DNA from: Betaproteobacteria bacterium
GTDB lineage: Bacteria; Pseudomonadota; Gammaproteobacteria; Burkholderiales; Rhodocyclaceae
DNA: 64,000 bases
Direction: 5' to 3'
Assembly (NCBI GenBank): GCA_016194935.1
Contig: JACQAO010000032.1
Span: 1-64,000 of the forward strand
Under the pieces are notes generated by a model, which was given only the letters and a program-made list of their open reading frames with translations, was not told the DNA's origin and searched no databases. Both the position numbers and the translations under genes were made by a program. How positions within the stretch are numbered: the first letter of the stretch is position 1; every line of letters starts with the position of its first letter. Below, piece by piece: positions 1-64,000 of this stretch.

Positions 1-141
1 GTTCGTCAAGCCAGCGCTTTGCCTTCAGCTTCCTCCAGATTCCCAGTCACCCGCGACACCCTTGCCGTTCGGCTAACTCTTCCCCTTGTCGGGCGAGTAG
101 AGGACTTTCACCTCCAAGTGAGTGCGCCCTGCCGGGCGCAC
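1..141. other. non-coding remnant with a strong hairpin next to the tRNA unit
   Basis: No credible gene is seen here. The right end holds a perfect inverted repeat, GTGCGCCC-TGCC-GGGCGCAC, at 122-141. The short plus-strand reading frame running through this stretch and on into tRNA-Asp has no domain and uses antisense tRNA sequence, so it is not called. The stretch resembles intergenic sequence that often recurs in proteobacterial genomes, but that impression is from memory and unproven. A genome self-comparison would show whether it is repetitive. Confidence 0.3.
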
Positions 142-168
142 AAAATAAAAAGCCCGGTCTCCCGGGCT
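142..168 (-). terminator. intrinsic terminator of the tRNA operon
   Basis: On the minus strand the stem AGCCCGG / CCGGGCT closes a GAGA loop and is followed at once by TTTTTATTTT. It lies about 12 bases past the 3' end of tRNA-Asp, in the right direction to end the tRNA-Ala/Glu/Asp transcript. Confidence 0.85.
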
Positions 169-180
169 CATAAAAAATGT

Positions 181-257
181 TGGCGGAGTGGACGGGACTC
201 GAACCCGCGACCCCCGGCGTGACAGGCCGGTATTCTAACCAACTGAACTACCACTCC
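181..257 (-). tRNA. tRNA-Asp (anticodon GTC)
   Basis: A 77-nt cloverleaf with acceptor stem GGAGTGG/CCACTCC, discriminator G and an encoded CCA. The anticodon loop reads CTGTCAC, giving GTC, and the T-loop GTTCGAGTC is intact. It is the last gene of a three-tRNA unit read leftward. Confidence 0.97.
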
Positions 258-336
258 AGATGTTACACACTGCACACTGCACACTACGCACTTGAAACAA
301 AAAGGGCTGCCCTGCTCCGGCAACCCATGCGTGACC

Positions 337-412
337 TGGCGACCCCACCGGGATTCGAACCCGGGTTCATACCGTGAAAGGGTATTGTCCTAGGCCTCTA
401 GACGATAGGGTC
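337..412 (-). tRNA. tRNA-Glu (anticodon TTC)
   Basis: A 76-nt tRNA with CCA encoded. The anticodon loop CTTTCAC gives TTC, and the T-arm reads CCGGGTTCGAATCCCGG. It is the middle gene of the unit, about 80 bases upstream of tRNA-Asp. Confidence 0.97.
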
Positions 413-435
413 AATACAAATACTTAACTAATACT

Positions 436-511
<76 letters not shown>

Positions 512-525
512 ACAAGAGAGGCCGG

Positions 526-554
526 ATTATACGTAAGGCGAAAAACTGTGTAAA
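526..554 (-). promoter_or_regulatory. sigma-70 promoter of the tRNA-Ala/Glu/Asp unit
   Basis: On the minus strand TTTACA is followed by a 17-bp spacer and a perfect TATAAT. The GC-rich stretch CCGGCC comes right after, which is typical of stringently controlled stable RNA promoters. The first tRNA base is 15 bases downstream of the -10 box. Confidence 0.85.
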
Positions 555-573
555 GCCATTTACGGAAAACTTT

Positions 574-1995
574 TCACAGTACTTTGCCTGGATTCATCAG
601 ATTTCCAGGATCGAGTGCACGCTTGATCGCGCGCATCATATCCATCTCCACCTGGCTCTTGTAGCGTGCGATCTCATCGCGTTTCAGCTGGCCCAGGCCG
701 TGTTCTGCGGAAATACTCCCGCCGAGTTCCACCGCCAGATCGTGCACCATGCGATTAACAGCGGCGCTCGCGGCGATGAATGGGGCATTCTCCTGCGCCG
801 TGGGCTTGGAAGGGTTGTAGTGCAGATTGCCGTCGCCAATATGGCCGAAACAGACGATGCGCAGGCCGGGGTACGTCTGTACCAGCAGTGCATCAGCACG
901 CGCGATGAACTCGGCGATCCGCGAAATGGGCATGGAGACATCGTGTTTGATGCTGAGTCCATCGATTTTTTGCGCTTCGGAAATACTCTCACGCAATCGC
1001 CAGAGCATTTGCGCCTGGGTAACGCTCTGCGCCAGCACGGCATCGAGTACGCTGCCGGACTCGGCCTCGGCGGCCAGGACGGCTTCCAGGGACGCGCTCA
1101 GGCTGTCTTCTTCCTGCGTATCCGTCAATTCCAGTAAAACCTGCCAGTCATATGCGGCGGCAAGCGGATCGCGTGTCCCGGGGATGTGCTTGAGCACCAG
1201 CGCCAGCGCAGGTCTGCCGATAATCTCGAAAGCGCTGACCCGTTCGCCGCAGCTTGCACGCAAAAGGCCGAGCAGCTTAACGGCGGCGGCGGGATCGCGT
1301 ACCGCAACCCAGGCCGTAGCCCGCGCGCGCGGCAGCGGAAAAAGCTTCAGCACGGCGGCAGTGATCAGGCCCAGCGTACCTTCCGCGCCAATGAAAAGAT
1401 GTTTCAGATCGTAGCCGGTATTGTCCTTGCGCAGGCCGCGCAAACCATTCCAGATGCGTCCGTCGGCCAACACCACTTCCAGGCCCAGCGTCAGCTCGCG
1501 CATGTTGCCATAGCGCAGCACCTGCACGCCGCCGGCATTGGTGGACAGATTGCCGCCGATGGTGGCCGAGCCTTCGGCGGCCAGCGACAACGGGAACAGC
1601 CGGCCCGCCGCTGCCGCCGCTTCCTGCACCTGCTGCAAAATACAGCCGGCTTCGACCGTCATGGTGTTGTTGTCGAGGTCGATGGCGCGGATGCGATTCA
1701 GGCGAACCAGACTCACCAGCACCTCGCCTTGCGGATGGCGGGCAGGGCCGCACGGCGTCGCTCCGCCGACCAGTCCGGTGTTACCGCCCTGCGGGACGAT
1801 GGCAACCCCAGCGGTAGCGCAGGCAGCGACCACGCGCGAGACTTCTTCGGTGTCGCCGGGCCGCACCACGCACAGCGCCTTGCCGCTGTAACGGCCCCGC
1901 CAATCGGTCAGATACGGGGCGCAGTCATGCGCCTCGACGAGTACCTGCGCACTACCGACGATACCGCCCAACTCCTCGATAAGTGCGCGGCTCAT
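574..1995 (-). CDS. FAD-binding oxidoreductase (GlcD / D-2-hydroxyacid dehydrogenase type)
   Basis: A flavoprotein of about 473 residues in the GlcD/D-2-hydroxyglutarate dehydrogenase family, which oxidises 2-hydroxyacids such as D-lactate, glycolate or D-2-hydroxyglutarate. The N-terminal FAD domain carries QGGNTGLVGG (about residues 70-80) and NTGYDLKHLFIGAEGTLG. The C-terminal half has the metal-site motif CFGHIGDGNLHYN and ends with the family tail EHGLGQLKR...DPGNLMNPGK. The substrate cannot be told from sequence. The ATG at 1993-1995 shares one base with the rimO stop codon (TGATG), so it is probably translated with rimO; a TTG one codon upstream is the alternative start. Confidence 0.9.
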   Translation of the reverse strand: MSRALIEELGGIVGSAQVLVEAHDCAPYLTDWRGRYSGKALCVVRPGDTEEVSRVVAACATAGVAIVPQGGNTGLVGGATPCGPARHPQGEVLVSLVRLNRIRAIDLDNNTMTVEAGCILQQVQEAAAAAGRLFPLSLAAEGSATIGGNLSTNAGGVQVLRYGNMRELTLGLEVVLADGRIWNGLRGLRKDNTGYDLKHLFIGAEGTLGLITAAVLKLFPLPRARATAWVAVRDPAAAVKLLGLLRASCGERVSAFEIIGRPALALVLKHIPGTRDPLAAAYDWQVLLELTDTQEEDSLSASLEAVLAAEAESGSVLDAVLAQSVTQAQMLWRLRESISEAQKIDGLSIKHDVSMPISRIAEFIARADALLVQTYPGLRIVCFGHIGDGNLHYNPSKPTAQENAPFIAASAAVNRMVHDLAVELGGSISAEHGLGQLKRDEIARYKSQVEMDMMRAIKRALDPGNLMNPGKVL

Positions 1996-3341
1996 CAATC
2001 AATGGCCAATTTTGCGTAAAGATCATGCACGTCGCAATCGGTGACGGTGACGCTGGCAAACTCACCGACCGTAAGCGCCTGGCCATCGGTGATATACACC
2101 AGCCCGTCGATATCCGGCGCATCACCCTGGCTGCGGGCCACGGCGCCATCCTCATCCACTTCGTCCACCAACACCTGAAGCGTGCGGTCGATCTTCGCTT
2201 CAAGACGGCGGGTGCTGATGTCTTCCTGGAACTCCATCAAACGCTGCCGGCGTTGCTCACGGACCTCCTCGGGTAACGCTCCGGGCAGGGCGTTCGCCGC
2301 CGCGCCCTCGACCGGCGAATAGGCAAAAGCGCCGACACGATCAAGCTGCGCCTCGTCGAGAAAGGACAACAGTTCCTCGAACTCCGCCTCAGTCTCGCCG
2401 GGAAAGCCGGTGATGAAAGTGCTGCGGATCGTGATGTCGGGACAAATGGCGCGCCAGGCCTTGATGCGCTCCAGGTTGTTCTCGCTGCTGGCAGGCCGTT
2501 TCATCAGCTTGAGTATGCGTGGGCTGGCATGCTGGAAAGGTACGTCGAGGTAAGGCAGTATCTTGCTCTCGGCCATCAACGGAATCAGCTTGTCCACACT
2601 CGGATACGGATAGACATAGTGCAAGCGCACCCAGATGCCCAGTTCACCCAATGCATGGCATAGCTCGTAGAGCCGGGTCTTGACTGGTCTTCCACCATGA
2701 AAACCGGTGCGATATTTGACATCGACACCGTAAGCACTGGTGTCCTGCGAGATCACCAGCAATTCCTTGACGCCGGCAGCGGCAAGTATTTCCGCCTCGC
2801 GCAACACCTCGTCGATGGAGCGGCTGACCAGGTCGCCGCGCATGCTGGGGATGATGCAGAAACTGCAACGATGGTTGCAGCCTTCGGAAATTTTCAGGTA
2901 GGCATAGTGCTGCGGCGTCAGGCGGATGCCCTGTGGCGGCACCAGATCTACGAAAGGATTATCGATGTTGCCAAATGAGGGTGGAAGATGCTCATGCACC
3001 GCATCCATCACCTCCTGCGTCGCATGCGGCCCTGTCACCGCAAGCACCTGCGGATGCGCCAAGCGGACGATATCGCCGCCTTGCGCATCTTTTTTGGCGC
3101 CCAGGCAGCCGGTGACAATCACCTTGCCGTTCTGTGCCAGCGCCTCGCCGATGGCATCGAGCGATTCTTCGACGGCTGCGTCGATGAAACCACAGGTATT
3201 CACGACGACCAAATCCGCGCCCTGATACGAACCCGAAATAACATAACCCTCGGCGCGCAGGCGCGTCAGGATATGTTCCGAATCGACCGTGGCCTTGGGG
3301 CAACCCAGGGAGACAAATCCTATACTTTTTGGTTTCGACAT
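1995..3341 (-). CDS. rimO: ribosomal protein S12 methylthiotransferase RimO
   Basis: RimO (448 residues) is a radical SAM enzyme that adds a methylthio group to a conserved aspartate of ribosomal protein S12. The N-terminal MTTase domain has the three cluster cysteines Cys14, Cys50 and Cys79. The radical SAM motif CNHRCSFC places Cys155, Cys159 and Cys162, and a TRAM domain closes the protein. [14 protein letters not shown] at the start is diagnostic and separates it from MiaB. It is followed, with a one-base overlap, by the flavin dehydrogenase. The length is normal. Confidence 0.97.
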
Positions 3342-3356
3342 AAGCTACTTTGACAA

Positions 3357-3815
3357 TTAAGGTTTCTGACTCACATCCGCACGGCTGGCGGCAAGCAACG
3401 CCGCCCAGTCATCCGGTGGATTGCCTCGATCCAGCATTTTCTGAAATACAGCGTAAGGATCGGATTTGCTCCCTGCCGACCGCAGGGTTTGTGCATCGTT
3501 GATCCAGGCAAAAACGATCACCTTCGCTCTCGTATCGTAACGAAAAAACAGCCGGAAGCGACGCCCGATCTTGGCGCGCCGCCAGTGACGATAGGCTGCG
3601 CCCAGAGTATTGCCCTGTCGATATTCCTCTCGGGCAGGATCGCCAGGTACCGTCTCGAAAATCAACCGGCTCAGAGCGCGGTACAGTTTGACGTTGGCAT
3701 TGACTGTAAAGCCGGTCGGATCAGTCGCTACAGCCCGATCCGAGGCAAGCTTCAATTTTTGAAGTTGCACAAGCAAACATTCGTGAAACAGCAGCGACCA
3801 ACCGTGGCGCTGCAT
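3357..3815 (-). CDS. yhaV: toxin YhaV (ribosome-associated RNase)
   Basis: A 152-residue YhaV-family toxin. In E. coli YhaV is a RelE-superfamily ribonuclease that inhibits translation and is neutralised by PrlF. The family pattern is visible in YRHWRRAKIGRRFRLFFRYD and in the C-terminal block VIVFAWINDAQTLR...DPYAVFQKML. Its ATG overlaps the stop of the antitoxin gene (TAATG), so the two are translationally coupled, antitoxin first. The length matches the family, with no truncation. Confidence 0.93.
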   Translation of the reverse strand: MQRHGWSLLFHECLLVQLQKLKLASDRAVATDPTGFTVNANVKLYRALSRLIFETVPGDPAREEYRQGNTLGAAYRHWRRAKIGRRFRLFFRYDTRAKVIVFAWINDAQTLRSAGSKSDPYAVFQKMLDRGNPPDDWAALLAASRADVSQKP

Positions 3816-4135
3816 TACAGGGCAACTTCACCGGCGATATCCTCATCCGAAGTAGCAGCATGACGAAGATTATCCAGCATGGACTGCGCCAAATCTTCCG
3901 GCAACGAGCCAAGGCGCCTGCCGGACTTGATGTCGCTTTCCAGCAGCGACAGAAAGGCGCCAATGGCCGGGTCTTCATGCTCTTCGTTGTCGGCCCGGCT
4001 CACCACGACTTCGGCGCCGCGCAGATCGAAGGCCACCTTCCCGCCAACGGCAATGCCCAGGGCTTGACGGATAGGCTTGGGCAAGGTGATCTGACCTTTC
4101 GAGGTCACCGTAGCGATTTCATGAATGTGGGGCAT
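3815..4135 (-). CDS. prlF: antitoxin PrlF (SohA), AbrB-type
   Basis: A 106-residue antitoxin with an N-terminal SpoVT/AbrB swapped-hairpin domain (VTSKGQITLPKPIRQALGI, about residues 10-28). This fold binds DNA and should repress its own operon. The C-terminal part (LGSLPEDLAQSMLDNL) is the expected YhaV-binding region. It is preceded by a good Shine-Dalgarno sequence (AAGGAGT) and by a palindromic promoter at 4151-4190. It forms a complete PrlF-YhaV pair with the next gene. Confidence 0.93.
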   Translation of the reverse strand: MPHIHEIATVTSKGQITLPKPIRQALGIAVGGKVAFDLRGAEVVVSRADNEEHEDPAIGAFLSLLESDIKSGRRLGSLPEDLAQSMLDNLRHAATSDEDIAGEVAL

Positions 4136-4150
4136 GGAATACTCCTTGAA

Positions 4151-4190
4151 CGAACGTTCGAAATGTAAGGATAATTCCTTACATTGTCAA
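4151..4190 (-). promoter_or_regulatory. prlF-yhaV promoter with embedded operator palindromes
   Basis: Read on the minus strand, a perfect -35 TTGACA (4185-4190) is followed after 17 bp by TACATT (4162-4167). A 10-bp perfect inverted repeat, AATGTAAGGA-TAAT-TCCTTACATT (4162-4185), fills the spacer and the -10 box. A second palindrome, CGAACGTTCG (4151-4160), covers the likely start site. Binding of PrlF or the PrlF-YhaV complex here would block RNA polymerase; that role is inferred. Confidence 0.8.
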
Positions 4191-4219
4191 GAAATAGCTC
4201 CTGCTTGCGCGCCCGTGAA

Positions 4220-4792
4220 TTACTTCTTTTCGGCGGGCTTCTCTTCGTCAGCCGCAGACGCAAAGCCGGGATACTGAAACCCGGCGAACAGGTTGCGCGT
4301 CTGGCCTTGCACCTGCTCCTGCATCTGCTGGAACATTTTCTGGCTTTGCTCCATGTAGGCGCCCATCATGTTCTGCATGGCCGGGCCCTGAAAACTGAGG
4401 AACTGCGCCCACAGGTCGTTGCTCATCGCCGGATGATCGCCATGCAGCGTGCGCGCCTGTTCCTTGAGCTTGACCTGCATATCGGTGAACGCCTTGATGT
4501 TGCCTTCGAGATATTTCCCCATCATGCCCTGCATGGCGTTGCCGTAGAAGCGGATCATCTGTGACAGCAGATCGCTGGAAAACATCGGCGCGCCGCCCGC
4601 CTCCGCTTCGAGGATGATCTGCAACAGGACGCCGCGCGTCAAATCCTCGCCGGACTTGACATCCACCACCTGGAATTCTTCGTGATGCAGCACCAGCTCT
4701 TTGACATCCGCCAATGTGATATAGGTGCTGGTGCGGGTGTCATACAAACGACGGTTCGGATATTTCTTGATGAGTCTTATCGTCTCAGCCAT
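4220..4792 (-). CDS. phaR: polyhydroxyalkanoate synthesis repressor PhaR
   Basis: A 190-residue PhaR. In the family it represses phasin and its own gene, and leaves DNA when it binds PHA or oligomers, tying phasin production to granule formation. The N-terminal PHB/PHA accumulation regulator domain starts with IRLIKKYPNRRLYDT. Two repeat-like segments (SQMIRFYGNAMQGMMGKYLE and AMQNMMGAYMEQSQKMFQ) lie in the middle and C-terminal half, followed by a Lys/Glu tail. It is the last gene of the pha cluster, 105 bp after the second reductase. Confidence 0.95.
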   Translation of the reverse strand: MAETIRLIKKYPNRRLYDTRTSTYITLADVKELVLHHEEFQVVDVKSGEDLTRGVLLQIILEAEAGGAPMFSSDLLSQMIRFYGNAMQGMMGKYLEGNIKAFTDMQVKLKEQARTLHGDHPAMSNDLWAQFLSFQGPAMQNMMGAYMEQSQKMFQQMQEQVQGQTRNLFAGFQYPGFASAADEEKPAEKK

Positions 4793-4897
4793 CGTGTTCT
4801 GTCTCCTGATTTAACTGCATCCGGCAGGGTGGATTTTATTACGGAAACGCCCTCTCCGCCGCCACAAAGGTTTTATGCGGCTTTGCGGCCACGGGGT

Positions 4898-5638
4898 TCA
4901 GCACATATGCAGGCCGCCATTGATATTGAGCGTAGCGCCGGTCATGAAGCCGGCCAGTTCGGAAGACAGGTAGCGCACCAGATGGCCGATCTCCTCTGGC
5001 TGGCCGAGGCGGCCCACGGGAATGGTGGCAACGATCTGTTCGCGCGCTTCGGGCTTGATCGCCATCACCATGTCGGTGCCGATATATCCCGGTGCGATGG
5101 CATTGACGGTCACTCCTTTTTTCGCCACTTCCTGGGCGATGGCCTTGGTGAAGCCGAGTATGCCGGCCTTCGCGGCGGAGTAATTGGCCTGGCCGAACTG
5201 TCCCTTGACGCCATTCACCGAAGACATGTTGATGACCCGGCCCCAGCCGCGTTCGACCATGCCGGGCAGCACCTGATGGGTTACGTTGAAAACGCTGTCG
5301 AGGTTGGTTGACAACACTGCATCCCAATCTTCCTTAACCATCTTGCGGAGCATATTGTCGCGGGTGATGCCGGCGTTGTTCACCAGCACATCCACCGGGC
5401 CGATTTCTGTTTCGATCTTTTGCACCATCGCAGCGCAGGAAGCATAGTCCGACACATCCCCCTCAGCCGCATGAAAGTCGTAGCCTTCGGCCCGGGTTTT
5501 TGCCAGCCACTCTTCCTTCGGCGGGAATCCGGGCAGGCAGTTGGCGACAATGGTGTAGCCGTCCGCCGCCAACGCCTTGCAGATAGCCGTGCCAAGACCG
5601 CCCATGCCACCTGTGACCAAAGCTGTTTTCTTTACCAT
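4898..5638 (-). CDS. phaB: acetoacetyl-CoA reductase (PhaB), second copy
   Basis: An NADPH-dependent acetoacetyl-CoA reductase of the short-chain dehydrogenase family (246 residues) that makes (R)-3-hydroxybutyryl-CoA, the PHB monomer. It has the cofactor motif TGGMGGLG near residue 10, NNAG, the active-site Ser in INMSSVNG, and YxxxK as YSAAKAG. The chosen ATG is preceded by GGAAAG at normal spacing; the frame also opens from a GTG 18 bases upstream. It is a diverged tandem paralogue of the gene just before it in the operon. Confidence 0.93.
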   Translation of the reverse strand: MVKKTALVTGGMGGLGTAICKALAADGYTIVANCLPGFPPKEEWLAKTRAEGYDFHAAEGDVSDYASCAAMVQKIETEIGPVDVLVNNAGITRDNMLRKMVKEDWDAVLSTNLDSVFNVTHQVLPGMVERGWGRVINMSSVNGVKGQFGQANYSAAKAGILGFTKAIAQEVAKKGVTVNAIAPGYIGTDMVMAIKPEAREQIVATIPVGRLGQPEEIGHLVRYLSSELAGFMTGATLNINGGLHMC

Positions 5639-5693
5639 TTTTTCACTTTCCACCACAACAAAAAACTCGTCGTCCAGACCGCTGGCCGGATTA

Positions 5694-6434
5694 TCAGAAC
5701 ATGTGCTGGCCGCCGTTGATCGAGATGTTGGCGCCGTTCACGAACGCCGCCTCATCCGAGGACAGATAGGCCACCAGTCCCGCCACTTCTTCCGGCTTGC
5801 CCAGGCGCGACATGGGGATCTGCGGCAGGATTTTCGATCCCAGCACCTCCTCTGGAATCGCCATGACCATCTTGGTGCCGATGTAGCCGGGGGAAATCGT
5901 ATTCACGGTCACGCCTTTTTTTGCTACTTCCAGCGCCAGTGACTTGGTAAATCCATGCATGCCGGCCTTGGCCGCAGCATAATTGGTCTGGCCGAAAGCG
6001 CCTTTCTGTCCGTTCACCGACGAGATGTTGATGACGCGGCCCCAGTTGCGCTCAATCATGCCGTCCATCACCTGCTTGGTCATGTTGAACACCGAATCGA
6101 GGTTGGTGTGGATGACGGCATCCCAGTCGGCCTTGGTCATTTTCTTGAAGGTCATGTCACGGGTAATGCCGGCATTGTTGACCAGCACATCAATCGGCCC
6201 CATGTCTGCAACAACCTTTTCGACGCAGGCCACGCAGGAATCAAAATCACTTACGTCGCAGGCATAGGCTTTGAAACCGTAGCCCATCTCGTTCATGGCG
6301 CGCAGCCAGGCTTGCGACGTAGTGTTGCCGGGGCTGTAAGTGGTGACCACTTTGTCTCCCAGCGCCGCCAGCTTGATGCAGATCGCCTCACCTAAACCAC
6401 CCATGCCGCCCGTTACCAAGGCCACTCTTTGCAT
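5694..6434 (-). CDS. phaB: acetoacetyl-CoA reductase (PhaB), first copy
   Basis: 246 residues, short-chain dehydrogenase, the same reaction as the following paralogue. Visible motifs are TGGMGGLGEAIC (cofactor), NNAGITRD, INISSVNGQKG (catalytic Ser) and NYAAAKAG (Tyr-x3-Lys). The tail SINGGQHMF is typical of PhaB. It lies 76 bp downstream of phaC and 55 bp before the second copy. The two copies agree over most catalytic regions but differ in the adenosine-binding stretch (TTYSPGNTTS versus ANCLPGFPPK). That may mean different cofactor or chain-length preference, which is inference. Confidence 0.94.
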   Translation of the reverse strand: MQRVALVTGGMGGLGEAICIKLAALGDKVVTTYSPGNTTSQAWLRAMNEMGYGFKAYACDVSDFDSCVACVEKVVADMGPIDVLVNNAGITRDMTFKKMTKADWDAVIHTNLDSVFNMTKQVMDGMIERNWGRVINISSVNGQKGAFGQTNYAAAKAGMHGFTKSLALEVAKKGVTVNTISPGYIGTKMVMAIPEEVLGSKILPQIPMSRLGKPEEVAGLVAYLSSDEAAFVNGANISINGGQHMF

Positions 6435-6510
6435 TATTCATTTCCTCCAGTTTTTTTCGGGGCAGGCTTCCAGCGGTTACGATGCGCCCCAGTTAGCACC
6501 GTAACCCCGA

Positions 6511-8226
6511 CTATGCCGCCTTTTCCCTGACGTAACGCCCTGGCGCCGGCTCGCTGGCGACGTGGATAGTACTCCCAAGCCGGTCGCGCGCCTTGCGCTG
6601 TTTGCCGCCAAAGCCCGCCAGCCATGTGGCCCAGCTTGCCCACCAGCTCCCTTTGTGCTCGGTTGCACCGGCCAGCCATTTTTCCGGCAGATCGCTATCG
6701 CTGTCACTGCTCCAATAGCTGCGCTTGTTTTTCCCCGCCGGATTAATCACTCCGGCGATATGGCCGCTGGCGCCCAGGGTGTAGCGGGTTTCGCCGCCCA
6801 GCAGGCGGCGCGACAGGTAAGAGGTTTTCCACGGCACGATATGGTCCTCGCGCGATGCGTACAGAAAAGCCGGTACATCAATTCGACCGAGATCTGCCTT
6901 GACGCCGCACATCTCAAGCTTGCCCGGCGCCCGCAAGTTGTTTTCCAGATAGAGATTGCGCAGGTACCAGGCGGCGAACGGCCCCGGCAGATTGGCGCCG
7001 TCGGCGTTCCAGTAGAGCAGATCGAAGGCTGAAGGCTTGCCGCCTTTCAGATAATTGCCGACGACGTATTGCCAGATCAAATCGTTGGCGCGCAGGCTGG
7101 AGAATACCGAAGCCAACTCGCTGCCCTTCAAAATTCCGCCTTTGCCGATGCTCGCCTCACGCATCGCCACCGAATTTTCGTCGATAAAGCAGCCGAGTTC
7201 GCCCGGTTCGGAAAAATCCAGCAGTGTCGTCAGCAGCGTCAGCGACGCCGCCGGATTTTCGCCGCGTGCCGCAGCCACCGACAACGCCGACGCCAGGATG
7301 GTGCCGCCGACACAGAAGCCCAGCGCGTTCACCTGCTCGACTTTGCAAATTTCCTGCGCCACTTTGAGCGCGGTCAGCGCGCCTTTTTCAACATAATCGT
7401 CCCATCCCAAGTGGCCGAGATCGGCTTGGGGGTTGCGCCAGGACACCATGAACACCGTGTTGCCCTGTTCCACCGCATAGCGCACCAGCGAATTTTCCGG
7501 TTGCAAGTCGAGTATGTAGTATTTGTTGATGCACGGCGGCACCATCACCAGCGGACGCTGCGCCACCTGGCCGGTGAGCGGCGCGTACTGGATTAACTGG
7601 ATCAACTCATTTTCATACACCACTGCGCCCGGCGTGACCGCCAGGTTGCGCCCGACCTCAAAAGCCGCATCGTCGGTCATCGAAATCCGCCCCTTCTCGA
7701 TGTCGGCGATCAGGTTCTGGATACCGGCGGTGATGCTGTGGCCCTGGGTTGCCAATGCTGCCTGGATAAATTCGGGATTGGTGGCGGCGAAATTCGACGG
7801 CGCCATTGCATCCACAAGCTGCCGGGTGATGAAACGCAGCCGGCTTTGCGCACGCGCATCGGGGGCCGGCACGGCCTCGACCAGTTTGTCCATGAACTCG
7901 GCATTGATCAGATAGGCTTGGCGCAGGTAATCGTAAATCGGGCTCTCGCTCCATCCCGGCGCAGCGAAACGGCGGTCACCGGGGTCGGGCAAGGCCACTG
8001 CCGGCGCAGCTTGATCGGCCTGGCGCTCAAGCTGCGCCCGCCACAGTTGAGCGTGTCGTTCAAGCAGTTGCTGCTGCAATTTTTTCAGCTTCTCCGACTG
8101 CACTGTCGATGCAGCCGTTGCTGACCCCAGCGCTACCTGCTGAGCCGCCAGCCACTGCGAAAAACCCTGCGTCCACGCTTGACCGGTCTGCAACAATGAC
8201 TGCATGGGATCGGGTGTTGCTGACAT
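6511..8226 (-). CDS. phaC: class I polyhydroxyalkanoate synthase PhaC
   Basis: PhaC (571 residues) polymerises (R)-3-hydroxyacyl-CoA into PHA on the granule surface. The lipase-like box GFCVGG gives the catalytic Cys at about residue 305. The Asp is in YASREDHIVPW and the His in LGASGHIAGVINP, followed by the family signature NKRSYW. The N-terminal region of about 100 residues is typical of class I enzymes, which need no PhaE or PhaR subunit. It is the first gene of phaC-phaB-phaB-phaR and diverges from nadC across 188 bp. No beta-ketothiolase (phaA) lies in the window. Confidence 0.96.
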   Translation of the reverse strand: MSATPDPMQSLLQTGQAWTQGFSQWLAAQQVALGSATAASTVQSEKLKKLQQQLLERHAQLWRAQLERQADQAAPAVALPDPGDRRFAAPGWSESPIYDYLRQAYLINAEFMDKLVEAVPAPDARAQSRLRFITRQLVDAMAPSNFAATNPEFIQAALATQGHSITAGIQNLIADIEKGRISMTDDAAFEVGRNLAVTPGAVVYENELIQLIQYAPLTGQVAQRPLVMVPPCINKYYILDLQPENSLVRYAVEQGNTVFMVSWRNPQADLGHLGWDDYVEKGALTALKVAQEICKVEQVNALGFCVGGTILASALSVAAARGENPAASLTLLTTLLDFSEPGELGCFIDENSVAMREASIGKGGILKGSELASVFSSLRANDLIWQYVVGNYLKGGKPSAFDLLYWNADGANLPGPFAAWYLRNLYLENNLRAPGKLEMCGVKADLGRIDVPAFLYASREDHIVPWKTSYLSRRLLGGETRYTLGASGHIAGVINPAGKNKRSYWSSDSDSDLPEKWLAGATEHKGSWWASWATWLAGFGGKQRKARDRLGSTIHVASEPAPGRYVREKAA

Positions 8227-8289
8227 CAGTAGCTCCTGTTTCCAACCTGAATGCTGCGTCGGCGCGCCTGACCGGTTGTTCTCTGCGAA

Positions 8290-8307
8290 TTTTGCGCTGC
8301 AACAAAA
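8290..8307. promoter_or_regulatory. possible operator upstream of phaC
   Basis: In the phaC-nadC divergent region there is a partly symmetric element, TTTTG-N8-CAAAA, containing TGCAACAA, 64 bases before the phaC start. PHA regulators often bind GCA-rich repeats of this kind, so it is a candidate PhaR site. The match is loose. Confidence 0.3.
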
Positions 8308-8414
8308 TCGCTGTCAAGAATGAATACCAGCCGATGCGCTTCAGGGCCTCGTGTAATATAAACGCGGCTGGATTCCTTCCGGATTCAATTCTTCAACTCG
8401 AACGACTACACAAC

Positions 8415-9272
8415 ATGGAATTTCCACTGCAAATGGCCGTCGAGGTCGAACGTAATGTGCTGGCCGCACTGGCCGAAGATATCGGCGGCGGCGACTTGAC
8501 TGCCTTGCTCACCCCGGCAGGCCGCACCAGTCATGGCCGGGTAGTCAGCCGCGAAGATGCGCTGCTGTGCGGCACGGCATGGTTCGACGCCTGCTTCAAG
8601 CGTCTCGACCCTGATGCACGCATTACCTGGCAAGCCCGCGACGGCGAGCGTATCGTCGCCGGCCAGACCTTGTGCGAAATCCACGCCGACACCCGCGCCT
8701 TGCTGACCGCCGAACGCTGCGCGCTGAACTTTCTGCAACTACTATCCGGCACCGCCACCACCACGCGCCGCTTCGTCGACGCCATCGCCGGCGCCCGCGC
8801 GAAAATCGTCGACACCCGCAAGACCCTGCCCGGTCTGCGCCTGGCGCAGAAGTATGCAGTCAAAACCGGCGGCGGCCACAACCACCGGCTGGGCCTGTAT
8901 GACGGCATCCTCATCAAGGAGAACCACATCCTCGCCGCTGGCGGCATCCGCCCTGCCCTGATGCAGGCGCGGCAACTGGCGCATGGCGGAGTATTCATCC
9001 AGATCGAAGTGGAAACCCTGGCCCAACTGGATGAAGCCCTGGCGTGCGACGCTGCGATGATACTGCTGGACAACATGACGCTGGAGCAACTCCGCGAATC
9101 GGTCGCCATTAACGCCGAGCGCGCCGAACTGGAGGCCTCCGGCGGCGTCAGCCTGGAGCGCGTGCGGGCCATCGCAGAAACCGGCGTCCATCGCATCTCC
9201 ATCGGCAGCCTGACCAAGGACGTGCGCTCCATCGACCTTTCTCTGCGCCATAGCGAACGCTCAGATCGCTGA
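8415..9272 (+). CDS. nadC: nicotinate-nucleotide pyrophosphorylase (quinolinate phosphoribosyltransferase) NadC
   Basis: NadC converts quinolinate and PRPP to nicotinate mononucleotide in de novo NAD synthesis. The 285-residue frame from ATG 8415 has the usual length. An earlier in-frame start would add about 100 unrelated residues. Motifs include LAEDIGGGDLTA near the N-terminus, the PRPP/substrate-binding DTRKTLPGLR, the KTGGGHNHRLGLYDGILIKENH stretch (Arg, His and Lys contacts) and EVETLAQLDEAL. The C-terminal ASGGVSLERVRAIAETGV is also typical. It is transcribed away from phaC. Confidence 0.97.
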   Translation: MEFPLQMAVEVERNVLAALAEDIGGGDLTALLTPAGRTSHGRVVSREDALLCGTAWFDACFKRLDPDARITWQARDGERIVAGQTLCEIHADTRALLTAERCALNFLQLLSGTATTTRRFVDAIAGARAKIVDTRKTLPGLRLAQKYAVKTGGGHNHRLGLYDGILIKENHILAAGGIRPALMQARQLAHGGVFIQIEVETLAQLDEALACDAAMILLDNMTLEQLRESVAINAERAELEASGGVSLERVRAIAETGVHRISIGSLTKDVRSIDLSLRHSERSDR

Positions 9273-9375
9273 AACGCGCGCTGAAACGCGCTTGCTTTGC
9301 GGATGCGAAAAAGGTATAAATCACCCATTCCGCTGGAAACATAAATACGCGCAGCCAATCAAGGGAGAAGATCAG

Positions 9376-9513
9376 ATGTTGTTCGTCCTCTATTACATCG
9401 CAGCCATCGTCATCATGGTGATGCATTTCACCGGTTTGCTCGCCCGCTTCAATGTCGAATGGCTGGTATTGGTGCTTGCCGCCACGGTCTTCCCGGCAGT
9501 GATCTACCTCTGA
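9376..9513 (+). CDS. small two-helix membrane protein of unknown function
   Basis: A 45-residue hydrophobic protein. It has a strong Shine-Dalgarno sequence (AAGGGAG) before ATG 9376 and a strong terminator right after the stop. Two membrane segments are evident: FVLYYIAAIVIMVMHFTGLL (about residues 3-22) and a second hydrophobic run from VEWLVLVLAATVFP to the C-terminus IYL. The loop between them has Arg-Phe-Asn. I do not recognise a family. It may follow nadC or stand alone. Confidence 0.6.
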   Translation: MLFVLYYIAAIVIMVMHFTGLLARFNVEWLVLVLAATVFPAVIYL

Positions 9514-9534
9514 ATCACCCGGCGCTCCGAAACT

Positions 9535-9566
9535 CAAAAAAGCCACGGCATGCCGTGGCTTTTTTG
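9535..9566. terminator. bidirectional intrinsic terminator
   Basis: A perfect hairpin, AAAAAAGCCACGGCA / TGCCGTGGCTTTTTT, with a T-run on both strands. It follows the 45-residue membrane protein gene on the plus strand and can also stop transcripts from the thrC side. Confidence 0.9.
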
Positions 9567-9574
9567 TCGGACTC

Positions 9575-9720
9575 AGAGCTTGTGAAAAAATCGTAGCGAG
9601 CGGGCCGCAGCGGGGTGCGGACGGAGCACAGCTACCGGAATGTACGTTGTTGTACATGAGGATAGCGAGCACCGCCCAATCCCCGATCCGGCTCGCGCAG
9701 TAGATTTATTCACAAGCTCT
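9575..9720. repeat. 146-bp MITE-like element with terminal inverted repeats
   Basis: The ends are perfect 12-bp inverted repeats, AGAGCTTGTGAA at 9575-9586 and TTCACAAGCTCT at 9709-9720; allowing one mismatch they extend to 17 bp. The inside is non-coding and contains a smaller palindrome, ATGTAC-GTTGTT-GTACAT. The right end supplies the first base of the thrC stop codon triplet on the minus strand. No transposase is present, so it would be a non-autonomous element or a structured repeat. Confidence 0.65.
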
Positions 9721-11171
9721 CAGCGGTGGTGGTTCGGCGGTTCAGTAGTGTGTGCTGCGATGTAATCTTTAATGACCTGGGCATCAGCGGCCAGCACTGC
9801 GAAACGCTGCGGCAGGTCTTCGATGCCTGCCAGAGCGGCTGGCCGCTCCGGCTCCCGGCCAAGCGCCTCACGAATGGTTTCCTCAAATTTCACCGGCAAA
9901 GCCGTCTCCATGCACACCAAAGGCACGCCTGACTCACGTTGCTCCAGGCCGACTTTGAGACCATCTGCGGTATGCGTGTCGATCATCACCTGGTACTGCT
10001 GCCAGACGCGGCGGATGGTGGCCAGGCGGTCGGCGTGGCTGCTGCTGCCGGAGACCATGCCGAACCTGGCGATCCCGGCGAAATGCCTGGCGCCTGAAAG
10101 ATCAAAAGCCCCGCCTGCATCCACTTTGCCCCATAGCTCGCGCACGCTCGCGCCGTCGCGTCCCACCAGGTCGAAAGCGAAACGCTCGAAATTGGAGGCC
10201 TTGGAAATATCCATTGAGGGACTGCTGGTCTGAAAGGTCTGCGCCGTGGCGCGCGGACGGTACACGCCGGTGCGGAAAAATTCGTCGAGCACATCGTTTT
10301 CGTTGGTGGCGAGAATCAGTTTCCTGATCGGCAAGCCCATCATGCGGGCGATGTGGCCGGCGCAGATATTGCCGAAATTACCGGAAGGCACCGCAAAGGA
10401 AACCTGCTCGTCATTGGACTTGGTGGCGGCGAAATATCCTTTGAAGTAATACACGATCTGCGCCGCGACGCGCGCCCAGTTGATCGAATTAACTGTGCCG
10501 ATCCTGTGGCGTTCCTTGAAGGCGTGATCGTTACTGACGTTCTTGACGATGTCCTGGCAGTCGTCGAACACGCCGCGCACGGCGATATTGAAGATATTCG
10601 GGTCTTGCAGCGAAAACATCTGCGCCGTCTGGAAACGGCTCATCTTGCCGTGCGGCGAGAGCATGAAGACGCGGATGCCACGCTTGCCGCGCATCGCATA
10701 CTCCGCCGAAGAGCCGGTATCGCCCGAGGTGGCGCCGAGGATGTTGAGTTCGGCGCCGGACTTGGCGAGCACGTACTCGAACAGATTGCCGAGCAACTGC
10801 ATCGCCATGTCCTTGAAAGCCAGCGTCGGGCCGTTGGAGAGTTCCAACAGATGCAGGCCCGGCGCCAGGGTGCGCAGCGGGGTAATTTCATCGGCAGCGT
10901 CGCCGGGGCGCAGATTGCAATACGTCGCCGCCGTGTAGCTGCGGTCGACCAGCGTTTTGAGATCGCCGGCGGGAATGTCGGTAATGAATTTTTCCAGCAC
11001 CTTGAAGGCCAGCGCGGGATAAGACAACTCACGCCATTCCGTCAGTTCGGCAGAGGTGACGCGCGGATAGCTTTCCGGCAGATACAGGCCGCCATCCGGC
11101 GCAAGCCCAGCAAGCAATATCTCGGTAAAACTTTTCGTCGGCGAATTACCGCGGGTACTCAGGTAGCGCAT
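9720..11171 (-). CDS. thrC: threonine synthase ThrC
   Basis: ThrC (483 residues) is a PLP enzyme converting O-phosphohomoserine to threonine. The start MRYLSTRGN and the PLP lysine motif NGPTLAFKDMAMQ (about residue 110) are typical. ATSGDTGSSAEYAM is the phosphate-binding loop and VPSGNFGNICAG is also present. It lies 3 bp after hom, so both belong to one operon read leftward, alaA-GNAT-hom-thrC. The stop codon abuts the repeat element at 9575-9720, so that element will be in the 3' end of the mRNA. Confidence 0.97.
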   Translation of the reverse strand: MRYLSTRGNSPTKSFTEILLAGLAPDGGLYLPESYPRVTSAELTEWRELSYPALAFKVLEKFITDIPAGDLKTLVDRSYTAATYCNLRPGDAADEITPLRTLAPGLHLLELSNGPTLAFKDMAMQLLGNLFEYVLAKSGAELNILGATSGDTGSSAEYAMRGKRGIRVFMLSPHGKMSRFQTAQMFSLQDPNIFNIAVRGVFDDCQDIVKNVSNDHAFKERHRIGTVNSINWARVAAQIVYYFKGYFAATKSNDEQVSFAVPSGNFGNICAGHIARMMGLPIRKLILATNENDVLDEFFRTGVYRPRATAQTFQTSSPSMDISKASNFERFAFDLVGRDGASVRELWGKVDAGGAFDLSGARHFAGIARFGMVSGSSSHADRLATIRRVWQQYQVMIDTHTADGLKVGLEQRESGVPLVCMETALPVKFEETIREALGREPERPAALAGIEDLPQRFAVLAADAQVIKDYIAAHTTEPPNHHR

Positions 11172-11174
11172 TAT

Positions 11175-12488
11175 TTATCTATCCAGCGCCTCCAGCCGCA
11201 AGCGGATCACCTTGCGCTTCACCACCGGCAGCGCCTCGATTTTCGCAATCGCGGCATCCACCTTTTTTTCCTGGGTGACATGGGTCAGCATGATGATGTC
11301 GGTCTGCTCCTCGTCCGCGTCCGGCTCGCGCTGGATCATGGCGTCGATGGAGATGTCCTGGTCGGCCAGGATGCGGGTAATCTCGGCCAGCACGCCGGGC
11401 TTATCCTCGACGCGCAGGCGCAGGTAGTAGCTGGTCTCCACTTCCGCCAGCGGCAGAATCGGCGTGTTCGCCAGCGCATCCGGCTGAAAGGCCAGGTGCG
11501 GCACGCGGTGCTCGGGATCGGCGGTGTGCATGCGGGTGACATCAACCAGGTCGGCGATCACCGCCGAGGCGGTGGGTTCGGCCCCTGCCCCCTTGCCGTA
11601 GTAGAGCGTGGCGCCAACCGCGTCGCCCTGCACCAGCACGGCGTTCATCGCCCCTTCAACATTGGCGATCAGCCGCCGGGTGGGAATCAGGGTCGGATGC
11701 ACGCGCAGCTCAATGCCGCTCTCCTTGCGCTTGGTAATGCCGAGCAGCTTGATGCGATAACCGAGTTGTTCGGCATATTTAATGTCTGCCGCGTCGAGCC
11801 TGGCGATGCCCTCGATGTGCACCTTGTCGAACTGCATCGGGATGCCGAAGGCGATGGCCGCCATGATGGTCAGCTTGTGCGCAGCATCGACGCCCTCGAT
11901 ATCAAAAGTCGGATCGGCCTCGGCATAACCCAGCCGCTGCGCCTCCTGCAACACCGTGGCGAAGGGCAGGCCCTTGTCGCGCATTTCGGAGAGGATGAAG
12001 TTGGTGGTGCCGTTGATGATGCCGGCGATCCACTGGATGCGGTTGGCGGTGAGCCCCTCGCGCAGCGCCTTGATGATCGGGATGCCGCCTGCCACCGCCG
12101 CCTCGAAGGCCACCATCACCCCCTTCTTTTGTGCGGCGGCGAAAATTTCATTGCCGTGCATGGCCAGCAGCGCCTTGTTGGCGGTGACTACATGTTTGCC
12201 GTTCTCGATAGCCTTCAGCACCAGTTCCTTCGCAATGCCGCAGCCGCCGATCAGCTCGACAACAATATCAACTTCGGGGTCAGCAACCACTGCAAAAGCA
12301 TCGTCGGTGAGGCGCGACTTGCCTTGCGTGACCTGCTGCGCCAGTTTCAGATTCTTGTCGGCGACCACGGATATGCGGATCGGGCGTCCGGCGCGGCGGG
12401 TGATCTCGCTTTCGTTGCGACTGAGCACGGCGTATGTACCACCGCCGACGGTGCCGATGCCGAGAAGTCCTACGTTGATGGGTTTCAT
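11175..12488 (-). CDS. hom: homoserine dehydrogenase Hom
   Basis: A single-function homoserine dehydrogenase (437 residues) reducing aspartate semialdehyde to homoserine, the branch point to threonine and methionine. It starts MKPINVGLLGIGTVGGGT with the Rossmann motif. The catalytic region has GIINGTTNFIL and YAEADPTFDIEGVDAAHKL. A C-terminal ACT domain (from about residue 350, RVEDKPGVLAEIT) should give threonine feedback control. The ATG overlaps the GNAT stop by four bases (ATGA), so an upstream in-frame start is unlikely. Confidence 0.97.
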   Translation of the reverse strand: MKPINVGLLGIGTVGGGTYAVLSRNESEITRRAGRPIRISVVADKNLKLAQQVTQGKSRLTDDAFAVVADPEVDIVVELIGGCGIAKELVLKAIENGKHVVTANKALLAMHGNEIFAAAQKKGVMVAFEAAVAGGIPIIKALREGLTANRIQWIAGIINGTTNFILSEMRDKGLPFATVLQEAQRLGYAEADPTFDIEGVDAAHKLTIMAAIAFGIPMQFDKVHIEGIARLDAADIKYAEQLGYRIKLLGITKRKESGIELRVHPTLIPTRRLIANVEGAMNAVLVQGDAVGATLYYGKGAGAEPTASAVIADLVDVTRMHTADPEHRVPHLAFQPDALANTPILPLAEVETSYYLRLRVEDKPGVLAEITRILADQDISIDAMIQREPDADEEQTDIIMLTHVTQEKKVDAAIAKIEALPVVKRKVIRLRLEALDR

Positions 12489-12952
12489 TTGAGCCTTTTT
12501 CTGAAACTGAACGAGGAAATCGCCATGTCCTCGCGGAAATAAAAACGATGGGCATCCGACCGCTGGGTGCCTGAATCCAGCGCCAGCATGTCGCACGCCT
12601 GTTGCCGCGCGCGCTGTTCCAGATGGCCGAGCAAGGCATGGCCGACACCGCGCGAACGCTGCGTCTGGTCGGTCACCAGATCGTCCACATAGAGCCGCCG
12701 CCCTTCATAGGTGTTCTCGATCAAGCGCCACACCGCCACGCCGCGCACAGCCTCACCCTCGACCGCCACGCTCATGCGCGCGCCGTTGGCGAACACCTGC
12801 GCCAGGCGTCGTGCATAATCGGCGGGCAGGTCGGTGCGCAGTTGGCGGTGGATGGCTTCAGCGCGGGCCAGCCAGCCAGGTTCCGTTACGCCGCCACGAT
12901 CATCGGTTACGTCGATGAGGCGAAATTCAGTTGCCATGACCTCAGTTGCCAT
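12485..12952 (-). CDS. GNAT-family N-acetyltransferase
   Basis: A 155-residue acetyltransferase of the GNAT fold. The acetyl-CoA loop is visible as DQTQRSRGVGHALL (V/I-x-x-x-x-R-G-x-G-x-A type, about residues 95-108), preceded by YVDDLVT and followed by ALDSGTQRSDAHRFYFRE. The substrate is unknown. It is locked into the alaA-hom-thrC operon by overlaps on both sides, so co-regulation with aspartate-family synthesis is likely. The first 15 codons contain a tandem repeat of ATGGCAACTGA, giving two possible ATG starts at 12952 and 12937. Confidence 0.85.
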   Translation of the reverse strand: MATEVMATEFRLIDVTDDRGGVTEPGWLARAEAIHRQLRTDLPADYARRLAQVFANGARMSVAVEGEAVRGVAVWRLIENTYEGRRLYVDDLVTDQTQRSRGVGHALLGHLEQRARQQACDMLALDSGTQRSDAHRFYFREDMAISSFSFRKRLK

Positions 12953-14168
12953 GGCGTTTGCGGTAATGCTCCAGAAAACGCCCGATGCGTTCGATGGCCT
13001 CGGTCAGGTCATCCGCATTGGGCAGGAACACCACCCGGAAGTGATCCGGGCTGGGCCAGTTGAAACCCGTCCCCTGCACCAGTAAAACTTTTTCCGCCTC
13101 CAGAAGTTCCATGATCAATTGCAGATCGTCGGCGACCGGATAAATTTTTGGGTCGAGGCGCGGAAACAGATACAGCGCCGCCTGCGGTTTGGCGCAAGAG
13201 ACACCCGGAATCGCCGTCAGCATTTCCCAGGCCAGGTCGCGCTGGCGCGTCAGGCGTCCGTGCGGCGCCACCAGTTCGTCTATGCTCTGGTGTCCGCCGA
13301 GAGCGGTTTGAATAGCATGCTGGCCCGGCACATTGGAGCACAAGCGCATTGAGGCGAGGATGCCGAGGCCTTCGATGTAGTCCAGCGCGTGCCGCTTTTC
13401 GCCGGAGACCACCATCCAGCCGGCGCGATAACCGCAGGCGCGGTAATTCTTGGAGAGACCGTTGAAGGTAATGAACAACACATCATCGGCCAGGCTGGCG
13501 ATGGAGCTATGCTGGCGGCCGTCATACAACACCTTGTCGTAAATCTCGTCGGCGAACACAATCAATTGGTGCTGGCGGGCGATCTCGACGATTTCTTTCA
13601 GCAGCGCGTCCGGGTACAACGCGCCGGTCGGATTGTTCGGGTTGATGACGACGATGGCGCGGGTCTGGGGGGTAATCTTGGCGCGGATGTCGTCCAGATC
13701 AGGCAGCCAGCCGGCGCCTTCGTCGCACAGATAGTGGCGCGGCGTGCCGCCGGAAAGACTCACCGCCGCAGTCCACAGCGGGTAGTCGGGCATCGGCAAC
13801 AGCACCTCGTCGCCATTGTTCAGCAACGCCTGCATGGCCAGGACGATCAGCTCGGACACGCCGTTGCCCAGGTAAATATCTTCGATGCTCACGCCGGTAA
13901 TGGCTTTCTGCTGACAGTAGTGCATCACTGCCTTGCGTGCGGCGAACAGTCCCTTGGAATCCGAATAGCCCGATGCATCGCGCAGGTTGTGAATCACATC
14001 GACGACGATCTCTTCCGGCGCTTCAAAACCAAACGAGGCGGGGTTGCCGATGTTGAGCTTGATGATGCGATGGCCGTCTTCTTCCATCTGCCTGGCGCGG
14101 CCCAGCACCGGGCCTCGGATGTCATAGCAGACGTTGGAGAGCTTGGCGGATTTCAATACCGGTTGCAT
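12942..14168 (-). CDS. alaA: alanine-synthesising aminotransferase AlaA
   Basis: A class I PLP aminotransferase (408 residues from ATG 14168). It matches E. coli AlaA over its whole length from memory, including KLSNVCYDIRGPVL at the start, NPNNPTGALY, ADEIYDKVLYDG, and the PLP lysine in FNGLSKNYRACGYRAGW. AlaA makes alanine from pyruvate and glutamate. It is the first gene of the alaA-GNAT-hom-thrC run, an order common in betaproteobacteria. The frame stays open 42 bases further to a GTG, but family alignment favours the ATG. No strong Shine-Dalgarno sequence is seen. Confidence 0.95.
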   Translation of the reverse strand: MQPVLKSAKLSNVCYDIRGPVLGRARQMEEDGHRIIKLNIGNPASFGFEAPEEIVVDVIHNLRDASGYSDSKGLFAARKAVMHYCQQKAITGVSIEDIYLGNGVSELIVLAMQALLNNGDEVLLPMPDYPLWTAAVSLSGGTPRHYLCDEGAGWLPDLDDIRAKITPQTRAIVVINPNNPTGALYPDALLKEIVEIARQHQLIVFADEIYDKVLYDGRQHSSIASLADDVLFITFNGLSKNYRACGYRAGWMVVSGEKRHALDYIEGLGILASMRLCSNVPGQHAIQTALGGHQSIDELVAPHGRLTRQRDLAWEMLTAIPGVSCAKPQAALYLFPRLDPKIYPVADDLQLIMELLEAEKVLLVQGTGFNWPSPDHFRVVFLPNADDLTEAIERIGRFLEHYRKRHGN

Positions 14169-14342
14169 TAGAGCCGACCATCCTTTCTGGATATTTTCAC
14201 GAGTTTTCACGAACTTTCACGCACCGCGCGCCGCCTAACGGCTGTGGGCCGACGCAAAGAAGCTATAATCTTACCGAACCCGACAGCATGCCGCAAACCA
14301 ATCAATCACTGCGGTTAGCCGATTTCTCCTCTTTCCGGTGTT

Positions 14343-14714
14343 ATGAAACTTCACCTTGACCGTCCCGCCGGCCTGAATATCGTCACCGCGATTGGCGATG
14401 GCTATGTCGAAATCAACGGCCAGCGCCATGACAACAGTCTGCTCTTGCTGCCGCAACAGATCGAACCGGGCTGGGGCGCGGCGGGCTTCGAAGCGCTGAG
14501 CGAAACTGATTTCGCCAGCATCGCTGCACCCGGCTGCGAAGTCCTGCTGTTCGGCACCGGTCGCAAACAGCGCTTCCCTCATCCGTCGCTGCTACGACCA
14601 TTGATGGCTGCGCGCATCGGCATCGAAGTGATGGACACCGCCGCCGCCTGCCGCACTTACAACATTCTTGTAGCGGAAGGCCGCAATGTAGCCGCCGCGC
14701 TGCTGTTCGACTGA
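14343..14714 (+). CDS. Mth938-like (DUF498) domain protein
   Basis: A 123-residue protein of the Mth938/NDUFAF3-like family (DUF498). Typical blocks are GDGYVEINGQRHDNSLLLLP and CEVLLFGTGRKQRFP near residue 70, then GIEVMDTAAACRTYNILVAEGR. The bacterial function is unknown; a mitochondrial relative helps assemble complex I. A TATAAT box lies at 14264-14269, about 75 bases upstream. Its stop overlaps the arnT start (ATGA), so the aminoarabinose genes that follow are probably on the same transcript. Confidence 0.88.
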   Translation: MKLHLDRPAGLNIVTAIGDGYVEINGQRHDNSLLLLPQQIEPGWGAAGFEALSETDFASIAAPGCEVLLFGTGRKQRFPHPSLLRPLMAARIGIEVMDTAAACRTYNILVAEGRNVAAALLFD

Positions 14715-16366
14715 TGACCACGCGCGGCAAATCCGGCATGCTGCTGCTTCTGCTGGCGATCTTCGCCGCCCTCTGGTTCGGCACGCTCGAATACCGCAAG
14801 CTGATTAAACCGGACGAGGGCCGCTATGCCGAAATTCCCCGCGAAATGGTGGCGAGTGGCGACTGGCTGACGCCGCGCCTCAACGACATCAAATATTTTG
14901 AAAAACCCGCCCTGCAATATTGGGCTACCGCCACTGCCTATGTTCTGTTCGGCGAACACCAATGGACGGCGCGGCTGTGGAGCGCACTCACCGGCTTCCT
15001 CGGCATCCTGGTCACGGGTTTCGCGGTACGCCGGCTGTGGGGCGGAGCCGCCGGGCTATATGCCGCCTGCGTACTGGGCAGCAGCCTGTTGTGGGTGATG
15101 ATCGGCCACGTCAATACTCTCGATATGGGCGTGAGTTTTTTCCTTTCCAGCGCCGTGTTCGGCTTTGTCCTGGCGCAACGCGATGATGCGACACCACGGG
15201 AAAACCGCAACTGGATGTGGCTGACCTGGCTGGCGCTGGCGTTGTCGGTATTGAGCAAAGGGTTGATCGGGCTGGTGCTGCCGTTCGCCACCCTGCTTGG
15301 CTACTCGTTGTGGCAACGTGATTTCACCCTGTGGCGGCGGCTGCATTTGCTCTCCGGGCTGGCGCTGTTGCTGGCCGTCACCGCGCCGTGGTTCATCGCG
15401 GTGTCGCTGGCGAATCCGGAATTCGCCCGCTTCTTCTTCATCCACGAACACTTTGAACGCTTCCTCACCAAAGTGCATGGCCGCTACCAGCCGGTCTGGT
15501 ACTTCCTGCCGGTGCTGCTGGCCGGCATGCTGCCCTGGCTGACGGCTATCTTCGCCATGGCGCGGCGCAGCTTCCAGCGCGACCCGCACAGCCGCTTCCA
15601 GCCGCGCCGCTTCCTGCTGTTGTGGTGCCTGGTGGTATTCGGTTTCTTTTCGGTGTCCGACTCCAAGCTCGCGTCCTACATCCTGCCGCTGTTTCCGGCG
15701 CTGGCGGCGCTGATCGGCGTGTATCTCGCCGAACTAAGCCAGCGCGATGCACGCGCCTTGCGCTGGCACGCCTTGCCGATAATCGCTTTGGCCGTTCTGT
15801 GCCTGCTCCTCGCGCCGCAGGCCGTGGAGATGAGCAGCCCCGAAGTGCCGCAGGAACTTTATGCCGATTATGTTCCCTGGCTGCTTGGCGCCAGCGCCAC
15901 ACTCCTGGTCGGTGCGCTGGCGGCTTTCTGCTTCGCCTGGTTCGCCCGGCCATTGCCCAGCGTACTCAGCCTCGCCTTTGGCGGCATGCTGTTTGCCCAG
16001 TTGATTCTGCTCGGCCTGGACACCCTGGCGCCTGCCAACTCCGCCTACCGGATCGTCGAACGCATCCGCGATCAGGTCAAACCCGATGTGCCTTTCTTCA
16101 GCGTCAATACCTACGACCAGACCCTGCCCTTCTATCTCAAGCGCACGGTGACCCTGGTCGGCTACAAAGACGAACTCGGTTTCGGCATCGAACATGAGCC
16201 GCACAAGTTCATTCCCGACCTGGCGAGTTTCGAGAAAATCTGGCGCGCCGCACCGCAAGCCTGGGCGCTGATGGGTCCGGACACCTACCAACAACTCCTC
16301 GCAGCGGGACTGCCGATGCATCTGGCCGCCCAGGACACCCGCCGCATCATTGTGAGAAAACCATGA
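14714..16366 (+). CDS. arnT: ArnT-type glycosyltransferase (lipid A aminoarabinose transferase)
   Basis: An inner-membrane GT-C enzyme (550 residues) of the ArnT/PMT family. ArnT moves 4-amino-4-deoxy-L-arabinose from undecaprenyl phosphate to lipid A in the periplasm, lowering its negative charge and giving polymyxin resistance. The first periplasmic loop has the expected KPDEGRYAEIPREM with catalytic Asp/Glu, then GDWLTPRLNDIKYFEKPALQ. About 11-13 hydrophobic segments follow, and a short periplasmic C-terminal domain ends the protein. Downstream genes for the same pathway support the assignment. Confidence 0.92.
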   Translation: MTTRGKSGMLLLLLAIFAALWFGTLEYRKLIKPDEGRYAEIPREMVASGDWLTPRLNDIKYFEKPALQYWATATAYVLFGEHQWTARLWSALTGFLGILVTGFAVRRLWGGAAGLYAACVLGSSLLWVMIGHVNTLDMGVSFFLSSAVFGFVLAQRDDATPRENRNWMWLTWLALALSVLSKGLIGLVLPFATLLGYSLWQRDFTLWRRLHLLSGLALLLAVTAPWFIAVSLANPEFARFFFIHEHFERFLTKVHGRYQPVWYFLPVLLAGMLPWLTAIFAMARRSFQRDPHSRFQPRRFLLLWCLVVFGFFSVSDSKLASYILPLFPALAALIGVYLAELSQRDARALRWHALPIIALAVLCLLLAPQAVEMSSPEVPQELYADYVPWLLGASATLLVGALAAFCFAWFARPLPSVLSLAFGGMLFAQLILLGLDTLAPANSAYRIVERIRDQVKPDVPFFSVNTYDQTLPFYLKRTVTLVGYKDELGFGIEHEPHKFIPDLASFEKIWRAAPQAWALMGPDTYQQLLAAGLPMHLAAQDTRRIIVRKP

Positions 16367-16734
16367 ATGCCATCAGCTTAGGCTTAGTCCTCGCCGGCGT
16401 GCTGCTCAACGCCGCCGCCCAGAACCTGCTCAAGGCCGGCACCAATGCCGTCGGGCATTTCGAATTCCATCTCGACAATGCCGTTCAAGTTGGCCTCAAG
16501 CTGGCGATGGAGCCGCACATCCTCGGCGGCATGGCCTGTTACGCAGTGAGCCTGGTGGTGTGGATCATGGCACTGTCGCGGGTACCGGTGAGCATCGCCT
16601 ACCCGATGATTTCGATTGGCTATGTCATCACCGCCTTCGTCGCCTGGCAGTGGCTCGGTGAAGACCTCACCGCGCAAAAATTGATCGGCATCAGCTTTAT
16701 CATGGTGGGTGTTTTCCTGGTGGCGCGCTCATGA
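16363..16734 (+). CDS. small EamA/SMR-type carrier, ArnE/ArnF-like
   Basis: A 123-residue protein with four membrane segments of the small multidrug resistance/EamA type. In E. coli, ArnE and ArnF form a flippase that moves undecaprenyl-phosphate-aminoarabinose across the inner membrane. Here one gene sits between arnT and arnB, overlapping both by four bases (ATGA). It may act as a homodimer. Blocks such as ISIAYPMISIGYVITA match the conserved EamA core in outline. No second subunit gene is seen in the window. Confidence 0.85.
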   Translation: MNAISLGLVLAGVLLNAAAQNLLKAGTNAVGHFEFHLDNAVQVGLKLAMEPHILGGMACYAVSLVVWIMALSRVPVSIAYPMISIGYVITAFVAWQWLGEDLTAQKLIGISFIMVGVFLVARS

Positions 16735-17755
16735 GTTTCCTCCCCTTCACCCGTCCCGACATCGACGAAGCAACCATCGCCGACGTCGCCGAAGTGCTGC
16801 GTTCCGGCTGGCTCACCACCGGGCCGAAGGCGAAGGAATTCGAGGCGCAGTTATCTGCTTACTGCGGAGGCCGCCCGGTGCGTGTCTGCAACTCCGGCAC
16901 CGTTACCATGGAGTTCGCGCTGCGCCTGGCCGGCATCGGCCGGTGTTCGTGGACATCGACCCGGCCACCCGCAACATCGACCTCGACCTGATCGAAGCCG
17001 CCATCACTCCTGCAACCCGCGCCATCATCCCGGTCGACATCGCCGGCCTGCCGGTCGACCGCGACCGGCTCTACGCCATCGCCCAACACCACAAACTGCG
17101 CGTGATTGAGGACGCCGCCCAGTCTTTCGGCGCTTCCTGGGGAGGACGGAAAATCGGCGTTATCGGCGACTTCGTCTCCTTCAGCTTTCACGCCAACAAG
17201 AACATCACCACCGGCGAAGGCGGCGCGTTGGTGCTGCCCGTCGATACCGATCCCGCCCTATGCGAGCGCCTGCGCCTGCAAGGCGTGCGGCGCTTCGGCG
17301 AAGACGGCATGGATGTTGAGACGCCCGGCGGCAAGGCCAACCTGACCGACATCGCCGCCGCTATCGGCCTCGGCCAGTTGAAACGGCTGGAGGAATTCAC
17401 CGCGCGCAGGCATCATTTGGCGCGGCGCTACTTTGAACTTTTCAATCGCAAGCTCGGCTGCGAACTGCCGCCGGAGGATTTCGAAAATTCCAATTGGCAT
17501 ATGTTCCAGGTGCTCCTGCCGCCGGGCTGCGAGCGCGCCAAGTTCATGGCGGCCATGCGCGAACGCGGCATCGGCATCGGCGTGCATTATCCGGCGATGC
17601 ACCTATTCACCCTCTACCGCAAACTCGGCTGGAAGGCCGGCGACTTCCCGCAGGCCGAGCGGGTGGGCGCGGCCACCGTCAGCCTGCCACTGTTTCCGGC
17701 GATGGCCGACACGGATGTGGATCGCGTTTGCTCGGTTATGTCTGATCTGCTTTGA
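16731..17755 (+). pseudogene. arnB: arnB (UDP-L-Ara4O aminotransferase), broken by an internal deletion and frameshift
   Basis: The first 70 codons read as an ArnB/DegT-type aminotransferase (LPFTRPDIDEATIAD...SGWLTTGPKAKEFE...CNSGTVTMEFALRLAGIG). At about 16940 the frame changes and the match resumes with PVFVDIDPATRNIDLD in another frame, continuing to 17755. That part includes the PLP-lysine motif SFHANKNITTGEGG and the C-terminal GIGVHYPAMH block. Around 25 residues expected between the two parts are absent, so roughly 70-80 bp are missing (length 3n+1). The deletion removes part of the cofactor pocket. Real decay or an assembly error are both possible. Confidence 0.88.
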
Positions 17756-17787
17756 GCAACTTGTCTTGCCCGCCAAATCACCCGAGA

Positions 17788-17806
17788 GTATGATCCATAG
17801 TCATAC
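17788..17806. promoter_or_regulatory. candidate operator of the RHH-MazF module
   Basis: Inverted repeat GTATGA-N7-TCATAC, ending three bases before the Shine-Dalgarno GGAG of the antitoxin gene. Ribbon-helix-helix antitoxins usually repress their own promoter through such short symmetric sites. Confidence 0.55.
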
Positions 17807-17821
17807 TTGGAGAAAAACGTC

Positions 17822-18064
17822 ATGCTGCGAGCCAAAGTTGCTATATCGCTTGATCAAGAGACCCTGGAACGAGTCGACCGGCTGGTCAGCGCCCGTGTGT
17901 TCGAAAATCGTAGCCGAGCCATCGAGGAAGCGATCGAGGAGAAGCTGGTGCGTTTGGAGCGCTGCCGCCTGGCACAGGAATGCGCCAAGCTTGATCCGGT
18001 GTTCGAGAAATCGCTTGCGGAAGAGGGCCTTTCTGCGGACGTGGCGGCATGGCCAGAATACTGA
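17822..18064 (+). CDS. ribbon-helix-helix antitoxin
   Basis: An 80-residue protein with a ribbon-helix-helix (CopG/MetJ-like) N-terminus: AKVAISLDQETLERVDRLVS then NRSRAIEEAIEEKL. The acidic C-terminus (ECAKLDPVFEKSLAEEGL) would wrap the toxin. ATG 17822 is chosen because GGAG lies nine bases upstream; the frame opens further from a TTG. It overlaps the MazF-type gene by 16 bases. This is the first gene past the broken arnB and marks the left edge of the accessory block. Confidence 0.88.
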   Translation: MLRAKVAISLDQETLERVDRLVSARVFENRSRAIEEAIEEKLVRLERCRLAQECAKLDPVFEKSLAEEGLSADVAAWPEY

Positions 18065-18387
18065 GGGGAGAAATCCGCTGGGCCGATCTAAACCCGACAC
18101 GAGGCCATGAGCAGAGTGGGTTGCGTCCGGTTCTGATCCTGAGCCAGGATGTATTCAACGAACGTTCCGGGACCGTCATCGCCGTCGCCATCACCAGCCA
18201 GCCGCAACGTGCCGGCTTTCCGCTGACGCTGGAAATTGCTCCGCCGCAGCCGCCCAAACGGGCCTGGGTGAAGATCAGTCAAATCCGTACCCTGGCCGTT
18301 GAGCGTATCGGTCGCAAGCTAGGCCGCGCCGCATCGGAAGAAATGATCCGTATTGTTGAAGGCCTGAATGAAATCATCGATGCCTGA
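18049..18387 (+). CDS. MazF/PemK-type endoribonuclease toxin
   Basis: A 112-residue toxin of the MazF/PemK/CcdB fold, which cuts mRNA at specific sequences. The start LRGEIRWADLNPTRGHEQ and GLRPVLILSQDVFN contain the conserved Arg/Pro pattern. The Thr/Ser active-site strand is seen in VIAVAITSQP, and the second conserved arginine region is SQIRTLAVERIGRKLG. The length is normal and nothing suggests inactivation. It is paired with the overlapping ribbon-helix-helix antitoxin upstream. Confidence 0.93.
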   Translation: MARILRGEIRWADLNPTRGHEQSGLRPVLILSQDVFNERSGTVIAVAITSQPQRAGFPLTLEIAPPQPPKRAWVKISQIRTLAVERIGRKLGRAASEEMIRIVEGLNEIIDA

Positions 18388-18462
18388 GTCAAAAGTAGCT
18401 AGAGTTTTCTCAGCCATGTACAAGGTGTATGGTGCATTGAGCGAACTTTTCCGGTAACCCAC

Positions 18463-19002
18463 GTGAACCCACACATCACACCGATTGCCGTTCCAAGCGC
18501 CAGCCTCATCAGTAAACAATTGCAGGATGCCAATTTCTTTGACGCCTACGAAATGCCCCTGAAGCACCAGGGACGTTCGGCGCTGGAAATCTATCTTGAT
18601 GTCGTTTGCCGCACCCCCGCCTGGGTCAATTTCCTCATGGCGACCCGCAATCACATCGTATCGCTGTTCGGCTTGAAGAACCTTGGTCACCTCGGCGACG
18701 GCACTCGAAGCAAACCTGTGTCGGCCTATCGAGTCGGGGATCGTGTGGGTATTTTTTCCCTGCTGTCGTTGACCGACGAGGAAATCATTCTGGGCGATTC
18801 CGACAAGCATCTGGATGTAAAAGTCTCCGTCTGCAAACTCAACCCCGGCGCCCGCGAGTCGATAGCCATCTCGACCGTGGTGCATATACACAATCTACTG
18901 GGCCGGGTCTACATGTTCTTCGTCGCCCCCGTGCATAGACTCATCGTTCCCGCCACTCTGGCGCGGGCAAGCAGTGCCTCTCCCTTTACACCAGATCACT
19001 AA
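18463..19002 (+). CDS. DUF2867 domain protein
   Basis: A 179-residue protein of the DUF2867 family, function unknown. Recognisable features are the central RVGDRVGIFSLLSLTDEEIILGDSDKHLD and the C-terminal HNLLGRVYMFFVAPVHRLIVP. Such proteins occur alone or fused to NAD-binding epimerase-like domains; here it is alone. The start is a GTG with no clear Shine-Dalgarno sequence. It sits between the first TA module and a GFA-family protein and may belong to the same short run of cargo genes. Confidence 0.8.
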   Translation: MNPHITPIAVPSASLISKQLQDANFFDAYEMPLKHQGRSALEIYLDVVCRTPAWVNFLMATRNHIVSLFGLKNLGHLGDGTRSKPVSAYRVGDRVGIFSLLSLTDEEIILGDSDKHLDVKVSVCKLNPGARESIAISTVVHIHNLLGRVYMFFVAPVHRLIVPATLARASSASPFTPDH

Positions 19003-19017
19003 GCTATGGAGCCTCAC

Positions 19018-19413
19018 ATGCACAAAGGAAGCTGTCTTTGCGGAGCAGTGGAATACAAGATCACCGGTCCACTCGGCCCGATCATGTTTTGCCATTGCTC
19101 GCGCTGCAGAAAGGCAAGTGGTTCGGCATTCAATTCGGTCTCCCCCATTCCCGCCGCCTCTTTTCGCATCATCAAGGGCGAGGAATCCCTGCGCAGCTAC
19201 CGCGCCGACACCGGTGTGGTGAGAGTGTTTTGCGGCACTTGTGGTTCGCCCATCATCGGCAAGCGCGACGACCTGCCAGACACCGTGCGGCTGCGCATCG
19301 GCACGCTGGATACGCCGGCAGGCGCAAAAGGCGCCGCGCATATATTCGTCGGCTCGAAAGCGCCCTGGGATGAAATTCTCGACGATTTGCCGCAGCATCA
19401 GGAGCGTCCATAG
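19018..19413 (+). CDS. GFA / CENP-V domain zinc protein
   Basis: A 131-residue protein of the glutathione-dependent formaldehyde-activating (GFA) fold. Zinc-binding cysteines are arranged as GSCLCGAVEY, CHCSRCRKASGS and VFCGTCGSP, the usual family set. Many members have unknown substrates, so no formaldehyde role is claimed. ATG 19018 is favoured over 19006 because GGAG lies seven bases before it and the family begins MHKGSCLCG. It ends 48 bases before the MerR regulator gene. Confidence 0.9.
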   Translation: MHKGSCLCGAVEYKITGPLGPIMFCHCSRCRKASGSAFNSVSPIPAASFRIIKGEESLRSYRADTGVVRVFCGTCGSPIIGKRDDLPDTVRLRIGTLDTPAGAKGAAHIFVGSKAPWDEILDDLPQHQERP

Positions 19414-19431
19414 CGTTTTGTCAAATACCTC

Positions 19432-19462
19432 TTGACTTAGAGTGCACTCCAAGACTTAGCAT
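19432..19462 (+). promoter_or_regulatory. MerR-type promoter/operator
   Basis: TTGACT (19432-19437) and TAGCAT (19457-19462) are separated by 19 bp, the long spacer typical of MerR-controlled promoters. The spacer region holds the near palindrome CTTAGAGTGCACTCCAAG centred on GTGCAC. The -10 box overlaps the annotated ATG of the regulator gene, so transcription should begin inside or just after it. Confidence 0.7.
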
Positions 19463-19871
19463 GGTCGTCGTGACCAGCAATGCCATCACCATCGGCGAGT
19501 TTGCCCTGCGTAGCGGCTTGAGCACCCATACGATCCGTTATTACGAACGGGTGGGTGTGCTCAAACCTGGCGGACGCGCAGCCAACGGCCATCGCCGTTA
19601 TCACGACAGCGATGTCCTGTGGCTGGAGTTCGTGCTGCGGCTCAAGCACATCGGCATGCCGCTGGCGGAGATCAAACGCTATGCTGATCTTCGGGCGCAG
19701 GGTGACACGACATTGCAAGCGCGGTACACGATGCTCAAGCTCCATCGTGTACGCCTGGCCGCCAAAATGACCGAGCTTTCCGAGTGTGCCGATGTCCTCG
19801 ACGACAAGCTTCGTACTTATCGAAAAATGCTCGCCAAGGCGCAGCCGCCTACAGGGAAAACCAGAAAATGA
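19461..19871 (+). CDS. MerR-family transcriptional regulator
   Basis: A 136-residue MerR regulator. The winged helix-turn-helix begins TIGEFALRSGLSTHTIRYYERVG and continues NGHRRYHDSDVLWLEFV. A coiled-coil dimer helix follows (about residues 85-125). There is no metal-binding cysteine cluster at the C-terminus, so it probably senses a small molecule or aldehyde-type stress rather than mercury. A GTG at 19470 is a plausible alternative start, given the promoter position. It overlaps the next gene (ATGA), so it likely autoregulates the pair. Confidence 0.92.
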   Translation: MVVVTSNAITIGEFALRSGLSTHTIRYYERVGVLKPGGRAANGHRRYHDSDVLWLEFVLRLKHIGMPLAEIKRYADLRAQGDTTLQARYTMLKLHRVRLAAKMTELSECADVLDDKLRTYRKMLAKAQPPTGKTRK

Positions 19872-20284
19872 ACTCAGCAACCAGCGAAGTACAACAGTCA
19901 ACAGAGACCAGCCGCTATGTGCGCGGCTGGGAAAAGCTGCGCGAGATCGACGGCAAGGCTGGCGAGAATGTAATCGCCGCACTCGCCGACATTGCCCCCG
20001 ATTTCGCAAAACTATTGATCGAAATTTTCGGCGACATCTATTCACGGCCACAACTCGCGCTCAAGTCCCGTGAAATTGGCGTCGTCGCCGCCCTAACCGC
20101 CCTCGGCAACGCAACGCCGCAATTGAAAGTGCATCTTCACGCCGCCCTCAACGTCGGCTGCACGCGGGAAGAAATCGTCGAAATCATCATGCAAATGGCC
20201 GTCTATGCCGGCTTCCCTGCCGCCCTCAACGGCCTGTTCGCGGCCAAGGAAGTTTTCGCCGAGCGTGAGCTTGCCGAGCAGTAA
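19868..20284 (+). CDS. carboxymuconolactone decarboxylase family protein
   Basis: A 138-residue protein of the CMD/AhpD-like fold. The core reads SREIGVVAALTALGN, then LKVHLHAALNVGCTREEIVEIIMQMAVYAGFPAALNG, which matches 4-carboxymuconolactone decarboxylase-like members. There is no CxxC pair, so an AhpD-type peroxidase role is unlikely. ATG 19868 overlaps the MerR stop (ATGA), indicating coupled translation. The true substrate is unknown. A GC-rich hairpin (GCGCGGC-GTTA-GCCGCGC) lies just after the stop. Confidence 0.9.
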   Translation: MNSATSEVQQSTETSRYVRGWEKLREIDGKAGENVIAALADIAPDFAKLLIEIFGDIYSRPQLALKSREIGVVAALTALGNATPQLKVHLHAALNVGCTREEIVEIIMQMAVYAGFPAALNGLFAAKEVFAERELAEQ

Positions 20285-20420
20285 AGTACGGCGCGGCGTT
20301 AGCCGCGCTACCCAGTGGTGACCGGCAGTGACGTAGAGAGGTAGAAATGGTTTGCACGATCATGCAGGAAACACTTACAATGTGCATGAATCTTCAAAAC
20401 CATACACACAGGGCAACGCA

Positions 20421-20615
20421 ATGCGTACCAATATCGTGATCGACGACCAACTCATGCAGCAAGCCGCCCGCCTGACGAAATTGCCGACCAAGCGCGAAAT
20501 TGTTGAGACCGGCCTGCGCGTGCTGATCCAGATCAAGCGGCAGGAAATGATCCGCGCCTCGCGCGGTAAATTGAAGTGGTCTGGCGACCTGGACTCTTTG
20601 CGAACCGACCGATAA
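20421..20615 (+). CDS. vapB: VapB-type antitoxin
   Basis: A 64-residue antitoxin. RTNIVIDDQLMQQAARLTKL is the usual VapB N-terminus (strand plus helix for DNA binding), then PTKREIVETGLRVLIQIKRQ, and a basic, Trp-containing tail (GKLKWSGDLDSLR) that blocks the toxin active site in this family. ATG 20421 is used; the longer frame from 20352 adds residues unlike the family. It lies six bases before vapC. Confidence 0.9.
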   Translation: MRTNIVIDDQLMQQAARLTKLPTKREIVETGLRVLIQIKRQEMIRASRGKLKWSGDLDSLRTDR

Positions 20616-20621
20616 GCGGCG

Positions 20622-21014
20622 ATGATAGTCGTCGACTCGTCCGTCTGGATCGACTATTTCAACGGTATCGTCAATCCGCAAACAGAGAGACTCGACGCCG
20701 GGCTGGGAAGTGAGTTGATCCTCGTCGGCGACCTGATCCTGGCCGAGGTGTTGCAGGGTTTCGAGCGCGATGCCGATTATCGCAAGGCCAAAAGCCTGTT
20801 TGAATACCTGGAATTCAGGGAAATGCTCGGCCGTGATGTGGCGCTGGCAAGCGCGGAAAACTATCGCAAGCTGCGAAAGCAAGGCATTACCATACGCAAA
20901 ACCATAGATATGCTGATCGGCGCCTACTGCATCTTGAACCGCCTGCCACTACTTCATCGGGACCGCGATTTCGAACCGATGACTCAGCATCTGGGCTTGC
21001 TCGTTGCACAATAA
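20622..21014 (+). CDS. vapC: VapC-type PIN-domain ribonuclease toxin
   Basis: A 130-residue PIN-domain RNase. Acidic catalytic residues are in VVDSSVWIDYFNG (Asp near residue 5), the ILAEVLQGF glutamate (about 44) and the TIDMLIGAYC aspartate (about 95). PLLHRDRDFEPM carries the last acidic site. VapC toxins usually cut initiator tRNA or rRNA. All catalytic positions look intact. It is paired with the vapB immediately upstream. Confidence 0.93.
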   Translation: MIVVDSSVWIDYFNGIVNPQTERLDAGLGSELILVGDLILAEVLQGFERDADYRKAKSLFEYLEFREMLGRDVALASAENYRKLRKQGITIRKTIDMLIGAYCILNRLPLLHRDRDFEPMTQHLGLLVAQ

Positions 21015-21059
21015 ACGGCAGAAAATGCCGCGATTCACAAATTAACCGGACACTACGAC

Positions 21060-21461
21060 ATGGCTTCGAAAACACCACAACCCACCGAAATCAAACTGCA
21101 CCAGAAATCGCGCACGCTGGAAATCGGCTTTGCCGACGCCAAGACCTTCAGCCTGCCGTGCGAGTTTCTGCGCGTCTATTCGCCATCCGCCGAAGTACGC
21201 GGCCATGGCCCGGGCCAGGAAGTGCTCCAGACCGGCAAAAAGAACGTCGAGATCACCGCCATCGAGCCGGTCGGAACCTACGCTATTCTGCTGCGATTTT
21301 CCGATGGTCACGACACCGGAATCTACTCATGGGATCTGCTCTACGATTATGGAATACGCCAGGAAGAGATGTGGCAGCATTATCTTGAGCGTATGAAAGA
21401 GGCGGGGGCGAGCCGGGAGCCGGGTTCAACGCCCTTCGAGCAACGACCGAAATCAAAATAG
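21060..21461 (+). CDS. DUF971 protein (gamma-butyrobetaine hydroxylase N-terminal-like)
   Basis: A 133-residue DUF971 protein. The N-terminal IKLHQKSRTLEIGFADAKTF and CEFLRVYSPSAEVRGHG, then GTYAILLRFSDGHDTGIYSWDLLYDYG, match the small zinc-binding fold also found at the start of gamma-butyrobetaine hydroxylase. In many betaproteobacteria such a gene lies next to ubiE; here no ubiE follows. It ends 11 bases before the CCAEP-tail radical SAM gene on the same strand, so co-transcription is likely. Function unknown. Confidence 0.88.
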   Translation: MASKTPQPTEIKLHQKSRTLEIGFADAKTFSLPCEFLRVYSPSAEVRGHGPGQEVLQTGKKNVEITAIEPVGTYAILLRFSDGHDTGIYSWDLLYDYGIRQEEMWQHYLERMKEAGASREPGSTPFEQRPKSK

Positions 21462-21472
21462 CGGGGTTATCC

Positions 21473-22912
21473 ATGTTGCCCCAGCTTGCGCCATCTCCTG
21501 CCGTGGAAGCGATGGGACTCTTCAAGGTCGTCCTGATCAATCCTTACGAGCTGGGACGGCAGCCGTTTGCCCTGGCGCAGCCTGCCGCCTTGCTCAAGCG
21601 CGCTGGCATGGCGGTGAGCTGCCTCGATCTTTCGCTGCAAAAACTCGACCCGGAAATTCTGAAGGATGCCGACCTGGTCGCTGTTTACGTTGGCATGCAT
21701 ACCGCCACCCGCATTGCCATCGAAGCCATCCCGCGCATCCGCGAGATCGCGCCGCAGGTGCATGTGTGCGTATATGGCCTGTATGCGCCGATGAATCAGC
21801 AGAGGCTGCGTAGCCTCGGCGTGAAAACCATACTCGGCGGCGAATTCGAGCCGGGGCTGGTGAGCCTGGCGCAGCGGCTGCGCAGCGGCGAAGCTGGAGG
21901 TGTGCAAACCGAACCGCTTATCAATCTGGCCAAAATCGAATTCATTACGCCCGACCGCTCCGGCTTGCCAGAATTGCAACGCTATGCCCATTTGATATTG
22001 CCGGATGACAGAAAAAAAATGACTGGTTTCATTGAGGCCAGCCGCGGCTGCAAACATTTGTGCCGCCATTGCCCGGTGGTGCCGGTGTATCAAGGTAAAT
22101 TTCGCATTGTGCCGGTTGAGGTGGTGATGGCCGACATTGCGCAGCAGGTTCAGGCGGGTGCGACACACATTTCTTTCGGCGACCCGGATTTTTTCAACGG
22201 GACTACGCACGCCATGAAAGTGCTGACTGCCATGCACGACAAGTTTCCCCACTTGAGCTTCGACGCCACCATCAAGATTCAGCACCTGATTAACCATGCC
22301 GAGTTGTTGCCGGCGCTCAAGGCGGCAGGTTGCTTATTCATCACCTCGGCAGTCGAGTCGGTGGATGACCGGGTGCTTGAGCATTTTGCCAAGAACCATA
22401 CGCGCGCCGACTTTGAGCACGCTTTGCAACTGTGCCGCGCAGCGGACATATTCCTGGCGCCGACGTTTGTGGCATTCACGCCCTGGACTACGCGGGAGGG
22501 CTACCTCGACCTGCTCGGCACGCTGCTGCGCCTGCGCCTGGTGGAGGCGGTGCCTTCGATTCAGCTCTGCATACGCCTGCTGGTACCGGAAGGTTCCTAT
22601 TTGCTTCAACTGCCCGGTTTCCGGGAAATGGTCGGAGCGTTCGATACGAAACTGCTCGGCTACCCCTGGCGACATGCCGATCCTGCCGTGGATGCGCTCC
22701 AGCAGGCAGTGCAGACCTGTGCCGCACAAGGTGAACAACAGGGATTGGCGCGCGAGGATATATTCGAACAAATCTGGCAGCTCACCCATGCGGCGCTCGA
22801 CCGTACTGCACCGCCGCTCGCGCAAGTGGATTTTGGCGCACCCATCGCACGCTTGTCGGAGCCTTGGTACTGCTGTGCCGAACCCACCGAGCAACAACTG
22901 CAAAGCTTTTAA
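21473..22912 (+). CDS. CCAEP-tail radical SAM protein with B12-binding-like N-terminus
   Basis: A 479-residue radical SAM enzyme. Residues 16-140 look like the B12-binding-type domain of HemN/RlmN-distant radical SAM enzymes (VVLINPYELGRQPFALAQPAALL). The cluster motif is CKHLCRHC (Cys193, Cys197, Cys200), followed by ISFGDPDFFNGTTHAMKVL and a SAM-barrel to about residue 350. The tail ends WYCCAEPTEQQLQSF. I recognise a family named for a CUAEP or CCAEP tail, where the first position can be selenocysteine; here it is TGC, so Cys467. The reaction is unknown. It lies 11 bp after DUF971 and 9 bp before an ATP-grasp gene. Confidence 0.88.
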   Translation: MLPQLAPSPAVEAMGLFKVVLINPYELGRQPFALAQPAALLKRAGMAVSCLDLSLQKLDPEILKDADLVAVYVGMHTATRIAIEAIPRIREIAPQVHVCVYGLYAPMNQQRLRSLGVKTILGGEFEPGLVSLAQRLRSGEAGGVQTEPLINLAKIEFITPDRSGLPELQRYAHLILPDDRKKMTGFIEASRGCKHLCRHCPVVPVYQGKFRIVPVEVVMADIAQQVQAGATHISFGDPDFFNGTTHAMKVLTAMHDKFPHLSFDATIKIQHLINHAELLPALKAAGCLFITSAVESVDDRVLEHFAKNHTRADFEHALQLCRAADIFLAPTFVAFTPWTTREGYLDLLGTLLRLRLVEAVPSIQLCIRLLVPEGSYLLQLPGFREMVGAFDTKLLGYPWRHADPAVDALQQAVQTCAAQGEQQGLAREDIFEQIWQLTHAALDRTAPPLAQVDFGAPIARLSEPWYCCAEPTEQQLQSF

Positions 22913-22921
22913 GCACACATC

Positions 22922-24116
22922 TTGAAGCGCGTTCTGCTGCTGTTGCCCACCACCAGTTACCGCAACCAGGATTTCCTGGATGCCGCGAAAAACCTCGGGG
23001 CGGACATCATCACTGCCGCAGATTATTGCCATCAACTCGCGCCGCTGTGGGGCATGAGCCCGATTCAGGCAGTGCCATTTGATCAGCCCGAAGTCGCAGT
23101 GAAGCAGGTGCTGGCTGCGCTGGGAAGCCCGCCGGATGCGGTGCTGGCGGTGGACGACAGCGGCCTGGAACTGGCGGCGCTGCTGCGCGTACAGTTGCAC
23201 TTGCCGGGCAACCTGCCCGCTGCGATGCGCGTGACGCGCGACAAACTGGCGTTTCGCCGATTACTGCAAGATGCCGGCCTGAACTGCCCGGATTTTTATC
23301 ACCTCGACAACATCAGCCGGTCACCTACGCTACAGGCCCCGCTGCAATTCCCGGTGGTCGTCAAAGCACGCCAGCTTTCTGCCAGCCGTGGCGTGATTCG
23401 GGCAGACACCCCCCAGGCATTCAAGCAAGCCGTGCAATCGGTGCAAAGAATACAGCGCAAAGCCGACCGCGATGCCGCCCAACTGGGACTGGTCGTGGAG
23501 AGCTTCATTCCCGGTCGTGAATACGCACTGGAAGGCTTGCTGGTGGAAGGCCGCTTGCGCGTGCTGGCGCTGTTCGACAAACCCGATCCGCTCGACGGCC
23601 CCTACTTCGAAGAAACCCTTTACATCACGCCGTCGCGCCTGCCTCAAGACCGGCAAGACGAAATCAGCCAGACCGTGCAACGCGCCTGCGCATTGGCCGG
23701 GCTGATGAGCGGACCGATCCATGCGGAAATGCGCCTGAACGAACAAGGCGTCTGGCTGCTGGAAATCGCCGCACGCTCCATCGGCGGCCTGTGCGGCAGA
23801 ATGCTGCGCCATGCACTGGGCATGAGCCTGGAAGAACTGATCTTGCGTCACGCCTTGAACCTGCCGTTGCCGCAAACTTTTTCTGGGCGTGCGCCATCTC
23901 GACGACGCACTGCGCATCGCCGGTATCGGCGACATCCAGATCACCGCCCAGCCCGGCCAGGTCATAGCGCCGCCGCCGGAAGGCGCAAGCTACCTGGGTT
24001 TTATCTTCGCTCGCGCAACATCCGCAGACACAGTTGAGTCTGCGCTGCGGCAAGCGCATCAGCGGCTGGTCTTCGATATCCAGACCGGGATGCCGGTGAG
24101 TGCTTACAACACATAA
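22922..24116 (+). pseudogene. ATP-grasp ligase, C-terminus broken by a small deletion and frameshift
   Basis: The first 320 residues read as an ATP-grasp carboxylate-amine ligase: FPVVVKARQLSASRGVIR, VESFIPGREYALEGLL, MSGPIHAEMRLNE and WLLEIAARSIGG (metal-binding region). At about 23880 the frame changes. The expected C-terminus (FLGVRHLDDALRIAGI, EGASYLGFIFARA, ending 24116) continues in another frame. About 20 residues normally lie between these parts, so a deletion of roughly 60 bp (3n+2) is likely. The start is TTG. The tight spacing to the CCAEP-tail radical SAM gene suggests a shared pathway, ligating or activating an amino acid-like product. Confidence 0.8.
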
Positions 24117-24136
24117 AGCCGCAGGACTTTTTCTGG

Positions 24137-24150
24137 TGTAACATGTTACA
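24137..24150. promoter_or_regulatory. operator palindrome of the MazEF module
   Basis: Perfect 14-bp palindrome TGTAACATGTTACA, 22 bases before the antitoxin start. The position and symmetry fit autoregulation by the antitoxin dimer. Confidence 0.65.
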
Positions 24151-24172
24151 TCGAGAAAATCGAAGGAAAGCC

Positions 24173-24382
24173 ATGCCAACAACCGCCCCCGCCCCACGCA
24201 TGCAGCAATACCGCCAGAGGCTGAGAGCCGCCGGACTGCGCCCGATTCAGCTGTGGGTACCGGACACCAAGGCGCCCGGATTCGCCGAGGAATGCCGTCG
24301 GCAATCCGCGGCACTGGCACATGATTCCGCAGAACTCGACGCCGCCAAGTTCATCGAAGCTGCGGGGGCTTGGAACGCATGA
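24173..24382 (+). CDS. MazE-like antitoxin (DUF3018 type)
   Basis: A 69-residue antitoxin of the DUF3018/MazE-like family, with the characteristic run MQQYRQRLRAAGLRPIQLWV then PDTKAPGFAEECRRQS, and an Ala-rich C-terminus. This group regularly precedes MazF toxins. ATG 24173 is used because the family begins shortly before MQQYR; an earlier in-frame ATG at 24143 falls inside the operator palindrome. The stop overlaps the toxin start (ATGA). Confidence 0.9.
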   Translation: MPTTAPAPRMQQYRQRLRAAGLRPIQLWVPDTKAPGFAEECRRQSAALAHDSAELDAAKFIEAAGAWNA

Positions 24383-24714
24383 GCGATTTTCGCCGCGGCG
24401 ATCTCGTGTCTGTAGCAGTCCAGGGTAATTTCGGCAAGCCGCGTCCGGCGCTGGTTGTCCAGTCCGACCTGTTCAACGAAACCCATCCCACGGTGATGCT
24501 GTGTCTCGTCACCTCGGAACTGCGGGAAGCGCCCATATTCCGGCTAACGGTGGAACCCGCAGCAGCCAACGGACTCAAGCAAACCTCGCAAGTACAGATC
24601 GACAAGGTAATGACCGTATTGCGCGAGAAGGTCGGCCCCAGCTTCGGTCGACTTGATGATGCAATGATGGTCAAGGTCAATCGGGCGCTGGCAGTATTCG
24701 CAGGAATCGCGTAA
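24379..24714 (+). CDS. MazF-family endoribonuclease toxin
   Basis: A 111-residue MazF/PemK toxin. FRRGDLVSVAVQGNFGKPRPALVVQSDLF has the conserved Gly-Lys-Pro-Arg-Pro turn, and VMLCLVTSELR holds the Thr-Ser active-site strand. QVQIDKVMTVLREKVG is the expected C-terminal block. It overlaps the DUF3018 antitoxin by four bases. It differs clearly from the other MazF at 18049, so the two are not recent duplicates. Confidence 0.93.
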   Translation: MSDFRRGDLVSVAVQGNFGKPRPALVVQSDLFNETHPTVMLCLVTSELREAPIFRLTVEPAAANGLKQTSQVQIDKVMTVLREKVGPSFGRLDDAMMVKVNRALAVFAGIA

Positions 24715-24778
24715 ATGCGGCCTCGGATTACTCCAATTGCTTCGGGGTACAATTTGTCATGAAGATTCGGAGGTTGCT

Positions 24779-24994
24779 ATGACACGCCAGTTTGATGTGA
24801 TTGTTGAAAAGGATTCGGCAGGATACTTTGTTGCCTCGGTTCCAGTGCTTCCCGGCTGTCACACGCAGGCAAAATCGCTCGACGCTCTGATGGAGCGCAT
24901 CCGCGAAGCCATAGAACTGTGTCTTGAAGTTCGGGATGACTCCCTGGAACCGCTGGATTTTGTCGGAGTTCAACGCATTTCAATTGCGGCATGA
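24779..24994 (+). CDS. hicB: HicB-type antitoxin
   Basis: A 71-residue HicB N-terminal-type domain protein: FDVIVEKDSAGYFVASVPVLPGCHTQAKSLDAL is the partial RNase H-like fold of HicB antitoxins. No separate helix-turn-helix follows, so this is a short HicB. A strong Shine-Dalgarno sequence, GGAGG, precedes the ATG. The stop overlaps the hicA start by four bases. Confidence 0.92.
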   Translation: MTRQFDVIVEKDSAGYFVASVPVLPGCHTQAKSLDALMERIREAIELCLEVRDDSLEPLDFVGVQRISIAA

Positions 24995-25215
24995 CGACGG
25001 TTCCCAGCCTGACCGGCAAAAAACTGTTGTCGACCTTGAAGAAAGCTGGTTTCGAAATACTCCGCGTCAAAGGCAGTCACCATTTTATTCGCCACCCTGA
25101 CGGTCGTTCGACTGTAGTGCCAGTTCACACCGGCGAAACTATTGGGCCGGGACTGTTCGCCAAAATTCTTCGTGATTGTGATTTGAATCGCGAGCAGTTT
25201 CTAAAACTCTTATAG
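24991..25215 (+). CDS. hicA: HicA-type mRNA interferase toxin
   Basis: A 74-residue HicA toxin with the dsRNA-binding fold: GKKLLSTLKKAGFEILRVKGSHHFIRHPDG contains the catalytic His of the family (GSHH), followed by VVPVHTGETIGPGLFAKILRD. The order antitoxin-then-toxin is the reverse of the classical hicA-hicB arrangement but is common for short HicB partners. It ends nine bases before a relic of arnC. Confidence 0.93.
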   Translation: MTTVPSLTGKKLLSTLKKAGFEILRVKGSHHFIRHPDGRSTVVPVHTGETIGPGLFAKILRDCDLNREQFLKLL

Positions 25216-25223
25216 TATCCAAC

Positions 25224-25292
25224 ATGGTTACATCCACCGAACGCTCTATCGTCATCCCCGTGTACAACGAGGAATCAGGCATTGCTGCGTTG
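25224..25292 (+). pseudogene. relic of an arnC 5' end
   Basis: Bases 25237-25292 match the start of the intact arnC (25875-25930) at 51 of 56 positions. They encode the same SIVIPVYNEESG-AAL stretch after an ATG at 25224. The match then stops abruptly and the reading frame ends a few codons later. It is a diverged partial copy, not a working gene, and suggests that DNA entered at the arnC start. Confidence 0.85.
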
Positions 25293-25295
25293 CTG

Positions 25296-25337
25296 GGGAA
25301 TTCGAGCCCGCCCCTTTCTGTTCTTCTATGAATTCCC
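25296..25337. repeat. inverted repeat around the GNAT start codon
   Basis: GGGAATTC (25296-25303) and GAATTCCC (25330-25337) form a perfect 8-bp stem across 26 bases. The right arm includes the last base of the ATG at 25328, so the RNA stem could limit access to the start codon. Confidence 0.45.
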
Positions 25338-25831
25338 GGATATATCTTCGTCCCCCAGCGATTGCTGATCAGCGCGAGTTTTTGGCGGCGGTTCGCAGGA
25401 GCCGTTCGCTGCACCATCCGTGGACAACTGCACCATCCACTCCGAAGCAGTTTCACGTTCACCTTGATCACATGACGCCACCAGCGAACTGTGCCTTCCT
25501 CGTCTGCCTGCGCGATAGTGAAAGCATCGCTGGCGTAATCAACATCACGAACATCGTCCTGGGCCTGTTTCGCAGCGGCTATCTTGGTTACTACGCCTTC
25601 GCCGGGCATGAAGGACAGGGACTCATGCGTGAGGGGATGCAAGCCGTGGTTTGTCACGCCTTCAAGGTATTAAAACTGCATCGTCTTGAAGCCAACATTC
25701 AACCCGATAACCTGGCGTCCATTGCATTGGTCAAGTCTTGCGGATTCTCAAGAGAAGGCTATTCGCCGCGCTACCTGAAGATTGGCGGTCGCTGGCGTGA
25801 TCATGAGCGCTGGGCCATTCTTGCTTCGTAA
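25328..25831 (+). CDS. GNAT-family acetyltransferase (RimJ-like)
   Basis: A 167-residue acetyltransferase of the RimJ/RimL-like GNAT group: IYLRPPAIADQREFLAAV at the start, LGYYAFAGHEGQGLMREGMQAV as the acetyl-CoA loop, and HRLEANIQPDNLASIALVKSCGF at the C-terminal core. RimJ-type enzymes acetylate protein N-termini, but the substrate here is not known. It is wedged between the arnC relic and the intact arnC, so it may be cargo of the same insertion. Confidence 0.88.
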   Translation: MNSRIYLRPPAIADQREFLAAVRRSRSLHHPWTTAPSTPKQFHVHLDHMTPPANCAFLVCLRDSESIAGVINITNIVLGLFRSGYLGYYAFAGHEGQGLMREGMQAVVCHAFKVLKLHRLEANIQPDNLASIALVKSCGFSREGYSPRYLKIGGRWRDHERWAILAS

Positions 25832-25855
25832 TCGCCGTATGCAACCAAACCTGCC

Positions 25856-26803
25856 ATGAACTCTATGACCTCTCCCGAACTCTCTATCGTCATCCCCGTG
25901 TATAACGAGGAATCCGGCCTTGCCGCGTTGTTCGACCGGCTCTATCCGGCGCTTGATGCGCTCGGCGCTTCCTACGAAGTGATTTTCATCAACGACGGCA
26001 GCCGCGACCGTTCTGCGGCGATTCTGCGCGAACAGTTCCAGCAGCGTCCAGAGGTAACTCGCGTCATTTTATTCGCCGGGAACTTCGGTCAGCACATGGC
26101 GATCATGGCCGGCTTCGAGCAAAGTCGCGGCGAGATCGTCATAACGCTGGACGCCGATCTGCAAAATCCGCCGGAAGATATCGGCGCGCTGGCAGCGAAA
26201 ATGCGCGAGGGTCACGACTATGTCGGCAGCATCCGTCGCAACCGCCAGGATTCGGCTTTCCGGCGCTACGCCTCGCGCGCCATGAATGGACTGCGCGAGA
26301 AAATTACCCGCATCAAGATGACCGACCAGGGCTGCATGATGCGCGCCTACTCGCGCTCCATCGTCGATGCCATCAACAGTTGCCGGGAAGTCAGCACTTT
26401 CATTCCCGCGCTCGGCTACACTTTCGCGCAGCGTCCCACCGAGATCGAGATCGGCCACGAGGAGCGTCACTCGGGCGACTCCAAATATTCCCTGTACAGC
26501 CTCATCCGCCTCAATTTCGACCTGATGACCGGTTTCTCGCTGGTGCCGCTGCAATGGTTCTCCATGCTCGGCATGGGCATCTCGCTGCTTTCGGCGCTGT
26601 TCGTGGTGTTGCTGGCGGTACGCCGGATCATCGTCGGGCCGGAGGCGGAGGGACTGTTCACCCTGTTCGGCATTGCCTTCTTCCTGATCGGCCTGACCCT
26701 GTTCGGCGTCGGCCTGCTCGGCGAATATGTCGGACGCATCTACCAGCAGGTACGCCACCGACCGCGCTATCTGGTCGAGGCGATCCTTGAGCGCAAGGAA
26801 TGA
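25856..26803 (+). CDS. arnC: undecaprenyl-phosphate 4-deoxy-4-formamido-L-arabinose transferase ArnC
   Basis: ArnC (315 residues) moves formyl-aminoarabinose from UDP to undecaprenyl phosphate at the inner membrane. The GT2 domain has LSIVIPVYNEESGL, FINDGSRDRS and the DADLQNPPEDIG metal-binding motif. Two C-terminal membrane helices follow (about residues 235-255 and 268-290), with GEYVGRIYQQVRHRP at the end. Its stop overlaps the formyltransferase gene by four bases. In a complete locus arnB would directly precede it; here the accessory block intervenes. Confidence 0.95.
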   Translation: MNSMTSPELSIVIPVYNEESGLAALFDRLYPALDALGASYEVIFINDGSRDRSAAILREQFQQRPEVTRVILFAGNFGQHMAIMAGFEQSRGEIVITLDADLQNPPEDIGALAAKMREGHDYVGSIRRNRQDSAFRRYASRAMNGLREKITRIKMTDQGCMMRAYSRSIVDAINSCREVSTFIPALGYTFAQRPTEIEIGHEERHSGDSKYSLYSLIRLNFDLMTGFSLVPLQWFSMLGMGISLLSALFVVLLAVRRIIVGPEAEGLFTLFGIAFFLIGLTLFGVGLLGEYVGRIYQQVRHRPRYLVEAILERKE

Positions 26804-27759
26804 CCCGCGCCGTTGTTTTTGCCTACCACAATGTCGGCGTGCGCTGCCTGTCGGTACTGCTGGCGCAGGGCGTCGATGTGGCGCTGGTGGTCACGCATAG
26901 CGATAATCCAGATGAAGCCATCTGGTTCGACAGCGTTGCCGCACTCGCCGAACTGCATGGCATTCCCACCATCACGCCGGAAAATCCCAACGACCCGAAA
27001 ATCGTCGCGCGCATCGCGGCGCTGGCGCCGGACTTTATTTTTTCTTTCTACTATCGGCTGATGCTCAAGGCGCCGCTGCTGGCAGCCGCCGCGCGCGGCG
27101 CCTACAACCTGCACGGTTCGCTACTGCCCAAGTACCGGGGCCGGGTACCGGTCAACTGGGCGGTGCTGCACGGTGAACGCGAAACCGGCGCGACCCTGCA
27201 TCGTATGCTGGAGAAGCCGGATGCCGGCGAGATCGTGGCGCAGCAAGCCGTGCCGATCTTGCCCGACGACACCGCACACACTGTGTTCGGCAAGGTCACG
27301 CTGGCCGCAGAAATGGCCCTAGCCCGCGTGCTGCCTGCGCTGGTCGCCGGCACGGCCCCACACATCAAGCAAGACCTGACACAGGGCGCTTACTTCGGCG
27401 GACGCAAGCCGGGAGATGGCCGCATCGACTGGTCGCAACCGGCGCAGGCAATCCACAACCTGGTGCGCGCCGTCGCGCCGCCGTATCCCGGCGCTTTCTG
27501 CGATCTTTCGTCTGGACGCCTGCGCGTACTCGCCACCCTGCATCCAACGGGCGAGATGGGACATTGCGGCAGCCCGGCGCTGCTGGTGCGCAACGGGCAA
27601 CTGCTGGCTGAATGCGGCGACCGGCGGTTGCTGCGCCTGCTTGCGGTAGAATTCGCGGGTCAGCCAATAACAACAGCACAATGGCTGGCCAAATTCGGGT
27701 CGGCGCCTGTGCACCCGACTCCCAGCGAAACTTCCAATACATCACTTCTTCCAAAATGA
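26800..27759 (+). CDS. arnA: UDP-Ara4N formyltransferase (ArnA N-terminal half as a separate protein)
   Basis: A 319-residue formyltransferase using N10-formyl-tetrahydrofolate. In enterobacteria this domain is the N-terminal half of bifunctional ArnA. Visible features are [25 protein letters not shown], the catalytic [18 protein letters not shown] (Asn/His) and [12 protein letters not shown] with the active-site Asp. The C-terminal OB-like domain follows. It overlaps arnC upstream and the dehydrogenase half downstream (ATGA both sides), so the split halves are still translated together. Confidence 0.93.
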
Positions 27760-28799
27760 AAAAAGTCCTCATCCTCGGCGTCAATGGTTTCATCGGCCAC
27801 CACCTTTCCCAGCGCATCATGGACACCACCGACTGGGAAGTTTATGGCATGGACATGAACTCCGAGCGCGTCACCGATCTGATGAATAATCCTCGCTTTC
27901 ACTTCTTCGAAGGCGACATCATGATCAACAAGGAGTGGATCGAGTACCACGTCCGCAAGTGCGACGTGATCCTGCCGCTGGTCGCCATCGCCACGCCGGC
28001 CACTTACGTCAAGGAACCGCTGCGCGTCTTCGAGCTGGACTTCGAGGCCAACCTGCCCATCGTCCGCCAGGCGGTGAAATACAAGAAGCGCGTGGTCTTC
28101 CCTTCCACTTCCGAAGTGTATGGCATGTGCCAGGACGCCGAGTTCGACCCGGAAAATTCCAACCTGATCCTCGGCCCGATCAACAAGCCGCGCTGGATTT
28201 ACTCCTGCGCCAAGCAGATGATGGATCGCGTCATCGCCGCCTACGGCCAGCAGGAAGGCCTGGAATACACACTGTTCCGGCCCTTCAACTGGATCGGCCC
28301 CGGCCTCGATTCGATCTACACGCCGAAGGAAGGCAGCTCGCGCGTCATCACCCAGTTCCTCGGCCACATTGTGCGCGGCGAACCGATCAAGCTGGTCGAC
28401 GGCGGCGCGCAGAAACGTTCCTTTACCTATGTCTCGGACGGCATCGACGCGCTGATGAAAATCATCGCCAACCCGGGAGGCGTCGCCAGCGGCAAGATTT
28501 ACAACATCGGCAACCCCAAGAATAATTACTCCATCCGCGAACTGGCGACCCTGATGCTCGATCTGGCGAAGCAGTATCCGGAATATGCCGAAGGACTGGC
28601 CAAAGTGAAGGTCGTCGAGACCACTTCGGGCGAGTATTACGGCAAAGGCTACCAGGACACCCAGCACCGCGTGCCGAAGATCACCAACACCATGGCCGAT
28701 CTCGACTGGGCGCCCAAGATCGGTTTCGAGGAGGCGCTGCGCGGCATCTTCGAAGCCTACCGCAACGATGTCGCCGCCGCACGTCAGTTGATGGATTAG
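27756..28799 (+). CDS. arnA: UDP-glucuronate dehydrogenase/decarboxylase (ArnA C-terminal half as a separate protein)
   Basis: A 347-residue extended short-chain dehydrogenase that oxidatively decarboxylates UDP-glucuronate to the 4-keto-arabinose used by ArnB. The NAD motif is [12 protein letters not shown], the family block [24 protein letters not shown] is conserved, STSEVYG gives the catalytic Ser/Thr region, and [11 protein letters not shown] the Tyr-x3-Lys. [22 protein letters not shown] matches ArnA. ATG 27756 overlaps the formyltransferase stop; longer upstream frames are not family-like. Confidence 0.95.
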
Positions 28800-28803
28800 G
28801 AGC

Positions 28804-29745
28804 GTGGCGAAGCTCGCTCTCAAGATCGACATCGATACTTATCGCGGAACGCTGCAAGGCGTGCCGCGATTGCTGGAAGTTTTGCGCCGCTTCGATGCGC
28901 AGGCCACGTTCCTGTTCTCGCTCGGCCCGGACCATACCGGGCGCGCCCTCAAGCGCGCATTACGCCCTGGTTTCGTGAAAAAGGTTTCGCGTACTTCGGT
29001 GGTCTCGCACTACGGCTTGAAGACGTTGCTCTATGGGACGCTGCTGCCAGGGCCGGACATCGGCAAAAACTGCGCCGACATCCTGCGCGGCGTGCGCGAC
29101 TCGGGGCACGAGGTCGGCATCCACTGCTGGGATCACGTCAAATGGCAGGACGGCGTCGAGCACGCCGACATGGCGTGGACCGAAAGTGAAATGGGCCGCG
29201 CCTGCGCCCGCTATCAGGAAATTTTCGGCACTGCGCCGCAAACCCACGGCGCCGCCGGCTGGCAGATGAATCCCCATGCGCTACGCCTGACCCAGCGGTT
29301 GGGCTTCGCTTACGCTTCCGACACGCGCGGCAGCCACCCCTTCATGCCGATCTGCAACGGCGAGTTGATCCTTTGCCCACAACTGCCGACGACCTTGCCG
29401 ACGCTCGACGAATTGATCGGCATGAATGGCGTCACCGCCGACAACGTCCATGAGCATCTGCTCACACTCACGCAGGCGACGCCCGCTCACCCGGACTTCA
29501 AGGGCCACATCTACACCCTGCATGCCGAACTGGAAGGCATGAAGCTGCTGCCGGTCTTCGAACGCCTGCTGGCCGGCTGGTGCGAACAAGGCTATGCGTT
29601 CACCCCGACGCAAGCCATTTTTAACGCACTCGATCCGGCCAAGCTGCCGCGCCACGAAGTGATTCGCGGCGAATTGCCGGGCCGCTCCGGCACCTTGATG
29701 TTGCAAGGGGAAAAATTTCTCTCCTCCTGGAAACTCGCTGCCTGA
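28804..29745 (+). CDS. arnD: 4-deoxy-4-formamido-L-arabinose-phosphoundecaprenol deformylase ArnD
   Basis: ArnD (313 residues) removes the formyl group from undecaprenyl-linked formyl-aminoarabinose, making the ArnT donor. It belongs to the NodB polysaccharide deacetylase family: LKIDIDTYRGTLQGVP near the start, FDAQATFLFSLGPDH, HEVGIHCWDHVKWQD with metal-binding His residues, and QTHGAAGWQMNP. The start is GTG, 4 bp after the arnA dehydrogenase stop. It is the last arn gene of the right part. A ugd gene for UDP-glucuronate supply is not in the window. Confidence 0.94.
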   Translation: MAKLALKIDIDTYRGTLQGVPRLLEVLRRFDAQATFLFSLGPDHTGRALKRALRPGFVKKVSRTSVVSHYGLKTLLYGTLLPGPDIGKNCADILRGVRDSGHEVGIHCWDHVKWQDGVEHADMAWTESEMGRACARYQEIFGTAPQTHGAAGWQMNPHALRLTQRLGFAYASDTRGSHPFMPICNGELILCPQLPTTLPTLDELIGMNGVTADNVHEHLLTLTQATPAHPDFKGHIYTLHAELEGMKLLPVFERLLAGWCEQGYAFTPTQAIFNALDPAKLPRHEVIRGELPGRSGTLMLQGEKFLSSWKLAA

Positions 29746-29767
29746 TGAAAATAGGAGTTCAAGGAAA

Positions 29768-30226
29768 ATGATGATCGACCAAGCTGTTCCGGATTTTTCC
29801 CTGCCTGCCACCGGCGGAAAAACTTTTCAGCTTTCCGCCGAGCGTGGCCGGATGCTGGTGCTCTACTTCTACCCGAAAGACAACACTCCCGGCTGCACCA
29901 CCGAAGCCGGCCAGTTCCGTGATCTGCACGGCGAGTTCGGCAAACTCGGCTGCAATGTCTATGGCATTTCGCGCGACAACATCAGGTCGCACGAAACCTT
30001 CAAGGCCAATCTGGAACTGCCTTTCGATCTGCTGGTCGATGCCGAGGAAATTGCCTGTACTTTGTTCGACGTCATCAAGCTGAAGAATATGTATGGTAAA
30101 CAGGTACGGAGCATAGATCGCAGCAGTTTTCTGATCGATGCTAATGGCATCCTGCGGCGCGAGTGGCGCACCGTCAAAGCAGATGGGCATGCCACAGAAG
30201 TTCTCGCCGCCGCACAATCACTTTAA
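29768..30226 (+). CDS. bcp: peroxiredoxin of the BCP/PrxQ type
   Basis: A 152-residue thiol peroxidase reducing hydrogen and alkyl peroxides in the cytoplasm. The peroxidatic cysteine is in YPKDNTPGCTTEAGQF, the BCP/PrxQ signature. The classical second Cys five residues later is replaced (CTTEAG), so resolution may use the later Cys61 (KLGCNVYG) or an external thiol. The C-terminal SSFLIDANGILRREWR is typical. It is 22 bp after arnD and 17 bp before phoH. Confidence 0.94.
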   Translation: MMIDQAVPDFSLPATGGKTFQLSAERGRMLVLYFYPKDNTPGCTTEAGQFRDLHGEFGKLGCNVYGISRDNIRSHETFKANLELPFDLLVDAEEIACTLFDVIKLKNMYGKQVRSIDRSSFLIDANGILRREWRTVKADGHATEVLAAAQSL

Positions 30227-30243
30227 TTTTTTCCGGACCCCTG

Positions 30244-31686
30244 ATGAACGCCAAGCACAGCGCCTCAAGTAAAGCCCACAAACCTGCCAAACAAACCAAG
30301 CTGTTTGTGCTCGACACCAATGTGCTGATGCACGACCCGACCAGCCTGTTCCGCTTTGAGGAACACGACATCTACGTGCCGATGATGACGCTGGAGGAAC
30401 TCGACGCCAACAAGAAAGGCATGACCGAAGTGGCGCGCAACACCCGCCAGGCCAGCCGCCTGCTGGATGATGTTGTGTCGGCCTGCGAGGACGACATCAA
30501 GGATGGCATTCCGCTCCAGCAGGCTTCGCGCGAGCTGGCCAGCGGTCGCCTGTTCCTGCAAACCGAGGCGATCAACGGCATCATTCCGCCGTCGCTGCCG
30601 ACCGCCAAGGCCGACAACCAGATCATCGCGGTGGTGATGCACCTGTGCGAAAAATTTCCCAAGCGCCCGGTGATCCTGGTGTCGAAAGACATCAACATGC
30701 GTATCAAGGCCCGTGCGCTGGGCCTGGCGGCGCAGGACTACTTCAACGACAAGGTGCTGGAGGATACCGACCTCCTCTACACCGGCGCCCGCGAACTGGC
30801 CGGCGATTTCTGGGACAAACACGCCAAGGGGCTGGAGTCGTGGAAGCAGGAGTCGCGCACCCTGTACCGCATCAAAGGCCCGCTCTGCCCGGAACTGCTG
30901 CTCAACGAATTTGTCTGGCAGGAAGGCGCGCAACCGCTCTACGCCCTGGTGCGCGAAGCCGGCGGCAAGAGCGCGGTGCTGGAAACCCTGACCGACTACA
31001 CCCACCAGAAAAACGCCGTATGGGGCGTCACGGCGCGCAACCGCGAACAGAATTTCGCGCTTAACCTGCTGATGAATCCCGACATCGACTTCGTCACCCT
31101 GCTGGGTCAGGCCGGCACCGGCAAGACCTTGCTGACGCTGGCCGCCAGCCTCACCCAGGTGCTCGAAAGCAAACGCTATTCGGAGATCATCATCACCCGC
31201 GTCACCGTGCCGGTGGGCGAAGACATCGGCTTCCTGCCCGGCACCGAAGAAGAAAAAATGACGCCGTGGATGGGCGCGCTCGACGATAACCTCGACGTAC
31301 TCAACCGTCCCGCCGACGATGCCGCTACCGGCGGCGTCGGCGACTGGGGCCGCGCCGCAACCATGGACCTGATCCGCAGCCGCATCAAGATCAAATCGCT
31401 CAACTTCATGCGTGGCCGCACCTTCATCAACAAATTCCTCATCATCGACGAAGCGCAGAACCTCACGCCGAAACAGATGAAGACCCTCATCACCCGCGCC
31501 GGCCCCGGCACCAAGGTGGTGTGCATGGGCAACATCGCGCAGATCGACACGCCCTACCTGACCGAGGGCAGTTCGGGACTCACCTATGTGGTGGATCGCT
31601 TCAAGGGCTGGGCGCATTCCGGCCACATCACGCTGCAACGCGGGGAGCGTTCGCGGCTGGCGGATCACGCCGGCGAAGTGCTGTAG
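30244..31686 (+). CDS. PIN-PhoH fusion protein (PhoH2 type)
   Basis: A 480-residue protein with an N-terminal PIN RNase domain (LFVLDTNVLMHDPTSLFRF, acidic sites in LVSKDINMRIKARALG) and a C-terminal PhoH ATPase (GQAGTGKTLLTLAA Walker A, FLIIDEAQNLTPKQMK Walker B). PhoH2 proteins act as RNA helicase-RNases that unwind and cut RNA. ATG 30244 gives the usual N-terminus. The last codons, GERSRLADHAGEVL, and the hairpin after them are duplicated in diverged form at 32503-32577. Confidence 0.93.
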   Translation: MNAKHSASSKAHKPAKQTKLFVLDTNVLMHDPTSLFRFEEHDIYVPMMTLEELDANKKGMTEVARNTRQASRLLDDVVSACEDDIKDGIPLQQASRELASGRLFLQTEAINGIIPPSLPTAKADNQIIAVVMHLCEKFPKRPVILVSKDINMRIKARALGLAAQDYFNDKVLEDTDLLYTGARELAGDFWDKHAKGLESWKQESRTLYRIKGPLCPELLLNEFVWQEGAQPLYALVREAGGKSAVLETLTDYTHQKNAVWGVTARNREQNFALNLLMNPDIDFVTLLGQAGTGKTLLTLAASLTQVLESKRYSEIIITRVTVPVGEDIGFLPGTEEEKMTPWMGALDDNLDVLNRPADDAATGGVGDWGRAATMDLIRSRIKIKSLNFMRGRTFINKFLIIDEAQNLTPKQMKTLITRAGPGTKVVCMGNIAQIDTPYLTEGSSGLTYVVDRFKGWAHSGHITLQRGERSRLADHAGEVL

Positions 31687-31719
31687 TACCTGTGGTCGAT
31701 TGCCGGGTCTTCTCCCGGC
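31645..31719 (+). repeat. phoH 3' end repeat, copy A (in the gene)
   Basis: The final 14 codons of phoH and 33 bases beyond it, with hairpin GCCGGG-TCTTCT-CCCGGC (31702-31719). It matches copy B at 62 of 75 positions: 38 of 42 inside the coding part and 24 of 33 after the stop. Confidence 0.8.
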
Positions 31720-31758
31720 GGACCAGGTACTTTCTGGTCGCGCGAATTGCCCAGGCGC

Positions 31759-31786
31759 TTGCCGGATATACCTGTTCATGTATAAT
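31759..31786 (+). promoter_or_regulatory. promoter of the HigBA-like module
   Basis: TTGCCG, a 16-bp spacer and a perfect TATAAT (31781-31786). The ATG of the toxin gene begins only five bases after the -10 box, which would put the transcription start on or next to the start codon and give a leaderless mRNA. Confidence 0.65.
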
Positions 31787-31791
31787 AAAAC

Positions 31792-32163
31792 ATGCCCGAC
31801 AAGCCGCTCGAATGGATAGGCAGCAGCCACAAAGACCTGATGGCATTGCCTGTCGACGTAAGGCGATTATTTGGCTACGCACTTTCTCTCGCTCAAGCCG
31901 GCGATCAACACGATGCGGCGAAGGTGCTCAAGGGCTTTGGCAGCGCCGGGGTGCTTGAGGTTGTTGAAGACGATGCCGGCGGCACCTATCGCGCCGTGTA
32001 TACCGTGAAGTTCAAAGAAGCTGTATTTGTCCTTCATTGCTTCCAGAAAAAGAGCAAGAGCGGAATCGCGACGCCGAAAGAGGTTATAGCCATCATTCGC
32101 GCCAGGTTGAAAGTGGCTGAGACGCTTGCAAAGGAGCTACGAAATGAAAAAACGACTCGTTGA
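31792..32163 (+). CDS. phage Gp49/HigB-type toxin
   Basis: A 123-residue toxin of the RelE/ParE superfamily, phage-derived Gp49-like branch (COG4679 type). The core LKGFGSAGVLEVVEDDAGGTYRAVYTVKF, then AVFVLHCFQKKSKSGIATPKEVIAIIRARLK, is the standard pattern with the conserved Lys-Lys-Ser motif. Toxin precedes antitoxin, as in HigBA. ATG 31792 is the only good start. The module sits between two copies of the phoH 3' end. Confidence 0.92.
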   Translation: MPDKPLEWIGSSHKDLMALPVDVRRLFGYALSLAQAGDQHDAAKVLKGFGSAGVLEVVEDDAGGTYRAVYTVKFKEAVFVLHCFQKKSKSGIATPKEVIAIIRARLKVAETLAKELRNEKTTR

Positions 32164-32479
32164 CGGTGTTGAGGTGCAACGTAGTTCCGGCAATGCCTTT
32201 GCCGATTTAGGCCTGCCAGATGCCGACAAGCTCAAGATCAAGTCCGGACTAGTGATAGAGATCAGGAAGGCCATGCGCAGACTCGGGCTTACCCAGCAAG
32301 AAGCGGCAAAGCGCATGGGAATCACGCAACCCAAGGTGTCCGACATGATGCGCGGAGATTTCTCCAATCTGTCCGAGCGCAAATTGATGGATTGCCTGAA
32401 TCGTCTTGGCTACGACATCGAAATCAAGGTGAAGCCGGCGACCCATCCGATTGGCCATTTGCTGTTAGCCATCGCGTAA
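32144..32479 (+). CDS. XRE-type (HTH_37) antitoxin
   Basis: A 111-residue antitoxin. The stretch NAFADLGLPDADKLKIKSGL is typical of the antitoxin partners of Gp49-like toxins. The helix-turn-helix is LGLTQQEAAKRMGITQPKVSDMM, followed by LSERKLMDCLNRLGYDIEI. It overlaps the toxin gene by 20 bases; ATG 32144 follows AAGGAG at suitable distance. It should neutralise the toxin and repress the promoter at 31759-31786. Confidence 0.93.
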   Translation: MKKRLVDGVEVQRSSGNAFADLGLPDADKLKIKSGLVIEIRKAMRRLGLTQQEAAKRMGITQPKVSDMMRGDFSNLSERKLMDCLNRLGYDIEIKVKPATHPIGHLLLAIA

Positions 32480-32502
32480 CGCTCTGGATGCAGAAGAGCG
32501 AC

Positions 32503-32577
32503 GAACGCTCGCGGCTGGCGGATCTCGCCGGCGAGGTGCTGTAGTTCCTGATCTCGATTGCCGGGCTTCGCCCCGGC
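32503..32577 (+). repeat. phoH 3' end repeat, copy B (relic)
   Basis: Encodes ERSRLADLAGEVL and a stop in the same frame order as the end of phoH, then a hairpin, ATTGCCGGG / CCCGGCAAT, at 32557-32580. There is no gene body upstream: the sequence directly before it is the end of the antitoxin gene. It marks the right border of the inserted TA module. Confidence 0.8.
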
Positions 32578-32654
32578 AATCCCCACACAACGTATCCTGA
32601 TGATTCAATCCCCGCCCGCCTAGGCAAAGTTCGCAAACCTGGTGTGTTCGCCGA

Positions 32655-32978
32655 TTATGCCGCTTCGATAGTATGCACATCGAAGGCCAGCTTGAGCCAA
32701 TGACGCACGGCGCCGAAAATCGCAGCGAGGTTGTCCATGCTCGGATTTCCCCGTGCCGACAGCATACGATGCAGGCTCTTGCTCGGTTTCTCCGTGATCT
32801 CTGCAAGTTGTTCGAATCCGATGGTGGCGTTAACCAGATCGCGGAGTATGAGCCGTGCAGTTTCCGGCTCACCGCTCAAAAACAGTGTTGCTGCCTCATC
32901 GAGAAGCGCCTTGGCGAACCGAGGGTCGCGCTCAACGCGCTCAATGACGGTTTGCTTGAAGTTGCGAGTCAATGCCAT
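32655..32978 (-). CDS. HigA-like helix-turn-helix antitoxin
   Basis: A 107-residue antitoxin of the addiction module antidote group. It starts MALTRNFKQTVIERVERDPRFAKALLDEA, then has a degenerate helix-turn-helix, FEQLAEITEKPSKSLHRMLS, and ARGNPSMDNLAAIFGAVRHWL. It is the second gene of a toxin-antitoxin pair on the minus strand, four bases after the toxin gene. It is unrelated in sequence to the neighbouring antitoxin at 32144 and so belongs to a separate acquisition. Confidence 0.9.
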   Translation of the reverse strand: MALTRNFKQTVIERVERDPRFAKALLDEAATLFLSGEPETARLILRDLVNATIGFEQLAEITEKPSKSLHRMLSARGNPSMDNLAAIFGAVRHWLKLAFDVHTIEAA

Positions 32979-32982
32979 ATGC

Positions 32983-33330
32983 TTACCTTTTTACTTTCTT
33001 CGCCGTGACCAAGATTTTCTTCCGTTCTTTGTATTCAGCATGCAATGTCTTGGCCTGGTCGATATCCTTTTGCTGCGCGCGCTTCGTACCGCCGCCAAAC
33101 AGGATGATGAGCGATTCGCCATCCCGCGCCAGGTATATGCGATAACCCGGCCCCCAGTCGATGACGTACTCGCCGATCCCATCAAACCATTTCACGCTGG
33201 CTGTGTTTCCAAGCTCCAATCGAAGTTTGGCAGTCACCACCTTTGCCGCAGCTTGAACATCCAGGCGGTCGAACCATGCCTTGTAAGGATTCGAACCATC
33301 GGCACGCAGGTATTCTTGAACCTTGATCAT
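32983..33330 (-). CDS. RelE/HigB-type addiction module toxin
   Basis: A 115-residue toxin of the addiction module killer family (COG3657, RelE/ParE superfamily). It starts with MIKVQEYLRADGSNPYKAWF. The core GIGEYVIDWGPGYRIYLARDG is the conserved RNase-like sheet, with LIILFGGGTKRAQQKDIDQAK after it. These toxins cut mRNA on the ribosome. It precedes its antitoxin, so the module is HigBA-ordered and faces leftward, convergent with the other HigBA-like module. Confidence 0.92.
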   Translation of the reverse strand: MIKVQEYLRADGSNPYKAWFDRLDVQAAAKVVTAKLRLELGNTASVKWFDGIGEYVIDWGPGYRIYLARDGESLIILFGGGTKRAQQKDIDQAKTLHAEYKERKKILVTAKKVKR

Positions 33331-33356
33331 CGCTGATTAATTAATAGTAACACATA

Positions 33357-33380
33357 TGATACCAAACAGATCGTGTATCA
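33357..33380. promoter_or_regulatory. candidate operator of the leftward HigBA-like module
   Basis: Inverted repeat TGATAC-N12-GTATCA, 27 bases before the toxin start, in an AT-rich stretch that also contains the palindromic TTAATTAA. It is a likely antitoxin site, judged only by symmetry and position. Confidence 0.4.
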
Positions 33381-33486
33381 GGAAACATTTGTTGTGTTGG
33401 CATACGGCATCCGATTGAGACGAGCTTGAAATCCAAAGTCCGCCCGCGCAGGAAAGCTCACAAACCTCAGTGACAACCGGCCTGAA

Positions 33487-35250
33487 TCACAAGCCGATGA
33501 GCCGCCTGACATAGCGCGGTGCGATGGAGCCGTGCGACAGTATCTGGTCATGCACCTCCTTGAGACTCCCCCCCGTTTTCGCTTTCAAATCACGCGCCAG
33601 CGCATTGATTTCCAGATTGCCCACATAGTAGGTCGATAGCTGGGTCGAGCTCAGTTGCGCGCGCCGCCACTTGCCTGCCGCCTCGCCCTCTTCCTGAAAT
33701 CCCTCGTTCATCATCAGCGCGACGGCTTCCTGTTCGCTCATGTTTCCGGCGTGGATTTTCTGGTCGATGATGGCGTTGATGATCAAGCGCAGACGCATTT
33801 TCATCTGCTGCATTTTTGTTTCCGGCCCGCCGAATCCGGCGTCAGCCATGACTTGTTCGGCATAGGTTGCCCAGCCTTCGACAAATGTGCCGCTGGTGAA
33901 CAATTGCCGTATTTTCGTCCGGGTGGGGACCTTGTTGGCTATGACAATCTGTAGATAGTGTCCGGGCATCGCTTCGTGGACGGTCAGGTCGCGCAGCATC
34001 GCGTCGTTATATTCGCGGAAGAATGAGGTAGCGCGTGCCGCCGTCCAATCGGCGGGCGTCGGCGCTATTGCATAAAACGTCTCGCCATTCTTTTCCAGCG
34101 CACCGGCTGCGTCGCAGTAGGCAACGGCAACGCCGCGGGCAAACTCCGGCATGACGATGACTTTGACGGGATCATCCGGCACGCTGACCAGGTTGTGCGC
34201 GCGTACAAATTCCGTCGCTGCCATCAGCATCTCTTTGGCCTTGGCGACGATGGTGGCGTTGTCCGGGCGGGTTTCCGCCAAACGGTCGAGCACGGCGCGG
34301 ATGACGGCTTTGCCGTCCATGCCGTCGGTACTGGTCTGCGGAAAATATTGGTGGTACAGCGGCAGCGCGGTTTGCAGCATTGCCTGCTGCGTCGCTTTCA
34401 GCTCGCTTTCGGCGTTGCGCAAAATTTCATCGGGGCTTAAATCGGAATCCAGGGCGAAGCGCAGTTTCTTGACGTAGGCGGCTTTTCCTATGCGGAAGTT
34501 GCCTGTCGACCTCGGCAACAAGTCTTTTTCCAGCCACACGCCATAGGCCTCCAGGGCGCGGATGGCCGACTGCCGCGCCGGCGCAAGCCTGGCCCGCATT
34601 GCCGGGGCCTGCTTGACGAATTCTTCCAACTCGTCACGGATCAGCGAAATCGCTCCTTTGTTTTGCAGGATTGCGGTTTCAGTGAATACGCGCGGCGGGT
34701 TTTTCAAGTTGCGCTTTGCCGCATTCAGCACCGCCGGAATGGACAGCAGGCGAGACCGGACTGAAATGAGGCGTTCATTGAGGGGCGCAAAATCGCGCGC
34801 CAACAACAGATAAATTCCGTTGGCAGGGTTATAGGTCAATGGATTTTTCGCCGGCTCATTCATCTCTTCAATATCGAACAAGCGCGCACGCAGTTCATTT
34901 TGCAGAATCTCCCGATCAACGGCATTATCGGCTGACAGCACCTGTGCCGGAATCGTCTCGATCTGCTTCAGCGTTGCTCGGTAGAGCGTCCGATCCTGCG
35001 CGACTCCGCGCAGCGAGTAGTCGCTGGTGCGGGAATCAAAACGATGATCGCCAAGACCGGTGGCCGTCTCCGGATGGCTGGCGAGAAAGCGTTCAATGAA
35101 GCGGTTCGCTATGGATTCAAAGTGTGCGTCATCGACGCTGCCGGCAAGCGCCTGTCCTGCGCCGGCTGACAAGAGAAAGCCGACGACGACTGTTCTGGCG
35201 AGGTCACGCAATACAGTGCGAAGTGACGTACGATATTCATCCATGGGCAT
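33487..35250 (-). CDS. exported DUF885 protein (putative metallopeptidase)
   Basis: A DUF885 family protein of about 587 residues. A signal peptide is likely: basic RTSLRTVLRDLAR, hydrophobic TVVVGFLLSAGAGQALA, then mature VDDAHFESIANRF. The zinc-type motif HEAMPGHYLQI (His-Glu-x3-Gly-His) is typical, followed by FVEGWATYAEQVM. Members are thought to be periplasmic or lipoprotein peptidases, but the substrate is unknown. The start is uncertain: ATG 35250 or 35244, or a TTG at 35265 that has AAGGGA upstream. Confidence 0.88.
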   Translation of the reverse strand: MPMDEYRTSLRTVLRDLARTVVVGFLLSAGAGQALAGSVDDAHFESIANRFIERFLASHPETATGLGDHRFDSRTSDYSLRGVAQDRTLYRATLKQIETIPAQVLSADNAVDREILQNELRARLFDIEEMNEPAKNPLTYNPANGIYLLLARDFAPLNERLISVRSRLLSIPAVLNAAKRNLKNPPRVFTETAILQNKGAISLIRDELEEFVKQAPAMRARLAPARQSAIRALEAYGVWLEKDLLPRSTGNFRIGKAAYVKKLRFALDSDLSPDEILRNAESELKATQQAMLQTALPLYHQYFPQTSTDGMDGKAVIRAVLDRLAETRPDNATIVAKAKEMLMAATEFVRAHNLVSVPDDPVKVIVMPEFARGVAVAYCDAAGALEKNGETFYAIAPTPADWTAARATSFFREYNDAMLRDLTVHEAMPGHYLQIVIANKVPTRTKIRQLFTSGTFVEGWATYAEQVMADAGFGGPETKMQQMKMRLRLIINAIIDQKIHAGNMSEQEAVALMMNEGFQEEGEAAGKWRRAQLSSTQLSTYYVGNLEINALARDLKAKTGGSLKEVHDQILSHGSIAPRYVRRLIGL

Positions 35251-35283
35251 GCTGTAGTGCGGCAATATTCGTCCCTTGACCAT

Positions 35284-35950
35284 CCTGGCTGCACCGTTTC
35301 AGCGCATCATACTCCGACGGGACTTTTGTGGCACTAAAGGTATTCCGAATGTTGCGAGTTCATGATCTGCCCGGTACCGCAGCAGCTTCGGCTTCCCCAT
35401 CTCCTGCCCCTTCGGGGCAGTATGACGCCTGGGCTGATATCGCGCTACGGAACCGGACAAATCATGATTTCGCAACAACACGAAACATTCACCTTGCCAC
35501 GGTTATGCATTTGTTGTACGCTCCAGTGGTGGGGTATCATCAACTGTCCCGGTATTTTAGTCACGTCTTTTTTGCAGGACATTTTCTATGTTACCTGGAC
35601 AGTTTTCACGTTGCAGAAACTGCGTTCGCGATCAGACAACAATCAGGGATTTTTTTGGTAACCACTGTGGCGTGCAGTTAAAACACAAATAGACTCAGTT
35701 TTTTGCAATCACGGTCAGTTCGGATATCTAATGGCTGCCCGGAAATTCTTGCTGGACAAAGCAATGAAAAGCCTTCCATAAGAGGAGGCCCATGAGCAGC
35801 GTGAACCGCGTCTTGCCGTAGTACATCGGGCTCTCCTAAGAAAGCAAAGCCTGGATACTGCTCCATCGGAAATTCGCCGTTCGAATCGAAGACACTATAA
35901 AAAAACCAGAATACTGCTCCAGTTCTTGATTCAAGGTTCATAGGCATCAC
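35284..35950. other. AT-rich intergenic region without a convincing gene
   Basis: About 670 bases between the DUF885 gene and the TonB receptor. Base composition is clearly more AT-rich than the flanks. No domain-bearing frame is seen on either strand. The only translation-like signal is the short frame at 35728-35826. It may be an old insertion scar or a long untranslated leader region. Confidence 0.5.
35728..35826 (-). CDS. possible 32-residue peptide
   Basis: A minus-strand frame, MYYGKTRFTLLMGLLLWKAF and twelve more residues, with AGGAGAG five to six bases before the ATG. It has a basic start and one hydrophobic stretch. No family is recognised. It could be a small membrane peptide or a chance frame; the only support is the ribosome-binding site. 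Confidence 0.25.
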   Translation of the reverse strand: MYYGKTRFTLLMGLLLWKAFHCFVQQEFPGSH

Positions 35951-35974
35951 TTTACCCAGATACTACTGGGTAAA
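35951..35974. promoter_or_regulatory. perfect inverted repeat upstream of the TonB receptor
   Basis: TTTACCCAG-ATACTA-CTGGGTAAA, 9-bp arms, 25 bases before the receptor ATG. It may be an operator in the promoter or leader, or an RNA hairpin near the ribosome-binding site (AAAGGGG). It does not look like a Fur box. Confidence 0.55.
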
Positions 35975-35999
35975 TACCATTTCTAAAGGGGCAAGCCAG

Positions 36000-38741
36000 A
36001 TGACTGTCAAAAAAACGCAAATATCAATCGCAGTGACAAGTGTGTTGAGCTTGCTTGTTACCAATATCCATGCCCAGCAGGCGCCCGCGCTTGAGCGATT
36101 AACGATTACCGGCTCGAGCATCAAGCGTACAGATCTGGAAACTGTTGCACCAGTTGAAATTATTACCCGTGAAAATATCGAACGTTCAGGAAAGAGTACT
36201 GTTGCCGAAGTGATTCGTAATTTGACGGCGGACACGGGAAGTTACAGTGAAAACTTTGTTAACTCGTTCGCACCTGGTTCTGCGGGCGTTTCTCTACGGG
36301 GTCTGGGCCAAAAAAACACCCTGGTGCTTGTTAACGGTCGCCGCACCGCTCCATATGGTTTGGCGCAAAACATTCAGGACACCTTTGTAGATTTAAATTC
36401 AATTCCCACATCGGCAGTCGAGCGAATTGAAGTACTCAAGGATGGTGCATCCGCAATTTACGGATCCGACGCTATCGGCGGTGTGGTGAATATCATATTG
36501 CGCAAGTCTTACGAAGGTGCGGAAATCGCAGCTTCGGCGGGAAAGTCGAGTGATGGCGGACTGAATGAAAAGAAAGTCAATGCGACTATTGGTTGGGGCA
36601 GCCTGGATAAAAATGCCTACAATTTCTTGATGACGCTGGATCATTACACGCGCGATGGGATTTTATTGTCCGACAGGGACTTCAGCAAGAATTCAGACAG
36701 GCGTGATCGTGGAGGCATCTGGCAAAAATCGTCCAATGGAGGAACATGGCGTGGCGCGGCAACTGCGGTCCCCAATCGCAAGGCGATTTCCGGTTGTCCG
36801 GGTACTGTCGTTTCCGTGGCAGACCTCGCGGCATTCAGTGTGAATACTGCGGGTTTGACCGCTGGCGGCACGTTTTGTTCTTTCGACCCCGCAAACTACA
36901 CTACCCTGATTCCGTCGACTGAACGCAATGGCGTTACCGCTCGAGGAACCTTCAAGCTGACGAATGATGTATCGACTTACCTGGATTTTGGCTACAGCAA
37001 CATTAAGGCTGTGTCAAAAGGCGGATTTGCATTTGTAAATACGACCCAGCTCACTAATGTCGGTGGATTCCTGATTCCATCAAACTATGCCGTGACCTTT
37101 CCGCAGGGGCAGGGCGGCAACCCATTTACCGGCACCCGAGAAGTTCGTACTCTTTTCTGGGACGTAGGTCCACGTACAAACACTGTTGATACCAAAGCTT
37201 CCCGCTTTACGGCGGGAATCCAGGGTAATCACTTAGGTTGGGACTGGGATGCTGCGGTAACTTCATCAAAAACAACCACGAGCAATGGTCGCACCAATTA
37301 CGTAAGCAAGTCTGGACTGACCGCAGCACGTGCTGCTGGATACAATTTTGATGTACCGTTGTCAAATTCGAGCGCTGTAACCAGTTTGGCCAGGGCGGGG
37401 TTTTCGACAGTAGGCGTGTCAAAGTTGGATTCCATCGACGCGAAAGGCAGCCATGAGTTATTTTCGCTCCCCGGCGGCCCAGCGATGTTAGCGGTTGGCG
37501 CCGAGTACCGGCGCGAGACACTGGACATCAATCCGAGCAATGAATTGCGCACTGGAGACATCCTTGGCGTCGGACAAACCATTGTCAATGGTTCGAGGAA
37601 TGCCAAGGCCATATATGCCGAGTTGGCATTACCATTTACGAAGTCCGTGGAAGGACAACTTGCTCTGCGTCATGATCGGTACAGTGACTATGGTTCGTCA
37701 ACTGTCCCAAAAGCTGGCGTCAAGTGGAAGCTGACCAACAACTTCCTCGTACGTGCCAACTACGGCAAGGGATTCCGCGCCCCGACATTGCCTGAAATTA
37801 CGCCGTCACAAGCTTTTGCCTTTCAGACTATCGTTGATTCCGCGGCCTGCGCTGCGGGCGGTTCCTGTTCAGGCGCCAGTACATCGGTGGCCTTCTCGTC
37901 CAACCCAAATCTGAAAGCTGAGGAATCAACCAATATCAATCTCGGGTTTGTTTTCGAGCCAACCAAGGATTGGAGCATTGGCGCCGATTATTACAATATC
38001 AAGCAGATACACGTCATCGGCTCCGATGATCCGCAAATCGTCGTGAATCGGAATAACCCATCGCAAGTGTTCCGGGATACAACGAACCCGATCACTGGTA
38101 CTAACCCAACCGTGTATGCAATCGGATATGTTGCGGCGCAGTTTGTCAACCAGGACTATGTAAAAACATCCGGTATTGATATCGACACCAAGTACAAGTT
38201 CAAAACGTCGGTAGGCTCGTTTGTGCTCAGTGGCAATATGACCTATTTGTTGAAATACGACCAGCCGCTGGAGCCAGGTGGCGCTCCATATAACTTTGTT
38301 GGCAATAATGGTCCAACGGGTGGTTATACCGTAACGCCTAAGTACAAACTTCAGGGCAGCTTGGCGTATTCGCATGATACTTATTCACTGACGACTACTG
38401 TGCGCTACATTCCCAAGTATGACCAAACAGCCGGACAAGGTAGCTGCAATACAGTTTCAACGAACCAGGTGAACTGCCCTGCTATCCTGGCGGGCAATGC
38501 CAGTGCCGCCAGCCTTCCGTTCAACGCTCACCTTCCAGACAAGGTCAGCTCATTGACTACCGTCGACTTGTATGGCACTTATGACTTCACGAAGGGTCTT
38601 ACAGGCACGCTGGCAATCACTAATCTGTTTAACAAGTACCCGCCGTTTGATCCGGTCCGCAACACAACATACGCCTATGCATACGATTTGTATGATCCGC
38701 GCGGCAGGACCATCAACGTGGGATTAAAATACAAGTTCTAG
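36000..38741 (+). CDS. TonB-dependent outer membrane receptor
   Basis: A 913-residue receptor. The signal peptide is MTVKKTQISIAVTSVLSLLV followed by TNIHA. A TonB-box-like stretch (LERLTITGSSIKR) leads into the plug domain, with PVEIITRENIERSG, SLRGLGQKNTLVLVNGRRTAPYG and VERIEVLKDGASAIYGSDAIGGVVNII. The beta-barrel ends YDPRGRTINVGLKYKF with the terminal Phe needed for outer membrane insertion. The ligand is unknown; this branch is often linked to carbohydrates, peptides or siderophores. Codon use is AT-richer than in the neighbours and no partner genes surround it, so it may have been acquired. Confidence 0.95.
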   Translation: MTVKKTQISIAVTSVLSLLVTNIHAQQAPALERLTITGSSIKRTDLETVAPVEIITRENIERSGKSTVAEVIRNLTADTGSYSENFVNSFAPGSAGVSLRGLGQKNTLVLVNGRRTAPYGLAQNIQDTFVDLNSIPTSAVERIEVLKDGASAIYGSDAIGGVVNIILRKSYEGAEIAASAGKSSDGGLNEKKVNATIGWGSLDKNAYNFLMTLDHYTRDGILLSDRDFSKNSDRRDRGGIWQKSSNGGTWRGAATAVPNRKAISGCPGTVVSVADLAAFSVNTAGLTAGGTFCSFDPANYTTLIPSTERNGVTARGTFKLTNDVSTYLDFGYSNIKAVSKGGFAFVNTTQLTNVGGFLIPSNYAVTFPQGQGGNPFTGTREVRTLFWDVGPRTNTVDTKASRFTAGIQGNHLGWDWDAAVTSSKTTTSNGRTNYVSKSGLTAARAAGYNFDVPLSNSSAVTSLARAGFSTVGVSKLDSIDAKGSHELFSLPGGPAMLAVGAEYRRETLDINPSNELRTGDILGVGQTIVNGSRNAKAIYAELALPFTKSVEGQLALRHDRYSDYGSSTVPKAGVKWKLTNNFLVRANYGKGFRAPTLPEITPSQAFAFQTIVDSAACAAGGSCSGASTSVAFSSNPNLKAEESTNINLGFVFEPTKDWSIGADYYNIKQIHVIGSDDPQIVVNRNNPSQVFRDTTNPITGTNPTVYAIGYVAAQFVNQDYVKTSGIDIDTKYKFKTSVGSFVLSGNMTYLLKYDQPLEPGGAPYNFVGNNGPTGGYTVTPKYKLQGSLAYSHDTYSLTTTVRYIPKYDQTAGQGSCNTVSTNQVNCPAILAGNASAASLPFNAHLPDKVSSLTTVDLYGTYDFTKGLTGTLAITNLFNKYPPFDPVRNTTYAYAYDLYDPRGRTINVGLKYKF

Positions 38742-38819
38742 GTGAGTCCAAAAGAGCCGGGATAAATTCGTTCAGAATCCCTACCCTCAACGAACCGAGA
38801 CGCCAGTACCAAACCAGAA

Positions 38820-38850
38820 CCCCGGCTCCTGCAAGTGAGCTGGGGTTTTG
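38820..38850 (+). terminator. intrinsic terminator after the TonB receptor
   Basis: A 9-bp stem, CCCCGGCTC / GAGCTGGGG, with one G-U pair, an 8-base loop and a TTTTG tail, about 80 bases after the receptor stop. Just beyond it, an ACAGACCG(A/G)TTAC motif is repeated at 38872 and 38891; the rest of 38742-39053 shows no gene. Confidence 0.7.
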
Positions 38851-39053
38851 ACTTTTGGCGCAGCCTTTGCAACAGACCGATTACCCAAACACAGACCGGT
38901 TACAAAGTTCATCATGCTCATCTGGTGAGTCTGTGTGCGGATAATTGATGTGCTCCAGCAAATGGAGACGCGGCGGGAATTAACAAATTACAGCTTCAAA
39001 AAGACTGTCGATGGCGGATCTCACGGATCCCTGCACTGCGAGTTTCAACAACC

Positions 39054-40193
39054 TCATCTTGAAATCAGCTTGAAGTCCAGCGCACGCTCGGCCAGCCAGA
39101 TGCTGGCCACCACCATGATCGCCGCCGACCCGCCGATCAACACGAAACGCCGGTAAAACACCGTCTTGCGCAGCGCATAGGCCAGCGGCAGGAAGGCGCT
39201 GACGATGGCCAGTTGCCCGATCTCCACGCCGACATTGAACCCCACCAATGCGAGCACCAGGGCATCGCGCGGCAGGCCAAGATCCGCCAGCACGCTGGCG
39301 AAGCCGAAGCCGTGGATCAGGCCGAAGAAAAACGCCACCGCCCAGCGCCGTCCCAGCACCACGGGGAAAATATTGTTGACTGCGGCGAGCACCACCGACA
39401 AGGCGATCGCCGATTCGACCAGGCGCGACGGCAGTTGGATCACGCCGAGCGCGGCGAGGCTCAGGGTGATCGAATGCGCCACGGTGAAGGCGGTGACGAT
39501 GCGCAGCACATCCCACAACGCCGGCTTGAAATTTTCCAACGGCTGCCAGCGGCGGTTGGCAAAATACGCTACGGCAGGCAGCAACAGCGAGAGCAGAAAC
39601 AGGATGTGGTCGAAGCCGATCCAGATGTGCCAGACGCCGTTTTTCAGGTAATCGAAGAACTGTTGCAGCTTGCCGCCGCCCTCAAGGGTAAACCGCTGCA
39701 CCGACTGATCGGGGCTGAAGATCGCCGTGGTCGTGCCTCTGCCCGCAGGCAGATCCAGCCGCAGCAGCCCTTTGTGCTGCGGGTCGAGGTCGAAGAACAG
39801 GCTGTACGTTGCCTCCAGCGTGTCAACCCGGTTCGGACATTGCGCAACGAAACGCAACACTGCGTAGGTTCCATCGCTATGCTGGTCGACCAGTTGGCCG
39901 GTGACTTGCGGCGGACAGTCGGCGCCTTTGCTGCGCAATTTCAAATGCGCCAGCGCGTAGGCGGCGACTGCATCCTGCCGTGCATGCAGCTCGCCCCAGG
40001 TGATTTCGCCGTTGTTGTCGGTATCCAGGCCGATGGCATAATCGAGATCGCGCAGGGCGATGTCCCACTGGCCTTCGATGTGCTCACCGTCGGGGCGCAG
40101 CACCAGATAGCTGTCGCTGGGTTTGTGTGCGTGGGCAGCCACGGTTTGCAGCGCCAGCACGGGGAAAATCAGAAATATCAGCCAGCGCCTCAT
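39054..40193 (-). CDS. HupE/UreJ-family membrane protein
   Basis: A 379-residue membrane protein. A signal peptide (MRRWLIFLIFPVLALQTVAA) is followed by a periplasmic domain of about 170 residues that includes an EF-hand-like DTDNNGEITWGEL. A HupE/UreJ-type domain with about six helices follows: HIWIGFDHILFLLSLLLPAV, FTVAHSITLSLAALG and FFFGLIHGFGFASVL carry conserved His and Asp residues. Relatives are thought to move nickel or cobalt, but for this long form the role is unproven. It overlaps the TPR gene by four bases. Confidence 0.88.
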   Translation of the reverse strand: MRRWLIFLIFPVLALQTVAAHAHKPSDSYLVLRPDGEHIEGQWDIALRDLDYAIGLDTDNNGEITWGELHARQDAVAAYALAHLKLRSKGADCPPQVTGQLVDQHSDGTYAVLRFVAQCPNRVDTLEATYSLFFDLDPQHKGLLRLDLPAGRGTTTAIFSPDQSVQRFTLEGGGKLQQFFDYLKNGVWHIWIGFDHILFLLSLLLPAVAYFANRRWQPLENFKPALWDVLRIVTAFTVAHSITLSLAALGVIQLPSRLVESAIALSVVLAAVNNIFPVVLGRRWAVAFFFGLIHGFGFASVLADLGLPRDALVLALVGFNVGVEIGQLAIVSAFLPLAYALRKTVFYRRFVLIGGSAAIMVVASIWLAERALDFKLISR

Positions 40194-41389
40194 GGTTTGC
40201 TTCCCTGCAACGCTTTCAACTCGCCCGCCAGCCGCAGCAGAATCACGTCTTCATGATGGTTGCCGGTCAGCCATGTCAGTGCTTCCGCCGCGCCTTCCGG
40301 CCGGCGCGCAGCCAGCGCCGCCTCCATCAGGATGCGCGCATCGCTCGGCTCGCGCTGGCCCAAGGCCCAATTCTCCTGGGCCAGCCGCAGCGCTTCCTGT
40401 GGATTCTTGCGAAACACCAGTTCGAATACCGCTTCGTCGGACAAATGCAGCTTGTCCAGGCGCTGCCTGGCTGCGTCGATACGCGCCTGGATCGCCGCCT
40501 GATGGGTTTGCGCCGCCGGCAAGCCGAGCGCGTGTTCAGCCAGCGCCAGGCGCAGCAACAGCACATCGTTGCGGGTCTTGTCCTGGAGCAGTGGAATCAC
40601 CTCGGCGGGACGACCTTGATCCAGCAGAAATTCAGCATACGCGGTAAGCAAATATTGATCGTCGATGCCCAGTTGCAATGCACTGCGGTAACGGGTTTCG
40701 GCCTCCTGGTTATGACCCAGGCGCTGTGCGATTTCCGCCAGCCGCGTCAGTACCCACAGGCGCTGGCTAGGGCTGGCATTGGGATTGCGACGCAGCGCTT
40801 GATCCAGTTTGGCATAGGCCGCTGCGGCATGGCCGGTCAGCGCATCCACGGTCGGCTCGCAGGCCACGGCGATCAACTCGCTATCGCGCGCGGCGAATTC
40901 CTTGCAATCATGCCGCGCCTCGTCGTAACGCGCCATGACGATATAGATCACGGCGCGATACGACCATGCGGTGAGATTGCCAGGATCGCGCGCGATGGCG
41001 CGCGACAGATCAGCCAGCGCACCATTGAAATCGTGCAGGTATTGCGTCAGGCCGGCACGCAACACCAGAATCTCGGTGGGCGGTTCGGCCTGGCGCCACC
41101 AGGGCGTCAACGCCGCCTGGGCGTAGCCGATGTAGCGCGGGTCGCCTTCACGCACGGCGAGGCGGAAATAGCGGCCGGCGAGATCCACGGCAAGGTCAAG
41201 CTGTTGCGGATCGGCGGCAAGCTGGCGTCGCAATTCGCGCAGGCCGCTCATCGCCGGGTCGGTGGGCCGCGCCGGCAGCCGCTCCAGCACCTGGGCCGGA
41301 TCCTGGGGAATATACGGCACTGCGCTAACTGTTGAGGCACCGCAAAATACCGCGAACAAGAGGGATCGGGCAATGTTTCTGCTCATCAT
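40190..41389 (-). CDS. exported TPR-repeat protein
   Basis: About 399 residues. The N-terminus (MMSRNIARSLLFAVFCGAS) looks like a signal peptide, then YIPQDPAQVLERLP. Tetratricopeptide-like repeats cover the rest, for example NGALADLSRAIARDPGNLTAWSYRAV and GHNQEAETRYRSALQLGIDD. Such proteins act as scaffolds. The ATGA overlap with the HupE-like gene suggests a shared periplasmic function. The start is uncertain: ATG 41389 or 41386, or a GTG at 41437; none has a strong ribosome-binding site. Confidence 0.85.
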   Translation of the reverse strand: MMSRNIARSLLFAVFCGASTVSAVPYIPQDPAQVLERLPARPTDPAMSGLRELRRQLAADPQQLDLAVDLAGRYFRLAVREGDPRYIGYAQAALTPWWRQAEPPTEILVLRAGLTQYLHDFNGALADLSRAIARDPGNLTAWSYRAVIYIVMARYDEARHDCKEFAARDSELIAVACEPTVDALTGHAAAAYAKLDQALRRNPNASPSQRLWVLTRLAEIAQRLGHNQEAETRYRSALQLGIDDQYLLTAYAEFLLDQGRPAEVIPLLQDKTRNDVLLLRLALAEHALGLPAAQTHQAAIQARIDAARQRLDKLHLSDEAVFELVFRKNPQEALRLAQENWALGQREPSDARILMEAALAARRPEGAAEALTWLTGNHHEDVILLRLAGELKALQGSKP

Positions 41390-41523
41390 TGGCGCAGGCA
41401 GGGAGAATTTTTCATAAACTCGTACGACTGCTGACACAACGGTGTCAGTAAGGTATTGCTAACCTGTCGCGAGCAGTTCGGAAATCTTTATATGCGCGTA
41501 TTTTACTCAACAGGAGAAACTTC

Positions 41524-42132
41524 ATGTACACCCTTTACCATTCCCCCTATTCCCAACATGCGCGACGGGTGGTCGCGCTGCTTGAAGCGGCAGGTCTGAA
41601 GTATGCGCTGCGCCATGTGGCGATGGAGAAGGGAGAACATCGGTCGCCGGAATTCCTTGCGATTAACCCGAATCATCAGGTTCCGGTATTTATCGACGGC
41701 GAAATGAAAATGTTCGAGTCGAACGCGATTCTTCGCTATCTATGCGCCAAGCATGGTTTGACGGACTGGTATCCGCAAGACCTGCCCACGCGCGCAACAG
41801 TCGACCAATGGCTGGATTGGAATCAGTGCCGCCTGTTTCCGTCGGTGCGTGACATCGTGCTGAATAAAGTGTTCCTGGGCGACGCGGGCGACAAAGCCGC
41901 CATCGTGCGCGGCGAAAAAAACATGATGGAGCTGGCGGCAATTCTGGATGCGGCGCTGGCGGGGCGGGATTTTCTCGCAGGCGCGCAGTCGACGATCGCG
42001 GATTTGTCTGTCGGCTCCAACATATTTCAGCTTGGCTTGGCGGACGCTGTACCGAAGGAACCGAATATACACAGATGGTATCAGCGGGTCTGCGGGATCG
42101 AGGGGTTTAAGAAATCCCTGCCGCCAGCGTAA
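41524..42132 (+). CDS. glutathione S-transferase family protein
   Basis: A 202-residue GST. The thioredoxin-fold N-domain reads LYHSPYSQHARRVVALLEAAGL, with NPNHQVPVFIDG (cis-Pro) and MFESNAILRYLCAKHG (glutathione-binding Glu-Ser). The helical C-domain contains DFLAGAQSTIADLS, the N-capping motif. A serine or tyrosine near residue 7-9 would be catalytic (theta- or beta-like class). GGAG precedes the start codon. The substrate is unknown. It is followed by a WYL regulator on the same strand. Confidence 0.93.
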   Translation: MYTLYHSPYSQHARRVVALLEAAGLKYALRHVAMEKGEHRSPEFLAINPNHQVPVFIDGEMKMFESNAILRYLCAKHGLTDWYPQDLPTRATVDQWLDWNQCRLFPSVRDIVLNKVFLGDAGDKAAIVRGEKNMMELAAILDAALAGRDFLAGAQSTIADLSVGSNIFQLGLADAVPKEPNIHRWYQRVCGIEGFKKSLPPA

Positions 42133-42202
42133 CTGCCTGCTCACCAGGTGGGCCGCCGCAATCGGTATACTCTTGGCAGTGGCCAATAAATGAGTGCATC
42201 CA

Positions 42203-42883
42203 ATGCGGCGTGCAGATCGTCTTTTCAGGATAATTCAGGCGCTTAGAGGGGCGCGCACGCCTATCACCGCGCAGAAGCTTGCCGAAGAGTTTGAAACGTC
42301 GCTACGCACCATCTATCGGGACATCGACGAGTTGATGGCGCAGTACGTGCCGATCCGCGGTGTAGCGGGTATTGGGTATGTATTGGAGCAGGGCTACGAT
42401 ATGCCGCCTCTAATGTTGACGCCCGATGAAATTGAGGCAGCCGTCCTGGGCGCCCAATGGGTAGCGGCGCGCGGCGACCCGGCGCTGATGCGCGGCGCAC
42501 GCGACCTGATCGCCAAAATCAATGCTGTGGCGCCTGAACATTTGCGCCCGATGATCCTGGATTCGCCGCTGATGGCGCCCAATCTAACGCCTGGCGAACC
42601 GGACGCCCTGGATATGGAGCGTGTAAGAGTGTGGATACGCATGCAGGGCAAGCTGCAAATCCATTACCGGGACAGCGGCGACCGCGACAGTCACCGCATC
42701 ATCTGGCCGATTGCCGTGGCTTACTTTGAAACCGTGCGCCTGATTGTAGCGTGGTGCGAACTGCGCCGGGCTTTCCGGCATTTTCGGACGGATCGCATCA
42801 AGTCGGCCCGCTTTCTGGAAGAAATTTTTCCAACGTCCACGGAAATCTTGCGCGCCGCTTGGTGGAAAGAAAGGCAGAGATGA
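42203..42883 (+). CDS. HTH-WYL domain transcriptional regulator (YafY-like)
   Basis: About 226 residues. The N-terminal winged helix (MRRADRLFRIIQALRGARTP, then SLRTIYRDIDELM) binds DNA. The middle and C-terminal WYL-type region (LQIHYRDSGDRDSHRIIWPIAVAYF, WCELRRAFRHFRTDRI) probably binds a nucleotide or small ligand. The start is ATG 42203, or the GTG three codons upstream. It lies 70 bases after the GST gene and may control it, as YafY-like regulators often sit next to their targets. Confidence 0.9.
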   Translation: MRRADRLFRIIQALRGARTPITAQKLAEEFETSLRTIYRDIDELMAQYVPIRGVAGIGYVLEQGYDMPPLMLTPDEIEAAVLGAQWVAARGDPALMRGARDLIAKINAVAPEHLRPMILDSPLMAPNLTPGEPDALDMERVRVWIRMQGKLQIHYRDSGDRDSHRIIWPIAVAYFETVRLIVAWCELRRAFRHFRTDRIKSARFLEEIFPTSTEILRAAWWKERQR

Positions 42884-43009
42884 AATAAGCGGGTTTCCTG
42901 AATATTCGGCTTTTCCAGTCAACTTTCGGCTGACCCACGCGTTTTTCGGTCAGGTTCAATTACGACCTGTTTCAAAATCGGCATATTTCTTTCACCTATG
43001 GAGGTATTT

Positions 43010-43237
43010 ATGAACAAGCTGTTAACCGCCCTGATCGCCACTGTTTTCGCCATGAGCCTGAGCTTCAACGCATCCGCCGCCAAGCACATGGCCGCCCCTG
43101 AGGCCGCCAAGTCAACCGAAGCTGCAAAACCGGCTGATGCCGCTATGCCCGCCAAAGGTGACAAGCCAGCCAAAAAGGCCAAGAAAGCCAAGAAAGCCAA
43201 GAAAGCTATGGAAAAAGAGCCGGCAGCCGGCAAGTGA
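43010..43237 (+). CDS. small exported Lys/Ala-rich protein
   Basis: A 75-residue protein with a clear signal peptide (MNKLLTALIATVFAMSLSFN, cleaved after ASA) and a mature part of low complexity: Ala/Pro/Lys repeats ending in four tandem KKA units (coded by near-identical AAGAAAGCC repeats), then MEKEPAAGK. A GGAGG site precedes the ATG. The mature peptide is strongly basic. The function is unknown; binding to anionic polymers in the periplasm is one guess. It ends with its own terminator. Confidence 0.8.
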   Translation: MNKLLTALIATVFAMSLSFNASAAKHMAAPEAAKSTEAAKPADAAMPAKGDKPAKKAKKAKKAKKAMEKEPAAGK

Positions 43238-43263
43238 TTCTTTTCCAGCAGTTTGCAGTAGTG

Positions 43264-43290
43264 AAAAAGCAGGGGAAACCCTGCTTTTTT
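43264..43290 (+). terminator. intrinsic terminator
   Basis: AAAAAGCAGGG-GAAA-CCCTGCTTTTTT, a perfect stem with a GNRA-type loop. It ends the Lys/Ala-rich gene and, with A/T runs on both sides, can also serve dnaB from the other strand. Confidence 0.92.
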
Positions 43291-43317
43291 GCATTCCGGG
43301 AGACGCCGTAGATATTC

Positions 43318-44730
43318 TTAATAGTTGCCCGGCTGGGCAAAGTTCACGAACTTGGTGTACTCGCCCAGGAAAGTGAGTTTGACGACGCCTGTAGGACCGT
43401 TGCGGTGCTTGCCGATAATGACCTCGGCCACGCCCTTGTCCTGGATATCCGGCTTGTAGTATTCCTCGCGGTACATCATCAGGATGATGTCGGCATCCTG
43501 CTCGATGGCGCCGGATTCGCGCAAATCGCTCATCAACGGGCGCTTGTCGGTGCGCTCCTCGACCTTGCGCGACAACTGCGACAAGGCAATGATCGGCACC
43601 TGCAACTCCTTGGCCAGCGCCTTGATGGAGCGCGATATTTCAGAAATTTCCGCATTGCGATTTTCGCCGTCGCGGGTGGAGGTCATCAATTGCAAATAGT
43701 CGATGACGATCAACCCCAGTTTGCCGCCGAACTGCCGCGCCAGGCGCCGCGCCCGGGCGCGAAGATCGGTGGCGTTGATTCCGCCGGTCTCGTCGATGTG
43801 GATCGGCGCATTGTGCAGCTTTCCCAATGCCACTGTCATTTTATCCCACTCATCGTCATTGAGGCGGCCAGTGCGGATGCGGTGGGCGTCAAGACGGCCC
43901 ACCGAGGACAGGAAACGCATCGCCAACTGCGGCCCGGACATTTCCAGGCTGAAAATCGCTACCGGCAAGCCAAGATCAACGCCGACATGCTCGGCGATAT
44001 TCAGCGCAAAGGCCGTCTTGCCCATCGAGGGACGGCCGGCGACCACGATCATGTCGCCCGGCTGCAGCCCTGCGGTCATTCTATCCAGATCGACGAATCC
44101 GGTCGGCACGCCGGTGACATCGGAAGGATTGTCCTGCTCGTATAGCACCTGGATGCGGTCCACCACTTCGCCCAGCAGCGGCTGGAGGGCCACGAAACCC
44201 TGGCTGGTGCGCGCGCCTGACTCGGCGATTTCGAACACCTTGGCCTCGGCCTGGTCGAGCAACTGCTTGACATCCTTGCCGGCGGGATTCAGCGCGCTGG
44301 CGGCGATCTCGTCACCGACACTGGCCAGGCGGCGCAGCACCGCGCGCTCATGCACGATCTCGGCATAGCGGCGGATGTTGGCCGCCGAAGGGGTATTGTT
44401 GGCGATCTCGCCGAGGTAGGCCAGGCCGCCGGCCTGTTCGACTTCGTTGTGTTTCTCGATGGCCTCGAACACCGTCACCACATCAGCCGGCTTGGCCTGC
44501 TCCACCAATTGCTTGATGCGGCGAAAAATCCGGCGGTGATCGTCGCGGTAAAAATCAGTTTCGTTGACGATATCGGCGATGCGATCCCAGGCGGAATTAT
44601 CCAGCAGCAGACCGCCGATCAACGACTGCTCGGCCTCGATCGAATGCGGCGGCAGCCGGAGTGCGGCGATCTGAGGATCTTCGGAGCGGTTGGGCGGAAA
44701 ACTGCGAGGGTTTGCCAGCATCTGGGCCAT
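43318..44730 (-). CDS. dnaB: replicative DNA helicase DnaB
   Basis: DnaB (470 residues) is the hexameric helicase that opens the replication fork. The N-terminal DnaG-binding domain begins PHSIEAEQSLIGGLLLDN. The RecA-type motor has Walker A in VAGRPSMGKTAFALN, FSLEMSGPQLAMRFLSS, and Walker B in LGLIVIDYLQLMT. The arginine-finger region KHRNGPTGVVKLTFLGEYTKF closes it. No intein is present. It lies downstream of the rplI operon on the same strand, but a 198-bp gap with a hairpin and DnaA boxes suggests its own promoter. Confidence 0.98.
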   Translation of the reverse strand: MAQMLANPRSFPPNRSEDPQIAALRLPPHSIEAEQSLIGGLLLDNSAWDRIADIVNETDFYRDDHRRIFRRIKQLVEQAKPADVVTVFEAIEKHNEVEQAGGLAYLGEIANNTPSAANIRRYAEIVHERAVLRRLASVGDEIAASALNPAGKDVKQLLDQAEAKVFEIAESGARTSQGFVALQPLLGEVVDRIQVLYEQDNPSDVTGVPTGFVDLDRMTAGLQPGDMIVVAGRPSMGKTAFALNIAEHVGVDLGLPVAIFSLEMSGPQLAMRFLSSVGRLDAHRIRTGRLNDDEWDKMTVALGKLHNAPIHIDETGGINATDLRARARRLARQFGGKLGLIVIDYLQLMTSTRDGENRNAEISEISRSIKALAKELQVPIIALSQLSRKVEERTDKRPLMSDLRESGAIEQDADIILMMYREEYYKPDIQDKGVAEVIIGKHRNGPTGVVKLTFLGEYTKFVNFAQPGNY

Positions 44731-44794
44731 GATTCGTCTCCTGGGTTACTGCCGGGTTACAGCCGGTAGTCTACCCGGATGGCAGCCAAGTTTG

Positions 44795-44859
44795 TGTGGA
44801 TAAGCCTGTGTGAATGCGGTGGAAAGCTTGTGGAAATGCTGTGCGCGATTTGTGCATAA
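44795..44859. promoter_or_regulatory. cluster of DnaA boxes upstream of dnaB
   Basis: TGTGGATAA (44795-44803) and TGTGCATAA (44851-44859) are exact matches to the TTATNCACA consensus on the opposite strand. TGTGGAAAT (44829-44837) matches at seven of nine positions. All three point the same way and lie 65-130 bases before the dnaB start. They may let DnaA adjust dnaB expression. Confidence 0.6.
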
Positions 44860-44881
44860 CCGTAACGTGCCGGTGAACGGC

Positions 44882-44910
44882 GAAGGGCCGCAATCGCGGC
44901 CCTTCTTTAT
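44882..44910. terminator. strong hairpin after the rplI operon
   Basis: GAAGGGCCGC-AATC-GCGGCCCTTC, a 10-bp perfect stem 19 bases past the rplI stop. The U-rich tail (TTTAT) is on the plus-strand side, so on the rplI strand it may act as a pause or mRNA-stabilising hairpin rather than a classical terminator. Confidence 0.5.
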
Positions 44911-44928
44911 CCAACTGCGGACTGAGTT

Positions 44929-45378
44929 TTACTGCTCGCCCAGCACCGAAACGGTGATGCTCGCCACCACGTCGGTATGCAATGCGATCTCCAGTTTGGT
45001 GTCACCCACCTGCTTCAACAGACCCAGGGGCATGCGGATCGCCGCCTTCTCGACCTCGAAGCCTTGCGCCTTGAGCGCCTCAGCAATGTCAGCGTTGTTC
45101 ACCGAACCGAACAAGCGTCCATCAACGCCGGACTTGCGGGTAATTTGCAGCATCAGCCCTTCCAGCTTGGCGGCTTTGGCCTGCGCGGCCGCCAGCTTCT
45201 CGGCCTGGGCTTTTTCCAGTTCAGCGCGACGGGCTTCGAAGCCTGCCAGATTCTCCGGCGTAACGCGCTTGGCCATGCCCTGCGGCAGCAGAAAATTGCG
45301 GGCGTAGCCATCCTTGACTTTGACCACGTCGCCGAGGCCGCCGAGGTTCACGACTTTTTCCATCAGTATCACTTGCAT
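44929..45378 (-). CDS. rplI: 50S ribosomal protein L9
   Basis: L9 (149 residues). The N-terminal domain [20 protein letters not shown] and [16 protein letters not shown] bind 23S rRNA. A long connecting helix (about residues 40-75, Glu/Lys/Ala-rich) follows, then the C-terminal domain with [16 protein letters not shown]. It is the last gene of rpsF-priB-rpsR-rplI, 15 bp after rpsR. Confidence 0.98.
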
Positions 45379-45393
45379 GATCGTTCCTCCGGG

Positions 45394-45672
45394 TTAGGCG
45401 TGCAGGTCGGTGTAGGGCAGCAGCGCCAGAAAGCGCGCGCGCTTGATCGCCGTCGACAACTGGCGCTGGTAGCCGGACTTGGTGCCGGTAATGCGCGCCG
45501 GCATGATCTTGGCGTTTTCGGTGATGAAATCCTTGAGGATTTCGACATCCTTGTAGTCGACTTCGGCGATCTTTTCCGCCGTGAAACGGCAGAATTTGCG
45601 CCGCTTGAAAAGGCTGCGGCCTTTGTCGTCCTTGCGCTTGGCGCCAAGCTTGGATTTCGGTTTAAATGCCAT
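45394..45672 (-). CDS. rpsR: 30S ribosomal protein S18
   Basis: S18 (92 residues), with the typical [19 protein letters not shown] and the C-terminal [20 protein letters not shown] that binds 16S rRNA and S6. The N-terminal extension of about 20 basic residues is usual in betaproteobacteria. Its start overlaps the priB end by 11 bases, showing tight coupling within the operon. Confidence 0.98.
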
Positions 45673-45982
45673 GATGCGTTCCTTCCAAAAATTCTATCTC
45701 GTTCACATGCAGGATCGGAATCCTGCTCTTAAGGCTTTTTGCCGCGAGAAAACCAGTCAGCCTGAGCGCGTCGCCGGGTTTGGCGCCTGCCAGCAACAAG
45801 GCCGGTTGTCCCAGCGCCAGCGCCGCCATCTCACACTCCACAACGCGCCGGGTGGCGGCCTCGATTTGTTCCGAGGCGTGGGCAATCCGGAAATTCAGTG
45901 CCGGGATACCCGCCGGGGTGTAGCGCAATGTTGCCAATTCCAGCAACTTGCCGCTCAGCACGGTGCGGTTGTCAGGCGTCAG
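45662..45982 (-). CDS. priB: primosomal replication protein PriB
   Basis: PriB (about 106 residues) is a single-strand DNA-binding OB-fold protein used in PriA-dependent replication restart. [35 protein letters not shown] and [15 protein letters not shown] match the family, with [15 protein letters not shown] at the end. No ATG or GTG lies at the right place. The best start is CTG at 45980-45982, with GAGG six bases upstream inside rpsF, giving [15 protein letters not shown] at 46015 is an alternative. It overlaps both rpsF and rpsR. Confidence 0.85.
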
Positions 45983-46373
45983 CGGCAGCCTCGACTGGAG
46001 CTTCGACCGGCGCAACTGCAGCAGTCGGCGCAGCCGGGGTCAGCGACCTGGATTTTTCTTCTTTCATCATCGGCGAGGGCGTAATCACCGCCTGTTTCGC
46101 CTTGATGGTCAGGTGGCGCAGCACGGCGTCGTTGAACTTGAAGGCATTCTCAAGCTCGGCCAGCGTCTCGGCGTCGCACTCGATGTTCATCAGCACGTAA
46201 TGCGCTTTATGCACCTTCTGGATCGGATAAGCCATCTGGCGACGGCCCCAGTCCTCAAGGCGGTGGATGTTGCCGGCGCGCGAAGAAACCAGCGTCTTGT
46301 AACGCTCGATCATCGCCGGCACTTGTTCGCTCTGGTCCGGGTGGACGATAAAAACCACTTCATAATGTCGCAT
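45972..46373 (-). CDS. rpsF: 30S ribosomal protein S6
   Basis: S6 (133 residues) starts [20 protein letters not shown], with [22 protein letters not shown] and [17 protein letters not shown] in the core. The C-terminal tail of about 30 residues is rich in Ala, Pro and Glu, as in many betaproteobacteria. It is the first gene of the operon. The upstream region has a promoter and a structured leader, and the ATG follows AAGGAG. Confidence 0.98.
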
Positions 46374-46392
46374 GCAATCTCCTTAAGGGTAA

Positions 46393-46420
46393 AGCCCCCC
46401 CGCATGCGGTTCGGGTGGAG
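46393..46420 (-). promoter_or_regulatory. possible S6:S18 leader hairpin of the rpsF operon
   Basis: In the 5' leader the minus strand reads ACCCGAACCGCATGCGGGGGG: a stem CCGCA/TGCGG extended by CCC/GGG with a bulged GAA. Many bacteria carry an RNA element bound by the S6:S18 complex in this position, with a CCGAAC-like motif. The resemblance is from memory. Confidence 0.45.
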
Positions 46421-46439
46421 CAAGGTGGAAAGAGGCGGG

Positions 46440-46468
46440 ATTCTATACAAATCCGGGATTTATATCAA
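46440..46468 (-). promoter_or_regulatory. sigma-70 promoter of the rpsF operon
   Basis: On the minus strand TTGATA, a 17-bp spacer and TAGAAT (five of six matches in each box). It lies 67-95 bases before rpsF and its -35 box overlaps the last codon of the DUF482 gene. Confidence 0.75.
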
Positions 46469-47643
46469 GAACGAAGTGCGCTTTCGCTTGCTTTGTCGTC
46501 ATCCGAACTCTTGTAGGGCTCATGTTCCGCCATCTCGTCCTGGTAGGAAATCATCGCGGCTTGCTCGCGCACCAGGTAGTCGGCGATCATTTGGCGCATT
46601 CCGGCATCGGCGATCCAGAACGCGGCCCAGGTCGGTTCGGGTGAGAAGCCACGGCTGATCTTGTGTTCCCCCTGCGCTCCCGGTTCGAAACGCGACAGGC
46701 CGTGGCGGATGCAGTACTCGATTCCCTGGTACAGGCAGAGTTCAAAATGCAGGCTGTGATACTCGCCATCAGATCCCCAGTGACGGCCATACAGCGTCGT
46801 GTCGCTGCGATAGCAGATGGCTGCCGCTACCACCCGGCTGCCTGCCCGCGCCAGGAAAACCACCATTCCCCGTCCCAGCCCTAGTCCTGCATCGGAAAAA
46901 AATCCCGACGAAAATGCTGCGTGATTGCCATAGCGCTGGAAGGTAGACAGATAATGCGGGTAGATGTCTTGCCATAATTCGGGCGTGATTTCGTCGCCGT
47001 GCAGAACTTCCAGGCGCAGTCCGGATTCCGCAACGCGACGCCGCTCGCGGCGGACTTTCTTGCGTTTTTCAGATGAGAAGCTCGCCAGGAAATCCTCGAA
47101 ATCACGGTAGTCCCGGTTCTGCCAATGGAACTGGCAGCCGCGCCGCAGCAGTAGTTCCTTGTGCGCCAGACCGGTGATCTCGTCTTCTTCGACGAACAGA
47201 CATTGCCATGAGGAGCAGCCGAATTCCTGCACCCCAGCCAGCGCCGCAGCAATCAGTTGCTGCACCACAGGCTGGCGCTCCACTCCGCGCCGCACCAGGA
47301 ATCTCGGACCGCTCGCCGGGGTATAGGGGATACCGCTGACCAGCTTGGGATAGTAGCGTACGCCATGTTGCTCAAAAGCCGCAGGCCAGTTCCAGTCGCG
47401 CGAAAAATCTCCGAAGGAATGCGTCCGGAGATACAGCGGCAATACGCCGATGAGCAGCCCGGCGTCATCCCGCAAAGCGATATGCCGTGGATGCCAGCCC
47501 ATGCCGGGGGACACCGCCCGGTGCCGCTCGGCTGCCGCCAGGAATGCATGGCGCATAAACGGATTGCCGCGCGGCTCCAGATCATCCCACTCCAGCGCGC
47601 CGATTTCCTCGACCGAGGCATGGTATTTCGTATGCAAGTTCAT
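46465..47643 (-). CDS. DUF482 / FemAB-like acyltransferase
   Basis: A 392-residue protein of the DUF482 family (COG3146), related to GNAT and FemAB peptidoglycan acyltransferases. NPFMRHAFLAAAERHRAVSP at the start and SFSSEKRKKVRRERRRVAES in the middle are family hallmarks. GRHWGSDGEYHSLHFELCLYQGIEYC and FEPGAQGEHKISRGFSP form the C-terminal active region. The substrate is not known. It lies upstream of rpsF on the same strand, which has its own promoter. Confidence 0.9.
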   Translation of the reverse strand: MNLHTKYHASVEEIGALEWDDLEPRGNPFMRHAFLAAAERHRAVSPGMGWHPRHIALRDDAGLLIGVLPLYLRTHSFGDFSRDWNWPAAFEQHGVRYYPKLVSGIPYTPASGPRFLVRRGVERQPVVQQLIAAALAGVQEFGCSSWQCLFVEEDEITGLAHKELLLRRGCQFHWQNRDYRDFEDFLASFSSEKRKKVRRERRRVAESGLRLEVLHGDEITPELWQDIYPHYLSTFQRYGNHAAFSSGFFSDAGLGLGRGMVVFLARAGSRVVAAAICYRSDTTLYGRHWGSDGEYHSLHFELCLYQGIEYCIRHGLSRFEPGAQGEHKISRGFSPEPTWAAFWIADAGMRQMIADYLVREQAAMISYQDEMAEHEPYKSSDDDKASESALRS

Positions 47644-47754
47644 AACTGTCTTTGTTAATACCGGCGCACAATGTAACAGGCAATAGCTGGTAATTGGTCA
47701 CATTGGTTACCATAGGCGACTGTTCGAATTTTCGTGCGCTATACACTTTCCCAG

Positions 47755-48147
47755 ATGAATATCCCGCTCGATGAAATCGAGATCAGTGCAATTCGCGCTC
47801 AAGGCGCGGGCGGCCAGAATGTTAACAAGGTTTCCTGCGCCGTGCACTTGCGCTTCGACATCGCCGCTTCATCGCTGCCGGAAGTGGTTAAGGAACGCCT
47901 GTTGCGGTTGAACGATCAGCGCATCAGCAAGGATGGTGTGGTCGTCATCAAGGCGCAGGAGTACCGCAGCCTGGAACAGAACCGCGAGGAGGCCTTGCGC
48001 CGGTTGCATGAGCTGGTTGACGGCGTGGTCAGGTTGCCCAAGCCGCGCAGACCAACCAAGCCGACCCGCAGCTCGCAGAGAAAACGCCTCGAAAGTAAAA
48101 ACAAACGGGGACTCATCAAGCTGGCGCGGGGAAAGATCAGCGACTGA
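47755..48147 (+). CDS. arfB: alternative ribosome-rescue factor ArfB
   Basis: ArfB (YaeJ, about 130 residues) is a peptidyl-tRNA hydrolase that frees stalled ribosomes. It has the release factor motif [10 protein letters not shown], with Gly-Gly-Gln near residues 19-21. The basic C-terminal tail ([20 protein letters not shown]) enters the empty mRNA channel. ATG 47755 fits the family; a GTG at 47734 would add seven residues. Neither has a clear ribosome-binding site. Confidence 0.95.
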
Positions 48148-48163
48148 TCGCCAGCCCCGGCAA

Positions 48164-48553
48164 TTAAAACACCAGCGTGGCCCATTCCGGGTCCAGCGTG
48201 CGCAGCACAAAGTCGGTAATGCTGGCGCTGGCAGTGTATTCGGGAATATAGGTTTCGCCTTCCCGGACGTGCGCTTGCAGCGCCATGGCGCAACCGATGA
48301 AGCGCACGCCCAGGTTGGCTGCCTCGCGCATGAACGCATCAATCGGCTTGCCTCCGGCAAACAGACGTTCCGCCTCGCCGGCGATGAGCAGCCGGGCAGC
48401 GCTGCCGCCGAAATGGATCTCGACCTCGCAGTCGAGTGCTGCCGCCGCAGTCGCGTGCAGGAAAGGCGTTGCGCACAGTTCCGGTCGCTCCGGCGTGGCC
48501 GCCCAGAGCAGTATCGCAAGTTTGCTGCGGGATTTACCTGGATGACTGTTCAT
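48164..48553 (-). CDS. DsrE-family protein
   Basis: A 129-residue protein with the DsrE/DsrF/TusD-like fold: KLAILLWAATPERPELCATPFLHATAAAALDCEVEIHF near the start and FMREAANLGVRFIGCAMALQAH with a conserved Cys near residue 89. Related proteins carry sulfur as persulfide on this cysteine. It overlaps the GcvH-like gene upstream by four bases, so the pair should work together. No dsr or hdr genes are in the window. Confidence 0.85.
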   Translation of the reverse strand: MNSHPGKSRSKLAILLWAATPERPELCATPFLHATAAAALDCEVEIHFGGSAARLLIAGEAERLFAGGKPIDAFMREAANLGVRFIGCAMALQAHVREGETYIPEYTASASITDFVLRTLDPEWATLVF

Positions 48554-48981
48554 TCGATCTCCGCTTCCGGCTCCAGAGTCAACACATGCCTGCGGTAAGC
48601 AGCAGCGTCAACCAGCGCGATGCGATCAGCGTTCCAGTCGCGGGCGCGACCGCGCACCATCCAGCCGCGACCGTAAGGATCATGATTGAGCAGCGCCGGA
48701 GTCTCCTCGGCTTGTTGGTTGACTTGTGTGAGTATCAAGGCTATCGGCGCATGCACCGCCAGTACCGTCTTGGCGCATTCGACAGTGCCGAGGCCCCGGC
48801 CATTGCCGATCTCCGCACCTCTGGGCTTGGCGGTGAAGGCAATGATTTCGCCTGCATGGTAAATGCCCAGACTGGTGGCGCCGATCACCCATTCGCCGCC
48901 ATCCTCTCTCACCCACATGTCGTAGCGAGTATCGTAGAGCAAGCCGTCAGGGATGGCGCCGCGAAAAATTTCACGCGCCAT
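48550..48981 (-). CDS. GcvH-like lipoyl-carrier protein
   Basis: A 143-residue protein resembling glycine cleavage H protein: REDGGEWVIGATSLGIYHAGEI, then GLGTVECAKTVLAVHAPI with the lipoylation Lys at about residue 71. The sequence around it (VECAKTV) is altered from the usual VESVKA. No gcvT or gcvP lies nearby. The overlap with a DsrE-type gene recalls lipoate-binding proteins of sulfur metabolism, but that link is inference. It lies 66 bases downstream of selC on the same strand. Confidence 0.82.
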   Translation of the reverse strand: MAREIFRGAIPDGLLYDTRYDMWVREDGGEWVIGATSLGIYHAGEIIAFTAKPRGAEIGNGRGLGTVECAKTVLAVHAPIALILTQVNQQAEETPALLNHDPYGRGWMVRGRARDWNADRIALVDAAAYRRHVLTLEPEAEIE

Positions 48982-49047
48982 CGCATCCTCCTTTCAACTG
49001 CATATCGCGTGTCGCCATAGTCGGCTCCCAAGGACAGGAAGAACGGG

Positions 49048-49140
49048 CGGAAGAGAGTGGGAGTCGAACCCACCAGGGACCGCTTGGCGGCCCCTGCCGG
49101 TTTTGAAGACCGGCCGCCTCACCGGGGGACGATCTCTTCC
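49048..49140 (-). tRNA. selC: tRNA-Sec (anticodon TCA)
   Basis: A 93-nt selenocysteine tRNA without an encoded CCA. It has the 8-bp acceptor stem GGAAGAGA/TCTCTTCC, G73, anticodon loop CTTCAAA (TCA) and a long variable arm (GGGGCCGCC-AAGC-GGTCCCT region), all unlike ordinary tRNAs. It begins two bases after the selB gene end, so selA-selB-selC form one unit. Confidence 0.97.
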
Positions 49141-49142
49141 GT

Positions 49143-51035
49143 TCATTGCAAAACCCATACACGCACTGTACCCGGCTCGCGCCGGACATGGGCATCCTTG
49201 ACGCGCCGGGTGTAACCGACACGGTCGAAGAATTCGAGGATATGAATCGCCACTTTGCGGCCGCCGCCGATGCTGTCGCGCAATGCAGCGGCGCGCACCG
49301 CCCCATCGCGGGCGCACAACGCATCGACATGCGCCGCCAGCACGGCCACCGCCTGCGCAGTAAAGTAGTGGTCGTGCGCCACCGGATAGATCAGCCCGAC
49401 GCGCGCCACGCGCTGCATCAATCTACGCACCATTTCTTCGGCGATGCCGCTGGCGCGCGCCACATCACGCACGCGCGGCGGCTGGAATGGCGCCTCTTCA
49501 AGTTGTAATCCCAGCCGTTTCCACAGATCAATATCCGCTGGCGCCAGCGTCGCGCGGTGCTCGGGCAGGTGCAGCCAGCCGCCGGTCTGGCCGAGCTGAC
49601 CGGCGGCATGCAGCTCGGCGACGAGGCGGTCGAAAGCGCCGCGCGCGAGCGTCGGCAGGGTCAGTCGCCGCAGACGATCATGCTCGACGCCGATCATCTC
49701 GGGAGCACGCGCGTGCTCTTCCGCGAGCGCCGCCAGCAGGCGTTCGGCAAGCTGCGACCAAACCTCGGCAGAAAAACCGACGCGGGTTCCTGCCTCACCG
49801 ATGACGATCACGTCGAGCGCCCGCCAAAGCGATTCCGCGTCGTCGAGGTTGCGGTTGGCCGCGTAACGATCCAGGTCGACGCCAGCGGGCTGCCTTGCGA
49901 GCGCTGCCAGCAGCGCCGGGGCCGGGTCTTCCAGCGCCAGCAAACGCAGCCAGGCCAGCCGTTCCGGCGCGCGCTTGTGGCGCGCCGGCGGAAAAATGTC
50001 GAGCACCCGGCCGCCGCCCAATGTGCGCGTCGCCGATTGGTCGCGCAGGATAAAGCGGTCATGCGCCAACGCGCCGATGGGCTGGTCGAGGATGATCTCG
50101 GCGAGCATGGCGGCGCCGGGCGGCAGCGTCTCTCCCTCTAACAACGCCAGCCGCCCGATGACATCGGCTGCGCCGAGGTGCACATGCACCGGCAACCAGT
50201 GGCGCAAGGGTTCGAGCGCGCGCAGTTCGCACTGGAAACGCTGCACCGGCAGGTGCAAGCCAGGTGCTGTGAGCCACATGCCGCGCGCCAGGTCGGCCTT
50301 CTGGATATCTCCGGCAAGGTTGATGGCGATGCGCTGGCCGGCATGCCCTGCTTGAGCGGGGCTATCCTGCACATGCAGCCCGCGCACGCGCGCCGGCAGC
50401 CCCGGCGGCGTTATCATCAGCGTGTCGCCGACGGCGATGCGGCCCGAGAAGGCGGTGCCGGTGACGATCAGGCCGATGCCTTGCAAGGTGAACACGCGGT
50501 CGATGGCCAGCCGGAAGCCGCCCCGCGCATGGTGTTCGCCGCGCGTGGCCACTGACTCCAGCAGATGCGCGCGCAGTTCGGCGACGCCCTCGCCGCGCGT
50601 TGCCGCAACCGGGAACAGGGGTAACTGCGCCAGCGGAGTGCCTGCCAGCAACGCCAGGATTTCTTCGCGGGCGCTAGCCAATCGCTCTGGCGTTACTGCA
50701 TCGATCTTGGTCAGCGCCACCGCGCCATGCTCCAGCCCAAGCAGCGCGGCGATCGCCAGATGCTCGCGCGTCTGCGGCATCGGCCCGTCGTCGGCGGCGA
50801 CTACCAGCAGCAGGAAGTCGATGCCGGTCGCGCCGGCCAGCATGTTATGCACCAGTTTCTCGTGGCCGGGTACGTCGACATAACCGAGCTGACCGTCGTC
50901 GGTGTAGGCATAGCCAAGGTCGAGCGTAATGCCGCGCGCTTTCTCCTCGGGCAGGCGGTCGGTATCGACGCCGGTGAGTGCCTTCACCAGCGTGGTCTTG
51001 CCGTGGTCGATGTGACCCGCTGTGCCGATAATCAT
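49143..51035 (-). CDS. selB: selenocysteine-specific elongation factor SelB
   Basis: SelB (630 residues) brings Sec-tRNA to ribosomes stopped at UGA codons that have a SECIS hairpin. The EF-Tu-like GTPase part has [36 protein letters not shown] and LTKIDAV. Two beta-barrel domains follow, and then four winged-helix domains at the C-terminus that bind SECIS RNA (from about residue 380 to [15 protein letters not shown]). It follows selA by 10 bp. Confidence 0.98.
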
Positions 51036-51045
51036 GTGTCGACGA

Positions 51046-52449
51046 TCACTTGGGCGCTCCGAAGTTCGCCAGTTGCGCGGCGAACTCCTGCTCTTCCGCC
51101 GCCGTCAGGCAGCGCAGGTCAAGGCGCAGCGCGTCATCGGCGATGTGGCCGATCACCGGTATCGGTAAACTGCGCAGGCGTTGTTCCAGCGTATGCAGGA
51201 TGCCTGCACGCTTGCCCCGTGGCCGCACTACCAGGCCAGCCGAGGGCAGCCGCTCCACCGGCAACGAGCCGGAGCCGATCTGGCTCGCCAGTGATTCGAT
51301 GGCGACTGTCACCGGCCATCCTGCGAGCGCAGCTTGCAACGCAGGCAGCAAGCGCGTGGCCTGGCTGCGGATGTCGGTTTCACTGCGCGTCAGCAAGCGC
51401 AGGGTCGTCAGGCGCGCGGCCAAGCGCTCGGGATCACGGTAAAGCCGCAGCACCGCTTCGAGCGCAGCAAGTGTGAGCTTGCCGACGCGCAGGCAGCGCT
51501 TGAGCGGATTCTTCTTGATCTTCGCAATGAGATCCTTGCGACCCGCCAGGATGCCGGCCTGCGGGCCGCCGAGCAGCTTGTCGCCGGAAAAACTCACCAG
51601 GTCGGCGCCGGCGGCGATGGCTTCGCGCGGCGTGGGTTCGTGCGGCAAGCCCCATTGTTCCAGATTGGTCAAGGTGCCGCTGCCGAGGTCGACGACAAAA
51701 GGCACACCGTGGCCGTGGGCGATGGCCGCCAGATCGATTTCAGGGACGCTCCCGGTAAAACCCTGCACAGCATAGTTGCTGGTATGCACCTTCATCAGCA
51801 TGGCGCTACGCGTACTCAATGCCTCGACGAAGTCCCGCGCATGCGTGCGGTTGGTGGTTCCGACTTCGACCAGCTTGGCGCCGGCCCGCTGCATGATGTC
51901 CGGGATGCGGAAAGCGCCGCCGATCTCGATTAGCTCGCCGCGCGAAACAATCACTTCCTTGCGCTGAGCCAGGGTATTGAGCAGCACGAAGACGGCCGCC
52001 GCATTGTTGTTGACCACGGTCGCCGCCTCGGCGCCAGTCAACTCGCAAACAAGCTCGTTCACTATGTCGTCGCGGTCGCCACGTCCACCCGTGTCGATGT
52101 CGTATTCAAGCGCGCAGGACGAACGCGCGGCCATCACCAGCGCCTCGACGGCCTCTTCAGGCAGCGGCGCGCGCCCCAAGTTGGTATGCAGCACGGTGCC
52201 GGTCAGGTTGAAAACGCGGCGCAGCTTAGGGCGCGTAGCCTGCTCGATGCGCATGGCAATGGACATCGTCAGCGTTGCGGATGCGGGGACGGGGGCGGCG
52301 CCACCGTCCTTCGCGGCAGCGCGCACTGCGGCCAGTTCGGCGCGCACCGCGTCGGTGACGATGGTACGACCGTGGATCAAGACAAACTCGGCCAGTTGCG
52401 GTTCAGCGAGCAGGCGGTCGACAGAAGGAAGTTGCGAGAGTTTATTCAT
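51046..52449 (-). CDS. selA: L-seryl-tRNA(Sec) selenium transferase SelA
   Basis: SelA (467 residues) is a PLP enzyme that turns Ser-tRNA(Sec) into Sec-tRNA(Sec) with selenophosphate. It begins [16 protein letters not shown], with [21 protein letters not shown] and the PLP-lysine motif [15 protein letters not shown] at about residue 290. It is 38 bp after fdhE. The selenophosphate synthase gene selD is not in the window and must be elsewhere. Confidence 0.98.
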
Positions 52450-52487
52450 GCTTTCACCCGCACCGGGCAGAAAGTTGAGAAAAAAAT

Positions 52488-53426
52488 TTAGCCCGCGCCG
52501 GGAACGAACAGCAGATTCGGTCCAGCCCGCGAATAGCCTGCCGCGTCGACCAGCATATCGAGCGCCAGCGTGGCAAGGTCGTCCGCCACCGGGTCACCCT
52601 CCGGCGCCTTTTCCTGGTAGAGAATTTTCAGGTAGCTCATGCAATTGTCACAGGTTTCGGCGCGCATCGCCTCGGCATTCATGAGGCCGGAGCCTTCGGA
52701 GCCTTCAATCTGGCGATAGGAAATTTTTCCGGTCGCGTCGCAGGCGGCGCACTTGACGCGCACCAGATTCCACTCCGTGCTGCACAGCGAACAGTGCAGA
52801 TAACGCAGATTGCTGACCTCGGCAGTAAACCGCACCATACTCGCCACAGGCAGGCTGCCGCAGCAAGGGCAGACGCCCGAAACACCAAGCGCCGGAATAT
52901 TTTCTGCGCCCAGTGCAGCAGCCAACGCAGCCCAATATACCTGGAGCGCGGCAGCAACGAAGGGCAGCAGCGCCGCATCCTCGCCGTACAGCTCGGTGCG
53001 CAGCACACGCTCGGCGAGCGCCTCGATTTGCGCGTCGGTCGCGGCATCCAGGCGGATGCAACTTTGCCGCACCGCATCCGGCACGTCGGCGGTCTTCAGG
53101 GCGGCAATGATGCCACGCAACGCCGCGCGCCACGCAGGGTCGCGCGACCAGTGCTGCGCAGGGACTGGCGGCATGCCGTGATAGCGGGCGCGTTCGAGGG
53201 CCGTCGCATCCGGCAAGGGCAGGGCTTGCAAGTCCTGTAGCGCCTGGTGCTGGGCAAGCGTCAGGCGGCCCAGCAGGCGCAACCAGTCACCGAGCGCGTG
53301 GCCTTCGGCGAGCGCATTGAAGCGCCGGGCGCGCCCGGAAAAAATCGTGGCGCGCACCGGCGCAATCACGCGTGGCGGCTCGCCGGTCGATGGTATGGGG
53401 CTGTGGTACTGCATGACGGTGCTCAT
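52488..53426 (-). CDS. fdhE: formate dehydrogenase accessory protein FdhE
   Basis: FdhE (312 residues) is a cytoplasmic rubredoxin-like factor needed for maturation of Tat-exported formate dehydrogenases. The C-terminal half has paired cysteine motifs, [24 protein letters not shown] and CDNCMSYL, in the usual order. The N-terminal half is helical. It sits between the structural fdh genes and selA on the same strand. Confidence 0.96.
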
Positions 53427-53471
53427 GTCTGCTCCGAAAAAATCAGCCCGCGAACCACTGGCTACAGGTCG

Positions 53472-54092
53472 CTACTTCCCCGTCACCTGGCGGTACCAGG
53501 CGCGATGATGCTGCTTGGCCCAGGCGCGCGTAACCGTACCGTACCACATGGCGCGCATGGTGCCTTTCACCCAGATGGCGGCATAGATGTGCACCATGAC
53601 GACGGCGATCAGCACCGCCGCCGCCGCCGCGTGAATCACTGCGGCGAACCGCACGACATCGACCGGCAAGTTGAAATAGGCGCGCCACAGCACGATGCCA
53701 GTGATAAGGAGCAGCAGCATGCCGATGGCGAGCGCCCAGAACATCAGCTTCTGCCCGCCGTTGTACTTGCCCTGTTCCGGCAGGTTGTGGTCTTTGCCAT
53801 CCAGCATTTCGCCCGCCCGCGACAACCATTCCTTGTCCGCCGGAGTCATCACATTCAATGACCTGAAGCGCAGGAAGAGGGAGAGGAAGGAGCCCGCCAT
53901 CAGCACCCCGATGAAGGGATGCAGGATGCGCGCCCACACGCCGCCGCCGAAGAGTTGCGTGAGGGGCCAGAACGCCGGATGGAAGAAGGCCAGGCCGGAG
54001 AGCGCCAGCAGGATGAAACAGATACCCCCGAGCCAGTGGTTCACCCGCTCCTGCGGCGTATAGCGCGTCAGGTCTTTTGGATTCCGGATCAT
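53472..54092 (-). CDS. formate dehydrogenase gamma subunit (cytochrome b556)
   Basis: A 206-residue membrane subunit with four helices and two haem b groups that passes electrons from formate oxidation to quinone. [20 protein letters not shown] starts the first helix with a haem-ligating His. [14 protein letters not shown] and [24 protein letters not shown] carry the other conserved His residues. It overlaps the beta subunit gene by four bases. It is homologous to FdnI/FdoI of E. coli. Confidence 0.95.
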
Positions 54093-54976
54093 GGCGCATC
54101 CTCCTTTTCAAGTTCGTCTTCCAGTTGTTTGCTGACTTCGTTCGGCCCCTTGGTGACGTAGTGGAACAGACTGCCCAGCGCCACGGCAGCCATCGCCACA
54201 GTCGCCAGCGGCTTGGCGAAACCTTTCCACAACGATACCAGAGGACTGATGCTGGGGTCCTTGGGCAAGCCGCTGTAGAGTCCAGGCCGGTCGGCGTGAT
54301 GCAGCACATACATGACATGCGTGCCGCCCACACCTGGCGGATCGTAGAGCCCCGCCTGGTCGTAGCCGCGCGATTTCAAGTCGATGATGCGGCTCGCTGC
54401 GTAATCCTGCATGTCTTCCTTGGCACCGAAGTGCAGCGCTCCGGTCGGACAGGCTTTGACGCAGGCCGGCGCCTGACCGACGGCGACACGGTCGGAGCAG
54501 AGGGTGCACTTGTAGGCCTTGCCGTCCTTTTTGGAGATGCGCGGAACATTGAAGGGGCAGCCGGTGATGCAGTAGCCGCAGCCGATGCAGTTCTCTTCAT
54601 GGAAATCGACGATGCCGTTGGAATACTGGATGATCGCGCCGGGCGACGGGCAGGCCTTGAGGCAGCCCGGATCGGCGCAATGCATGCAGCCGTCCTTGCG
54701 GATCAGCCACTCCAGTTTTCCCGCCTCCTCGACTTCGGCGAAACGCATCACGGTCCACGAGTTTTCAGTCAGGTCGGTGGGATTGTCATACACCCCGGAG
54801 CACGTGCCGATTTCGTCGCGGATGTCGTTCCATTCCATGCATGCCGCCTGGCAGGCCTTGCAGCCGATGCAGGTGGTAACGTCGATGAGCTTGGCCACTT
54901 CCACCGTCTGGCGTACCGACGGTGTTGCAGTGGTGGTGGCCGAGCGCTGCTTGATGTCCAGTGATTGCAGTGCCAT
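54089..54976 (-). CDS. formate dehydrogenase beta subunit (iron-sulfur)
   Basis: A 295-residue electron-transfer subunit with four [4Fe-4S] clusters. Cysteine motifs include [46 protein letters not shown] and CTLCSDRV...CVKACP. A C-terminal membrane helix ([18 protein letters not shown]) anchors it to the periplasmic face. It is homologous to FdnH/FdoH and lies 10 bp after the alpha subunit gene. Confidence 0.97.
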
Positions 54977-54986
54977 GTCGGTCTCC

Positions 54987-57900
54987 TCAGGCTTTCTCGA
55001 TGTTCACCAGGAACGCCTTGAACTCCGGCGTCTGGACATTGGCGTCGCCGACCGAAGGCGTCAGGGTGTTGGTGATGTAGCCCGGTTTCGCCACGCCCTT
55101 GAAGCCCCAGTGCAGCGGGATGCCGACCGTGTGCACCTTCTTGCCATCGACATCCAGCGCTTTGATGCGCTTGGTCACCACCGCCACGGCCTTGATATGG
55201 CCGCGATTGGAACTGACCTTGACCCGTTCGCCGGCCTTGATGCCTTTCTCCTTGGCCAGTTCCTCGCCGATCTCGATGAATTGCTCGGGCTGCAGCACCG
55301 AGTTGATCGCCACATGCTTGGTCCAGTAGTGGTAATGCTCGGTGAGCCGGTAAGTGGTGGCTACGTAGGGGAAGTCCTTGGCTTTTCCGAACACCTCCAT
55401 GTCGCCCTTGAATACGCGGGCCACTGGATTGCTGGTGGCTTTGGCGTTGTTGGGATGGAAGGGGTTCTTGTCCAGAGGCGTTTCGAAAGGCTCGTAATGC
55501 TCGGGGAAAGGCCCGTCGGCCAACGCCGGTGCGAACAAGCGGGCCACGCCTTCCTGCGTCATGATGAAAGGCATCACGCCTTCCTCGGGCTTGGCGTCGG
55601 GGCGCATGTCGGGTATGTCGTTGCCGCCCCATTTGTCGCCCAGCCACTTGATCACGCTGCGCTGCGGATCCCAGGGCTTGCCGGCAGGATCGCAACTGGC
55701 GCGGTTGTAAAGGATGCGCCGGTTAGCCGGCCAGGCGTAGCCCCAGTTGAGGGTCTGGCCGAGGCCGGATGGATCGGAGTTGTCGCGGCGCGCACTCAAA
55801 TTCCCCGCCTGCGACCAGCAACCGCTGTAGATCCAGTTGCCGCAGGCCGTGCTGCCGTCGTCGCGCAACTGGATGAAGCCCGCCAGTTGTTCGCCGGCCT
55901 TGACGATGACCTTGGTCTTGTCCTTCGGGTCGTAGACATCAGCCAGCGCCTTGCCGGAAATTTCCATCAGCAACTCTTCTGCCGACGGCTTGTTGGGAAT
56001 GCGATAGGGCCAGGTCAAATTGAGAATCGGCTCGGGCAGCTTGCCGCCCTCCTTGGCATACATTTGCTTCAGTTTCTGGAACAGGGTTGCGACGATTTCC
56101 GTGTCGCCCTTCGATTCCCCGGGTCCTTCGGCGGCTTGCCAATGCCATTGCACCACCCGCCCGGAGTTGGTGTATGAACCCGTCTCCTCGGCGAACAGAT
56201 TGCAGGGCAGGCGGAAAACTTCGGTCTGAATCCTGGCCGGGTCGGCCTGGTTGAATTCGCCGAAGTCTTTCCAGAACTCCGAGGTATCGGTCACCAGCGG
56301 ATCAATGATGACCAGATACTTGAGCTTGGCCAGCGCATCGCCCACCTTTTTCTTGTTCGACACCGCAGCCAGGGGGTTGAAGCCCTGGCAGATGAAGCCA
56401 TTCATCTTGCCCTGATGCATGCGATCAAAAATCGCCAGCACATCGTAAGCGCCGTCTTTTTTCGGCAACCAGTCGTAGGCGTAGTCGTTCTTTTCCGTCG
56501 CGGCGGCGCCGTACCAGGCCTTCATCAGGCTGGTGTGCCACTTGGGAAAGTTCTGCGGGAAATTCATCTGGCCAGGCCGCAAAGCCTTGGGGGTGCGCTT
56601 CTCCAGGTAGGTCTTGTAGTCCGCGTCGGCATCGGTCGGCGCTGCGATGTAGCCGGGCAGGTTATCCGAGTAGAGACACATGTCGGTGATGCCCTGCACA
56701 TTGGAATGGCCGCGCAGGGCGTTGATGCCGCCGCCGGCCATGCCCATATTGCCCAGCAGCAACTGGATCATCGCCATCGTGCGAATATTTTGCGTGCCGA
56801 CGGAGTGCTGCGTCCAGCCCAGGGCGTAACAGATGGTCATGGTTTTGGTAGGCAGCGCGGTCTCCGCCATCATCCCGCAGATCGTGAGGAACTGATCCTT
56901 GGGCGTGCCGGTGACTTTGCTGACCAGCTCCGGCGTATACCGGCTGTAGTGCTTCTTCATCAACTGGAACACGCAATGCGGGCTTTGCAAGGTCTCGTCG
57001 AGCTTGGCGTAGCCGTCCTTGTCGAGCTGGTATTTCCAGGTGTCCTTGCCATAGCTGCGCTTCTCGGCGCTGTAGCCCGAGAAAAATCCCTCATCGAAGC
57101 TGAAACCCTCGTCGATCAGGAAAGCCGCATTGGTATAGGTTTTCACATATTCATGATGAATCTTGTCGTTGCTCAGCAGGTAGTTGATGACGCCGCCCAG
57201 GAAGGCGATGTCCGTACCCGGACGCAAGGGCGCATAAAAATCGGCGACGGAAGCTGAGCGCGTGAAACGCGGATCAACCACGATCAACTTGGCCTTGCGG
57301 GTCTTCTTCGCCTCGATCACCCACTTGAAGCCGCAAGGGTGCGCCTCGGCGGCGTTGCCGCCCATCACGATGATCAAATCGGCGTTCTTGATATCAACCC
57401 AGTGGTTGGTCATCGCACCACGCCCAAACGTCGGGGCCAGACTGGCCACCGTGGGGGCGTGTCAAATACGTGCCTGGGTGTCGAACGTCACCGCTCCCAG
57501 CGCGCGGAGTATCTTGTGGCTGAGATAACCGGGTTCGTTGGAAGCAGCCGAGGAAGCGAGGAAACCAAAAGTGTTCCAGCGGTTCACCGTCAGCCCGTCT
57601 TTGTTCTTCTCGACGAGGTTTGCGTCGCGGTCCGCCTTCATATGCTTGGCGATGCGGCTGATGGCGTCATCCCATGAGATGCGCTGCCAGTCGTTGCTGC
57701 CGGGTAAGCGCACTTCCGGGAACTTGACGCGGCTCTGGCTATGCACCATGTCGAGCAGGCCGGCGCCCTTGGGACACAGCGTGCCGCGGTTCACCGGGTT
57801 ATCCGGATCGCCCTCGATGTGAATAATGCGGGACTCGACGTTTTTGGATTTATCCCCCATCGAATACACCAGTACGCCGCAAGCAACCGAGCAATACGGA

Positions 57901-58049
57901 CAGGTGTTGCGGGTTTCCTGAGCGTGGGTAAGCTTGAAGCTGCGCACTTCGGCCAAAGCCAGGGTGGGCGAGAATCCCATCAACGCGACGGTCGAACTTC
58001 CCATGCCCGTCGCGCAAATCTTGAAGAACTGTCTCCTTGTAACTTTCAT
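54987..58049 (-). CDS. formate dehydrogenase alpha subunit, selenocysteine-containing (in-frame UGA)
   Basis: A 1020-residue molybdopterin-dependent catalytic subunit of the FdnG/FdoG type, which oxidises formate to CO2 in the periplasm. The Tat signal is [19 protein letters not shown]. One [4Fe-4S] site is CPYCSVACG...CPKG. A UGA at 57462-57464 falls exactly at the active site (QARI[20 protein letters not shown]) and is Sec196, not a stop; both flanks align with the family. The MGD-binding domains extend to the C-terminus, with [15 protein letters not shown] near the end. Nearby sel genes provide decoding. A frame break here would be a misreading of the UGA. Confidence 0.97.
57428..57464 (-). 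promoter_or_regulatory. bacterial SECIS element of fdhA
   Basis: Starting at the UGA (57464) the RNA reads UGACACGCCCCCACGGUGGC and then AGUCUGGCC. A hairpin, GGCC-AGUCU-GGCC, with lower pairing places its loop about 18-22 bases after the UGA. Loop sequence and distance resemble the fdnG SECIS element of E. coli bound by SelB. Confidence 0.75.
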
Positions 58050-58251
58050 GAATTATCTCCTCCAGTTTTTATAGGATTCGTTATGAAGATAAACCGGCTT
58101 TAGCCTAGCATAACTTTCATGTATCTTCAAATATGCCATGCGATTCCTTCCCGCGCCAGCCAATCCACTGTCGATCCGCTTGCCGGTCTGTCTTATCCGC
58201 TTCATAATCACTGTGAGCTTCGGCGAACTGAGCAGGAACACTAAACCCCAA

Positions 58252-59358
58252 ATGAATGATCGGGTAATCCCACTGATGGATGCGCGCCGCGCTGCGCCCA
58301 TACCAGCGCACGACAATATCGCCGGCAATGCAGCCGACGTTGACCTGCGCGGCAGGCGGATGCGCGACCTGCGCATCTCGGTCACCGACCGCTGCAATTT
58401 TCGCTGCACCTATTGCATGCCGAAGACGGTATTCGGGCGCGACTACCCTTTCCTGCCACGCGACGAGTTGCTGTCTTTCGAAGAGATCGCGCGCGTCGCC
58501 AGAATTTTCGTCGCCAACGGGGTCAACAAAATTCGCCTGACCGGCGGCGAGCCGCTGCTCCGGCGCCACATCGAACACCTGATCGAGATGCTGGCGGTCA
58601 TTCCCGGCCTCGACCTGACGCTCACCACCAACGGCTCGCTGCTGGCCAGGAAAGCGCGCAGCCTGCGCGACGCCGGCCTGCAACGGGTGACGGTGAGCCT
58701 CGACGCGCTCGACGACCCGACTTTCCGCAAGATGAACGATGTCGATTTTCCCGTGGCGCAGGTGCTGGAAGGCATCGCCGCCGCAGAGGCAGCCGGCCTC
58801 GCGCCGATCAAGATCAATATGGTGGTCAAGCGCGGCCTCAATGACCACGCCATTCTGCCGATGGCCCGCTACTTTCGCGCCACGAATTCAAGCCCCGGAC
58901 ATATCGTGCGCTTCATCGAATACATGGACGTGGGCAGCAGCAACGGCTGGAAGCTGGATGAAGTCGTGCCATCCGCCGAGGTGGTGCAACTGATTTCCGC
59001 CGAACAGCCGCTGATTGCCGTCGATCCCAACTACCCTGGCGAAGTGGCCGAGCGCTGGCGCTACCGTGACGGTGGCGGTGAAATCGGCGTCATCTCTTCC
59101 GTGACCCAGGCTTTTTGCGCCACCTGCACGCGCGCCCGGCTATCCACCGACGGCGCGCTGTACACCTGCCTGTTCGCCCAGCGTGGCCACGACTTGCGCG
59201 GCTTGCTGCGCGGCGGCCAGTCCGACCAGGCCATCGGCGCTGCTCTCGCCGCCTTGTGGAGCGTGCGTGACGACAATTATTCCGAAATACGCACAGCACA
59301 AACAACATCACTGAGAGCCGCACTGAAGAAAATCGAAATGTCCTACATCGGTGGCTGA
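58252..59358 (+). CDS. moaA: GTP 3',8-cyclase MoaA
   Basis: MoaA (368 residues) is a radical SAM enzyme and the first step of molybdenum cofactor synthesis. The radical SAM cluster is CNFRCTYC. The second cluster is held by Cys residues in [36 protein letters not shown] and [14 protein letters not shown] are standard. ATG 58252 gives a normal N-terminus; upstream frame residues are unlike the family. It diverges from fdhA across about 200 bases and supplies the cofactor that enzyme needs. Confidence 0.97.
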
Positions 59359-59950
59359 TTCTTTCAAGTCGCGCAATGACAGCATCACTGGCCTGATTCT
59401 CGCCGGCGGCCTGGCGCAGCGCATGGGCGGCGCCGACAAGGGACTGCGGCTGTTGCGCGGCAAACCGCTGGCGGCGCACGCCATTGAGCGCCTGGCGCCG
59501 CAAGTGGCTACCCTGCTGATCAACGCCAACCGGAACCCGGAGGCCTACGCTGCATTCGGCTATCCGGTGATCGCCGATGTAATCGCCGGCTATGCCGGGC
59601 CGCTGGCCGGGCTGCATGCGGGACTCAGCCGATGCGCCACGCCGCTGTTGGCAACGGCCCCGTGCGACTCGCCTTTCCTGCCGCTGGATCTGGTCGCCAG
59701 ACTTCACGCAGTCCTCACAACGACCGGTGCGCAACTGGCGGTTGCGCACTCCGCTGACCGCACGCAACCTGTATTCGCGCTGTACCGGCGCGAACTGCTG
59801 GAATATTTAAACGCTTTCATGGCCGACGGCGGGCGCAAGATTAACGCCTGGCACGCCACCCTGAAAATAGCCGAAGTGTCCTTCCCGGACGCCGCTGCTT
59901 TCGCCAACATCAACACTCCGGAAGAACTCGAAAAGCTGGAAGCGCCTTGA
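59351..59950 (+). CDS. mobA: molybdenum cofactor guanylyltransferase MobA
   Basis: MobA (199 residues) adds GMP to molybdopterin, forming the MGD cofactor of formate dehydrogenase. The nucleotide-binding start [20 protein letters not shown] is diagnostic. [16 protein letters not shown] gives the metal-binding Asp and [10 protein letters not shown] the C-terminal signature. The start is GTG, overlapping the end of moaA by eight bases, so the two are coupled. Confidence 0.95.
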
Positions 59951-60002
59951 ACCCGCTGTTGCAGACACACTCCCGATTTGCATTCCGGTCGCCCGATAGT
60001 GT

Positions 60003-60042
60003 ATTCTTACCGTATTAACATCGATCAAGAAGAGGTAAGAAT
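60003..60042. promoter_or_regulatory. candidate operator of the MazE-like/VapC module
   Basis: Perfect 9-bp inverted repeat ATTCTTACC (60003-60011) and GGTAAGAAT (60034-60042) with a 22-bp spacer. The right arm covers the start codon and part of the ribosome-binding site of the antitoxin gene, so binding or an RNA stem could block both transcription and translation. Confidence 0.55.
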
Positions 60043-60253
60043 GTCCGCCACCGCGACGTTATCCAGCAAATACCAGATTTCCATTCCCAAGATCGTGCGC
60101 GAGGAGCAGCACTGGGAAGCCGGACAGGAATTCGTTTTTATCCCCAAGGGCAGCGGCGTCCTCATGCTGCCGGTACCTGATCTGGAGCAACTCGCGGGGC
60201 TCGCCAAAGGCGCTAAGCCGGTGGGCTACCGGGATCGCAAGGACCGCTTTTGA
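60041..60253 (+). CDS. AbrB/MazE-type antitoxin
   Basis: A 70-residue antitoxin with the SpoVT/AbrB swapped-hairpin motif: ATLSSKYQISIPKIVREEQHWEAGQEFVF. The tail (LAKGAKPVGYRDRKDRF) is basic and probably binds the PIN toxin. ATG 60041 follows AAGAGG. The stop shares one base with the toxin start (TGATG). Confidence 0.9.
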   Translation: MSATATLSSKYQISIPKIVREEQHWEAGQEFVFIPKGSGVLMLPVPDLEQLAGLAKGAKPVGYRDRKDRF

Positions 60254-60645
60254 TGCGCGTCGTCGACACCTCCGTCTGGATCGAATGGGTAATCGGGGGA
60301 GCGATGTACAAGAAGCTGTTGCGCGAATTTCCGGACAGGACGCAATGCGTGGTACCGACTATTGTGCAACTGGAATTAGCCAAATGGCTCAACCGTGAAG
60401 TCGGCGAAGACAAATCGGATCAGGTAATCGCCTATACCCAGAAATGCGTCGTGGCACCACTGGATACTCGAATCGCCTTGCGTGCCGCCGAACTGCATCG
60501 GCAGCACAAACTGGCAACCGCCGATGCCATCGTGTACGCTACGGCACTTGAATATGGCGCTGATCTGATCACTTGCGATGCGCATTTCGAGAAGCTGCCG
60601 AGTGTTGTTTTTTTCCTGAAACCCGCTCCGGCTGCTCCTGCTTAA
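60253..60645 (+). CDS. PIN-domain toxin (VapC-like)
   Basis: A 130-residue PIN-domain ribonuclease. Catalytic acids are in RVVDTSVWIEWV (Asp near residue 4), TIVQLELAKWL (Glu about 41), KLATADAIVYATAL (Asp about 93) and LITCDAHFEKLP (Asp about 113). It is paired with an AbrB-type antitoxin, a combination common in VapBC modules. It is the eighth TA pair of the window and differs clearly from the VapC at 20622. Confidence 0.92.
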   Translation: MRVVDTSVWIEWVIGGAMYKKLLREFPDRTQCVVPTIVQLELAKWLNREVGEDKSDQVIAYTQKCVVAPLDTRIALRAAELHRQHKLATADAIVYATALEYGADLITCDAHFEKLPSVVFFLKPAPAAPA

Positions 60646-60727
60646 GCACTGGCAGTAACATTGTCCGCTTGTAGTGCGGCAGCGTTGCGTAAGATGCTCA
60701 CTACGAAATTTACAAGAGGCAGGAATC

Positions 60728-61936
60728 ATGAGTTTACTCGCCGACATTGAACGAAATCACGAAGAACTTATCGCCATCCGCCGCGATATTCATGCCTACC
60801 CCGAATTGGCGTTCGAAGAACAGCGAACCTCGGCCCTGGTGGCGAAACGCCTGGCCGAGCTGGGCCTGGAAGTGCACACCGGCCTGGGAAAAACCGGGGT
60901 GGTGGGCGTGTTGCGGTCCGGCGCCAGCAAGCGCTCCATCGGCTTGCGCGCCGACATGGACGCCCTGCCGATGCCGGAGAACAACCGCTTCGCGCATTGC
61001 TCGAAGAATCCCGGAAAAATGCACGGCTGCGGCCACGACGGCCATACCACCATGCTGTTGGGGGCGGTCAAGTATCTGGCCGAGCATAAAAATTTCGATG
61101 GCGTGGTGAATTTTATTTTCCAGCCGGCGGAAGAAGGCGGCAATGCCGGCGCCAGAGCCATGATGGCCGATGGCTTGTTCGAACGCTTCCCCTGCGATGC
61201 GGTGTACGGCATGCACAATATGCCCGGCATGGCTGCCGGTGTTCTCGGCTTTCGTTCGGGGCCGGCCATGGCGTCAAGCAGCCGCTTCGATATCGTAGTC
61301 AAAGGCGTGGGCGGCCATGCGGCGCAACCACACAAGTCCGTCGATCCCATCTTGATCGCTACAGAAATAGTGCAGGCTTTGCAGAGCCTTATCACCCGCA
61401 ATAAAGATCCGATCGACACCGCCGTGTTGTCGGTCACGCAGATACATGCGGGCGACGCCTATAACGTGATTCCGGCGCAGGCCGTGATTCGTGGCACAGT
61501 CAGAACCTACAGCATCGAGGTACTTGATCTGATTGAAAACAATATGCGCCGGATTGCCACCAAGCTGAGTGAAGCCTATGGCGCTACAGGCGAACTGGAT
61601 TTTGTGCGCTGCTACCCACCGCTGATCAACTGGCCCAAGGAAACCGGATTTGCTGCGGATGTTGCTGAAAATGCCTTCGGTGCTGCCCAGGTAGACCGCG
61701 CGATTCCGCCGTTTACCGCGTCCGAGGATTTTTCATTTTTTCTGGAAAAAGTACCCGGCACTTATTTTTTCATCGGCAATGGCGATGGCGATCATCGGCT
61801 GGATGCGTTTCACGGCATGGGGCCGTGCCAACTGCACAACTCCAATTACGATTTCAATGACGCCCTGCTGCCCATCGGCGCTACCTACTGGTGCAAGCTG
61901 GTCGAGGCTGCGCTGTCCAAAGCCGCTCAGCCATAG
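60728..61936 (+). CDS. M20-family amidohydrolase (hippurate hydrolase-like)
   Basis: A 402-residue metallohydrolase of the M20D group that cleaves N-acyl amino acids. Metal-binding residues are in KMHGCGHDGHTTMLL, FQPAEEGGNAGA and VYGMHNMPGM. The lid/dimerisation domain has VKGVGGHAAQPHKSVDPI, and the C-terminal PPFTASEDFSFFLEKVPGTYFF with the last metal Glu/Asp is intact. The substrate cannot be set from sequence. ATG 60728 is used because the family begins near DIERNHEELIAIRRDIHAYP. It lies alone. Confidence 0.95.
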   Translation: MSLLADIERNHEELIAIRRDIHAYPELAFEEQRTSALVAKRLAELGLEVHTGLGKTGVVGVLRSGASKRSIGLRADMDALPMPENNRFAHCSKNPGKMHGCGHDGHTTMLLGAVKYLAEHKNFDGVVNFIFQPAEEGGNAGARAMMADGLFERFPCDAVYGMHNMPGMAAGVLGFRSGPAMASSSRFDIVVKGVGGHAAQPHKSVDPILIATEIVQALQSLITRNKDPIDTAVLSVTQIHAGDAYNVIPAQAVIRGTVRTYSIEVLDLIENNMRRIATKLSEAYGATGELDFVRCYPPLINWPKETGFAADVAENAFGAAQVDRAIPPFTASEDFSFFLEKVPGTYFFIGNGDGDHRLDAFHGMGPCQLHNSNYDFNDALLPIGATYWCKLVEAALSKAAQP

Positions 61937-61974
61937 ACGCTATTCGCATCATTGAAACCAGCGGCGGAAGTTCC

Positions 61975-62868
61975 TTAACGCAGGTCGGCTGGACGCGACC
62001 GGCTTGCAAAAAACTCCTGCATCAGAAAATCTTCCAGACCAGTGTTGTCTTCGGCGCGCGCCGACAAAGTGACCACGCGGTCAAGACGCTGCGATTCCCA
62101 GTTGAAATCGCCTTTGTAGTAGCGGCGTATCAGCTCGATCATCTTGCGCACAATGGCGATCTCGATATTGCTGTTGGTTCCCAATTCGACTTGAATGTAT
62201 TCGCGCCGCGAATTGCCGGCATCAGTGGTCCAGCCGCGGAAGGAAAAAGCCGCCGTGCGCGACTCGATGCTGAGAATTTGAAATACGCCGTTGGTACCCG
62301 GATTCAGATTGCGCTTGACTCTGGCCATCCTGATTTCGTCTTCCGTCGGTTCGTGCTGATCGCCGGCGGCCTCGGCGTTTTCCCTGCCGGCAATCCCTTC
62401 GGCGGCCTGGCGGCGCGCCCTGGCGGCATTGATATAGGCCAGCATGTCCGGCGCGGCCTCGGCAGCCGGTGACGGCACTGATGGAGTCAACGGATTCGCC
62501 GGTCTGGCGAGGTCGTCCGGGCGAGGTTTGCGGAGCGCAAGGACCGGGGGCGGCGCGGCCTTGCGACGATGATCCGCCTGCGATTGCGGCGGCGTCTCAA
62601 GGATGGCGGCGGACGGATTCTGTGGATTTGGCGCTGACGCGCGCGGCTGGAGACTCACGGTCAGGGGATCACCCGCCCTGGCCAACAATTCACCGTTGTT
62701 CATGTGTAGCTGCGGCACTGCAAACAGCGCCAGCAGGTGTATCAACAACGAAGCCACAAAGGCATACAGCGTGCTGCGGCGTATGCTCAGATTCAGGTAA
62801 ATATCGCGCGGTGGCGGTAATTCCCAGGGGAATTTATTCAGGTCAACCAAATCAATTGTGGCTGGCAT
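61975..62868 (-). CDS. TonB-like membrane protein
   Basis: A 297-residue protein. One membrane helix near the N-terminus (LYAFVASLLIHLLALFAVPQ, about residues 34-53) is followed by a Pro/Ala-rich linker (about 75-140) and a folded C-terminal part from about residue 185 (VFQILSIESRTAAFSFRGWT...EIAIVRKMIELIRRYYKGDF). The architecture resembles TonB, but the C-terminal YP motif is not clear, so energy transduction is not assured. It overlaps the short Nif3-like relic upstream by 17 bases. Confidence 0.75.
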   Translation of the reverse strand: MPATIDLVDLNKFPWELPPPRDIYLNLSIRRSTLYAFVASLLIHLLALFAVPQLHMNNGELLARAGDPLTVSLQPRASAPNPQNPSAAILETPPQSQADHRRKAAPPPVLALRKPRPDDLARPANPLTPSVPSPAAEAAPDMLAYINAARARRQAAEGIAGRENAEAAGDQHEPTEDEIRMARVKRNLNPGTNGVFQILSIESRTAAFSFRGWTTDAGNSRREYIQVELGTNSNIEIAIVRKMIELIRRYYKGDFNWESQRLDRVVTLSARAEDNTGLEDFLMQEFFASRSRPADLR

Positions 62869-63040
62869 CGGCGGTTAGACCCGGCTTTCTAAATTCGTTC
62901 TGACTCCGGACCAGCGCCAGCATTTCGGTGCGCCCTTCCACTCGCAGCCCGTTTGGGCAATAATCCGGGAAGCGCGCGTTCGCCGGATATTCGCCCGGAT
63001 ATCGGGCAGGTTTGCCGCGTTGCATGAACTCCTCCAACAA
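62852..63040 (-). pseudogene. short frame with a Nif3-like N-terminal fragment
   Basis: A 62-residue frame with ATG 63025 after a strong GGAGGAG site (or a TTG at 63040). The block ARFPDYCPNGLRVEGRTE matches the conserved start of Nif3-like dinuclear metal proteins (DYCPNGLQVEG). After that the similarity ends and the frame stops within about 25 residues. The rest of a Nif3 protein is absent. A relic left by a deletion is the simplest reading; a new small protein is possible. Confidence 0.45.
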
Positions 63041-63064
63041 GCACTTTAACGGAAGCTAGCAAGT

Positions 63065-64000
63065 ATGCACCGTCTCTGGCTGATTTTCGCTCAAACCGTC
63101 ACCTTTTGCGTGGCGGTGTTGTTCACCGTGCAGACCCTCAAACCGGAATGGCTGCCGCGTGGCGCCGCCAATGGCGGGACACATACGGTTGCAGTAGAGG
63201 AGGCCGCGCCGGGATTTTCCGGCGACGCGCGCAAAGTTTCCTCCTACAGTGAAGCCGCCAATAGAGCGCTGCCTTCGGTGGTCTATATTTACACCAGCCA
63301 GGAGATCAAGGCGCCGCGCAACCCCTTCCTGAATGATCCGTTTTTCCGCCATTTTTTCGGCGACCGCCTCGAAATGCAGCCGCAACGCCGCTCGGGACTG
63401 GGTAGCGGAGTGATCGTCAGCGCTGACGGCTACATCCTCACCAACAATCATGTGGTCGAAGCCGCCGACGAAATCGAGGTGGCGACGCAGGACGGTCGCA
63501 AGTTCAAGGCGCGCGTGGTCGGCGCCGACCCGGATACCGATCTGGCGGTGGTGCGTGTAGATCTCGGCAAGGGTGGCAAACTGCCGGCGATGGTTTTTGC
63601 ACCCGCCGAATCCCTGCGCGTCGGCGACGTGGTGCTGGCCATTGGCAATCCCTTCGGCGTCGGCCAGACCGTGACTCACGGCATTGTCAGCGCGCTCGGC
63701 CGCTCCCATCTCGGCATCAATACCTTTGAGAACTTCATCCAGACCGACGCCGCCATTAACCCCGGCAATTCCGGCGGGGCGCTGGTGGACTCCAACGGCC
63801 ACCTGGCTGGCATCAATACGGCGATTTACTCGCAAAGCGGCGGCTCAATGGGCATCGGCTTTGCCATCCCCGTGTCTTTGGCAAAAAACGTGATGGAGCA
63901 AATCATCAAGACCGGCTCGGTCACGCGCGGCTCGATCGGCATCGAAGTTCAGGAAATCACTCCGGAATTGGCGGAGTCGTTCAAACTGGGCGCGAATCAG
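63065..64000 (+). CDS. HtrA/DegQ-like periplasmic serine protease, 3' end beyond the window
   Basis: The first 312 residues of a trypsin-like S1C protease. The N-terminal hydrophobic segment (LIFAQTVTFCVAVLFTVQTL) is a membrane anchor or signal, as in DegS-like proteins. The catalytic triad is visible: His in ILTNNHVVEAADE, Asp in DPDTDLAVVRV, Ser in INPGNSGGALVDSNG. A PDZ domain begins near GSIGIEVQEITPELAESF where the window ends. It is transcribed divergently from the Nif3-like fragment and TonB-like gene. These proteases remove or sense misfolded envelope proteins. Confidence 0.95.
   Translation, partial: MHRLWLIFAQTVTFCVAVLFTVQTLKPEWLPRGAANGGTHTVAVEEAAPGFSGDARKVSSYSEAANRALPSVVYIYTSQEIKAPRNPFLNDPFFRHFFGDRLEMQPQRRSGLGSGVIVSADGYILTNNHVVEAADEIEVATQDGRKFKARVVGADPDTDLAVVRVDLGKGGKLPAMVFAPAESLRVGDVVLAIGNPFGVGQTVTHGIVSALGRSHLGINTFENFIQTDAAINPGNSGGALVDSNGHLAGINTAIYSQSGGSMGIGFAIPVSLAKNVMEQIIKTGSVTRGSIGIEVQEITPELAESFKLGANQ

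Follow-up and report, generated by a model that had tools for sequence, protein, structure and literature searches.

What an uncharacterised radical SAM protein with a CCAEP-type tail makes, and whether the ATP-grasp ligase encoded directly downstream of it acts on the product, are the questions raised by a locus in the 64,000-nt stretch of DNA analyzed here (the window). The original prediction, which was read from the letters only, placed three closely spaced genes, for a DUF971 protein, a radical SAM enzyme and an ATP-grasp ligase, inside an insertion in the arn genes, and suggested that the latter two enzymes could make and ligate a small modified amino acid or peptide. The reading that we now prefer, with a probability of about 0.4, is that an ArsL-like radical SAM enzyme makes an amino acid by chemistry involving the ACP group of SAM and that a ligase of the BL00235 type joins this amino acid into a dipeptide.

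Layout of the locus and probable origin of its DUF971 gene

The three ORFs are consecutive, all lie on the plus strand and are separated by gaps of 11 and 9 bp, as originally described, and the insertion that carries them, together with several toxin-antitoxin genes, is borne out by the adjacency of arnB and arnC in relatives (Table 1). A later start of the radical SAM ORF, at residue 14, is possible. The nearest relative of a GNAT protein in the window is RimJ, with a score under the RimJ cut-off.

Table 1. Coordinates of the features discussed, numbered from the first letter of the window.
Feature	Position	Strand	Basis or remark
Insertion between arnB and arnC, ~8.1 kb	17756..25855	.	arnB and arnC adjoin in 5/5 same-genus/same-family regions (L069-L073)
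DUF971 / GBBH-like_N protein, 133 aa	21060..21461	+	PF06155, 110 bits
CUAEP/CCAEP-tail radical SAM protein, 479 aa	21473..22912	+	NF040546, 604.4 bits, cut-off 500
CX3CX2C motif, Cys193/Cys197/Cys200	22049..22072	+	invariant in 32-row alignment A2 (CUAEP and ArsL)
Tail Cys467-Cys468	22871..22876	+	codon of 468 aligns with Thermomicrobium TGA
ATP-grasp (L-amino-acid-ligase type) ORF	22922..24037	+	PF13535, 104.4 bits; frameshift after residue ~320
ATP-grasp homologous C-terminal part, other frame	23888..24116	+	matches A1 positions 335-410 (contig 23877-24104)
tRNA-Sec	49046..49140		
ORF fitting selB	49143..51035		place and first residues only
ORF fitting selA	51046..52449		place only

The arrangement is not evidence of a functional unit of three genes, as had been supposed. 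DUF971 is a core gene, being found in 30 of the 31 genomes searched (23 with and eight without the radical SAM gene), with a second match in four, and it usually resides beside ubiE, since a gene with UbiE motifs lies near it in 27 of 29 other loci, the remaining two (L090 and L094) being without the searched motif. A conserved three-gene operon was considered and rejected on these grounds and because DUF971 accompanies the radical SAM gene in only 5/29 loci. In the genome of the window the DUF971 gene is a single copy, and ubiE in that genome (L163) directly follows what is left of a DUF971 gene, its leader and the opening codons MAGLD; this remnant was read by eye against L084 and is the scar of a native copy. 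In the DUF971 tree, five proteins linked to the radical SAM gene fall beside, not inside, eight proteins of the window's own family, although the branch around these eight has a support of only 90/87. This fits an import of DUF971 together with the radical SAM gene and a subsequent loss of the native copy, an order of events that we infer, and the DUF971 gene is probably a passenger core gene.

Family, tail and ArsL kinship of the radical SAM protein

The 479-residue protein is a full member of NF040546, matching positions 1-467 of the 468 in a model from which it shows no family-level difference and which states no function, and it is also matched by Pfam Radical_SAM (48 bits). The family defined by a CUAEP or CCAEP tail, which the original prediction had named, does therefore exist, and its TGA version was found in Thermomicrobium. 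The WYCCAEP sequence occupies residues 465-471 and is not terminal. When Cys and TGA were tabulated over 29 radical SAM loci, W[YF]CC[AS]EP was present in the main ORF of 26, so the lack of conservation that would have spoken against the prediction was not observed; of the other three, L054 has the tail in a shifted frame, L005 ends before the tail, and the single TGA locus, L030, reads WFC-TGA-AEP. The latter is a plasmid locus of Thermomicrobium roseum, and its in-frame TGA aligns with the second tail cysteine, residue 468, and not with residue 467, the first tail position, where selenocysteine had been anticipated. Codon 468 of the window (22874-22876) is TGT and specifies Cys, and the in-frame TGA and SECIS of a selenoprotein gene are not found. 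The hairpin that follows the TGA in L030 is no better than shuffled sequences, 89 of 200 of which fold as well in the SECIS test, and hence Sec in that protein rests on the conserved AEP past the TGA and on the name of the family. As to the predicted selA-selB-selC set, the tRNA-Sec gene is present, while selB and selA are assigned by their place and, for selB, also by its first residues. An AlphaFold model of the radical SAM protein, built from five sequences, has a mean pLDDT of 60.7, with values below 50 in the tail.

A relationship that was absent from the earlier reading, and that says most about the likely chemistry of the enzyme, is with ArsL (NF040542), which is the second-best family of the window protein at 258.7 bits, all other listed families scoring 45 bits or less (the next at 44.8). 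The protein falls short of the ArsL cut-off of 450 bits, and the RCCLKC tail is absent; the CX3CX2C motif of ArsL is present at residues 193-200. A joint alignment (A2) of 26 CUAEP and six ArsL rows contains 40 invariant columns; four of these are Cys467 and the cysteines of the CX3CX2C motif, and 36 lie elsewhere. Cys468 is nearly invariant. All six ArsL rows end in KRCCLKC. By the measure of sequence, the radical SAM protein of the window is a sister of ArsL. Yao et al. in 2024 reportedly found that arsenite is bound by the RCCLKC tail. No arsenic genes were recognised among the scanned proteins of the window and of the CUAEP loci. ArsL alone suffices for the formation of hydroxyarsinothricin from As(III) in E. 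coli, and it has been proposed to pass the ACP group from SAM to As(III) (PMC8552651); a 2025 review (PMC12159101) likewise refers to a radical SAM enzyme that transfers an ACP radical to arsenic.

That the kinship extends to mechanism has to be weighed against a somewhat doubtful alternative, in which the enzyme generates an ordinary 5'-deoxyadenosyl radical, the Cys-Cys or Cys-Sec tail serves as a redox pair or as a ligand of an auxiliary cluster, and the reaction is the formation of a C-S or C-Se bond or another alteration of a small molecule, which the ATP-grasp enzyme may still ligate. In favor of this alternative are the canonical CX3CX2C motif, a tail unlike that of ArsL, a score well under the ArsL cut-off and weak matches to B12-type radical SAM methylases and AprD4. 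The ArsL score is, however, six times that of any of the latter, the match to the B12-binding domain PF02310 (17.7 bits) is under the Pfam cut-off of 32.1, and DxHxxG is absent from the first 150 residues. Full-text searches, for which most subscription journals were out of reach, returned no paper on the CUAEP or RCCLKC motifs, on radical SAM selenoproteins with an ATP-grasp, on an ATP-grasp in an arsinothricin context, on selenocysteine and radical SAM enzymes in connection with arsenosugars, or on amino acid ligases and radical SAM enzymes in connection with organoarsenicals, which is weak evidence of absence.

The ATP-grasp gene as a possible partner

The ATP-grasp_4 domain (PF13535) of BL00235-type L-amino-acid ligases is present in the window copy, and among proteins of solved structure the one that best matches the ATP-grasp profile A1 is BL00235 itself (PDB 3vot), at 216 bits over nearly its full length. 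BL00235 is listed as a producer of Met-Gly and Met-Met in PMC6920838. The LAL_C2 domain of BL00235 is also present in the intact ATP-grasps of L002 and L048, whereas the window copy is frameshifted ahead of it. Alignment with L002 shows a loss of 53 nt near 23880, from about which point the ORF is out of frame, stopping in the wrong frame at 24037, while the homologous C-terminus continues in another frame to 24116; the match to profile A1 is split between frames, with positions 2-318 in one and 335-410 in another. Because of this loss, the LAL_C2 of the relatives is not in frame in the window, and the domain search did not find it in the ORF. The ATP-grasps of L002, L003 and L004 are intact (415-417 aa), contain a VMMIPIP block and are 72-85% identical to the window copy over the core. 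The ATP-grasp ORF that starts at 22922 is confirmed, and not as an intact gene that reads through to 24116, the end originally drawn. A second gap, of roughly 70-75 nt, is seen in the window's arnB when it is compared with that of same-genus L069, so that an assembly fault is a possible cause of the 53-nt gap; the ligase step has probably been lost in this genome.

The radical SAM gene was found in 23 of 369 genomes in a draw from the class, and in 1 of 398 and 1 of 121 genomes in draws from the phylum and the family, respectively; it is rare near home, as the single genome of each of the latter two draws is that of the window itself. Draws by order consisted of one genome around G015 and two around G093, and a scan of genome contigs gave five loci. 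No radical SAM gene was confirmed on viral contigs, and L006 (36% over ~80 residues), which gave no hit on re-search, was left out of the counts. Profile A1 detected the ATP-grasp in 66 of the 369 class-draw genomes, comprising 19 of the 23 with the radical SAM gene versus 47 of the 346 without it (Fisher p = 3e-12); these searches scored at most four candidates per genome and absences may be overcounted. Five of the 19, one being the genome of the window, either provided rows of the A1 model or adjoin such rows, and upon their removal the proportions become 14/18 versus 47/346 (p = 6e-9). When 43 selected genomes were searched more fully, the proportions were 19/23 versus 1/20. At the level of taxonomic families, the ATP-grasp occurs in 14 of the 15 that have the radical SAM gene, in f31 in a different genome, with p-values computed for an assumed total of 150 or 180 families. 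The pair is not obligatory because 47 genomes carry the ATP-grasp without the radical SAM gene.

Within radical SAM-positive genomes of the class draw the two genes are mostly remote from each other. In the available stretches of the 29 radical SAM loci, several of which are short, the ATP-grasp is present in eight and DUF971 in five, and besides the ATP-grasp no neighbor family is common to more than five. Homologs beside ATP-grasp genes are therefore found elsewhere, and the outcome in which they never adjoin did not occur. In the window and in L002-L004, L043 and L047 the two genes are on the same strand with gaps of 9-16 bp, and in L045 and L048 the ATP-grasp is on the opposite strand with a YggX-like gene in between; no ATP-grasp lies within 10 kb of the Thermomicrobium radical SAM gene. 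In the 16 genomes that have both genes and a separately placed DUF971, the distances of the radical SAM and ATP-grasp proteins are correlated (r = 0.80; 0/2000 permutations), and the partial correlation after correction for the distance of DUF971, which, being short, reflects the history of the species only roughly, is 0.70. In the ATP-grasp tree, the radical SAM-adjacent copies occupy several parts and require at least four label changes, two of which are forced by well-supported branches, and this suggests more than one origin of the adjacency. The pairing postulated in the original prediction is thus backed by co-occurrence, by adjacency in several lineages and by the correlated distances.

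The ATP-grasp gene is a neighbor of the radical SAM gene less often than of YggX-like and A-type Fe-S carrier-like genes. In 20 ATP-grasp regions (13 from genomes with the radical SAM gene and seven from genomes without it), a YggX-like gene is present in 15 and an A-type carrier-like gene in 14, and in 17 of the 19 regions in which the ATP-grasp was called one of these is its immediate neighbor. The assignments in L048 are based on NCBIfam models (PRK05408, 97 bits, and TIGR00049, 84 bits, respectively) and the others on clustering and inspection by eye. This neighborhood argues that the ATP-grasp also has a function outside that of the radical SAM protein and counts against the simplest pathway reading. 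It could even be that the two belong to separate pathways, the ATP-grasp functioning with YggX and the A-type carrier in iron or Fe-S metabolism and co-occurring with the radical SAM gene through a shared lifestyle, which the same neighbors in genomes with and without the radical SAM gene and the 47 genomes with the ATP-grasp alone would explain. We consider this unlikely in view of the short same-strand gaps in six loci, the correlation of distances beyond that with DUF971 and the tree, whose label changes suggest that adjacency arose more than once. From the linkage data the steps could run in either order, and the ATP-grasp might act first, making a small peptide or amide that a peptide-modifying radical SAM enzyme then alters. 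Besides this freedom, such an order has in its favor that RiPP C-methyltransferases are among the weak matches, at 15.5 bits, and it is very improbable given that four of the 23 radical SAM-positive genomes (G147, G174, G207 and G299) were without the ATP-grasp in the profile A1 search and that the substrate of ArsL is inorganic, as described in PMC8552651.

ATP-grasp genes also accompany ArsL. A search of plasmids returned 17 records, one CUAEP and 16 ArsL-type, and in five of the six ArsL loci that were opened (Alicyclobacillus, two Priestia, Klebsiella and Pantoea) an ATP-grasp lies within two genes of ArsL, the sixth, from Pseudomonas amygdali, having none. BL00235 is the best solved relative of an ArsL-linked ATP-grasp too (90 bits, one of five tested). 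A single subfamily for the ATP-grasps of both kinds of locus was nevertheless ruled out by the ATP-grasp tree and by the A1 scores, and the two kinds of radical SAM protein did not inherit one ligase, since the ArsL-linked ATP-grasps (80-122 bits) score under the 223 bits of a copy at a Pantoea locus that has no ArsL. Carboxymuconolactone-decarboxylase-like genes occur on both sides, those with ArsL encoding ~100 aa and scoring at the Pfam cut-off, that of the window being longer and of the PcaC kind.

Proposed chemistry and comparison with known systems

The ArsL-type reading with a dipeptide ligase takes from sequence the ArsL kinship, the conserved tail, its TGA variant, the family of the ligase, the co-occurrence and the break in the window copy. 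From these we infer a scheme in which the radical SAM enzyme would transfer the ACP group of SAM to a soft atom, X, held by the Cys-Cys tail. The product would be a gamma-substituted 2-aminobutanoate (2-amino-4-X-butanoate), and the partner L-amino-acid ligase may then couple it to another amino acid to yield a dipeptide, the nature of X, the sequence of these steps and the dipeptide itself being likewise conjectural. As 2-amino-4-X-butanoate would mimic Met or Glu, the presence of a Met-type ligase with both kinds of radical SAM protein would be chemically sensible. In this genome, with its frameshifted ligase, the pathway may end at the radical SAM product, may be decaying or may be misassembled. 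Counted against the proposal are the failed ArsL cut-off and the lack of the RCCLKC tail, the 47 genomes with the ATP-grasp only and the four with the radical SAM gene only, the YggX and Fe-S neighbors, the distant ArsL-linked ATP-grasps, the lack of an ATP-grasp within 10 kb in Thermomicrobium and the broken gene.

A bolder and rather unlikely extension is that the CUAEP/CCAEP enzymes form C-X bonds by ACP-radical chemistry as a second branch, not concerned with arsenic, in which the tail presents another soft element. Together with a Met-type ligase they would produce an undescribed heteroatom dipeptide that serves as an antimetabolite or in metal handling, is retained in 15 families of the class draw and is tied to iron and Fe-S genes. 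For a family that has a name and no characterisation, the analysis supplies a hypothesis of its chemistry (transfer of ACP as in ArsL), a co-inherited partner of the dipeptide-ligase kind, and a natural Cys/Sec difference at one position of the tail. If the proposal is correct, ACP-radical carbon-heteroatom chemistry extends past arsenic, and the product is best sought in genomes in which both genes are intact.

Among known systems, ArsL has in common with the window protein, besides the CX3CX2C motif, a tail with two adjacent cysteines and the other 36 columns that do not vary in the joint alignment. It differs in that the window protein has CCAEP in place of RCCLKC and ~45 extra residues ahead of the tail, and the ATP-grasps of the two types of locus belong to separate branches. 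A likeness of chemistry only is offered by Dph1-Dph2 of diphthamide synthesis, which also uses the ACP group of SAM and whose eukaryotic form has tandem cysteines at its cluster, according to PMC11048331, but which is without CX3CX2C and modifies a protein.

The arnB break, the arnB–arnC insertion and the ubiE locus

The arnB gene of the window is shared between two reading frames, and comparison with a same-genus genome shows that approximately 70–75 nt are absent from it near position 16940. Since the ATP-grasp gene also has a gap, of 53 nt, such losses may be a habit of the assembly. The insertion that separates arnB from arnC is abundant in toxin-antitoxin genes (see table). Elsewhere in the window's own genome (contig C16, region L163), only the DUF971 leader and first codons are found upstream of ubiE, and this remnant is the scar of the native DUF971 copy.

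Positions of features in the window and in compared loci
Feature	Sequence	Position	Location
arnB, two frames	window	16731-17755	
Insertion	window	17756-25855	between arnB and arnC
VapB + VapC	window	20352-21014	within insertion
PemK-like gene	window	24370-24714	within insertion
HicB-like gene	window	24737-24994	within insertion
DUF971 remnant (ubiE locus)	G000:C16 (L163)	near 30382	upstream of ubiE
Radical SAM gene	Thermomicrobium roseum (L030)	9935-11371	
SaoD/DsrE-family gene	genome G334 (L047)	6542-6880	directly past radical SAM and ATP-grasp genes

Gene neighborhoods of the radical SAM and ATP-grasp families

The annotated radical SAM protein of T. roseum lacks the AEP tail because the public annotation stops at an in-frame TGA. 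In genome G334 the gene pair is followed by a SaoD/DsrE-family gene (NF040913, 183 bits). Genome G174 carries two radical SAM copies (L046 and L054), the second of which is split across frames, and a search of that genome found no ATP-grasp match. A gene for a YggX-like or an A-type Fe-S carrier-like protein adjoins the BL00235-kind ATP-grasp gene in 17 of 19 regions (set L143–L162), an arrangement also seen there in genomes that lack the radical SAM gene.

ArsL-type loci on plasmids

A conjugative plasmid of Klebsiella pneumoniae (L057) carries an ArsL-type set with genes for an ATP-grasp protein, an MFS transporter, ArsM, a GTP-binding protein and an aquaporin, and a Pantoea plasmid (L058) has a gene order similar to that of this set.
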